Below are positions 1-47,568 of a stretch of DNA of 47,568 bases, piece by piece (the stretch's first letter is position 1; the number at the start of each line of letters is the position of its first letter). Made by a program: the position numbers and the translations under genes. Under the pieces are notes generated by a model. The model made no database searches. It was not told the origin of the DNA and saw nothing but the letters and a program-made list of their open reading frames with translations. This DNA is from Gracilaria vermiculophylla (taxonomy: Eukaryota; Rhodophyta; Florideophyceae; Gracilariales; Gracilariaceae), in contig JAHNZQ020000010.1 in the NCBI GenBank assembly GCA_019155205.2, forward strand, positions 1,595,200-1,642,767. The letters run 5' to 3'.

Positions 1-204
1 TCCATTACCTTGCGGTTCTACTAGCGCCCGTGCGTTGCATTCTATCACTACCAATATAGGTGCATTCCGCGCGCCCGCTATCTCGCACCCCCAGTGGTTG
101 TGCTACCGCGTACCTCTCAGGTTTCCTCTTCCCACCTTCTAGGTTGAGCCCACCGCGCGCTCCCTAGCCACGCGTCCACACGAACACCCTTTTGGTTTTT
201 AGCC
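1..204. other. GC-rich flank without a recognisable gene
   Basis: This stretch is clearly richer in G and C than the following AT-rich DNA and stops where the Tc1-like transposase fragment begins. I found no conserved protein motif or RNA structure in it. It may be the end of another repeat that lies mostly outside the window. Confidence 0.4.
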
Positions 205-528
205 GCTTTGGTTATACCACAGTACATGCTATTTTTTAGATATTGTGTACATGTAGAAAATTTTGTTTTTCAACATGATAATGCCCCGGTACACAAATCT
301 AAATTGGTGTCAGACTGGACACGAAAAGCATGCATTCATGTCATGGAATGGCCAGCGCGCTCACCGGACTTGAACCCCATTGAAAATGCATGGGGTCTAT
401 TCTTAAGAATGTTTTATGACCATGGCAGGCAATGTAGCACAGTTGTTTATTTGAAAAACTGTGTTAAGAATTGCTGGGAAAATAATTCAGTTTTGACAGT
501 TAATGGCTACATCGATTCAATGCTTTAA
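205..528 (+). pseudogene. Tc1/mariner-type transposase, C-terminal fragment
   Basis: The frame encodes the end of a DDE transposase of the Tc1/mariner superfamily, enzymes that cut and paste a DNA transposon at TA sites. The second catalytic Asp lies in FQHDNAPVHKS and the catalytic Glu in WPARSPDLNPIENAWG. Thirty-four residues separate them, the DD34E spacing of Tc1-like elements. The N-terminal DNA-binding domain and the first catalytic Asp are missing, because homology starts abruptly at about 205 next to GC-rich DNA. The preserved piece is about 107 codons with no stop, against roughly 340 in a full enzyme, and ends at TAA 526-528. Terminal inverted repeats were not found. It is a dead 5'-truncated copy. 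Confidence 0.9.
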
Positions 529-796
529 CGCTGTATTAGCGTTATTCAGCAAAAAGGTTGGAAAAGTAGTTACTGAGTCGCCAAAAGAGACTTAAAGTTG
601 ATAAAGTTGTTATGTTTTTGAAACGGTTTTTGGACTTGAATTTATTTTGAAACTCAATTTTGTAGCCGTACAGTACCAATATCACCGTTATTTTCTTTGA
701 CACCAGCGTGATAAGGTTTTGAAACAGACTGTATATGCGAAAAACTGAAAACTGCTGTATTCTAAAGTTTACCGTCAAACGTTGGACAAAAATATG

Positions 797-1300
797 AAGA
801 TATATAGTGACTCAAGTTGGTGTATTACAAACAACAGAAAGTTAATAACCGGATATGCAGAACTCTATTGGAATTAATTTTTATCGCGTAGCAGTCGAAA
901 CCAAATAACTATGGCTCTGTCAATGACGGATGCAAAACTAGTCGTTCAAAATAGCTCTGTGAGAGAAGAATAGTGGCATCTAAAATAATCAAAAGTACTG
1001 AATTCAAATTTTAGTGTGCTATTTACAGTTCATATGGACATGCACTTGTGTACGAAGTTGTATTACATGAATGGTGGACACGAAAAATCTAGAAATTTTG
1101 AAATAGTTTGGTTCTGTGCTCAAGATTGTTTTGAGAAAATTAATATTTGATTACAATAATGCCATACAGAAAAAAGGATTGCAGATGTTCCCACCAAACC
1201 ATTGACAAAAAACCAACACGAACTGTTTTTACTATGTCCGGGACTTAAAGAAGTTTATACTCGAGAGGAGGTGTTGTACAAGCAGATAGATGCTTCTTGA
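797..1300 (+). pseudogene. Copia RNase H / pol C-terminal remnant
   Basis: This is a decayed tail of a Ty1/copia polyprotein. From 800 the frame reads IYSDSSW, then ITGYAEL, a stop, then SRSSRNQITMALS. That matches the copia RNase H pattern YSDASW...SGY...SWSSRKQ...VALSS also seen in element C of this window. The extreme C-terminus is intact at 1178-1300 and reads IADVPTKPL, then CPGLKEVY, ending QIDAS and a stop, the usual end of copia pol. The middle (about 950-1177) is degraded and frameshifted. No LTR pair was found, although TTCTAG-like words follow at about 1330. It belongs to the same broad lineage as element C but is a separate, older copy. Confidence 0.8.
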
Positions 1301-2394
1301 ACAAAATACACAACTAGTACGATAGGAAGTTTCTAGGAGGATCTAGAGAAGAACATGAGTTTTCATTTTAATGTTTTATGATTGAAAAGGATTAGAACTA
1401 TGCTTTATTGTAAACATGACGTAGAAAACTGTTCAAGAACAGTTCTAGCTGTACATTTTGACTGACGAGAGAAGTTAAGTCGATAGTTCAAAATAAAAAA
1501 AAGATTACGTTTATTTAAGTCTTTCAAAGCATTGAACGGCACCATCTACATTGATATCAACGTTTTGGATGCCCATGGAAGTGCATCAAGTGTCCATCAT
1601 GTCAAACTCCCGGGAAACCCCACATCAGGAAAAGATGATCTTACCAAAAGTATTCTCGAAGTGTTCTAAGCAAAAGCAATACTTTGCTGGAGATTTTGTG
1701 CAATTGTAATTAATCCATGAACCTACCGCAGCGGCGTGAATATACGCATACAGAAACTTTACTGATTTCATTCTTAGGGCCCTTGTACTACATACTCCAT
1801 ACAAATATTAAGTTTCTGCATATACATAAGGAAGTTACGTAAATAAAATTTTGTACTCAGAATTATGGGCATTTGCCCCTATCTAATTAGTAGATCAATA
1901 TCACACGATTGAGAAAAGAATAGTAATTTACGAAGTGAGGAACGTATTGCACAACTACTTAGTACATACAGTAGTCCGTTCGAAACATCTGGATCGAGAC
2001 TCTCTTCCTCAACCATAATACTTTTTAAATGCGCCCCCATACGCTTCTGGCGCGTTTTTCTATATTGCTTTTTTACCAGTTTGCATTTTTCAATTTTTTC
2101 AGGCTGAATAATGAATAAACGATTAACAATTCGATTACTTTATTGTATCTATTGTATTCTGCTCTTAAGAGCATCTCCAACTGGGAGGCCAGAAGACGAG
2201 CCAACAACCGAAACGTTTCAGACCCCGGGCGCCATGGTTGGCTTTCTTTTAATTGACGTTTCTATCAGAACCTCTGCCGGTGACCCTCTCCAGCGGTAGG
2301 CCACCTTCCGTGCTTCTTCGCCATAACTTCTCTCGTTGTCCAAGACGAGATAGAAGTCGCTCTTGACGAGCTTTTGCGCGACATGCTGACAAGC
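1301..2394. other. AT-rich spacer, no gene recognised
   Basis: After the copia remnant the DNA is AT-rich with short, incoherent frames. The first few tens of bases may be degraded LTR (words such as TTTCTAGGAGGATCTAG near 1331). The frame at 2111-2299 shows no motif or homologous second copy in this window. Confidence 0.4.
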
Positions 2395-2981
2395 TCAGAC
2401 AGTGTAACTGAGAAAGAATATCATGAAGGCCCCCAGCGCGGTAAAACTCAAAACATTGACCGATAAAGACATGAAGGCTCCCACAGTCTGTACAGCGACT
2501 ACTTCGCGCCCGAACCAGTCTACTGCAATCGCCATTTTTGTCGTCGTCTCTCCATATGTATCGTAATATTTGACATGTTTTGTCTGACGGTACAAAGGCA
2601 CTGTACTTACCTTCAACACCACACAGACTGTACAGGAGTTTTCGGTTTTCGTATCGAGCAAAAGGTAACTGCGACCTTGCGATTACTTGCATGGGGCAAA
2701 GTGGCGGACAGTGGCGCAGGTTTTGATTTACGCTTTAGCAACTGCTGTGTCTTCTTGAGTGCTAAAGCTCGGAATTCTTGTACTCTGCTTCTTTCCCTCC
2801 ATTGCAAAAAGTCTTGTGAGCGTATTCTGTCAGTAGACGAGGTCAATCGGTTGGCAGGGGAGCGCAATGCGGGTGTCGTATATGTTGCAGGATGCGCGGA
2901 GTTTCGATGATTTAGAGCGAAGCTATCAAGCTTCTCCCTAATCAGAACGTCGCACGAGGATGCCCCTTGGTTGAAGTGGTC
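2395..2981 (-). other. Possible host exon region, product unknown
   Basis: Two minus-strand frames here look more protein-like than chance but match nothing I recognise. The upstream one (2981-2613, 122 codons, no ATG seen) encodes a basic, Lys/Arg/Ser-rich stretch including LALKKTQQLLKRKSKP. Just after its stop lies a near-ideal 5' splice donor, AAG/GTAAGT, at 2613-2605. The downstream one starts at ATG 2535 in a good context and encodes 46 residues. Its hydrophobic core has a repeated pattern (VGAFM then LGAFM) that could span a membrane once or twice, and it ends at 2395. They could be exons of one gene or unrelated. The GC content is higher than in the flanks. This is the weakest coding claim here. 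Confidence 0.2.
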
Positions 2982-2990
2982 TCAATTTGG

Positions 2991-3015
2991 GAAGCAAATC
3001 CCAAGGATTTGCTTC
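2991..3015. repeat. Perfect 11-bp inverted repeat, 3-nt loop
   Basis: GAAGCAAATCC (2991-3001), loop CAA, GGATTTGCTTC (3005-3015). The arms are perfectly complementary. No T-run or gene end is associated, so its role is unknown. Confidence 0.7.
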
Positions 3016-4885
3016 GCAAATTAGAACCTTTTTATCAATTATCTATTCTTTTCACCCTGGTGGGGATGGCCAGGGAGCCCAAAAATCATACATGATGTTT
3101 TGCGGCTGTTATTGGAGAAGCTCTAACTGGTGCTAAATAGTATGTGCATTCGTTAGAAAGACACAATACACACAACGTTCATCATAAATATTTCCACTCC
3201 ACCTGTATTCAGAATCAATTAAACTGAATAGTTTTGTATGCCTCACGAAAACGTTTTTTACTACCTCGCGATCTGCAAAAATGTTTTTGTCTTTAAACTA
3301 TTCATTAAAACTCAAAAATCTTACTGGTGGTCTATTTTTAAGACGTATGGTCCTTAACATTTCTGCAGCTCATTATTTAACTTCACACATTAGAACACTC
3401 CAGTCCGATCAATTTATTCATGATTCTCCTTCGCATCTAAATTGATATTTAAACCCTCATCTGGACATTTCGTCGTAGCTTTTTTATGATATTTAATATT
3501 TAACAGAAAACGATCATTGGCCACTCATTATCCTGCAACATGTGGCATCGTTATGCTTGCTAACGCATTTGCCAATATCTAAACATCTGTCCAATCTATA
3601 GATCCTGTGTTTCCAGCGAAACAGCTTTTTCCTTTATCAATGCTTCTTGCAGCACAAAATAAGTGTTGAAAACTTACATGTGTTCGGTAACAACAGTACT
3701 GATAAATTTGAAACCAAATCTTTTGTTTTAAAACTTTTTCCATATTTCATGTTCCATCATTAAATTCCACAAAATAGTTGTATAGTTTAGACTCTGTGGC
3801 AGACAAATGTTTTCGATTAATCATTCAATGCTTACTTCTTCCATTAAAAACATATGACCTGAAATTTTCAAGTTTCAACCATTTCTAACTGTTTTTATTG
3901 CCATAAATGCAATCTTCTTCTGAATACATGAAACGCCTTCCCCTTCCATTGTTCATATTTCTAGATACAGTTGGTTGTATTTCTCTCAATAAAATATCAA
4001 ATTCTTTATATGACTTTTTTCATAGACATACTTGTCTCGGAACGATTTCGAAAAAACATTTTATCATATATCGGGCTGTTAGGTTTGTCACCGTCGTCGG
4101 AATTTTCACAACAATAGTTATGTGGAAAACTGCTGCCTTTCATTCTCTTTTCAACAGTTTCTGTATTTCAAGATGTTAAAAACCTTTGCAGCGTATTGCA
4201 GAGAAACAAGACCCATAGATGAGAAGCAAAGAAAGATCTGCTATAGAAAGAAGACGTAAAAAGGTCCTATCTTTGCACATCTATCTAATGCTTCCCCACT
4301 TACCATTGTTCTAGGCGTAAAATATGCATCTGTTTATCTTCATTCTTATCTTTGGCCACGCAGTTCTTAGTTATAATTTAGATCTCTGCACAAAATTAAA
4401 ATGTTTCCAAATTTATAGCTGTGTTTTTATACGTACAGTTATTTGACGACTGTATGTGGCGTCCATTATTCAAGGCGCAGTTTTCAAGCGCACACGCAGC
4501 TTGAGATAACTCGAACAGTACAAAATGCTCCGCCATTTCTGGCCGTTTCTCGGCTCCAAGTGGTGTTTACTCGTTCGAGTGGCATTCCTTTTCTGTCATT
4601 GCCAGGTCTGTTCTTTCGCTTGCACTTGCTGCTCCATGCGCTCATCTGCTAATTTCACAATTTGCTGTCGCCATTCCCCCCAAGTCAACTTTATCCTTGT
4701 TGCTCACAATCTCTATCGCTCTATATTCAATTTTATTGAGCCCTGTCGTCTCAAACAAACTCCGCATGTTGCATAAGAGTCATGGCATGCAACTCAAACC
4801 CATGTTATACTGTTAAACTCGAACGACCTATGCCGTTGTAACTGGAGGTGTCCAGTTGCTGCCACACAAATTAGAAGTTCATGCA
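3016..4885. other. AT-rich spacer, no gene recognised
   Basis: About 1.9 kb of low-complexity, AT-rich DNA. Short open frames at 3907-4179 and 4443-4776 have no motif and no related copy in the window. I see no LTR, terminal repeat or RNA gene. Confidence 0.5.
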
Positions 4886-5438
4886 CGTGGTACTGTCAGC
4901 CCTCCTCTCGAGGTAGTAAAGCACAACGTCCGTTAGGAGTTTTTGTTGACTCCAAAGGCACGTGTTCCCAAAGGTGGTCTCCGGTATCTGCTGTCGCGAG
5001 CCGGGGGAATTCTTAAAGGGTATCCGCAAACACCAAGCGGACGGGGAGGTTCGCTGGGCGGACAATGCTCCTACAGTCGCTGCTATGATGTGACCTGGGG
5101 ATCGGCGGCTTAGGAACCTGCGTTGCTCGACAAGAGACTCCAACCGGAAAAGTAGATAAAGACTCAAGGGTGCTTGTCTTTACTTCCCCAGAGGTGGAGC
5201 TCAACCGTCAGATTAAGTATCAAGCCGCGAGCGCGCCTCGGCAGGTGTCGCTACTGTACTAATGACCTGCATAAATTATCTAAAATAAATAATAAATCTA
5301 CCGTTCCTGAAAGATACTGTAGCGCACGTGGGCGGGATTATGCACCACGTGGCCCAGCTAATAAAATACGAGCCCTCCTTAGGAATATTATACCTTAAAG
5401 CCAAACCACCCTATTTCCATAGGAGCCACTGTACTACA
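4886..5438 (-). repeat. LTR 1 (3' LTR of gypsy A)
   Basis: This 553-bp long terminal repeat matches 10841-11397 and 20828-21381. The plus-strand ends are [T/C]GTGGTACTGTCAG and CCACTGTACTACA, giving TG...CA termini on the element strand (TGTAGTAC...GTACCAC[A/G]). The left end has C where the other copies have T. A polypurine tract follows at 5439, confirming this is the downstream LTR of a minus-strand element. By eye it is more like LTR 3 than LTR 2. Confidence 0.92.
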
Positions 5439-5454
5439 TACCCCCTTTCCTAAA
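5439..5454 (-). promoter_or_regulatory. Polypurine tract of gypsy A
   Basis: On the minus strand this reads TTTAGGAAAGGGGGTA and directly abuts LTR 1. It is the expected primer site for plus-strand DNA synthesis. The same 14-nt core occurs a second time inside element B at 14226-14239. Confidence 0.85.
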
Positions 5455-6102
5455 TTGCACCACATCCTGGAGGTGCATCTTCCGCTTTCTTGATTCCTGG
5501 GGTGGCTCCTATCGGTGTTGAGGCAAGTGCGGCCTCCGGCGGTTTGCCCGTTCTCTCCTTCAGGCGTTCCTTCCCTTCTACATACTCCTGCGCGGCGTGT
5601 TGCCCCGAGCTCGCGTTTCATCCCTTGCCGTGTTTGTGGGCCCTACTCCTCCTTAACCCGGCGGCGTCTCCTCCGTTTCGGCGTGACCTGTGGCGGCTGC
5701 TGTGCCTTTTGGTGGCGGGGGCTTCCACGCACTTCAGCGTCTCGTGCGCGGTGCAGACGCGCGACCTCCATGACCGGAGCATGGGCCAGTCCAGAGCGGA
5801 CAACGACTCCCTCAAGGCATTTGACGCTCCGATTCTTCCGAGGATTCTCCTTCGAGGAACACCCGATTCATCACTTCCGTTCATTGCGTCTCCATGAAGG
5901 CGCATCGTCTCCTAATCTTCTCGTCCGCGCCCCCTTCGGCCTTTACTAGATATAAACTTGCGCCCCGCCATTGGGCTCCATACCTCGCCTGTCTTCAGTC
6001 GTCCGTCTTCTTCGCGCATTGCACGATAGCGTCACAACGCGGCTTTCTCCCCTGTCAGATGTATAACCACGGGCCGCTTTTGAAGTGGCGCTTAATCCCT
6101 CA
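5455..6102. other. GC-rich segment between LTR and antisense gene
   Basis: This is homologous to 11412-12080 of element B. Plus-strand frames at 5490-5949 are open, but the frame is not kept between A and B, so I read the segment as noncoding. It could be the leader or promoter side of the antisense gene; nothing in it proves that. Confidence 0.5.
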
Positions 6103-6454
6103 TCTCAGGTGCTGCTGTTACGAATCCTCGACTATGAACTCTTGGTGGAGAACCTGGCGACCAGCAGGCCCTGTCGGTTTCCAGCTCCGTCCCAGGATAT
6201 GGACGCACCTCCTGAGGTGATAACTCCGCGGCCCGCCGCAGTGCCGAGTGCTCTCACAGTGGTAGCCGCCGTGTCTCCTATGGAAGAGGACGGGACTACT
6301 CCCGTCCCGGCACCGTCTGCCCCACAGGTGCAACTCCGATTGCGGAGCATCCCTGCACATCTTCTTCGGCCTCGCCTGCGGAGCGTTCCAGTTCCCACAC
6401 CGTTGTCACCTCAGGTGTCACCGACTCCGTCCTTGGCTTTGCCGACCTCCACTG
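6103..6454 (+). pseudogene. Antisense gene remnant in gypsy A
   Basis: This matches codons of the antisense frame at about 13280-13625 in element B, running against the direction of pol. Over about 105 codons the two copies keep the same frame with no indel that breaks it. Shared peptides include APSQDM, PRPAAVPSA, RPRLRSVPVP and SLALPTS. The product is Pro-, Val- and Ser-rich and unidentified. Here the gene has lost everything before it (junction near 6106) and after it, where the frame runs straight into reversed integrase sequence at about 6455. The frame stays open to 6738 only by chance. The retained piece would not make the native protein. Confidence 0.65.
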
Positions 6455-8368
6455 GGATCTTGGAAAAGCGGTCCGTGATAACGGGGATCAATCGGTGCCC
6501 TCGCTCCGTCTTGGGGAGCGGACCCAAGATGTCCATGGCCACAAACTCTAACGGTCCTGAAGGTGGGAACAGCGTGAGCGGCGTCTGGTGTTTCCGTATA
6601 CTCCCCCTAACGGCGGCGCAGGAATATGAATCCGCCACCGTTTGGAAGGCGTCATTAGCCATGTTCGGTCCACAGAACTCCCTCTGCATGGTGCAATACA
6701 TCCGAGATCCACCAGGGTGCCCGGCGAGGCGAGAATAGTGCAAGAGATACAACAGTCTCTCCCGTAGCTTCGTCGGCACTACATTTTGGAGAGCTCCATC
6801 CAGGTGGGCGCGGCGTACAAGCACGCCATCTCGGCTGACGTCGAATGAAGATGTCAAACTCCCCACAGTGGCGAGGCACTCCTTGCAGTACGCATCCGTA
6901 CTTTGCTCCTTCAAAAACTCCGCTACGGTAATGGAGAGAACTTCTTTCTCCTCCTCAACAAGAGCCATCACCTCAGGGAGTCCACTGTACTTTCCTCCGG
7001 GTTCACAGCATTCCAAACTTTCTCCATCGGATCCTTCTTTCCTGTCGGCGTTCTGGATGACCAGACACGGGATGTTGTCCTCCAAAGGTGTTTTATCTTC
7101 CCCATCGGTGGATATTCGTGAGAGCGCGTCCGCTGCCTGGCGTTTAATGCCAGGGCGGTGGACGATGTCAAACTCGAACTCCAGGAGGCGTAACCTCTAC
7201 CTTTCCAGGCGACAAGAAGCATCTGTCAAGGACAGTATCCACTTCAATGGTGCGTGGTCCATTCTCAAGGTGAAGCGCGCGCCTTCCAGGTATGTGCGTA
7301 AAAGCAAAAGCGCCTACACGATGGCAAGATATTCGCGCTCCGAGGTGGAATAATTCCGTTTCGTAGGGGTGAGGCTGCGACTCCAATATCCGATGGGTTG
7401 AAGTCCCTCTTCCGCTTGCTCCTGTAGGATGGCACATCCGACCTGGTATTTACAGGCGTCAGTGTCCAGCACCATTCGGCCGTGCCGCTTCGGAATTACC
7501 AAGATTGGTGGTTCTATCAGTCTCCTCTTCAGGGTGGCGAAGTCTTCAAACTCCTCGTCCATTAAGATAGCCAATTGCGTCGGATTGTCCTTATCCAAGA
7601 GGCGATTTAACGGAGCCACTATACGGGAGAAATTCGGTACAAACCTCCGGAAGACGTTACACAACCCAAAGAAGGAGCCGAGCTCCGTCTGGTTTGTGGG
7701 AGGGTGAGCTTCCATGATGGCGTACTGAGTTTTCCTGGAAACCTGTAGGCGGCCCGGAAGCACAACGTGCCCCAGGTAGTCCACCGACGATTTGAAAAAG
7801 AAACATTTCTCCAGCTTCAAGGTGAGGCCAGCATCCTTTAAGAGTTGGAGCACGTGTTTTACATGAACGAAGTGCTCCTCCACGCTGCGGGATTATATGA
7901 TGACGTCATAGATATGCACCAAGGTGTACTGCCTTTTCATCTTTGGCAGGATAATGTCCACCGCTCTCTGGAATATATCGGGTGCATTCTTTAATCCAAA
8001 TAGCATCCTTAGGAATCTGAAGATCCCACAGTGCAAGGTGAACGTTGTCTTATCTTTATCCGAGTCGTCCATCTCAATATGCCAGTAGCCGCTATTGGCA
8101 TCCAGCGTGGGGAAAAGGGACGCATTGCCTAAGGAATCGATACACTCATCCATACGGGGTATCGGGTACGAATCGCGTACCGTCACCTCGTTGAGGCGTC
8201 TGTAGTCGATACAGAAACTTAAAGAGCTATCTTTCTTCTTGAAAAACACCACCAGGGAGGCCAATTTGGAATTGGAAGGCTCCATAATGCCCTTCTTCAG
8301 CGTCCGGTGGACCTCATCGCGTTCAATATTGCGCACATGGGGTCCGGCGCTCATCGGGAGTTAATGTA
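6455..8368 (-). pseudogene. pol: Gypsy pol fragment (RT, RNase H, integrase N-part)
   Basis: Reading down the minus strand, RT starts near 8350 with RNIERDEVHRTLKKG, then FCIDYRRLNEVTVRDSYPIP, FPTLDANSGYWHIEMDD and FGLKNAPDIFQRAVD. The catalytic box reads YDVII rather than YxDD. A stop (TAA) sits where B has Tyr (7890). Further on come VDYLGHV and FRRFVPNFSRIVAPLNRLL. The RNase H region has VLDTDA and RNYSTSEREYLAIV, then a TAG replacing Trp. At 6455-7085 the integrase HHCC finger has lost its first Cys (SYSCAA). The first catalytic Asp (AMDILGPLP) is present before the deletion junction. Frameshifts separate the segments. This is a non-functional relative of the pol in element B. Confidence 0.9.
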
Positions 8369-8543
8369 TCAAAACCGCACATACGACTCAAAAACGCCAT
8401 TTGTATGTCGTCCATGAAAGGGTCGGAACCTCCAAAAAATAATCATTCGGCAAAATTTCATCCGGGCGGATAGACACAAGTGTCCAACATGTGTGACAGA
8501 GCTTACATACTCTACAGTATCCAAAGGGAGCGATTGAAATTCC
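8369..8543 (+). repeat. 175-bp repeat, left copy
   Basis: This segment is found again in inverted orientation at 21399-21573, with the same length and about 15 mismatches by my count. It starts exactly where gypsy A homology stops and ends inside unique DNA. Both copies contain an identical stretch around ATCCGGGCGGATAGACACAA and another around CATACTCTACAGTATCC. No known element is recognised. Confidence 0.85.
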
Positions 8544-8903
8544 GCAAATGCATGACTGCGCCATCGCCGGTCACGCGCGATACGCCTGTATTCGTACGGC
8601 ACCATCACACGACTACCTCCATGCGCCATCGGTGGCGCGCTTCAGCAGGTCACCCAAGCCATTCAGATCTGACACTTTTGACAGGACCCACTGCATCTGA
8701 CACCAAAATTTGAAACAAAATGAATCCGACGCACTACCGTAACAGGTCTTTCACAAGTATCTGCCCCATGACATGCGCCGCACGCGCTTGAAGATAGTAC
8801 TCGTAAATCGCCTATCGTCGCATACTCCACCGTCGCCGAACAAAATCCGCTCAAGTCGCCCGAGTGCAGAACGACTCACCCGTGCATCTATAGGAAGCCT
8901 TGT
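8544..8903. other. Spacer, no gene recognised
   Basis: These 360 bases lie between the 175-bp repeat and the first broken minus-strand gene. Overlapping short frames exist on both strands without motifs. I see no RNA gene or repeat. Confidence 0.4.
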
Positions 8904-9299
8904 CTAGAGCGGAACTCGTCTTGCAAGCTGTTGCCACGACAAAGACCTTATCCACTCCCCGCCACGGACCGAAGCCCTTTTTTGTCTCCAAAATTTTTCC
9001 TGAGACAACGGCCTTCGTATCTCATCTGCCAGTTTCTCTTCATCCCAAAAAATGAATTTCTCTCCGTCGAGCTTCTTGCAATCGGCACAATAGTTTCAGT
9101 ATCCTTCCTGGCTTTCCTTTGAGCATTTTCCATCTACAGCGGTGGCACCGTCGCTTTTGTCTTCACTTAAAATCTCTTTGGCTGATGGCCCCAATGTGCC
9201 ACCAGTTTCCCGAGCTTAATACGTACGAAATGTTTCTGATTTGTTGTGGTCTCCCACCATCTTACAACACGATAATTTACCGCAAATGTCACGTTTCAT
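8904..9299 (-). pseudogene. Broken unidentified gene with a CxxC motif
   Basis: One minus-strand frame runs from ATG 9299 to TAG 8904, 131 codons, interrupted only by TAA (9218-9216) and TGA (9098-9096). The predicted product is acidic-then-basic and coherent. It has ICGKLSCCKM near the start, a Glu/Ser/Lys-rich middle (AKEILSEDKSDGATAVDG), then NYCADCKKLDGEKF and a Trp/Arg-rich end. The CADC pair could be half of a zinc finger. I do not recognise the family. It lies just downstream, on the same strand, of the frame at 9498-9896, so the two could be parts of one disabled gene. No retroelement motif is present. Confidence 0.4.
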
Positions 9300-9497
9300 C
9301 CCGGCGAGCTATCAACAATCGCGATCTCCGTATTCCTCCCCTCTCACCTTCGCATCACTGCCTCTTTCCTTTCCAGCCGCGCATTATCATATGGCCTCTT
9401 GCTCTGTAGGTCCCGGTCTGTTAGGATTTACATTATTTTATGCTTTTATTATATGAATCATGAGTAATAGACTTGATATTATGTGGTTTTACGTAGC

Positions 9498-9896
9498 CTA
9501 GATGCATTCCTCGTGGCATTGCAATTTGATTCGATGTGTTATTTGCCCTAGACAGGCTTTACAAACACGTTTGACAATCCATGTCATTATGCTATGTTTG
9601 AAGTCATAGGCCTTACAAGACCCTATCGGCACTCTTGTTGTCAATGTGAGCATCCGAATTGTGTCCACGACGGAATGTTCTAGAAGCATCTTGCAAAGGA
9701 CAACTGTCCCGTGAACGTCATTCGTTTCGACTTTGCATAGCTGGCAATGAGATGTTTCATAGCTAGTGCATCTAAAGGGGTACCGTAGAAATCATTTACT
9801 TTGGCCTCGTTTTCGAAGTTCTGATTCTCTATATAAACCCTGGTCGACCTGCCGACTTCTCCTCGGCTGGTCACCATCGTTCACGTTCTCAACCAT
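9498..9896 (-). pseudogene. Broken unidentified Cys/His-rich gene
   Basis: A minus-strand frame starts at ATG 9896 and runs to TAG 9500-9498, 132 codons with a single in-frame TGA at 9794-9792. The first third is polar and Arg-rich. The rest has possible metal-binding residues: RCTSYETSHCQLCKVE, VVLCKM, and later RVCKACLGQ and LQCHEEC. Their spacing suggests a zinc-binding fold but fits no domain I can name. The gene is divergent from the SANT-like frame on the plus strand, about 130-310 bp away. A competing frame at 9680-9877 is open but lacks such a motif pattern. Confidence 0.35.
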
Positions 9897-10025
9897 TAAC
9901 CCAGTGTTCTAACACGGTCCGGACGAGCAGCACACCAGTCTGATTCTTTATGACATTAACAAACTGCAAAAAACTTGTTGCACCGTGTTTGGTGGCAGGT
10001 TGCACATTAAAAAGAGTGTAAGGTT

Positions 10026-10840
10026 ATGCGAGATGCTCAACCGAGGCGGATATCCGTGCAAGCGAGTGCAGATGTGTCCGTCTCACCCATTGTTTATTCC
10101 CGTGTCGTCTCAAAGCGCCACAAACATGCATTGATTATCATTTTCATGTCCGCCTATTTGCACACGAGTATCTTCTCCGCTTGGCTTGGCTCCAAGGTCT
10201 ATCAAGATAACAAAGAGCATTTCGGCGCTTCCTCTACAAAAACGTCAGATCAGAGGCAAATAGACTGAAGAAGAGCATTAACTATTTCTTATCTCACAAA
10301 AAAAACGAGCGGGGTAATTGGACGGAGATAGCGAGAGACATTCCTTCTCGGAATGTAGTTCTCGATCAGGCTCATGGAAGGAACTTCTGTCATCGGTATC
10401 GGCAAAAGAACAAGAAAACCTGGTCCTTGCTTGACCTGAATATGGAAAGCAAGGAGATGGTGCGATTTTGTTCTATATACGAAACAGAAAATACCCCACG
10501 ACAAGGGCCTCCGTTGTTTGAGCAAAATGAGAAACGTCGAGCCCCAGCAAACATGTCAAACACGGATCTCGTAGTTGAATCAGAACCGTTGCCAAAACTA
10601 CAGGTTGCGCCGTACCACGCGGCTTTTGCACCGGTACCTGCGAGAAAAATGGAAAGCACCGCTCAGAATGCGCCATATGCAAGCCGTCCCCGAGAACTGC
10701 TGGAATCGCTGCTTGATTTACAATTACTCGAAAGTGAACAGCATCAAGCTCTTGGTCCTGACGGCTTTGGAGCTTCTGAAAAGTATTGGATGTCACTGGA
10801 CCGAATATTGTACATATCGACACAGAACTATGGGTCTTCA
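10026..10840 (+). pseudogene. SANT/Myb-like ORF interrupted by an LTR
   Basis: A plus-strand frame is open from 10211 to the LTR at 10841 (210 codons) and continues into the LTR until 10891. Near its start it reads ERGNWTEIARDIPSR and, 13 residues on, FCHRYRQKNKK. That resembles the second half of a Myb/SANT DNA-binding repeat (W..IA..I..R...C..RY). The rest is low in known motifs, with a Leu-rich helix-like stretch (RELLESLLDLQLLESEQ) near the end. No ATG precedes the SANT part in this frame. The frame at 10026-10268 (ending SKVYQDNKEHF) may be its N-terminus, joined by a one-base shift near 10210. It may be a host gene or the DNA-binding gene of a transposon, cut by the LTR of element B. 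Confidence 0.4.
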
Positions 10841-11397
10841 TGTGGTACTGTCAGTTCTCCTTTCGAGGTAGAAGAGCACAATGTCCGTTAGGAGTTTTTT
10901 ATTTACTCCAAAGGTGCGTGTTCCTAAAGGTGGTGTCCGGTATCCGCTGTCGCGAGCCGGGGGAATTCTTAAAATGGTATCTGCAAAACCCAAGCAGAGG
11001 GGGAGGTTCACTGGGTGGACAATGCTCCTACAGGCGCTGCAATGATGCGACCTGGTGACCGGCGGCTTAGAAATCTGAGGTGGATCGACGAGAGACTCCA
11101 ACCGGAAAAGTAGATGAAGACTCAAGGGTGCTTGTCTTTACTTCCCCAGAGGTGTAGCTCAACCGGCAGATTGAGTATCAAGCCTGGAGCCCGCCTCGGA
11201 AGGTCTTTCTACTGTAGTAATTACCTGCGTACACTAACCAAAATAAGTAATAATTCTACCGTCCCTTAGGGATACTGTAGCGCACGCGGGTAAAATTATG
11301 CTCCACGTGGCTGAGTTAATAAAATACGAGCCCTTCTTAGGAATATGATACCATAAGGCCACACCACCATTTTTCCCTTACGAGCCACTGTACTACA
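10841..11397 (-). repeat. LTR 2 (3' LTR of gypsy B)
   Basis: A 557-bp LTR starting TGTGGTACTGTCAG and ending CACTGTACTACA on the plus strand. It abuts a polypurine tract at 11398, so it is the downstream LTR. It is visibly more diverged from LTR 3, its supposed partner, than LTR 1 is; for example, the first 50 bases carry several changes shared by neither other copy. Confidence 0.92.
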
Positions 11398-11411
11398 AAC
11401 ACCCTTTCCTA
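11398..11411 (-). promoter_or_regulatory. Terminal polypurine tract of gypsy B
   Basis: The minus strand reads CTAGGAAAGGGTGTT immediately before the LTR. It is the mutated counterpart of the tract at 5439-5454 and of the internal tract at 14226-14239. Confidence 0.8.
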
Positions 11412-12122
11412 GATTGCACCACGTGCTCGAGATGCATCTTCCAATTTCTTCATCCGCGGGGTGGCTCCTATCGGTGTGATTGCACGCGTGGCCTCTGGCG
11501 ATTGACACATTTTCTCCTTCAGGCGTTCCTTAATACTTCCATACTCCTGCGCGGCGTACCGCCGCAGGCTCCTATTTTATCCCTTGCGCATTTTGAAGGC
11601 CCTGCTTCTCCTTAGCCCGGCTCCGTCTCCTCCTTCTTGGCGTAGCCTGTTGGCGCTGCCACGCCAGTCGGCAGTGTGAGTCTCCGGGCACTCCAGCGTG
11701 CCGTGCGCGCGGCAGGCGCACAACTTCCGTGGAAAGAGCGTGGGTCAGTTTAGAGTGGACATCGACCCCCTTGAGGCATTTGCCACTCCGATTCCGTCGA
11801 GGATTCTTCTTCTGGAAACACCCGCTTCATTGCGTCCGTTCATTCAATCCCCATGAAGGTGTAGGTCATACAGGCCTCTCGTCTGCGCCCCTCGTCGGCT
11901 TCCACTGGATATGAACGTACGCCTCGCTATGGTGCTGCATACCTCGCTTGATTCCGGTTGCCCGGCTTCTCCTCGAATTCCACGATGGCCGCTTGACGCA
12001 GCTCCCCCCCCCCCCAGCGGTGCTTATAATCACGGTTTGTTCCCAAAAGTGGTGTCAGATCTCTCTACTTAGGTGCTACCACGCTTCCTATCGCCATCTT
12101 TCCGGCTCCCTGCACCTTTTGC
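11412..12122. other. Segment between 3' LTR and antisense gene, with C12 run
   Basis: Homologous to 5455-6102 in element A. It contains an uninterrupted run of 12 C at 12004-12015 (G12 on the element strand). The antisense frame is already open from about 12035 and its first ATG is at 12123. No TATA-like box could be assigned with confidence. Confidence 0.5.
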
Positions 12123-14006
12123 ATGTCTTCTCCGACTTCAGCGCCTACATCTTCCTCGAATCCTGCGGTGTACCACACCTCGATCGGTGCACAGTTCCGT
12201 CCAGGAGAGCATTTTGATCATCACGCCACGCGGGTCTTTGTCCCATTCCACGACAGGCGCGTAAGCTTCCCGTGCCCTGCGGAGGATTACATTCACCACG
12301 TCGGCCCATACCTTCAGGCGATGCGATTCCGCGCCGTACCGAAGGTGGCGTGGAACGACCAGAAGCGGATCCGGGTGGATGCCTATCGCGCTCACTGGCT
12401 CCACACTCTGGCGCACGGTGACAGCGCTCCAACCAGGGTGGGACACTGTGATACTCCTTACTTGAGGTGCGCCAAAGAACGCGAAATTCAGGCGCAACTC
12501 CAGGTACTCATTCATAAATACAGCTCACACCAACGAGCAGGGCGACCCGGAAGCATTGCCGATGGACGCTCTGCCCTCGCAGAGTTGCCCTTCGATCCCC
12601 CACACGATCGCCTCTTTTGGCTCAACCGAAATCGATGGGGAACGCACCTTGCGGACGGGACTCGAGTACGCACCGCCTTCGGGTACTTGTATGGTTGACA
12701 TAACACGGAACTCCATGAAATGCCTTCTGGGAAGCGTACAAACTACTACTTCAAGGTGAACGACTCTTGGAAGGAACTCTGGGTATCCCCGCACCTCTGC
12801 GTGGCGACGCCCATGAACGTTCCGTATCACACCTCCGAGGTTCTGGATCCCCATGACTCCCGAGGGCGATTTGTCATTTTTGTCGCCTCGACGGAGTTAG
12901 CAGTCAGCACCCTGATGGTGCATCTTCAAGCAGCGGACGAAGGTGGAACCTCCAATACTCGATGCCGCGGCGGCCGCCTCTACTAGGACTCCTCGTATCA
13001 GCTGACCGCCGGATGTTTGCTCCCCTTGTCGCCGTCCATTTTCCGGGTCCTGCGGTCCTTCTGCATCCAAACCGTTATTAAGGGCACCACATGGAGTGAG
13101 TTCCAGGCGGAGACGCTGTTGGAGTATAGCCTCCAGGTGGCTTGGAATGACACGCCGGGCTTCCTTTGGTACGACTACGGCGAAGAAACGTTCCACCCCA
13201 TTGTGAAGAGTCCTAAAAGAGCGGAGGATGGGCGAGCATACCCTGCCTTTCCCCGTCTGGCACCTTCTCAAGTTCCTCAGGTGCCACGGCTCCGGGTACC
13301 TGACTACGACCCCTTGATGGAGAGCCTGGCGCATGATACGCCCCGCCGGTTACTGGCTCCATCCCAGGATATGGGTACGCCTCCTGAGGTGATACCTCCG
13401 CGGCCCGCCGCAGTGCCGAGTGCTCCCGCAGTGGTAGCCACCATGTCCCCTATGGAAGAGGAAGATACTGTTCCCATCCCGGTACCTTCGGCCCCAGTGG
13501 TGCAACTCCGATTGTGGAGCGTCCCTGCGCCTGTTCTTCGGCCTCGCCTGCGGAGCGTTCCAGTTCCCGCACCGCTGTCACCTCCGGTGTCCCCGACTGC
13601 GTCCTTGGCTTTGCCAACCTCCAATGAGGAACCTGTTAAATCCCGTCAGAGAGTCCCAGTCCCAGCTGGTCTACCGTCCGCGGCTCATTCCGTGGCGGTC
13701 GTTGCGCCGTCAACGTAAGTGGCCGCTTCGGATGTACCGTCGGGCGGAGTCTCCTCTGGGGCTCTGGAAGCTGCCTTCCAGGAGTTGGTGCAGGCGTGCC
13801 TGGTGAAGGGCCGTTCTGCTCCGGCTTCTTCTGTAGAAGCTCTGCGCGAAGCGCGTGCTTGCGTTGTAGAGCTTCACAAGGCCCGGGCAGGCCGAACCTT
13901 GATGGCGGCTGTCAAGTAAAGCCTGTCGGAGCTCTTCGATAGCAAAGCACTCACGGCAAAAGCGCGCCTCGAAGCGGAGTAATCAAGGCTAGTCGGTGAC
14001 CTGTAG
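12123..14006 (+). pseudogene. Long antisense gene between pol and 3' LTR
   Basis: A single plus-strand frame of 628 codons, opposite to gag-pol, is broken only by in-frame stops at 12696 (TGA), 12984 (TAG), 13716, 13917 and 13980 (TAA), ending at 14004-14006. The N-terminal part has segments such as FVPFHDRRVSFPCPAEDY and LFWLNRNRWGTHLADGT. The middle has NYYFKVNDSWKELWVSPHL and GFLWYDYGEETFHP. Then comes a Pro-rich stretch (VPVPAPLSPPVSP) and an Ala/Leu/Arg-rich, probably helical C-terminus (EALREARACVVELHKAR). Element A keeps about 105 of these codons in frame. I know no homologous family. Long antisense ORFs between pol and the 3' LTR are known in some plant gypsy elements. A regulator or extra structural protein is only a guess. 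Confidence 0.65.
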
Positions 14007-14225
14007 GTGATGGACCCATGTCGAATAAAAGATCCTTCAATTGGAGCCGAAGCTCCATGAATGGTAGTTCCAATATGACAAGGCCATGCCCGCGTGATCA
14101 AAGACACGAAATGCCGCCCTGGGAGTATGCAAAAAGCAAGCAACGGCCTCTTGGAGACGAAAACGATAACTCAAGGTTAATGATATACTGGGGAGACGAA
14201 AAACAACTACGTCTGGGGGCCCCAT

Positions 14226-14239
14226 CCCCCTTTCCTAAA
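14226..14239 (-). promoter_or_regulatory. Internal second polypurine tract
   Basis: The minus strand reads TTTAGGAAAGGGGG, identical over 14 nt to the tract next to LTR 1 (5441-5454). It starts about 10 nt after the pol stop and is not followed by LTR sequence. It could prime a second plus strand (a central tract) or mark the old end of the element before the antisense region was added. Confidence 0.6.
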
Positions 14240-14248
14240 CAGAAGCGC

Positions 14249-15780
14249 CTATGTGGAGAGACATTTTCGCACCAGATTGGCGTGGTGTTGCCTGAGAAAG
14301 TTCTCCGGGATGTGTTCCGGAGGTTCTTCCGTGTCGTCCTTCGAGATGTACCCATACTATCGGACGTGGTACAGTATTCCTGCAGGGGTTTATCGATGGG
14401 AGACGATATGGTCCACCGCATAGAGGATGTCACCTTCAGGGGCCAGGATAGCATGGGGAGCCTTCAGTAATGATTCACCGAAAACGGTGATGGGGTTCCC
14501 AGTATCCTGTGGTGTCGTCAAGGCTGAGGTGGTCGGATGAGGAGTTCCCACGAGTTTTCTCTGAGGTGGGGTGGCGGGCATTCCTGTTAGGTTGAGCGGC
14601 GAGACTCTCGTCACCCTATCACGGGAGACGACATCTCTGCGCCCGTTCACCTCAATGGCGACAGTATCCCTATAAGTAGCCAGGACTTTGTAGGGCTCTG
14701 AGGTGGTCGGCGCTAACTTGCGCGGGACGTCCGGCGGTTCATCGGAGTTTTCCTAAGATTTTTCGAGGGAAAACACGTCGCCTTCCTTCAGGTGAGGGCC
14801 TTCCATAACCTTTCGGTCGAAGTCCTGTTTGTATCTCCTCTGCGAGGCGTTGAGTTTCTCCTTCGCGAGGGAGAGTGCGTTCTTATATCGCCTTAGGATG
14901 GAGCGTTTGGCTTGCGCCGCTGTTGGCTTTTTTGGCCCATCAGTCGGGTGCGCCCTGGCGCGTGCCGCGAGGCCGGCACTTGGCGGGATGCACGAGAGCA
15001 CCAGATCAAAAGGAGTGGTCCCCGTGGAGCGGTGCCCCTGCAGGTTGTATGCATACGTGAGGAGGCCCACATATGCGTCCCAATCTTTTTGGTGGTCCGC
15101 AAGGTAGTGCTTCAGCCACGAGGCGATGGTTTTGTTAAACCTTTTCGCCTGTCCGTTGGTCTGGGGGTGATAAGCTGTTGTAAACAACGTTTTCATCCCC
15201 AGCATTCCGGAGACGGCGCTGAAGAGCTTCGCCGCGAACTGGGGGCCACTATCCGTGAGGAGGTACAATGGTATTCTATGGGGATAAACCCAATGTTCCA
15301 GAAAGGCGTCGGCAATCACTGCTGCAGTGGTGCTCCGGGGGGGGGATGGCACGCGGGATCTTCGAGAAATGATCCGTGATCACAAGGATGAATCGGTGCC
15401 CCCGCTCCGTCTTGGGGAGAGGACTCAAGATGTCCATGGCCACAAACTCCAACCGTCCTGAAGGTGGGACCAGAGTGGGGGCGTCTGGTGTTTCCGTATA
15501 TTAACCCTAGCGGAGGTGCATGTATAGCAATCTGCCACCGATTGGAAGGTTTCATTAGCCATTTTAGGCCAATAGAACTCCTTGCGCATGGTGAAATACA
15601 TCTGCGATCCATCGGGGTGCCCGACAAGGCGATGATAGTGTGAGAGATACAGCACCCTAGCCCGAAGTCTCGTCGGGACCACCTTTTCGAGAGCTCCATC
15701 CAGGGGGGCGCGGCGTACATGCACGCCATCCCTGTCAACATCGAATGACGATGTTAACCTCCTCTAAGTGGTGAGGCACT
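14249..15780 (-). pseudogene. int: Integrase of gypsy B with chromodomain
   Basis: The enzyme would insert the cDNA into the genome. From the N-side: the HHCC zinc finger (YHRLVGHPDGSQMYFTM ... DCYTCTSAR, about 15560-15690), then the core with the second catalytic Asp in LLTDSGPQF. The motif around the catalytic Glu reads AYHPQTNGQAKRFN. Lys (AAA) stands where Glu is expected, 35 residues after the Asp, so this copy is catalytically dead. A run of ten G near 15340 goes with a frameshift. After the GPY-like region comes a chromodomain near 14395-14280: YAVDHIVSHR, stop, LYHVR, stop in place of Trp, YGYISKDDTEEPPEHIP. The frame ends at 14249, just before the internal polypurine tract. Confidence 0.9.
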
Positions 15781-17266
15781 CCTTGCATTGCGCATCCGTA
15801 CTCTGTTCCTTCAAAACCTCCGCAACGGTGATGGAGAGAACTTCTTTCTCCTCCTCGACGAGAGCCGTCACCTCAGAGAGTCCACTATACCTCCCTCTAG
15901 GTTCACAGCATTCCAAACATTCCCCGTCGGATCTTTCTTTTCCGTCAACGTCTTGTATGACCAGGATGGGATGTTGTCCTCCAAAAAGCTGTTGTCTTCG
16001 CCCTTGGTGGAGAATCGCAAGAGCGCGTCCGCTGCTTGTTGTTTTATGCCAGGACGGTGGATGATGTCAAAATCGAACTCCAGGAGGCCTAGCCTCCACC
16101 TTTCCAAGCGTCTGTAAGCATCCGTTAAAGACAGTATCCAATTAAGTGATGCGTGGTCCGTCCTCTAGGTGAAAGGCGCTTCTTTCAGGTATAGACGGAA
16201 AAGCAAAAACGCCCACACGATGGCGAAACATTCGCGCTCCGAGGTGGAATAATTCCGTTCCGTAGTTGTGAGGCTGCAACTCCAGTATCCGATGGATTGA
16301 AGTCCAGTTTCATGTTGTTCCTGTAAGAGGGTGTACCCAAACTGGAATTTGCAGGCGTCAGTGTCCAGCACCATTCGGCCATACCGCTTCGGAAGTACCA
16401 AGATCGGTAGTTCTATTAGTCTCCCCTTAAGGGGATTAAAGGATTCAAATTTCTCGTCCGGCAAAATAACCAATTGCGTCGGCTTGTTTTTCTCCAAGAG
16501 GCGACTTAACGGAAACACTATACGGGAGAATTTCGGTACAAACCGCCGGAAAACGTTATACAAACCCAGGAAGCAGTGGAGCTCCGTCTGGTTTGTGGGA
16601 GGGTGAGCTTCCTTGATAGCTTCCTGAGTTTTTGTGGAAACCTGTTGGAGGCCTGGGAGCCCAACATGACCCAGGTAATCCACCGAATACTTGAAAACGA
16701 AACATTTCTCCAGCTTCAAGGTGAGTCCAGCATCCTTCAGGAATTGGAGGACGTGCTTCACATGCATGAAGTGCTCCTTCAGGATGCCGGGGTATATGCT
16801 GACATCATCAATATGCTCCAAAGGGTAGAGCCACATTACTTTTGACAGGATTATGCCCACCGCCTGTTGGAACGTAGCGGCTGCATTCTTCAATCCAAAC
16901 CGCATCCTTAGGATTCTGAAGACCTCATAGTGTGGGGTTAATGTTGTCTTATACTTATGGAAGTCGTCCATCTCAATCTGCCAGTAGCCGCTGTTGGCAT
17001 CCAGCGTGGAGAAAAGGGACGCGTCGCCTAAGGAGTCCATACGTTCATCCATGCAAGGTATCTGGTACGAATCGCGTACCGTCACCTCGTTGAGTCGTCT
17101 ATAGTCAATACAGAACCTTTAGGAGCCATTTCTCTTCTTTACAAACACCATCAGGGAGGCACATTCGGAATTGAAAGGCTCGATAACATCCTTCTACAGC
17201 ATCCGGTGGACCTCATTGCGTTCGAAATCACGCGCATGGGGTCCGGCGTTTCTCCGGAGTTGATGT
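15781..17266 (-). pseudogene. pol: Reverse transcriptase and RNase H of gypsy B
   Basis: This makes the cDNA and removes the RNA strand. RT starts near 17255 with a conserved leader (RRNAGPHARDFERNEVHR). Then come FCIDYRRLNEVTVRDSYQIP, LDANSGYWQIEMDD, FGLKNAAATFQQAVG and the catalytic box HIDDVSIY, where YLDD is usual. The two Asp are kept. The thumb and connection follow with VDYLGHVGLPG and FRRFVPKFSRIV. RNase H shows VLDTDACKF, NYSTSERECFAIVWAF and, near 16050, FDIIHRPGIKQQAADALL, where Asn-Arg-Adjacent 'VADALSR' is usual. The long frame 16165-17085 is uninterrupted (306 codons). A TAG near 17120 breaks the link to the N-part. It aligns throughout with element A. Confidence 0.9.
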
Positions 17267-17589
17267 ACCGGTTTCGCATTGGGTGTGAGCTAGACCCTGT
17301 GCTTGGCCAGGCTGACCTGACCCAGGCGACTAGACCAGATGTCCCCAAAGGTAGATAACATCTCCACTATTATATGGCAATACCTTTCGAAATTCTCGCC
17401 AATTAGGAGCTTCTCCTGCCACCGGGCAGGATCCTCATACTATAGAGCCGTGGAAGTCGCTTCCGCCTCCGTGGTGACGATTGCATCGGGGTCCACAAGG
17501 TCTTCCGAACGAGGAAGATGAGCCATTCCTGCCAGTCCTGCAAGGGCGGATACGGCCAGTACTACAAAAATTTCTTTCTGGTGCCGTAA

Positions 17590-18300
17590 CGGCGACTCCT
17601 ACAGGTTGGCGAGCACAATCCGGAAGGGAATGTTCGGTATTATTTCCATAACACCGTGGGCCATCATGGGGTGCTGCTTTGTCGTCAGGTGTGGAATCCC
17701 CTGTAGGAATGAAAGGCCAGATGCAGAGGTCTGCACCCAGACTTCGGCCTGACTCCTCGCGGGTATTTCAATACTCTTCACCACGCGGAGCTTATTCGAC
17801 TGCTTCTCCTTTGGAAGATTAACCACGTTACGCGCGTCGGCGTCCGGTCCTGGAGATGTGGGCACGATACCTACAGGAGCGGTGTCGTGAAACGTCATCT
17901 TCCGCAGGCGTGGGTAGTTTGCACGTACACACCGATCCACAAAGGAAGTGCCCAATATGCAATGTGCGGCCAAGTTGGTCGCCACGAGGAACCCAAACTT
18001 TCACCTGTAAGGAGCCCAACCGGAGGTACAGGGGGTATCGCTCCGAGCATGTTCCATGCTGGACGCGACACATCGCGCACCGAACGGAGCTTGCTAGTCC
18101 TCATGGTGCCGAGAGCATACCGCGGGAGCACGTCGGTGTGCACCAGATTGGGGCCAGCTCAGGTATCGGGAATAGCCCGCACCGTGGTGGGGGGGAGCGG
18201 GGACCATCCTATAGAGGCGAATAACTTGTAATTCTCACCGTGGAGTGTGCAAATAGAATCCTTAAAGGTGCAGAATGGGTCCAACGGGATTGGGGGGACC
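17590..18300 (-). pseudogene. Protease region of gypsy B
   Basis: The region between gag and RT should encode the aspartic protease that cuts the polyprotein. I recognise its C-terminal half: LGSLQVKVWV, a frameshift, then AAHCILGTSFVDRC, which fits the ILGxDF segment of retropepsins. This leads into a linker running to RT (frame 17985-17599). The active-site D-S/T-G triad was not found with certainty; the frames near 18100-18200 are scrambled. The assignment rests on position and the ILGT motif. Confidence 0.6.
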
Positions 18301-18583
18301 ACCGATTCTGCGTCGACAGAGCAGACAGCTCCTCCTTTTTTCCTAAAGGCGACCTCCGTGGAGCTGAGGTTCGATGTTAAAGAGCCACGCGGAGCCTTTA
18401 CGCGTGGCTCTGAAAGGTTTCCTGGTTGGAGAGAGGCTGGGTTCCAGTCAAGGACGACTTCTGCGGTGGTGCATCGCGATTTGACGTGTTCCCTTGAGAT
18501 GCAACCGGCTGGGACACCGGTACCTGCGTTGCGGGTGCACGTGATAGTGGCGCAAGCTGCACTCTTGGTGGAGCACGGTAACC
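18301..18583. other. Gag-protease linker of gypsy B
   Basis: This should hold the gag end and the protease N-terminus but has no motif I can place. A minus-strand frame is open through it (18758-18159) with a Cys-rich part (CSTKSAACATITCTRNAG), possibly from the wrong phase. Confidence 0.35.
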
Positions 18584-20575
18584 TTAGTTTCTTTGAAGGG
18601 AGCAGAGGTCGCGATACGCGGATCGATAACTTCCGCTCTCCGTTAGTGTGTCCTTGAGGTCCTGGAAGTTTTTCTCTCGTTCCTGCAAGATGGCGGCCCT
18701 TATTGCCAGGGTGAGAGTCGTACAGTGTACGGGCTCTCGTGACAAGCAAACCCTGCAAGGCGGTGGGTAGCCTCGAGGGTTCGCAAATCGGACGCTCCTG
18801 TATGATCCTGCCGAGGCGTACGAAGTGAGAGACGAGGGTGTCCTCGTCCTAGACGGTGCTCCCTGGGAGAAGGCGTATGTGAGGGCAAGGGCCTCTTGCT
18901 CTCCTACGAGCGTGAGCTCGTCGTTTTGTTCCGAGGTTTTGGAGTCCAGCGTCAGGGTCGATGCCCGACGGGTCCGTGAGGCCGCCGGTTTGTCCGAAAC
19001 TGGAGCATTGCTGCAACGAGTGGCACCGTGGGTATCTCCAAAGGATTCCGCGAGACACGCTAGCTTCGTGTAGGTGGTCTTAGGGTGCGTTGTCAGGTGA
19101 TTACGCGCCCTCGAGCGTATCGAGGGAAGGAGTTCCTCGACAAACAGCGACTTGAACCGCCGTTCGAAGTACACATTCTCACACCGCAGAGCCTTCGTCT
19201 ACAGCTTCTGCGAGAACTCCATCTCGGTCATTCCGGTGTTCTGCCTATTGGAGGTAACTTCAGCATCAGCATCGGCTATCACCTCGTCTGTAGCGTACCT
19301 TTTATGGAGAAAATTGACTACCTCCGGATACGTCGTCAGGATCTCCGTTCCAGGATCATCAACAATGGTGCTCTCTCCCGTGAGGCGAGGCTGCACCAGC
19401 GAGTGCGCTTGGCCCGTGAGGTAGAACTAAAAGCAACATACGGCGGCACCTTCATGGACAACATTTGTGTTACACGCCGAACGGAAGCACGTAAGAATTT
19501 TCAACACCGAGATGGGGTCTTCGCCTGAGAAGGAGTGCTTCTTCATTTGAATATCCATACGGCGCTGCATCTTCGTGAGTCGTTTAGCGACCGACGCGTC
19601 GTAGAGGGTGGAGCGATCATTCCACCTGTAGGTGTCATAATCCACCACATTGGCGAAGAGGTCGTTAAGCGGGACGACCTTCCTGACCCTTCTGCTCTTC
19701 TCCTTGGGAGTTATACTATCCTGCGAGCTGGAGCTCTTTACGGATTCAGAGTCTGAGCTTCTCTCCGAGTCGGTGTCTCGCTTTCTTCTTTTCTCCCTCC
19801 GTTTCTTTCTTCGTCTTTCTTTGAGGTGGTCTGGGTTGCTGACGATACCTCCGTTATCGCGATCCACCCGAGGAGTATCCTTTCCTTCTCTCCTCAGGTG
19901 AATTTCTTCGCGACCGATAACCTGTCCTCCACCGCGGGGCGTCAGGTCCAGACGGTGTATAGCTAGATTCCTCAGATTTTCCCGTTTCCCTACGGCAGTA
20001 TCCTTTCCTCCTTTGGCGTAGAGAGTGGTAGTATCCTGTCCTTCTCTGCCCGGGGTCACCTTAGGTGTAGATAGAGGGAACCTCTCCTGTACGGATGAAT
20101 AACTTTGAAACGCCGCTGCGGGGAGCAGCTGCGCGGTTTGGGAGCGAACCTCCGCACGGATAACATCTGAGATCACCTCAAGGAAGGGGTCGGAATACAG
20201 CAAAACATCCACAGCACGGTGAGCGCTCTCCGATGCCATATCCTCCACAAGGGCGTGGTGGCGCGCTTCGAAGTGGGCTTCAACACCTGCAGGAATTCTT
20301 TCGACCAGCTCTTGTGAGAGCTATTCCGTAAGGCGCGGGGCCAGGGACTCCAGGAGAGAGTGAGCCTCCCGGTGTTTCAGTCCCTGCAGCTCCTGAGGTG
20401 GCGGGTGCGATACCGTGTGCGGTTCTTCAACATCCACGTCGGCGTTCTCCAGAGGTGTCGCGGGGGATTCCGCTTGCCTTTGATCATGCATTCTCGTAAG
20501 GCGACTCCGGAAACGCTCCACAAAGGAGCCAGGATTCCGAAAGAGACTTTCAGAGTCCTCCAGTGTGGCGGCCAT
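18584..20575 (-). pseudogene. gag: Gag of gypsy B
   Basis: Gag forms the virus-like particle. The start is ATG 20575-20573, about 250 bp downstream of the 5' LTR. The first part is acidic and Arg-rich with PGSFVERFRSRL and, after one in-frame TAG near 20317, continues to 19427. That piece includes a strongly charged KERRRKKRREKRRKR run and a Ser-rich tract. A frameshift leads to 19396-19199 (YPEVVNFLHKRYATDE) and 19174-18584. This is the typical retrotransposon Gag helical region: FKSLFVEELLPSIRSRA, then KLACLAESF. It ends in CRVCLSREPVHC, a possible zinc knuckle remnant. At least one stop and one shift make it non-functional. Confidence 0.75.
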
Positions 20576-20809
20576 CTATTGGGGAGCGCTGCACGTGCTG
20601 TGTCCACCGATGGAGGCGGTTGCTTGAGGATCCTGTAGGGGGGTTTCCATTGGGGGTTCTGAGGAGTCCATATAGGAGTAGGTCGGGAGTGATTTTCTTC
20701 CACTTCCAAATCACCTTAAGGAAGAATTCCACTGCTGGGGGTTGGTCCTTGCAAACTAGATATACGGTTCTGCTGCGACTTGTGCGAATCCTTTAGGAAC
20801 TTTGACCTT

Positions 20810-20825
20810 CAAAGTCGAGAGACCA
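20810..20825 (-). promoter_or_regulatory. Probable primer-binding site of gypsy B
   Basis: Two bases after the 5' LTR the minus strand reads TGGTCTCTCGACTTTG. The leading TGG fits pairing with a tRNA 3' CCA end. I could not match the rest to a particular tRNA from memory. Confidence 0.55.
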
Positions 20826-20827
20826 GT

Positions 20828-21381
20828 TGTGGTACTGTCAGCCCTCCTCTCAAGGTAGTAAAGCACAACGTCCGTTAGGAGTTTTTGTTTACTCCATAGA
20901 TGCGTATTCCTAAAGATGGTCTTAGGTATCTGCTGTCGCGAGCCGGAGGAATTTGGAAAGGGAATCCGCAAACACCAAGCGGAGGGGGGAGGTTCACTGG
21001 GCGGACAATGCTCGTACAAGCGCTGCTATGATGCGAGCTGGGGATCGGCGGCTTACAAACCTGAGTTGGTCGACAAGAGACTGCAACCGGAAAAGTAGAT
21101 GAAGACTCAAGGGTGCTTGTCTTTACTTCCCCAGAGGTGGAGCTCAACCGGTAGATTAAGTATCAAGCCGTGAGCCCGCCTCGGCAGGTCTCGCTACTGT
21201 ACTAATTACCTGCATAAACTAACAAAAATAAATAATACTTCTACCGTCCCTCAAAGATACTGTATCGCACGCGGGCGGGACTATGCACCACGTGACCCAG
21301 CTAAAATAACATGAGCTCTCCTTAGGAATATTATACCATAAGGCCAAACCACCCTATTTCCTTAGGCGCCACTGTACTACT
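20828..21381 (-). repeat. LTR 3 (5' LTR of gypsy B)
   Basis: An LTR of about 554 bp starting TGTGGTACTGTCAG (plus strand) and ending CACTGTACTACT, where the final A of the other copies is T. It adjoins the primer-binding site on its left and unrelated DNA on its right. By eye it is closer to LTR 1 of element A than to LTR 2. Confidence 0.92.
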
Positions 21382-21398
21382 ATACTGTTGGCCCGATT

Positions 21399-21573
21399 GG
21401 AATTTCATTCGCTCCCTTTGGATACTGTAGAGTATGTAGGCTCTGGCGCACAGGTTGGACACTTGTGTCTATCCGCCCGGATGACATGTTGCCGAATGAT
21501 TACTTTTTGAAGGTTTTGACCCTTTCATGCACGACATACGAATGGTGTTTTTGAGTCGTATGTGCGTTTTTGA
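21399..21573 (-). repeat. 175-bp repeat, right copy (inverted)
   Basis: This is the reverse complement of 8369-8543, with about 91% identity by my count. It lies 17 bp outside LTR 3. The two copies therefore flank the whole region between gypsy A and the end of gypsy B in opposite orientation. Confidence 0.85.
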
Positions 21574-21684
21574 AACTTGGACTTCTCGCCATACAAGAAC
21601 AGTTTGAATAAATTGTACAGACGAGTACAAAAGGCGAAACAATTGGATCCGGATAACTTGAATTAAAACGTAAATTGATTGCTT

Positions 21685-21712
21685 TGACCTCATATGAGAT
21701 CAGCGGTCTAAC
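21685..21712 (+). repeat. 28-nt dispersed word, copy 1
   Basis: TGACCTCATATGAGATCAGC and the following eight bases match 23217-23244 at 24 of 28 positions. Sequence outside the word does not match. Confidence 0.5.
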
Positions 21713-23212
21713 AGAGCTTTCAAACATGTATTTACAAACAACGAAAAATGGAGCTTGCTGCAGAAAAAAATCAGAGTTTCTCACACATTTGTTTTCTTAG
21801 TGTATATATTTTAAAAATAATATAGCTAGAACTTTATTGCTCTATCACCGGTGGCACACGCAGTGTAGAATAGTATTACTAGCAGTCAGTATCTACGCAA
21901 AATGCGTATTGTTTGCAAAGCGCCTACGTTCCTACGTATTTAGTCAGTAGTTTTGCATAAACACGATCTTCAAGGTTCTGAAAAGCATTCGTAGTCTTGC
22001 AGCAGTGTCTAAACAACTTCGAGTTGACGTTAATGGCTGCGCTCAAAACGAAATAGGCAAAATAGAACTTTTGATATCCTCGCAGCTAATTTCTTACGCA
22101 GTCAAAAAGAACTCATGTTATGGCACCCGCAGTGTACTTTTCGTCATATGGACTATCATAAAGAAAACAGAAACCCGCACAGTAGGTGAGTTCTTGTGAC
22201 GGAAATTTACCTTTCTGCAAAAATTATGGATACCTGCAAGTCTGGCGTACTTGCGTATTTGTTTTGTTGCCAAGTAAATGATTTTTTGGCACTGTAGTTT
22301 TAATTCAGTTTATATTAAACCTTATTGCACAAGAGCTCACAAAACTTGAAGTGACCGAGTAGTTGTCTGAAACATCTAATATACACTAGTAGCTGGCGCC
22401 TCCGGGACTGCCATCATTGCCATTGTCGCCGATGTGCACCACCAGTTCACATCTGAGCAGGCTCACATCTCTTAAAGTATTACCGTGATGTGGCACAAGC
22501 GCCGCATAGCGTTGCCTCCGCCTACGTTTTCGGTTTTTTCTGGTGCCGAACACAGATAACCACTCTGAAACATATTAGAAGACTTCTCTCTATGCGGATC
22601 ACATTGTATGTTTTGTCAGTAGTCACCGTTCCCGAAATAAAACACTACCTCCTATTCTCGCATTTTCATCGCCCAGCAGCCTTTTAATGTAGAACTCGTT
22701 TGTGAATCACTCCCACCGTACGCCACTATTTCCCCAAAGAGTACAAAATTTAAAGATTCCGATGGGCGAAAAGTATTGATAGTAAATAACATTCATTTCC
22801 ATCTGTCTTGCCTTACATGCTCATGAGCTGCAGTAAGTGGCACGCAAAGCGTCTGCTGAAGTTTTTAAGCATAAAAACCTGAAAAAAAAGCAATACATAA
22901 GCTTACACCTCACATTGATTTTTCACTGTCTCTTTCAAAAAGCGATATGGCAAACCTATGATTAAATAAATACAATATTTTGTAAATCTGTCAAGAAGGA
23001 GACAAAAATGCGTGCTTTCTCCGACTCTGAAGTATATGAGGCTTGTTTTTACAGGCATATCTGTATTCAACCATCTCGGTTTTTTATGTTTCTTCCTCCC
23101 ATATCGCGTAAAATTTAGAAGCTTAGAAGGTTTGCTCTACAAAATCAGGTTGCATAACTTGTTTGGACAAGACTTTCCATCAAAATGACTAAAACGAAAG
23201 AACACCTTGACT

Positions 23213-23244
23213 CCGCTGACCTCATATTAGGTCAGCGGTACAAC
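23213..23244 (+). repeat. 28-nt word, copy 2, forming a hairpin
   Basis: Copy 2 of the word (23217-23244) sits in a perfect 10-bp inverted repeat: CCGCTGACCT (23213-23222), loop CATATT, AGGTCAGCGG (23229-23238). Copy 1 has only part of this symmetry. It lies 28 bp outside the left LTR of element C. Confidence 0.6.
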
Positions 23245-23271
23245 AAAAAGTATTCTTCTTGTTTCCACTAA

Positions 23272-23549
23272 TGTAAATAGGTGTAGTACAGAGCTTAGGA
23301 TAAACTTGAGTAAACGCACTGTTGGTTTATCTCGATGACTCGGCTTGACTCCTTTCATTCATCAAACCTGGTCTGCAGTTCTTTCTTATATAGTATTCTC
23401 ATAATGTTCTATAGCATTCTAGAACTTCTAGTAGTTTCTATCATGAAGCATAAAATAATTCTACCTAATTTCTTCTATAGAACCCTCTAGAAATCTCTAG
23501 ATATTAAAAGTTTCTAGTTGCTTCCTAGAAGCTTCTAGATGCTTCTACA
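23272..23549 (-). repeat. 3' LTR of copia C
   Basis: 278 bp, plus strand TGTAAATAGG...GCTTCTACA. It is full of the palindrome-like words TTCTAGAA, CTAGAAGCTTCTAG and variants, concentrated in the right half. These words resemble spaced GAA/TTC units of heat-shock elements but without strict spacing. Confidence 0.92.
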
Positions 23550-23563
23550 ATACCCCTTCTCAA
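23550..23563 (-). promoter_or_regulatory. Polypurine tract of copia C
   Basis: Minus strand TTGAGAAGGGGTAT, directly before the 3' LTR start TGTAGAAGC. Confidence 0.85.
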
Positions 23564-25692
23564 CTTGATAACTGCTTAAGACCCAACATGTCCATAAAAA
23601 ACCAATACTTGTTCTTCTGTACGGACTTTGTAAAAATATCAGCTGCCATAAGTTCGGTAGGACAGTATGTAATTTTCACTTCTTCATTTTCCAAGCAGTC
23701 CTAAATTTAGAAATGCCGGATAGCAACGTGCTTTGATTTTCCATGGCTTCCTTCCATTTTTGAAATTGCAATTGTAGACTGCTTGTCAACAAAAATTTGA
23801 ATAGCTTGTTCTTCAGTAGTTTTAAAATCCTTCATGACTTTTGCCAACCATTGCTCTTCTTTGACTGCCTCTGTAACAGGAATTAATTCGGCCTCTATGG
23901 ATGACAATGCCACGCAATTTTGCTTTCGACTGCTCCACGACAGTAAACAATTTCCATAAAATGTAGCATATCCAGAAACTGATTTTCTTTTTTCCGTATT
24001 TCCCCAACTGGCATCACTGTAGACATATAGTGACGGATTGGCAGAGTTTTTGTAGACGAGACAAAAATCTTTTGTCTTCTGAATATACCTAGGAACCCTT
24101 TTGTATGCTTTCCAATGTTCTGTGCCATGCTCTTTAGAAAACGGACTTAATTTTCCAACTGCATATGCTAAACCAGGACGCGTCCCTAGCATAAGATACA
24201 TAATTGAACCAATTATTTCTCTGTAGGGAACGCCCGTAATTATTTCATCAGTTCAAAATTCTTGTAAAAAAATGTTCGCCTCCAAGGGTGTATTAATTTC
24301 TTTGCAGTTCTTCATATTAAATCGGTTGAGCACAGTTCTTGCGTAGGCACTTTTACATAATTTCAGAATTCTTTTTTCTCGATTGTAGTCGATTTCAATG
24401 CCTAGTACATGCCGAAGTTCTCCAAGATCCTTCACTTGAAATTTAGAACTTATTTCTTGCTTCACAGAATTTAACACCTTTGGACTTTCACTTGCCAGTA
24501 CTATATCATCGACATATAGTGAAATAAATACTTCATGATCATCAATATTTGCGACAAATATACCACTGTCCTCATGAGCTTCCGAAAATTTCATGTTGCT
24601 CAAATTCGGGCTAATCATTTTGTACCACGCTCTTGGAGCCTGTTTTATTCCATACATTGCCTTCGTTAGTTTGCAGATGTGATTAGGATTTCTTAAGTCA
24701 ATAAAGCCCTGAGGCTGTTACATGAAAATTTCTTCCTCCAAAACTCCATTTAAGAACGCTGTTTTAACATCCATCTGGGTGATGGACATTCTTTGTTGGA
24801 GTGCTACAGCCAGCCTAGTCCGTAAAGAAGCCATGCGTAGAACAGGAGCGTACGTGTCAAAATAATCAATGCCATATTTTTGCTGATACTCTTTGCACAC
24901 CAGTTTTGCCTTAAATATTTTCTCTTTGATTCTTGGTTTCAGATTTTATCTTGAAAACCAATTTTGGTTGCAAAATATACATGAGGGATTTCCGAGGGAC
25001 CAGTTTCCAAGTATTATTCTCGTATAAAGAATTAATTTCTCTTTTTATTGCAGATGTCCAATAATTGTTCTGAACCCCTAACAGAGCCTTCTGTACATTT
25101 TTTGGTTCTGTTTCGTCCGCAAGCATTATTATTGCACCGGCAGCAGTATCCTCATTTTCATCAGCATGCTCATATGTGAGCCATGTTGGCCGTCTTCTAG
25201 TTCTCCCACTTCTCCATGGGATACTTTCTGGTGCTTGCTCATTTTGTGGAGGTGCGTTGTAAGGTTCAGAATTTTCCGAACCGTTTTTCTTTTCAGGTTT
25301 CGGCATTACTTCTTTTTCTTTTAAGATTTCTGGTTCAAGAGAAATTTCTTTTTCGTTGAGATTAGTTTTGGGGCTTCTAGAAATTTTGGCGTTAAACTTA
25401 CAACTACTTTTCTGGTTGTATCGTCCATGAAGCGATAATATCTAACTTCGTATCCCAAAAATGTACACAGCCTTGACTTGGTATATCATTTTTTTCTATG
25501 ATCATTTGGAATAAAAACATAGGCCTTGCACCCAAATACTTTGAGATGAGTAATATTTGGTTTCTTTCCGAACCATTTTTCATGAGGACTGCAATTGCCT
25601 AGAAGTTTCGTAGGAACAAAATTCCTAATCACATTTTCAGTTTGGATAGCTTCAGCCCAGAACGTTCTGGGAATGTCCTGAAAGTGAAGCAT
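23564..25692 (-). pseudogene. pol: Copia C pol: late integrase, RT, RNase H
   Basis: The frame begins inside the integrase (MLHFQDIPRTFWAEAIQT, then FGKKPNITHLKVFGC, 25692-25486). A proline-rich linker follows, then RT: NYWTSAIKREINSLYENNTW, MDVKTAFLNG, YGIKQAPRAWY and the intact catalytic box LYVDDIVLAS near 24510. RNase H has YLMLGTRPGLAYAVG, YSDASWGNTEKRKS, SWSSRKQNCVALSS and EAELIPVTEA (24201-23707), then short decayed C-terminal codons. Stops near 25440, 24905, 24715 and 24250 separate the pieces. The enzyme residues of RT and RNase H are mostly kept, so decay appears moderate. Confidence 0.92.
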
Positions 25693-26199
25693 TCATCTTG
25701 ATTTTTCACAAAGTGCTCGGTTAATTCTTTCCGCCACACCAACCAAACTTTCATAGCTTTTTGTAAAGCTACGCAACAATCTCATAATATATTTTTCTTT
25801 TGTGGTATCCACCCCGAGCTGTTTCAATTTTGTTTTGAGACGTTTTAATTCTTCTATATGTTGCTTGGCTAATTCTCCCTCGTGGAGCCTTTTTGACGTA
25901 AAGCGCTCCACCGTGTCCATTTTGGTCGCCATACCCTTATTTTCGTACACTTCTGCTAGGGCGTTCCAGGCTTCTGTACCGGTTTTGCATGAGTCAACAT
26001 GGACTATTTGATTATCATCGACTGATAAACAAATATCTATTAATGCTTTCTCATTATCAGCAGCATTATTTTCCTCTTCTGCTATAGCTTTCTAACACAC
26101 CTTCATCTTAAGGTAATTTTTCATGCAAAATTTCCAAGAGAAATAATTTTCTCCATTAAGTTTCTCTATATTGAACGTGCTCTTGTCTTCTATATCCAT
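25693..26199 (-). pseudogene. gag: Copia C gag (UBN2-type), fused to integrase by deletion
   Basis: It starts at ATG 26199-26197 with NIEKLNGENYFSWKFCMKNY, the usual start of copia Gag that binds element RNA and forms particles. A TAG stands near 26095. The UBN2-type part follows: IDICLSVDDNQIVHV, GTEAWNALAEVYENKGMA, RLHEGELAKQHIEELKRL, KEKYIMRLLRSFTKSYESLV. Immediately after a few unrelated residues (INRALCEKSR) and a stop, the sequence jumps into the middle of integrase. CCHC knuckle, protease and integrase core are therefore lost in one deletion near 25700-25720. Confidence 0.88.
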
Positions 26200-26449
26200 G
26201 TTTCTTGTTGACGTGTATTAACGAATTTCGATTTTTGGAAATGACAGAGCGTACTGTACTGTAAGTTTGATTACGGTTTTTGACGGTTTTGCCCGATTCT
26301 GATGGCACGGTTTTTGAAATTCTGATTTCTGTACTGTACGATTCTTTGAATTTCGTACAACCTCGAACTTCTACGATGTTGTTCGGATTTCAAGTTCACA
26401 GCCAACTTCTAAGCTGTTGTACTAACGACGAGGTTGACTTAAGCGTAGT

Positions 26450-26463
26450 CTCGGCCCATAACC
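26450..26463 (-). promoter_or_regulatory. Half-tRNA(iMet) primer-binding site of copia C
   Basis: Three bases inside the 5' LTR, the minus strand reads GGTTATGGGCCGAG. The complement (CTCGGCCCATAACC) matches the anticodon arm of initiator tRNA-Met, CTGGGCCCATAACC, at 13 of 14 positions. Drosophila copia uses the same internal tRNA half as a primer. Confidence 0.85.
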
Positions 26464-26466
26464 TAT

Positions 26467-26744
26467 TGTAAATAGGTGTAGTACAGAGCTTAGGATAAAC
26501 TTGAGTAAACGCACTCTTGGTTAATCTCGATGACTCGGCTTGACTCCTTTAATTCATCAAACCTGGTCTGCAATTCTTTCTTATATAGTGTTCTCATAAT
26601 GCCCTATAGTCTTCTAGAACTTCTAATAGTTTCTATCGTAAAGCATAAAAAACTTATACCTAATTTCTTCTACAGAACCTTCTAGAAGAGTCTAGATATT
26701 AGCAGTTTCTAGTTGCTTCCTAGACGCTTCTAGATGCTTCTACA
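26467..26744 (-). repeat. 5' LTR of copia C
   Basis: 278 bp, starts TGTAAATAGGTGTAG and ends GCTTCTACA on the plus strand. Same length as the partner at 23272-23549, with about two dozen differences. Confidence 0.92.
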
Positions 26745-28328
26745 ACATACACCACGGGGATATCTTGGAATTTGTAACTCATCACAACCTGTATTACAAT
26801 ACCATAAACATATGATATCTTTCCAATAAGGTGCGTTTCAAAATCTCTCGCTTCAAAGTCTTGGTTGCCAAGGTGAAGGTTGGAGTTTCAAAAAACATTT
26901 TTCGTTCCATTTCTGTTAACACTGAAACATACTTGTTTACTGCTTAACACTGTTCCGAGAACATATTTTACAAAATAAAAAACTCCAAATGATAAAATAT
27001 TGTTAGCTTGACTTCAGCACATTCAATAATTAAACAAACTATAATTATTTATATAAACTGCGGAGTATTTGGTCTACATAACAATTTTGATAAAAATGTT
27101 TAAACAAGATTTATGCAAAACAATGTACACTTATTTAACTACGTCTTGTAATGGTTCGTTTGCTTGACATTATTTTACAGAAGGGCTTTTCCTCAGAATC
27201 AAAAATGTTATTAAAATTATGAACATGTTAAATGAAAATGTTACTGGCTCTTAACTCTTTTGTAAGAAAGACTGAAGCAATTTAATAGAAGTATAGTAAT
27301 TATTTAGCGTATATTTCCTAAGTCATTTCATATCGTACGAAGATAATCTACCACATCGGCCTTCTTCAACAGAAGCATTCAAAAATGCCACAAAAGCCAA
27401 ATCCTAGGTTTTCTGTTACTGTACTTACACAACATGTTTTAAGAATGAAATGCAAACTAGACTTGTAGTGTTATGGTTTTCTTAGAAGTGGGATTGGTTC
27501 TTAGTATAACAAATGGGATAACAGCTTTTCTTTTACAACTGCTATATTAAAGCGCCAAGAGACCTGACATGGCCCAAAACTCTCAAAGCTATGACAACCA
27601 AGTTACCAAGTTGCAAATGTGTTAAAAGTAATTTTCTAAGCACGTTCGGGTTCAGTACTTTTGCATTACTCTGTTGTGGATTTTCAGTCTCATTCGAATC
27701 TACTCTCATTTTCAGAAGCCCTTTTCACGTTTTCGGACATATTAAACAGGATACTTTTATACCCAGTAGATTACTAACATTAAATACTTCATGAAGTCAG
27801 GTTAAGCTTAATCATAATGTTTTTCTTTATTCTTCTCTGTTTGTTGCCTTCTGGTCTTCAAAAGTTCTAAAAACCTGTCTGACTATAAAGCTGATCTCAC
27901 ATTTATTCATTTTTTATTAAAATCTTTATTATATTTTTGAAATATTGCTGGATTGTAAAACACTCTTTAGTTCGTGCTTTGAGTGTCTCAATACTGTTTT
28001 TCATTTAGTTTTGTAGAATTGTAGAAACATAAAATAAAATACACGCTTTCTAGTTTAGGCGTAACGTGAACTGGAGAGATTGATGTAATTCTCTTGATGT
28101 ACTACGTTATGCGTAGACGGGTTTGACAGAATATCTTTCCGCTAAAAAATTAAATTTTAAAAGTTTTAGAAAACTTGTTACAATACATTCATTATGTTTT
28201 TTTATTTCAAAAGAAAGTTTTTTTCTCATATTTTTTCAGAAACGGTAGGGCATTTCTGGAATATATTTACGATTGCAAACCTCAGAGTGTTAACTTTCTG
28301 TATTATTTGTTTTCTTTTTCATCGCTTC
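26745..28328. other. AT-rich spacer, no gene recognised
   Basis: About 1.6 kb of strongly AT-rich DNA between copia C and element D. The frame 27591-27794 starts with ATG and is hydrophobic, but nothing supports it as a gene. It forms the left flank of the element D insertion. Confidence 0.5.
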
Positions 28329-28333
28329 GTGAC
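28329..28333. repeat. Target-site duplication of element D, left
   Basis: GTGAC, repeated exactly at 33861-33865 just outside the other LTR. Confidence 0.88.
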
Positions 28334-28715
28334 TGATGCGTGTCGATCCTCGTGCCTGGCGCAACGAGAGGTGGAGGCGGACCGTGGTGCGGAAACAACA
28401 CAACGTCGCTTGTGTCTTGCGATGGGCAATTGACTTTCCGCAGTAAGAGTGCAGAAGGAGATGTCCGGCTTTTACATGCGCAAGGGGGGTCGGCGTTTTT
28501 ATCGCGAACTTTTGCCTGCCTTCGTCTCCTCGCCCCAGGTCGATCTGCGCTACCCCTCACTTCTGGCCCCTGTACCGACCGGCGGTGCAGTGGACAGAGT
28601 AGCGAAGGAGGGCTGGAATTACACTGCGTCAAAAACAATTCGGCTGCCTTGAATGACGGCCGGTAATTGGATGCCGCGCCTTATGGCGGCATCCCAGCTG
28701 CAGGATAGCAGCACA
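28334..28715 (-). repeat. 3' LTR of element D
   Basis: 382 bp, TGATGCGTGTCGATCC ... GGATAGCAGCACA on the plus strand. GC-rich compared with the flanks. Same length as its partner at 33479-33860. Confidence 0.95.
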
Positions 28716-28726
28716 GTCCCCCACGG
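28716..28726 (-). promoter_or_regulatory. Polypurine tract of element D
   Basis: Minus strand CCGTGGGGGAC, immediately before the LTR start TGTGCTGC and only a few bases after the pol stop at 28732. Confidence 0.7.
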
Positions 28727-28731
28727 TCGGC

Positions 28732-30537
28732 TCAGACGCCGATGGAACGCTTAGCGTCGCAAAATGCGACAGTAGATCTGCGACGTTTGAAGAAGTCACG
28801 AACCTTGGAAGGAACGTTCTCGAACATTGCCGGAAGAGGCTCTGATAAGTCTCCGGCGGTTGTCAGACCTTTCCAACTGACAAGGACTTTGAATGAGTCC
28901 TGAGTCTTGCGTACGTCCTTGATCTTTTCGACGGCGCATCAGACTCTATCAGTAAATTCTGCGATGTCGCGCATCTCGACAGGAGTGCCAACAGATGAGT
29001 CGGCGTACGGCCTGTCTCGAGAGACGTGTAGGATTTCCTTGTCTTCTTTCAGCAGGTGCTCGACTTCGATGGTGAAGTCCGAGAGAATCTGGGTGATCCG
29101 ACGAGGTCAGAACCAGTTGCACAAAATCTTAGTCCGCGGTCCAGGAGCTCGAGCAACGACAACATAGTCTCCCAGAGTACGTTTGAAGGGACGTACGTGT
29201 GTCTTAGCGTTGTGGCGATCCACTGCATGAGTTCGAGACGCTGATATAGATTCGTTGACGGACTTGTGCATCTGGTCGAGAGCATGAAGAATCTTGTCGA
29301 TCTTGAGCTTGCGTAGGGTTGTGACTTGCTCGGCAGAGTCCACTTCGCAATTCTGTAGTGAAGCCAAAGCCATGGACAGCGGATTCCGAGGTTTCATGCC
29401 GGTATGAACTTCAATAGGAGCACGGTTGTGCAGGCGGCGAGAAGGCGAGTTGTTGATGACACTCTGGATAGATGGCACAACAATAGGCCAAGCAGACTCC
29501 GCTATGGGGAGCTCGGCACTAAGAGCGCACATGACTCGAAGGACCTGCTTGCAAACGGATTCAACATTACCGTTCGACAATGGTACGTAGGCCGTCGAGA
29601 AACGGTGCTTGCATCCGAAGGCTGATGCGAGGAACTCCAACACTTTGTTCTGGAAGTGACGACCTTGGTCCGAGAACCAATCAAGCACAGGAGTGAATAT
29701 TGAGAAATACTCCAGCACGGTATTGGAAGTGTTCTCGGCATTTGCTGATTTGAAAGGCCGGAGGAACACGTATCCAGAGAATTCATCCTTAAGTATGAGG
29801 ATGTACTCGTCTTGTGTGCTGGATTCGCCAATGTATAGGTAGTCGAAGTGAAAAAGTTCGCCAGCTCGCTCAGCATGAAGCTGGTGTCGGAGGGGGCGTG
29901 GCACCTTATCACCACTGGCTGATAGGAGGCAAACGAGACAGCGTTGGACATAGGCCTTGACGTGGGCGTCAATGGTTGGCCAGTGACGCTTGTCTTTGAT
30001 GATAGTGCAGGTTGTCGTATAGCCACGATGTCCGCCAAGTCCACAGTGGGCAGCCACGCAGATCCGAAGATGTAGCTCTTCGTCATCTGGAGGAACGTAC
30101 AGTTTGCCCTGTGAATTCTTTAACACAGAGACAGAGTCATATGTCAACGTGTAGCCAGTGTTGGCTGGTGGAGGAGTGCAATTCTGTGACTCAGCGATAA
30201 CTTTTAGAGAGGGAAGATAAGGAGTATCAGCCGTAGACGTGATAAGCGGTGCACGGAGTGCAGTAATCTGGCGGGCGGGGAACGGGGTGTTTGACGGAGC
30301 ACGCCAGCGTGTAAGCATGTCGGCCCACACATTGTTCTCTCCTGGGATGTGTTCGACCGTGAAGTTGATCTCTGACAAACGAAAAGCCCAACGTTGAACT
30401 TTTTGCACAATGTGCCTTGCCACGCTTGCTTGAAAGCGAGACGGAGCGAGCATGTACAGGATGTTCTTGTGATCTGTGAACAGGGAGAACTCTGGGCATG
30501 CTACGAGTATATGTGCTAGTCGAATTACGGATGCCAC
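28732..30537 (-). pseudogene. int: Element D integrase and C-terminal tail, with RNase H end
   Basis: The frame is open for 476 codons from 30537 to 29107. It begins with the RNase H end and tether (FSLFTDHKNILYML, VEHIPGENNVWADMLTRW). The integrase zinc finger follows (HCGLGGHRGYTTTCTI ... YVQRCLVCLL). The catalytic triad is complete: FHFDYLYIGES, DWFSDQGRHF and LSNGNVES, with 35 residues between the second Asp and Glu. After TGA at 29107 the same frame goes on (PRRITQ, EVEHLL), with another TGA near 28930. It ends with SFKVLVSWKGL ... FENVPSKVRDFF, which resembles a short chromodomain-like tail. The final stop is TGA 28734-28732. Only two stops separate this from an intact enzyme. Confidence 0.92.
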
Positions 30538-32195
30538 GACAGCGTATGACTCTTTCTCATGGGTGGTCCAGCGTATGGAAGAACCACGGAAGGTACCGGA
30601 GATGAACGCGATTGGCTCGTGTGCCCACTTCTGCGGTTCTTTGCCTGAATTGAATTAAGACTTCGAAACTTGGGTGAAAACTCCAAACCAATGCGTTGAG
30701 GAAGCATCTGTGAAGAGACAGAGTCGTTTTTCTGGATCAGCTGTCGCCAGTGTTACTTGCTTCTTGATTTCCTGAACGAGGGATGTAAAGCCAGTATGAT
30801 GCTCGTCCCCCCATGCCGAGAGAGGGCGATTAATAAGACGGGATTTTTCCGGGTCTTGAACACCATGTAGTTTTCTTCGAGCAAGTTGTGGAGCGGACCG
30901 ATAAGTTGAGCGAAGGTGGGTATCGCGGTCCGCATCCATTTTGAGCCATGGACCAGTTCCACTAGAGCGCCAACGGTAGTAGGAGTAGACATGGAAGTCA
31001 GGGCTTCGTACTGACGGGGATGGAACTTGATTCCGTTTTTGCTGATAATTCTCCCGCAGAACTGTACTTCCGATGCAACAAGCTCGCTTTTTTCAGGTTG
31101 GAGCTTGAGGCCATTTTCCTGGCAGATGGGGAAGGTTGCGCGCAGTTTGTCCAGGAGCTCAGAGGGGGTTTTGGCATACCCAAGTAGGTCATCGATGTAG
31201 ATGAGGATATCGATATGACCAGACATCGCTTCTACGGAGGATTGGAAATAAATTCCAGAATTCTTGGCGCCGTGAAGAACTCGTATTGGCGTATAGACAC
31301 CAAACGGAGTGTGGAACGATTGGCATTCCTGTGAGTCCTTGCCGGGTGGTAATTGCCAGTATCCATGAATGAAGTCGATTTTGAACCATAGCTTGCTACC
31401 AGAGAGTCGAGCGAGCATTGGTTATGCCATTCGCATAGGCCAGGCGTTGAGTTTTGTCTGAGCGTTGATAGGCCGGAGGTCGACTGTGAAACGGAATCCT
31501 TCTTTGCCGGTTTTCGGAACAAGGAGTGGAGCACATGCCCACTTAGAAAAGTTGTTCCGGTAAATATATCCAGCTTTTTCGAGTTCGTCGACCTTCTTTT
31601 TCAAGAACGTCAGCTGTTCAAGACAGTATGTGCGCTGGCGGACCTTGATCGGTCGCTTGGAGCCCTCGAGTTCGATGACCATTAGTGGAACAGAGACAGG
31701 AGGATCTTTTCCGAGGCGGATACGGAAGATGTCCTTGACGCTCGTAACTAAGTCCTGAAGAGTGGGACGAAGGTCACTTGGGAGCTTCTTGGCAGCTCGA
31801 TCGATCATATGCTGAATCGCTGAGTCGAGCTATTCAGTGTCTTGCTCACCGCCTTCGACGTTTTTGTAGTCGATGTCGTCACCGTCTCTCAACGGAAAAT
31901 CGCCGTTGGCCATCATAGAGCACAGATGGCTCGAATGGAGGTGATGAGAGTCGTCAAGGCTGTCGGATGCGTCTGCATCGACTTGCTGATGTATGACCTT
32001 GAGACCCAACTTGCCGACTTTGGTGGATGTTTCTTCGGAATGGACTTCGCCAAAGGCGATGGACGAGAGACATTCCATATTTTTGGCAACAAAGTCCTTA
32101 ACGTCCAGGCCGGAGCGGATGAGGAAGGGATTCACCAGGAAAATCTCACCGGGGCATGCGGTGCCCGGTTTGATGTAGGTACTTTGATCCGGCAT
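30538..32195 (-). pseudogene. pol: Element D reverse transcriptase and RNase H
   Basis: RT is preceded by a spacer domain (32195-31830). It starts at about 31808 and shows the leader GYIYRNNFSKWACAPLLVPK, FTVDLRPINAQT, FKIDFIHGYWQLPP and the intact catalytic box LIYIDDLLGYA near 31195. It continues with FCGRIISKNGIKFHP. The connection has LIGPLHNLLEENYMVFK. RNase H follows with LCLFTDASSTHWFGVFTQV, then FISGTFRGSSIRWTTHEKESYAVV. Stops and shifts occur near 31420 (after PMRMA), 30750 and 30655. The polymerase core itself (31418-30753) is an uninterrupted 221-codon frame. Confidence 0.92.
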
Positions 32196-32480
32196 GATTT
32201 TTGCCTTGATGTTTCGAAGGCGATAGGGGCCAGCGACCGTCTCAAGAATCGGACTGATCTCGACTTTGCCGTGTCAATTGATAGAGCGACTATCGAAAGC
32301 TTAGACCGATTCGGTGTTCGACGGTCGGATGTTAGGTAGCTAGACGCCTTTGTTGCCGAGAAAATTGACGATTGGCTCAGAGATAGCGACGATATCAGCT
32401 CCTGAGTCGATACGGCACGCGAATGTGTGACCGCTGATTTCTGCATCAATGACAGTAGATGTATCAGAATTGGAGGCTGA
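32196..32480 (-). pseudogene. Element D protease region
   Basis: The retropepsin active site is visible as CRIDSGADIVAIS near 32400, within VIDAEISGHTFACRIDSGAD. This Asp-Ser-Gly triad would cleave the polyprotein. Stops follow near 32340 and 32290 before the frame resumes toward RT. It is encoded in the same frame as the CCHC knuckle of gag, as expected for a gag-pol fusion. Confidence 0.85.
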
Positions 32481-33438
32481 TGCGTCATTTGAGCATTGAG
32501 GAGCCATCGAAGTTCCAGCATCCTCACAAACGACGACAGAGACCTTGGGTGGTTTGTTGCCGCTCTTCTTATTGCGTCTGACTTCGAGGAGCTGTTTGGC
32601 AAGCTCCGACGAGGTGTTGAGACAGTCCTTGACGAGATGGCGCTTGTCGCACTCGGGATGAAGGCATTCTGGTGAGGCCCTTTCGGATCCATTGGATGAT
32701 GTGGACTTGTCCTTAACTTGAGCCGGAGCCATGCGTTTTGCATCCGGGCTTCTCACAGTTCTTCTTGCTGCACTTGTGGACTTCGGGATGGGTTTTGGCC
32801 CGGTACTCCCGAAGTGGATGGACCTCTTCGAAGATGACAGCCTTCTCGGAAAGGAATTCCATGAATTCAAAGTACTTATCTTCGAGGTTGGATTGTTTGA
32901 GCTCCAAAGCGTCCTAGACTCGCTTCTTGAGACGAGTAGGCTGCAGCACGGAGGTGATGTGCTTGATGGCAGCCTTGGGTGCCTTTTCGATAAATTTCCA
33001 TCCGCGCTTCTCGCATAGTTCCAGGTAGGATGCAGAAAGCATTATGATGCGTAGGCGTGCATCAGGCTCGGAGGCGTCGAGGTGGAAGTTCTTCTACACA
33101 TCCGCGAGAGCTTCTTCGGCAGAAACGGTTTTTGTTCCCGCGGCGAATGATTCCATCTTTGACCTGATCAGTTAGTCCGTCAGCCGAGAGACTTCAGTGA
33201 CTTCGGCACCAAACATGTGTGCACGGACGAGAGATCGTAGGAATGTGGACGGAAAGCAGGATCGCCAAAACACAGGCTTGAGACTTGGCTGCACGGCGAC
33301 GGTATCCTCGTAGGCTTCTCGATCGGCGAGAAAGTCCTGGATAGCCTTGCGCGAAATAAAAGCCAAGCGCGGGGCTTGAACAGGTGCGAACAAATGAGCT
33401 GTTGCACCGGCACCAGGGCTCATACGTTCCGAGCTCAT
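32481..33438 (-). pseudogene. gag: Element D gag with CCHC knuckle
   Basis: ATG 33438-33436 lies only about 40 bp from the 5' LTR. The frame reads LFAPVQAPRLAFISRKAIQD and VFWRSCFPSTFLRSLVRAHM. It goes on through stops at 33174 (TAA), near 33094 and near 32914 (TAG), with LSASYLELCEKRGWKFI and KYFEFMEFLSEKAVIF. A shift near 32720 leads to the nucleocapsid end with a zinc knuckle CLHPECDKRHLVKDC and a Lys-rich tail. The capsid N-part is short, as in gypsy elements of this style. It is disabled by three stops and a shift. Confidence 0.8.
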
Positions 33439-33455
33439 GTTGACTTAAAGCAGCG

Positions 33456-33470
33456 TACTGCGCAGCGCCA
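33456..33470 (-). promoter_or_regulatory. Probable primer-binding site of element D
   Basis: Eight bases after the 5' LTR the minus strand reads TGGCGCTGCGCAGTA. The TGG start fits a tRNA CCA end, and the tRNA identity is not assigned. Confidence 0.45.
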
Positions 33471-33478
33471 GTTATAAC

Positions 33479-33860
33479 TGTTGCGTATCGATCCACGTGG
33501 CTGGCGCAACGAGAGGTGGAGGCGGAGCGTGGTGCGGAAGCAAGACGACGGCGCTTATGTCTCGCGACGGGCAATTGACTCCCCGCAGTAAGAGTGCAGA
33601 AAAAGATGTCCGACTTTTACAGGCCCGAGGGGGGTCGGCGTCTTTGTCGCGAACTTTTGCCTGCATTCGTCTCTTCGCCCCAGGTCGATCTGCGCTACCC
33701 CTCACTTCAGGACCCTGTACCGACCGGCGGTGCAGTGGACTGAGGAGCGAAGGAGGGCTGGAATTACACTGGGTCAAAAACAATTCGGCGGCCTTGAATG
33801 ACGGCCAGTACCTGGATGCCGCGCCTTATGGCGGCATCCAAGCTGCAGGATAGCAGCACA
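33479..33860 (-). repeat. 5' LTR of element D
   Basis: 382 bp, TGTTGCGTATCGATCC ... GGATAGCAGCACA on the plus strand, followed by the target duplication. Confidence 0.95.
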
Positions 33861-33865
33861 GTGAC
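33861..33865. repeat. Target-site duplication of element D, right
   Basis: GTGAC, identical to 28329-28333. Confidence 0.88.
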
Positions 33866-34546
33866 TTTCACAGAACTCCACTGTTCTTAGTCACATAAAG
33901 ACTGAAAAAATATTTTGCCGTTCTCATTAGTATACACCAAAGTATCCATGTAATTATCATGACAGGCTTTTCAAATTGGTTTGTTAAATATATCGTTATG
34001 AGTTTTTATGTTCTATAAAATGAAGCTCTTAAGTGTGACCTATATCTCTGGTCCCAATTTGCACACGTGCTCGCTTTTTCGATTCCTAGAGTAATCGTAT
34101 CACGATATTCGTCGCTATGGATCCAGCCGGGTTTGGTTCATGCCAAATTATCTTCCCAGCTTGCTGCTATGTCAAATGACTGCGGCGATACCAAGAACGA
34201 TGTTGCAACCCGCGTTCTTCGGGATCGCATAAAAACTTTCAGTTCTAGAAAACAATAGAAGTTTAGAGCGCGACAAAAAACGATGCTTATGAATGCTACG
34301 TTAGTCTCCATGGATGCGTAATGAGATTTTGTGACGTTATTTATCAACAAACGTTTGACTATCCTCTTTTATCAGCGCCTAATACAAAAAAAACGCCTTA
34401 GATAATTTGTGACGTTTTAACATTTACTGTTTTCTATAGCTCTTGTTCTGCTTTCTAGAGCACAATACTTTTCAACACATTTAAAAAGCTCTTTGCTGTA
34501 TTCTCTTCGACAATATCTCACTATTTTTCCGCGTAGAAACTGCACT
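33866..34546. other. AT-rich spacer, no gene recognised
   Basis: Right flank of element D. Frames on both strands are short and without motifs. Confidence 0.45.
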
Positions 34547-36374
34547 CTACTCAAATTCTCTTCGTTTTCTTTCCTTTTGTATCGCTACATGTTCGTCGAT
34601 CATCTGATTTACTAATTGGTGCTGTATACAGGCTTCGCATTCCAATTGAGTGGATGGTTGCTGATGATCATCGTGGAGAGCTTTAATCTCCTTTACTGTT
34701 CTGACAGGAGCAATTGCACTTTTCATTACGCTGAAGGCAGCCGTGGCATTCCTCATAGGGTTCTTTAAGTATGTGGCTTTCCCACTGCTCCTCTTTTGAC
34801 CGCGAAGAGCTGAAGGAGCCTAGTAAACTACTTCATCATCGGTATGGCCTTCTCGCATTGATGGCAGTCTCGAAAATGCAGTTGTAAACAAAGCGGACTG
34901 TAAATATGTCTCCAATGGTTCCCCGTTTTTGAATCTGTCTGAAAACCCAGAGAAAAAGGAAAATAGTCTAGTAGCGGTGAAGGAGGACTTGAAATTGGCC
35001 ATGGAAAAGAAACCTTACATGGTATTCCGTTTTCACATCTCGACTGATGGTTCGCGGCACTTCATCTCATTGAATGATGAAGCGAGTCGTTGTCAGCAGC
35101 ACATCCGTGCTCCGCAGCTTCGAAGATTTGTTCCACATGTAAGCATTCTTCGTCAGATGTCATCACGGTGAATTTCTTGACCTTATTTTGTTGTGGGGCC
35201 GTTTGTTGCGGATCTGTATGTCTAATTTTATTTAACAGATGAACCTTTTTCAGGGCATATACTGTACTGTTTCTTGAACCTGTGTGTTTGGCAATTGAAC
35301 AAATAAGGTGCTTTGCTTCGTTTCACAGTAATCGTATGGCTCTGCCGTTTTTGGATGCATTTGTGCTCTTATTTTCGGCGTTGCTTCGACAACAGCTACT
35401 ATTTCCTCATGGAAGAGACCATGCAGAAGTAATATGTCATCTGGAGGATGTTTCCTTGTTTTGCGCAAATATTAACGAAGAAAAAAAGTTAGGCTCTTCA
35501 TCATGAGCTGTATCAGTTTGAATGCGATGGGCGTTGCTACCGGTTTTGTTTGAGTCTAGCATGTCTTTTTTTTTGATAATTGCGTCTAGGTGGGCTGAGT
35601 ATCACACTGGATCTCACTATCTTGCTGCTCTAGTCCAATGTGGGATTTCCATTTAGTACAGACCTTATCCAGAGTTGATTGTTTTCCATAAATAACCTTC
35701 TATAAACGGGACCACTTACTTTAGCGCACGAAAAATCACAAAACCTTCATAGTAGTATTAGCCAAGCACACGTTGGCACTGAAACGCATCGCACAAGCGC
35801 ATCCAACCAGTTGGCTGCAGCTGGATCTGCTTGCTGTACTGCAGATTCTTCTCTTATCATACAACACGGCACCGGCCTGGTCTCGTACTCATCTGCTTCT
35901 TTCCGCAATTGAGACCTGAGATATCCATTTTAAGAAGTGGTTGACGATTGCTCCACACTTTGTTAACGTCGTCAGCACGAATATGGCCCGGCCACTTATC
36001 AATCTCTGAATCAACGCTATTCAGACATGGGGTATTTATTTTAACACCACGTAGACAGTCGCCTCGTACTAGTTTTCCTTTTTTTTCTTTTCTCTTCCCT
36101 GATACGAACTTCTGGAATCATTTCGGTGACATTGCGCTTGAATCCAGTACTATTTCGAAAACGAGCGGTTTTTCATGTAGTTAAGACTGTTGTCAGGTCG
36201 TGATTTTTGCAAACAATACGAAAAGCTGCCACACTTTTTTCCGCCCCTCCTTGTTAGAAGTAAGCACACTAAACTTAAAATTATAGATCGTCGGAAAACA
36301 TTAAAAAAGCTCCACGTCCGAATTGTGGGCATATTCATATTTTTGTTCGCCAGGATTTCCCAGTCGTCTTCCAT
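34547..36374 (-). pseudogene. Gene 1 of repeat unit, arm A (unidentified)
   Basis: This decayed minus-strand gene starts at ATG 36374, with DDWEILANKNMN near its N-terminus. It runs through several shifted segments that have counterparts in arm B (46060-47440). Shared pieces include WEILANKN, VTEMIPEVRIREEKRKK, QTDTAHDEEPNF and SSLIFAQNK, LLHGLFHEEIVAVVEA, and VMTSDEECLHVEQ. A last frame (about 35021-34547) has only one in-frame TAG. It reads FKSSFTATRLFSFFSGF, then FSVMKSAIAPVRTVKE, and ends in a charged tail, HVAIQKERKRREFE. Such a tail recalls accessory proteins of PIF/Harbinger-like transposons, which usually also have a Myb/SANT domain. I did not find one here, so this is only a possibility. 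Confidence 0.45.
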
Positions 36375-38463
36375 GACTTTCGTTGTTTTTTCTATTTCTT
36401 TCCTATTATTGCTCTGATTCGATTTCTACTGACGGTATTCAGCACTGCGACTCTGGTTTTTAGTGCCTTTCACTGACGAATTGTTATATAGAATGCGCGC
36501 CCATCTCAAAGGGTTGGAAGAAGTACTGGAATAGACATGACAAAATCCATGAATGACAGATTAGACGAAACATTTGATTACGTGTTCTAGGAACCTAATA
36601 TCTGCAGGAAAATGAGCCATATATGAGTTCAATGTTTCTCACATTAGACCATTATTTTTATAACGTTCAAACAAATAAAAAGCATCCAACGCCTCCAAAA
36701 TCTTATGGAAAAGAGAAAGATATCTTCACTTTGATCGGTATCAACAAAGACCAATATTGAACGAAAGAGTTTCTGACGATACCGTTTCAATAACTTCGTT
36801 ATTATTCTTTAAATTATTAACAATGCCATTCACGAATCCCCGTAGTGGCGTTGATACTCGAGTTTATACTTGTGTTTGACCTTTCTTAAGTGACGGGAAA
36901 TGGACGTGATATTTTTTCCAAAACGGAGAAACTCAATTGGGAATGATGGACATTATGAGAAGTGCAATGTAATCGTCATTCTCAACATTGGACGCCCACA
37001 GATAATTATGACAGTTTTTTTGAGCTCTCTTGCCGCATCACGCAGTGTGACACTACTTTACGTCACGCAACCTTAAGGCGCTGCACCATATATCCAGTTC
37101 AATAATTCATGCCAATATTGGATCTCATGAGATGCAGTTCCGTAGTGCGGAGAATAGTCTTGATGTGGAGCAAACGGACGTTGAAAACCACATCGTTACG
37201 CAAGATCATATTCATTTACAAGGTGAATTTCTTGTCTTCTGTGTGTCACGAAACGGACTATATCTGGATTTTCATTCTCAGGATTGCAATATGTATACTT
37301 CAAATATGCAAACTAACGGTCCAGTTTAGCTGTATCGGAAAAATGTAATTGTTCCAGATGGTGGCATTATCTAAGAGCGTCACATACTATAGCCGGGCAC
37401 ACTTCATGAAATTTAGATTTATATGTTTCCGATAACATTGATAGGGACTATTATCTGGTCTTTTGATGCCAATACTGACTTCTATTTGTGAAAAGAAGAC
37501 GTCCATACGAGAAGATTATGACGTTTCTCGGGGTCATGTCTCTTGTGTTTTTGGTCTGATTTCAGAGAGAGAAGGCTCTACGGAGTAAAACGGCTTACTG
37601 CTAGTCAATAATTACCGTTGACTAGCCTAAAAATGGCCATAAATCCATTTGAGATGTTTAGGAGGCATATCTGTTTTTTATTTGATACGCAACACGACAC
37701 AGATAGATATGCATTAGGGTTACGGGCTCCAGATTTATTCAAAGCTATCAACAGTCACTGTAAAGCATATAAAACTGCCAATCATATCTTCTAAGATAGC
37801 TCAACCATGTCACTATGGTATAGACTGGGTGGAAAATAGATTTAACCAGGCCTTTTACTACATATGGTAATAGACCAGAAGCTGGAGATTATCTATTTAT
37901 TGAATACAGTATCCTGCAAAGAAACTGGAATAATGCAATAGAATAGGAATCAATAGTAGTCTTATGCCTCGTTGGTGAAAAACGTCACAAGGAGGATCAA
38001 AACCTTTTTGCCTAGAAGGAAGCGCAGTGACCAGAACACGCTTGACTGCGGCACAAATACCCGGGTATAAACACGGTAAAGCCGTTGCGACCTCTGCGAA
38101 GGAGGGATCAGAATGGGCCGATAGTGCTGATGTGGACTTCCAATGAGGCATGGGCCAAGAAATGGAGCTTAAATGTTCTCCCCACACGAGTCTCGGTAAA
38201 AACTAGGAGACATTCGTCACTACCGAAGGTAAAAATAAAACAGAGCCGCGATGCAGAAAAGAACAAGTAACTAGATGGGGATCCAGAATATTATTTAAGG
38301 CTCGCAAGGAGATTATATGAACCTTGCACAACGTGGTATTTCTCCTCGCGGAGTTGGATATTGCATGGGCATGAATAGCAGAATTTACAATCAGAAGTAC
38401 AGTACGTTTTGGGCGCGTGAACAGCAGATACAACCGCAGCGCCGGCGCCTTGAGTACCGTATT
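35015..38463. repeat. Unclassified two-gene repeat unit, arm A
   Basis: This matches 44284-47440 in inverted orientation over about 3 kb, with indels. Matching blocks include 35581-35650 with 46800-46870, 36050-36310 with 46140-46410, 36500-36680 with the reverse complement of 45740-45950, 37260-37550 with 45360-45660, 37850-37960 with 44950-45090, and 38190-38340 with 44580-44740. Identity by eye is about 70-80% in these blocks. The low-coordinate edge is set by where arm B stops matching, so the native unit probably extends to at least 34547. Confidence 0.85.
36480..38280 (+). pseudogene. Gene 2 of repeat unit, arm A (unidentified)
   Basis: This plus-strand gene, divergent from gene 1 (starts about 110 bp apart), is much decayed. 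Comparison with arm B shows the frame: near 36510 TGIDMTKSMNDRLDE then DYVF, at 37255 YLDFHSQDCNMY and NGPV then LYRKNVIVPDGG, later MFRRHICFLFDTQHDT, IDQKLEIIYLL, VSCKETGIM. At 37260-37370 the substitutions fit one frame. A TAG here stands where arm B has CAG, and arm B has TAG where this copy has CAA. The intervening 36700-37200 has no arm B match. Length of at least 500 codons would suit a transposase, but I can identify no DDE or other catalytic motif. Confidence 0.5.
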
Positions 38464-39299
38464 CATCGACAGTGGCAATAACAATTATCCATTAAATGGT
38501 TTGTACTGTAACTGCCATGTTTTAGGAGCTGCTCCAATCTATGGCTTTTATCCCAAACATTATTCTCACCCATTTTCAAACTGAAAATAAGAATTGTAAG
38601 GTAAAGAAGACTGCCCGCTACCAAACGTTAGTTTACAAAAAAGCCACCCATCCACCATAAAGATTTCAAGAAGGCTTGAATTGAATTTGGAAGGCCGTTA
38701 TTATACCTGAAGATTCTTTTCGAAACTATCGTCTTCCGGACATCTTGAATTATATCTGTTCATTTGTGACCAAATTTCGTATTACGATGTGCTTATCTCG
38801 GATATGCTAAATGATGAAGAAACTATATAGCTTGTTCATTACATGTTTCTAGTCCTTTGCTAATGTATGGATTTACAGAAGTTGTTTTTCAACGAAATCT
38901 AATGAAATGTCATCTCTCACCATCAATCCATTAATCAGCCATAAGCTTTTTCTCAGAGCCTGGGAAGCAGGGCACCCATGATTTGTGCTCTCTATGATGA
39001 TTGATCTCCTGTTCTGATAATTTTGAAAAGGATACTTCTTTGTAGTTGTTGGGCTCTCGCCAATGCGTCGCGGTCCACGTTTTAATAGCGAAAGTCCTGT
39101 ATCTCCTTACGCAAAGAGAACGGCAGCGTATACAGTGCAATTATAGCAAAAGACAATCCTAAACTCTTCTCATCGATACAGCTCTATCATGGCCGTCGTC
39201 GTTCTTGTACCATATTTCTATTGACACTTTCATACCAATAGTGATGATATGTAACGGCGTGTTAACGGTTCTCACTGCGACGTATGATATTGTTTAGTG
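38464..39299. other. Spacer between arm A and copia E
   Basis: No LTR of element E is found here. A minus-strand frame at 39140-38931 is coherent (CIRCRSLCVRRYRTFAIKTW, EINHHREHKSWVPCF) but lacks an ATG and has no relative in the window. Otherwise nothing is recognised. Confidence 0.45.
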
Positions 39300-39367
39300 T
39301 CCCGGCTCAACGAAGTCTAGCAGCAAGTGCCAAGTACGGCTATAGCTTATAAAAAGCCTATCGGCAA

Positions 39368-40412
39368 GTGCCCTGTGTTAGATTTGCCGGTACTATCAAC
39401 CTAGAAGCATCAGATGATGATGTTATGAACCCTGTCAACCAGATAAAAACAGTACAAGATATCATCGCCCTTGTGGCCCAAGACTCGCCAACTGACAGAA
39501 TCCGCCGCCTTGTCAGAATGCTGCGTGATGTCTTTGCCTGCGTTCGGAAGGACGACGAGACTTCTTCTGAGTTCGCTCGGCGATTCAGATCTATTGCGTT
39601 AGACTGCCTGAACGAGAGCAGTTCGGCGCACTCTCAGCAGGACACACAGAACTTCGCCATGTTGCTTCTCGAGAACGCCAAGCTACCAGCAGAGGTCTAC
39701 AGTTCTGTAATTACAAGACTAGTCACGTCCGCTACCCAACGCACCAGCACGTCCGTGAACAAGATCTACGTCATCAGCAAGAAACGGCTTGATATGATTC
39801 ACAGCGAAGCGACCAAGATTAAGACCCAGGATACGCAGTCCTCTGCAGAAGATCACCGAGCCGCCGCCGAGTCAATCATCTCCATCACCGAGGCAACAGC
39901 GAAAACTAACGAGCCTCGTGGAAAACAAGACAAGAGCATCTTTAAGGTTCGCCTCGCTGACGCATTCTTCGTAATTTCAGACCTTAAAGTCCCCTTTCCG
40001 CTAGACAGTCAAAAGCAGCAAGGCATACAAAAAGACGTCAAGAAATTGAGCACGATGCTCGGCAAGAGAGAATACCACCAGAACGGTAGTAATGAGAACC
40101 CCAAGAAACACAAGAATACGACGATTCCGTCCGGCCAAGGCCCCAAAGCGAGCACGAGATGCCACAACTGCAAACAGTCACATTAATGGTATAAAGACCC
40201 TGAATGCATCTACAACGTAATCAAGCAGCTCATGCAAGGAAAGAAAATCCATGCAGACGTCTTACAGAAGCTTTCTCCTGAGATGAGAAATGCTTTTAAG
40301 GATGAGGCAGGCAACATCACCACGAAGGCTTCTGTAAGCAATATTGTAGGAGTCATTGGTAGCGCACATGACAAGCCAGACAAGAATAGAGACCAGAGTA
40401 AAAAAAGGACCT
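39368..40412 (+). pseudogene. gag: Copia E gag with zinc knuckle
   Basis: The frame is open for 272 codons to TAA 40184-40186, with a helical capsid-like region (RIRRLVRMLRDVFACVRK, SSEFARRFRSIALDC, NFAMLLLENAKLPAEVYS). It then has a knuckle, TRCHNCKQSH, stop, WYKDPEC, so the TAA sits inside the CCHC motif. The same frame then continues (VIKQLMQGKKIHADVLQKL, SPEMRNAFKDEAG) to about 40412, where it shifts toward pol. The first ATG that is certain lies at 39425 within the frame; the initiation site is unclear because the leader is not recognisable. Confidence 0.8.
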
Positions 40413-40419
40413 CGTATTT

Positions 40420-41691
40420 GTGGAAAAGGGATCGGAAACGCTTCTACCAGATTCCAATCCGATTCTGGATGAAGGAGCACAAACGTCAACAGGCTGTATC
40501 GAAAACGCTGTTACCCTCTGCGAAGTCCTTGGCATACCCTTCGAACTAGGCCCCCCACGAGATTTGTACCTACACGGTTGGGGTGATACGTGCTTGGGAG
40601 CACGACAGATCGTTTGCTCATGGACACTCACCGTCCATGATACTCAAGGAAGGCGAACGTCGCTGACATTCGATCTTGTCCCGAAGTCATCTCCTCTGAT
40701 CGTGGGTAATGACGTTCGACAGTATTGCAACACTTACAATCTCGAGGAGCAACCGTATCTCCACATCCGCCGACAAACTGAAGATGGAGATCGATACCTG
40801 TTCACATATCTAATACCTGAAGATAACCGCTCTCGCCTTGACATTGCACCTCACCCACTGTCTGTCAAAACCACCTTGCTCGGTAACATACACACCACGT
40901 CCGCACGCACACCATTAGCATTTTGTAAGCGTGTGCATCGTTACACACACGCCACCGTCAAAGAAATGAAAATGCTTTGCACAGATGCAGGCATGCTCAA
41001 CCCCGAACTTGAAGAAGGCATCGAAAGGGTTTATGCCGTATGCGAAATTTGTGCAAAAAATGGACTTCCACTGCCGACACAAAAATTTTCGCTAACACAT
41101 GTCAATCAAGGATTTAATGTTGAAATTCAAATTGATTTTCTTTTCCCGACCATCCGTGGCGAGAAGCGTACAGTGATGAATATCATAGACACTGGCACAT
41201 CGTACACCACTTTATGCCTCACCGCCAACCGCAATGCCGACACCATGATCCGAAACTTGGAGGTATACTGGATATGCCAGCATGGTGCTCCAGAAGCCAT
41301 CTCAGCAGACGATGAATATAACTGCACAGCCCTTCGGGAGTTTCTTGCAGCCCATGAAATTCAATTCAAACCGAGACCCAGCCGCCGTCACAACAAAACA
41401 GGAATTGTTGAAAGGAAGAATGGTACAGTGAAACGAATACTTTCCAAGCTGGATGACGAACAGAGTACAGCCGACACCGAGACTATCATCGCTCGTTCTG
41501 CATTCTTTTCCAACCTATTTTCAGGGAATAGGATACTCAGTTCCTTCGAATTGGTGCGTGGATACCGCCCTTCTGTTGTCAGTCTCCCTCAAACGGTCGT
41601 GACCGATGAGATCCTTCAGGCGCACAAGGAACAGACGGCTGTGCGGAAACTACAACGCCTCATGCAATCATGGATTCACAACGTGAATTGA
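40420..41691 (+). pseudogene. pol: Copia E protease and integrase
   Basis: An uninterrupted 423-codon frame. Near the start NPILDEGAQTSTGC stands where copia proteases have D-S/T-G-A, so the second active-site residue is Glu here. Further on comes SPLIVGNDV. The integrase finger follows (VHRYTHATVKEMKMLC ... VCEICAKNG). The core has the first Asp in EIQIDFLFP and the next Asp in AISADDEYNC. The Glu is in HNKTGIVERKNGTVKR, about 32 residues on. The C-terminal part runs past a stop at 41691 (PGNPVWVFY, then VRWVKAQVVSAHPEFFEV). The catalytic acids of integrase are kept; the protease may be altered. Confidence 0.88.
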
Positions 41692-43716
41692 AGCGAACAC
41701 TTGCAACCCGGAAACCCCGTCTGGGTGTTTTATTAGACGAGCAAACAAAACGATCCTGTTCGATGGGTCAAAGCTCAGGTTGTCTCCGCGCACCCAGAGT
41801 TTTTCGAAGTCAAGAGAGCTACAAAAGGACGACCCATGCGTGTAGCTTACAAAGACGTTCGCTTTGCCCCACAAGGCGAACTCACAGCTGAACTTATGTC
41901 TTGTTCCCTTGAAGAGGAACTGAGAAAAGCCATGGATCACGAACAAGCAATATCGGATACTGCTACGCCTGTCCCCAATATAGCACCTCCCGCTGCACCG
42001 CCATCAACAAGCCTTCTCACGTCCGCTGCAGCACCCACCGACACCAACGCTATTCCTGTCGATGATGGGGCGAAGGACATTGGCAACTATGCGACAAGCA
42101 ATAGCGCAACAGTTGCACCACCACTTGATGGACAGTCACTGAAACGTGACTTGAGCAGAGAAATCGAACAGATCCATAATGTCATCGGCTCTAAACAAGT
42201 TAGGTCGTCTCAACTCACTTTTGCGCCTCCGCACATCATACAAGAAGCCCTCAAACGTAAACACGACACGAACTGGGGAGATGCATAAACTACAGTTGCT
42301 GATGTCGACGTTCCACGCCAAGCAAATGTGATCACCTCCCACGTCGTGTACAAGATCAAGACAGACGAAAACGGAAGGCGTGCCATGAAGGGAAGGATTG
42401 TTCCACATGGAAACCACGATGATCAGAAGGACGACATTCGGAAGGTCTCGTCCAACGCTCCTCTCTTTATCGTCCGCCTTCTTCTCTCGCTTGCTACGTT
42501 TTTGGGTTTTCGCATTGGAACTGCCGATATTAAGGGTGCCTTTCTCCAAAGCGGGTTAATTAATTGAGACATATACGTCAGACCACCTCGCGAATGGAAT
42601 GCAGAGAGAGGTATCCTGTGGAAGTTACTAAAGCTCCCCTACGGCATTGACGATGCTGGCAGGCAATGGCAGAAAACTGTTGAACAGTGGATGGTTGGTG
42701 GGGCACACCTGGAACGTGTTATTGGACTGCCGCAACTCTTCATCAAAAGGAACGAGTCGAGCCGTATCGACTTATTGATTGCCAAAGTTACAGACGACCT
42801 CCTTCTAGCCGGGCATATTCGTGAAATGCAGAAGTTCACCACATTGCTTCAAGACCGTTTCGTTGTCGGAAAGGTCATCTTAGACAATATGATCCATTTT
42901 GATGGATGTGAGGTCGAACAATCTTTAACCGGAGACATCACAATGTCAGTGGTCAGGTATCTGGAACGTCTTAAGTCGATCGAGATCTAAAGATCCAGAA
43001 AGAAAGAGCAAGACCAACAGGCTACTGTGACCGAACTTACGCAATATCGATCCATCGCTTGCACCCTTATGTATCTTGGGAATGGTGTGCTACCACAGGC
43101 GGCATACGTGACTTCAACACTGCAACAACTAATACCAAAAGTTAAAGTTGAGCATCTCATCACCGCAAACAACATGCTCAAGGAAATTCTAATTCTGGAA
43201 CCGAGGATCACATTCATAGCTCCACCAGCTCCAGAAGAAATCACTGAAGTCATTGTTACGTCTTTCTCAGACGCTTCATTTAACAATGGGACCGCCAACG
43301 GCTACGGACAAACAGTAAATATATCGGGACTCAGGATCATGATGAAGAATGGAGCTGATCTCTTCCACACGATAGACTGGGCGAGCAACAAACAGCGCAG
43401 AGTGAGCTACTCACCCTACGGAGCGGAAGTCCTAGCCGGTGCCGAGTCTGATGACAGAGGTTTTTACCTAAAGCAGGGGCTCAATGAGATGTTCGCACAC
43501 ACTAAAGTACGAAGTGAACTATGCACGGACTCCCGATGTCTGTATGACACCATCACTACGCTACACGAAGCAAGAGACTACCGCCTGCGTGCGACGGTTC
43601 AGCGCCTGCGCAACAGCTTCGAAGCTCAAGAGTTGGATGTCATGAAGTGGATACCTGGAGATGCTAACCCCGCAGATGCGCTAGCCAAGCGTAATCCGAA
43701 ACGTCACAGCTCCTGA
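41692..43716 (+). pseudogene. pol: Copia E reverse transcriptase and RNase H
   Basis: After a shifted integrase end and a Pro/Ala-rich linker (41836-42288), RT begins with PRQANVITSHVVYKIKTDE, KGRIVPHGNHDDQKDD and GTADIKGAFLQSG. A TAA follows at 42565. The next frame shows YVRPPREW and LPYGIDDAGRQW. The catalytic box is KVTDDLLLAG near 42790, with both Asp but Thr before them. A TAA at 42988 precedes the RNase H frame, 43027-43716, which is open for 229 codons. It reads YRSIACTLMYLGNGVLPQ, SFSDASFNNG, YSPYGAEVLAGAESDDR and WIPGDANPADALAKR, the canonical end. Four stops or shifts separate the pieces. Confidence 0.9.
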
Positions 43717-43823
43717 ACCAGCTACTGTCCTCTGAGATCACCTGTATTGGTATTGATTCAGGATATGCTGTTAACAGCGAGCAATGGAAATGATATACTA
43801 GTTCACGCTCAAGTATTTCGCGC

Positions 43824-43835
43824 GACTGAGGGGGA
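43824..43835 (+). promoter_or_regulatory. Polypurine tract of copia E
   Basis: GACTGAGGGGGA, followed directly by TGTGGCAAC, the LTR start. Confidence 0.75.
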
Positions 43836-44283
43836 TGTGGCAACTTCAACATTGTCAGTGTCATATAACAGATGCTTGTGACACACTGTAGACGTCAGTA
43901 GTCTAAAAGGTCTACAGTGTGCCTCCCATAGTCGCGATTCTGTTTTATGTTTTGAATGCAACAGAGATAATGCATTGCGAAAGAGATGCCTGCAACTCTA
44001 AGGCAATTGCATCTCTGAATGTTAAAGTCTAATGCAACTGCACTAACAATGCAGCTACTGAACCATAGCAACTTTAAAGGGCGCAAGCAAACCCTAAAAG
44101 TAGAGCTAGTCCGATGAGTGATAGGATCGTCGGACAACAAAGAAAGAAACCGTGCCAGTTGTGGAGTTGACCTCCACGAGCCTGTTGTGCTCTCCCACTT
44201 TTCCATCCGTAGAATACGCAACCACCACTCTACCTCCCCTTATTGGCCAATCACACCTCGCTCAGTATGGGAATTTTCACAAC
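43836..44283 (+). repeat. 3' LTR of copia E, with stem-loop
   Basis: It begins TGTGGCAACTTC after the polypurine tract. Without a second LTR the end cannot be fixed; it lies between about 44250 and 44283, where arm B homology begins. Near its start is a perfect 12-bp stem, CACACTGTAGAC (43882-43893) and GTCTACAGTGTG (43910-43921), with a 16-nt loop. An 8-bp stem AGAGATGC/GCATCTCT follows about 60 bp downstream. Confidence 0.65.
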
Positions 44284-46059
44284 AGTACTTAAGGCGCCAG
44301 CGTTACCGTCGTCGTTGCAGTAAAAGGCCCGAAAAAGTACTGTATTCCTAATCTTAAAGTAGGTTCTTATTTTTCCTGCGTAAGCGATGACGGTAACGAG
44401 TACTCTGTCTGGCGCTGACAATTGGAGAGCGAAGGCTGTAAAGGGGCGCGGAGTAGGGGAAAGGTCGCAATTACGAAAATCAGTAGCGTACATAACGCGA
44501 GAGTTCTCTGGTATTGCCTCAAAATATGACGGTCATTGACCTGTCAGAAGAACAGTCTTCATTAAGGTAATCCCAGTTGTTTCAATGACCAACTCTACGA
44601 GGAGTGATACCCTGTCTTGCAAGGTTCATTAATCCTATTGCCTGCATTAAATAATATTCTGGATCCGCATTCAACTACTTAGTTCTTTTCCGCGTCGCGG
44701 CCTTGTTTTATTCTTGCCTTCGTTTGAGACGAATTTCTCTAGTTTTTTGCGCCACTCGTCAGCGGAGCCCCTTTGCTCTCTAGATCATGGTTTATATTTC
44801 ATGGGAGAATCATATCTGACCTATCTACGGATTGTTATCAATCCTTCGCACACGTCGAGACTTCTGAATGGTGTTTTTTACTCCGGTAGTTGTGCCGCAC
44901 TCAATTGTGCTCTGTTCACTACGCTTTCTCCAAGGCAGGAATGTTTTGAACGCCTCTGTGAAGTTTATCGCAATCGGAACATTGCACTACTATTGATTCC
45001 GATTTTTGGCATTATTCCAGTTTCTCCGCAGGATACTGTTTTCATATTATAAACAATTTCTGGCTTCTGGTCTATAAACCCATGATGTAGAAGGCCTGCA
45101 TAAATCTGTTTTCCACGCCGTCCATACCATTATGACATGTTTCAACTAATTCAGAAGATGTGACTGGCAGTTGTAAATGATCTCCGGTGAAAGTTAATAG
45201 ATGGGACTAGTTTTGGAACCAGTGACCGTAATGCATAGCTATTTGTGTCTACGGCGTATGAAATAAAAAACTGATATGCGTTTAAAATTTTTCAAATGAA
45301 ATTCTGGCCATTCGTTTACTTGTTTTGGTATAGTTATAAAATAATAGCAAGACGCTTTCTTTCGTAGAGCCCTTATTTGACTGACCCCAGACCAAAACCA
45401 CAAAACCCATGAAAGCGAGAAACTCAAAAAATTTTGTCGCGACGTGTTTTCTTCTCAGAAACAAGTCACTACTGGCTTCAGAAGACCAGAAAAAAGTCTT
45501 TAAGAATGCCATCGGAAACATACAAACATCAAATTCATGAAGAGTCACTGACAGTGCTGTGGGACGCTCTTCGGCCACCAGCTGGACCAATGACATTCCT
45601 CTGATGCAGCTGAACTGCACCGTTATTCTACAGATTTGCAATACACATGTTGCAATCCAGTGAATAAAAATCTAGATGAAGTCCAATTCTTGACACATTG
45701 AAGCCAGTAAATTCACGTTGAAACTGTATTTACATCGAGAGGTTAGAAAAATATGATTTTTTTTTATTTGTTTAAAGGTTGTGACAATTTTGGTATAATC
45801 TGAGAGCAATTGAACTCGAGAATGTCTCATTTTCTCGCAAACATTAGGTTCTTCGAATATGTAATCGATGCTATTTTCTAACCTGCTATTCATGAGTTTT
45901 GGCATGTCTCTACCAGTACATTTTTTGACCCTTTGAGATACCTGCTCATTCAATACAACAATATGTTCGTCATCAGCGCTAAACGCTAAATTTGAAAATG
46001 CTTAGTACCATTAGTAGAAGTGGTATTAAGGCAAAAATAGGAAAAAATAAGTAGATATA
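44284..46059 (-). pseudogene. Gene 2 of repeat unit, arm B (unidentified)
   Basis: This is the minus-strand counterpart of 36480-38463. The best segment (45953-45672) is open for 93 codons and includes CTGRDMPKLMNSRLENSIDY, EEPNVCEKMRH and TTFKQIKK. Next, after a TAG at the end of that frame, the homologous frame continues as LDFYSLDCNM, then NGAVQLHQRNVIGPAGG. A competing frame at 45641-45282 (119 codons, hydrophobic) is open, but substitutions against arm A favour the former. Further conserved peptides are YALRSLVPKL, FIDQKPEIVYNM, VSCGETGIMPKIG. The middle block of arm A (36700-37200) is absent here. No known domain is recognised. Confidence 0.5.
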
Positions 46060-47440
46060 ATGAGAGTGTTGAAAAGCGGCTGGGAATTATTGGCTAACGG
46101 GAATGTGCATATATGCACACGATTCTGTCATAACGTACTGCCTCTGTAATTTTTCGCAACGATATTTCCTTCCCAATTGTGAACACGACCAATGATAAAA
46201 ACCAGAGGCGTAAAAAATGAGATGGCCTCTCTTTGTATTTGCAAAAAGCACGATATGGTACATTTAACCACATAAATAACTCCTCGTTTTCCGTAGTGTA
46301 CTGGATAAAAACTCAATGTGCCCAAGACGATTGTGGAAGTGCGTGTCGGGGAGAAGAAAGGTAAAACAAATCAAAATTATAACTAGTCGCCTGTCTACGT
46401 GATATTATTATAAATAACGTATCTGTAAAAGGCGGGAAATTATAAGGTAGTTACATGACCGGGTCTGGTTTGTTCTGACGGAGAAGAAAATTTATGGAAC
46501 ATAATTCACATATTTATCTTAATATAGATAACTCAGGTCTTGATGCTGGAGAGAACGAGATGTGTAAAAGAGCGTACCGGTGTCTTGCTGTATGACTAAT
46601 TAAGAATATGCAGTACATTCAGCACAGCCAGCTGTGACCAACTGGTGCGACGCACTTATTCGATGCGCCCCAACGCCGTAGATTGCTAGGAAAATACTAT
46701 TATTTGGGTTTTACGATTTTTCGCATGCGCTAGAATACGTAGTATCGCCCATGAAAGCTCAATTACAGAAAATGGTCCACTTTTGGTAAGCTTATTGGTA
46801 AATGGATATCTCACATTAAGCTAAAGCAGCAAGATAATGAGATACCTTGTGATACTTAGCTGACCTAAGCGCAACCATCAAAGTAAAAAGGAATGCCAAA
46901 CTCAAATAAAACCAGTATCAACGACGTTTGCACTCAAACGGATTCAGCTTATGATGAAGAGAGTAACTTTACTTCTTCGTATATATTTGCCCAGAACAAG
47001 TAACCATCTTCCAATTGACAAGTATTTCCTGCATGGTCTTGTCGATGGAGGAATACGCGCTGTTGTGGAAGCAATGCCGCAAACAAGAACACAAATGCAG
47101 CCAATGAAAAACAGAGCCATACTATTACTTTAATACGAAACCAAAGAACCAATTCGAACGATTGTGGGGCATGAAGACTCTACTATCAGTATTGTGTATG
47201 CATTGAGGGAGTTGTATCTGCTAAAAACACCTAGACACATGGATCCCATAACAAACGGTCCCACAACAGTCAAAGGTCGGAATATGCGCCGTTATGACAG
47301 CTGACGAAGAATGCCTGGATGTGCAACGAACCATCAAAGCTGTGGAACACTGCTTCGCTGCTGAGAAAGACTCAACTTATCATGTAATTGCTGCAAGTGC
47401 CGCGAAACACTAGGTGAGTTAGAAAAGAGAATACCATGAT
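46060..47440 (+). pseudogene. Gene 1 of repeat unit, arm B (unidentified)
   Basis: The plus-strand counterpart of 36374-34547. It starts at ATG 46060 with SGWELLANGN, matching DDWEILANKN of arm A, which supports both starts. Further matches are NVPKTIVEVRVGEKKGK, CTQTDSAYDEESNF with SSYIFAQNK, FLHGLVDGGIRAVVEA and VMTADEECLDVQ. The last frame ends at about 47412 (SAAKH, stop). Several shifts and stops interrupt it. The end, including the charged tail seen in arm A, is missing because the repeat stops near 47440. Gene 2 diverges from it on the other strand. Confidence 0.45.
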
Positions 47441-47568
47441 AATATTGGAGGTCAGAGGGGCAAGGGAAAGTTGAGGGGATGCAAAGGAAGTTCGCCAGCT
47501 CTGGCTCGGAGTTTACTTGGAGGTGCTCAAGTCACAACTTATATAGTGCTACTTCGCCGCACCATCGC
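47441..47568. other. Window end, no gene recognised
   Basis: More GC-rich than arm B and without similarity to arm A; possibly another insertion that extends beyond the window. Confidence 0.4.

Follow-up and report, generated by a model that had tools for sequence, protein, structure and literature searches.

The criteria that we used for piggyBac transposons were a transposase homologous to those of PF13843, a DDD catalytic triad, short terminal inverted repeats, a TTAA target duplication and a C-terminal Cys-rich domain. PIF/Harbinger elements follow a different plan with two genes, a DDE_Tnp_4-type transposase plus a Myb-like second gene. In the genome of the red alga Gracilaria vermiculophylla, an intact element at C1:978590-981515 (L041 1091-4016; PF13843, DDE_Tnp_1_7) has one transposase gene, with ~0.2 kb from its 5' end to the start codon. 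This intact algal transposase aligns with the piggyBat transposase (PDB 9c0f) over residues 231-504 (E 2.7e-6), a remote likeness that concerns the intact protein and not the decayed copies described here. An intact relative in the same genome shows a CTAG target duplication instead of TTAA, and CTAGTGTCTRTTG is the terminus of the elements relevant to this observation. PMC12732532 already reports piggyBac from red algae.

The window, the whole stretch of 47,568 nucleotides that we analysed, had been described in a first-pass annotation as holding an unclassified unit in two inverted copies around a copia element. The two inverted copies are real. Window positions 35018-38465 (+; copy c1) match 47438-44272 (-; copy c2) with the order reversed and 69-73% identity, and the spacer between them measures ~5.8 kb, as had been stated. 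In pairwise alignment, c1 35018-36681 matches c2 47438-45761 (69.3% identity, 1690 columns, E 0.0) and c1 37210-38363 matches c2 45729-44583 (72.7% identity, 1160 columns, E 2e-178); a profile lengthens the match to 38465 in c1 and 44272 in c2. The spacer indeed contains a copia-type element (Table 1), in which no LTR pair was recognised, and comparison of 43830-44270 with 38466-39400 gave no similarity above shuffles. A genome search for further copies found a third, c3, on the same contig 9 to 12 kb past the window end (C27:1651978-1655203).

Table 1. Features of the unit copies and of the insertions between and within them (window coordinates).
Feature	Position	Strand	Remarks
Y, outer left piece	34689..35025	+	blastn 71.8%, 337 columns, to C27:1651978-1652312
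Left segment A of c1, ~1.6 kb	35014..36600	+	no recognisable gene; common to c1, c2 and c3
Degenerate 5' transposase part, c1	36600..37967	+	putative Met 36823; left edge approximate
W, first ~500 bp past inversion breakpoint, c1	37968..38465	+	common to c1 and c2
Inverted 3' transposase part, c1	37968..39240	-	profile and DNA alignment to C14
Copia-type retroelement in spacer	39353..43716	+	RVT_2 reverse transcriptase, E 6.9e-22
W of c2, split by insert	44272..44975	-	profile match
~192-bp insert in c2	44393..44583	.	86-88% copies on contigs C24 and C12
Degenerate 5' transposase part, c2	44938..45840	-	match 45225-44938; right edge approximate
Left segment A of c2	45840..47442	-	69% to c1; 86.5% to c3 over 1046 columns

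Judged by its sequence, the right-hand part of the unit is a degenerate piggyBac-superfamily transposase, because it is matched both by a diverged relative on contig C14 (the C14 copy) and by intact transposases encoded in this genome. A profile made from one of the intact transposases together with 46 relatives gave a clear match to c1 37264-37935 (+) (profile positions 142-367, E 1.5e-15). On the minus strand of c1, 39029-38587 matched positions 444-591 (E 3.4e-9 and 2e-4), with a further stretch to 39136 at E 1.4 only. The main match of c2 covers positions 296-391 (E 3.1e-16) and is joined by a weak one at 45557-45240 (positions 184-288, E 0.028); relative to c1, ~500 bp are deleted near 45729-45761. 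The best profile E among 180 shuffled frames was 0.83 (database size set to 100). Similarly, tblastn with an intact 719-aa transposase found c2 (E 1.4e-11), the plus strand of c1 (E 6e-6) and two minus-strand pieces of c1 (jointly E 3e-8), while E was no better than 0.60 with the query reversed. A second transposase query (C27:1729136) found the C14 copy (E 7e-18), c2 (2.8e-6) and the minus strand of c1 (5e-6). Taken alone, c3 has no significant transposase match (tblastn E 0.44; profile none); it is placed with c1 and c2 by the resemblance of its DNA to theirs, and it stops short of the inversion breakpoint discussed below.

The unit resembles the intact C1 element in the order and sequence of its transposase, a likeness that covers the first-catalytic-Asp segment, the K-P/G-I-M segment and the third-Asp region. 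In nhmmer, homology of the c1 unit to the C14 copy begins at unit position 1593, which suggests a similar distance of ~0.2 kb to the start codon. In contrast to the intact gene, the unit copies are frameshifted, contain stops and have lost catalytic residues. At the positions that we take to be those of the catalytic triad, ungapped tblastn alignments place Ser at the first Asp in both c1 and c2, with a stop two residues before, and Asn at the third Asp in c1, so that the DDD triad is not intact. The first catalytic Asp is missing from the C14 copy as well, and hence this loss may predate the cluster. As expected of a dead copy, the lost triad excludes a working element, but not descent from piggyBac. 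As to the C-terminal Cys-rich domain, the profile gave no match past position 591 in c1 or 391 in c2. Pfam's own PF13843 model has no match on c1-c3; domain searches missed the piggyBac debris because every copy is broken.

Comparison with the C14 copy, which matches the unit in nhmmer (E 3e-53) and the transposase in tblastn (E 1e-18), shows the 3' half of the transposase of c1 to be inverted. The plus-strand alignment of c1 runs as far as C14 4399, and the inverted part picks up at C14 4382, where c1 39240-38730 (minus) aligns at the DNA level to C14 4382-4868 (z 7.9). The W segment of c1 could not be aligned to C14 4381-5166 in either orientation. DNA flanking the breakpoint on both sides is common to c1 and c2, the two copies that reach it. 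Since both have this breakpoint and both have lost the first Asp, c1 and c2 probably descend from an already dead copy. Two other assignments were considered. The minus-strand match at 38587-38808 as the C-terminus of c2, moved by the copia-type element, was rejected because c2 spans that length and the C14 DNA alignment shows that the piece completes c1. A 290-bp repeat (L040 4871-5158) as the C14 copy's own 3' end was not supported; relative to the transposase, it faces the other way from the repeat in 25 of 26 other pairs.

Probably, then, a dead piggyBac-superfamily locus was copied together with segment A by local segmental duplication. A piggyBac-superfamily DNA transposon would have entered a retrotransposon-rich chromosome block, next to or into the 1.6-kb segment A, and would have died with inversion of its 3' half and decay of the reading frame. 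Local copying of this dead locus in both orientations would then have yielded at least three copies within ~25 kb, with c3 presumably sharing the fate of the other two. The copies would have been split by deletions and by the insertion of other DNA (copia-type, gypsy, small repeats). The element is inert now; while active, it would have used a DDD transposase and, like its relatives, a cut-and-paste mechanism. Local duplication is favoured over repeated transposition because 1.6 kb of apparently non-transposon DNA, including its junction with the transposon, is present in c1, c2 and c3 and absent from the C14 relative. Relative to the intact C1 element, the unit has this extra DNA and an internal inversion (in c1; the breakpoint also in c2). 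Sharing of the transposon, other DNA and private internal breakpoints fits the duplicated locus that the first-pass annotation had offered as one option. Genome DNA searches found A on one contig only, within ~25 kb, at a sensitivity that missed the 72% match of Y, and diverged copies may exist elsewhere. Identity between c2 and c3 falls along the unit from 88% to 75-79%, which is not simply explained by a single duplication.

An alternative explanation might be that a composite or non-autonomous transposon including A inserted three times independently, mobilised in trans by the intact piggyBac transposases of this genome. Transposase could be supplied, as the genome contains 118 PF13843 matches, several of which lie in stop-free frames, and the outer flanks of c2 and c3 differ. 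However, terminal inverted repeats and target duplications, which the first-pass annotation had proposed to look for, were not found at c1-c3, where termini are undetectable and erosion or other inserted DNA has blurred the edges. In the C27 stretch searched, there was no exact match to the palindrome that lies near the end of the intact relative. Moreover, A-bearing copies come only from the ~25-kb cluster, and A is missing from both the C14 copy and the intact 2.9-kb element in L041. We consider independent insertions unlikely.

The two divergent genes ~100 bp apart that had been annotated in each copy were not supported. Among 200 dinucleotide shuffles, 85, 25 and 34 attained frames as long as the longest stop-to-stop frames of c1 (114 aa), c2 (133 aa) and c3 (123 aa), respectively, and indels in multiples of three numbered only 1/37, 1/26 and 0/9 in the copy comparisons. 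Pfam, NCBIfam and Rfam searches of the unit gave nothing above family cut-off (best DUF4003 and NF011180, both E 0.0042). The only recognisable gene is the transposase, which in each copy is oriented towards the spacer. Our coding tests covered indel length, codon-position periodicity, shared stops and amino-acid conservation versus randomised substitutions. Similarly diverged gypsy copies, the positive control, were weak too (chi2 <=11, z up to 4.7, multiple-of-3 indels 4/34), and the missing signal therefore says little about the unit's ancestral coding.

Could A be a second, divergently transcribed gene of a piggyBac-like transposon? It accompanies the transposon in all three copies, and its opposite strand carries a weak codon-level signal at unit 120-700 (combined z 3.8 and 2.9). 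Yet this signal is not clearly beyond the spread of the scan (276 windows, sd 1.19, minimum -3.55), whose highest-scoring window (combined z 3.9) lies within the transposase frame, and the indels ignore frame. A has no Pfam match over cut-off; one frame of it found no relative outside the cluster in a translated search of the genome, and none at E<=1 among 40 candidates from a protein collection. The intact relative, moreover, has its single gene directly behind the short 5' stretch. A second gene is accordingly improbable, and we give just as little credence to the copies being ruins of an otherwise unknown two-gene piggyBac-like element, with A divergent, whose intact form survives in another red alga. 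There is practically no case for a PIF/Harbinger-like or otherwise new transposon family, since the two-gene impression behind it came from raw sequence only and is not borne out in the unit, the transposase is piggyBac by profile, and Pfam scans of 20 c1-c3 frame pieces and of six frames each of c1 and c2 matched no Harbinger, Myb or other transposase family. Of the earlier reading, the DNA transposon stands, but its affinity is to piggyBac and not to Harbinger, and one gene is recognisable instead of two.

Decayed piggyBac debris is an ordinary finding, and its main value is the clarification of what the 'unclassified' unit is; the unit itself makes no open question testable. Our results suggest that dead transposon DNA in this block was multiplied by duplication after the element's death. 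The outer piece Y is common to c1 and c3 only, c2 being without it. In c3, a 745-bp stretch (C27:1652312 to 1653057), bordered by CATGGTAT, adjoins the start of A and showed no resemblance to the c2 flank; c3 may have gained it by insertion, or c1 may have lost it by deletion.

The window occupies C27:1595200-1642767. The phycobilisome linker family PF00427 has 11 matches in the genome, on contigs C7, C11, C14, C17 and C20, and Synechococcus alone of 14 control genomes had any; taken with the retrotransposons, this points to a red alga. The first-pass annotation had described an inverted pair of copies around a 5.8-kb spacer, and the self-alignment it proposed, together with extension by profile, bore this arrangement out. 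When the window and the 29 kb downstream were compared with themselves by blastn, c1 35018-36681 matched c2 47438-45761 at 69.3% and c1 37210-38363 matched c2 45729-44583 at 72.7%. The profile lengthened this homology to 38465 in c1 and 44272 in c2. A third copy, c3, is oriented like c1 and lies 9 to 12 kb past the window's end. The closest pair is c2 and c3, with 86.5% identity across 1046 columns and 77.5% across a further 458. A 337-bp piece farther left, Y, is common to c1 and c3. In the copia-type spacer element no LTR pair was recognised, and no integrase model matched.

The two divergent genes proposed for each copy were not borne out. The longest stop-to-stop frames of c1, c2 and c3 (114, 133 and 123 aa) were equalled in 85, 25 and 34 of 200 dinucleotide shuffles, respectively, and only 1 of 37, 1 of 26 and 0 of 9 indels in the pairwise comparisons were divisible by three. 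No clear periodicity showed in the codon positions of mismatches (chi2 was 5.7 for one block and ≤2.9 for the rest). Amino-acid conservation against randomised substitutions reached a combined z of 3.9 (276 windows; scan sd 1.19, minimum -3.55). The top window falls in the frame later identified as transposase, and the second-best (z 3.8) in segment A, the left ~1.6 kb of the unit, on the opposite strand. Because gypsy copies that had diverged to a comparable degree looked almost as indistinct, these coding tests are unable to rule out an ancestral gene. Pfam gave nothing over cut-off (best E 0.0042), either for 20 frame pieces from the three copies or for the complete six-frame translations of c1 and c2.

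The right part of the unit was identified as a degenerate piggyBac-superfamily transposase. An nhmmer profile of c1-c3, searched in the fetched sequence, detected a fourth copy that is more diverged and lies on contig C14 (fetched stretch L040, 2193-3330, E 3e-53, and 4175-4399, E 3e-17), broken by an 830-bp insert between the two matching parts. The profile also matched C27:1729136-1729288 (E 4e-5), a short segment inside a 349-aa open frame assigned to PF13843, a piggyBac-type transposase (E 3.5e-19). PF13843 has 118 matches in the genome (116 of 172 candidates scored). Contig C1 carries an intact 719-aa transposase (fetched stretch L041, 1705-3861, minus strand; PF13843 E 2.9e-44). As a query, this protein matched c2 45225-44983 (E 1.4e-11), c1 37744-37935 (E 6e-6), the minus strand of c1 at 39020-38901 and 38805-38620 (joint E 3e-8) and the C14 copy at 4107-4724 (E 1e-18); c3 gave E 0.44 only, and the reversed query E 0.60 at best. 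A profile combining the protein with 46 relatives (251 were found, 120 of them listed, and the list's first 46 used) matched c1 37264-37935 (positions 142-367, E 1.5e-15), the c1 minus strand at 38587-39029 (positions 591-444, E 3.4e-9 and 2e-4, continuing weakly to 39136, E 1.4), and c2 at 44938-45225 (positions 296-391, E 3.1e-16) and 45240-45557 (E 0.028). It had no match in c3; the best E among 180 shuffled frames was 0.83.

The transposase starts near c1 36823. Homology to the C14 copy begins at unit position 1593, ~0.2 kb farther upstream, about the distance from end to start codon in the intact L041 element. Left of this position lies segment A, which c1, c2 and c3 have in common and the C14 copy lacks. 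Rightward, the plus-strand alignment of c1 ends at C14 4399, and C14 4382-4868 aligns to the reverse strand of c1 at 39240-38730, with a z of 7.9 relative to 60 letter-shuffled sequences; therefore, the 3' half of the transposase gene is inverted in c1. With the catalytic triad at its presumed positions, ungapped alignments place Ser at the first catalytic Asp of c1 and c2, a stop two residues before it, and Asn at the third Asp of c1. The first Asp is absent from the C14 copy as well.

DNA on both sides of the inversion breakpoint is common to c1 and c2. Since the other DNA, the junction and the internal inversion are all in common, c1 and c2 derive from one dead ancestor; c3 has the other DNA and the junction, and ends before the breakpoint. 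The simplest account would be local segmental duplication, in both orientations, of a dead locus. Its main rival is that a dead composite was mobilised in trans. DNA searches and one translated frame yielded no more copies with segment A in the genome (44.8 Mb, 27 contigs), a search that was not exhaustive because it missed at least one match of 72% over 337 bp.

The intact-looking L041 element is inserted within a gypsy reverse-transcriptase frame, with CTAG on both flanks (1087-1090 and 4017-4020). Its target duplication would most simply be CTAG, not TTAA, because the gypsy frame stays open across the junction when the flanks are joined with exactly one CTAG. The termini read TGTCTRTTG, and each end has doubled GCCTCATATGAGGC palindromes close by. 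Genome-wide, 23 sites match the terminus together with CTAG, CTAGTGTCTRTTG, and none match the reversed pattern (a count covering the CTAG flank only). As read from the lists, 9 of the 23 sites have a PF13843 match no more than 1.5 kb away.

Mobile elements and transposase remains in and near the window and in the fetched stretches
Feature	Position	Strand	Evidence or remarks
Copia-type retroelement	23707-25441		RVT_2 frame 24256-24717, E 1e-37
Gypsy-type retroelement	28303-33776		Relatives mostly unnamed proteins; 300-bp direct repeats at 28332 and 33477
Copia-type spacer element	39353-43716		RVT_2 E 6.9e-22
Insert in c2, ~192 bp	44393-44583		86-88% copies on contigs C24 and C12
Decayed piggyBac transposase	C27:1663701-1665385	minus	Transposase profile
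Decayed piggyBac transposase	L040 209-1876	minus	Transposase profile; head-to-head with the unit-like C14 copy
Intact-looking piggyBac element, 2.9 kb	L041 1087-4020 = C1:978586-981519		CTAG flanks included

The occurrence of piggyBac in red algae has been reported before (PMC12732532). Judged by titles and abstracts, none of the papers listed for piggyBac in red algae, Gracilaria, Rhodophyta or Chondrus crispus describes such a unit, and those listed for piggyBac target site duplication, TTAA or CTAG are unrelated. The main text of a study of Gracilaria sex chromosomes (PMC12502185) does not mention piggyBac; enlarged CACTA elements of Chondrus are mentioned in PMC6431247.

An abundant repeat of ~290 bp occupies L040 4871-5158. 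Of 39 copies examined, 26 follow a PF13843 match by at most 2.5 kb on its downstream side, where chance would give 0.33; 25 of these are oriented oppositely to the C14 case. The repeat is probably the 3' part of common piggyBac elements. The insert that interrupts the C14 copy is a GC-rich repeat of ~830 bp, present at L040 3331-4160 and C27:1651147-1651969 (72.6% to each other); unit coordinates overlap by 7 bp across it, and it is possibly a solo LTR. Finally, a 126-aa frame at 148-528 of the window resembles, by eye, the end of a Tc1/mariner-type transposase (DNAPVH...SPDLNPIENAW).
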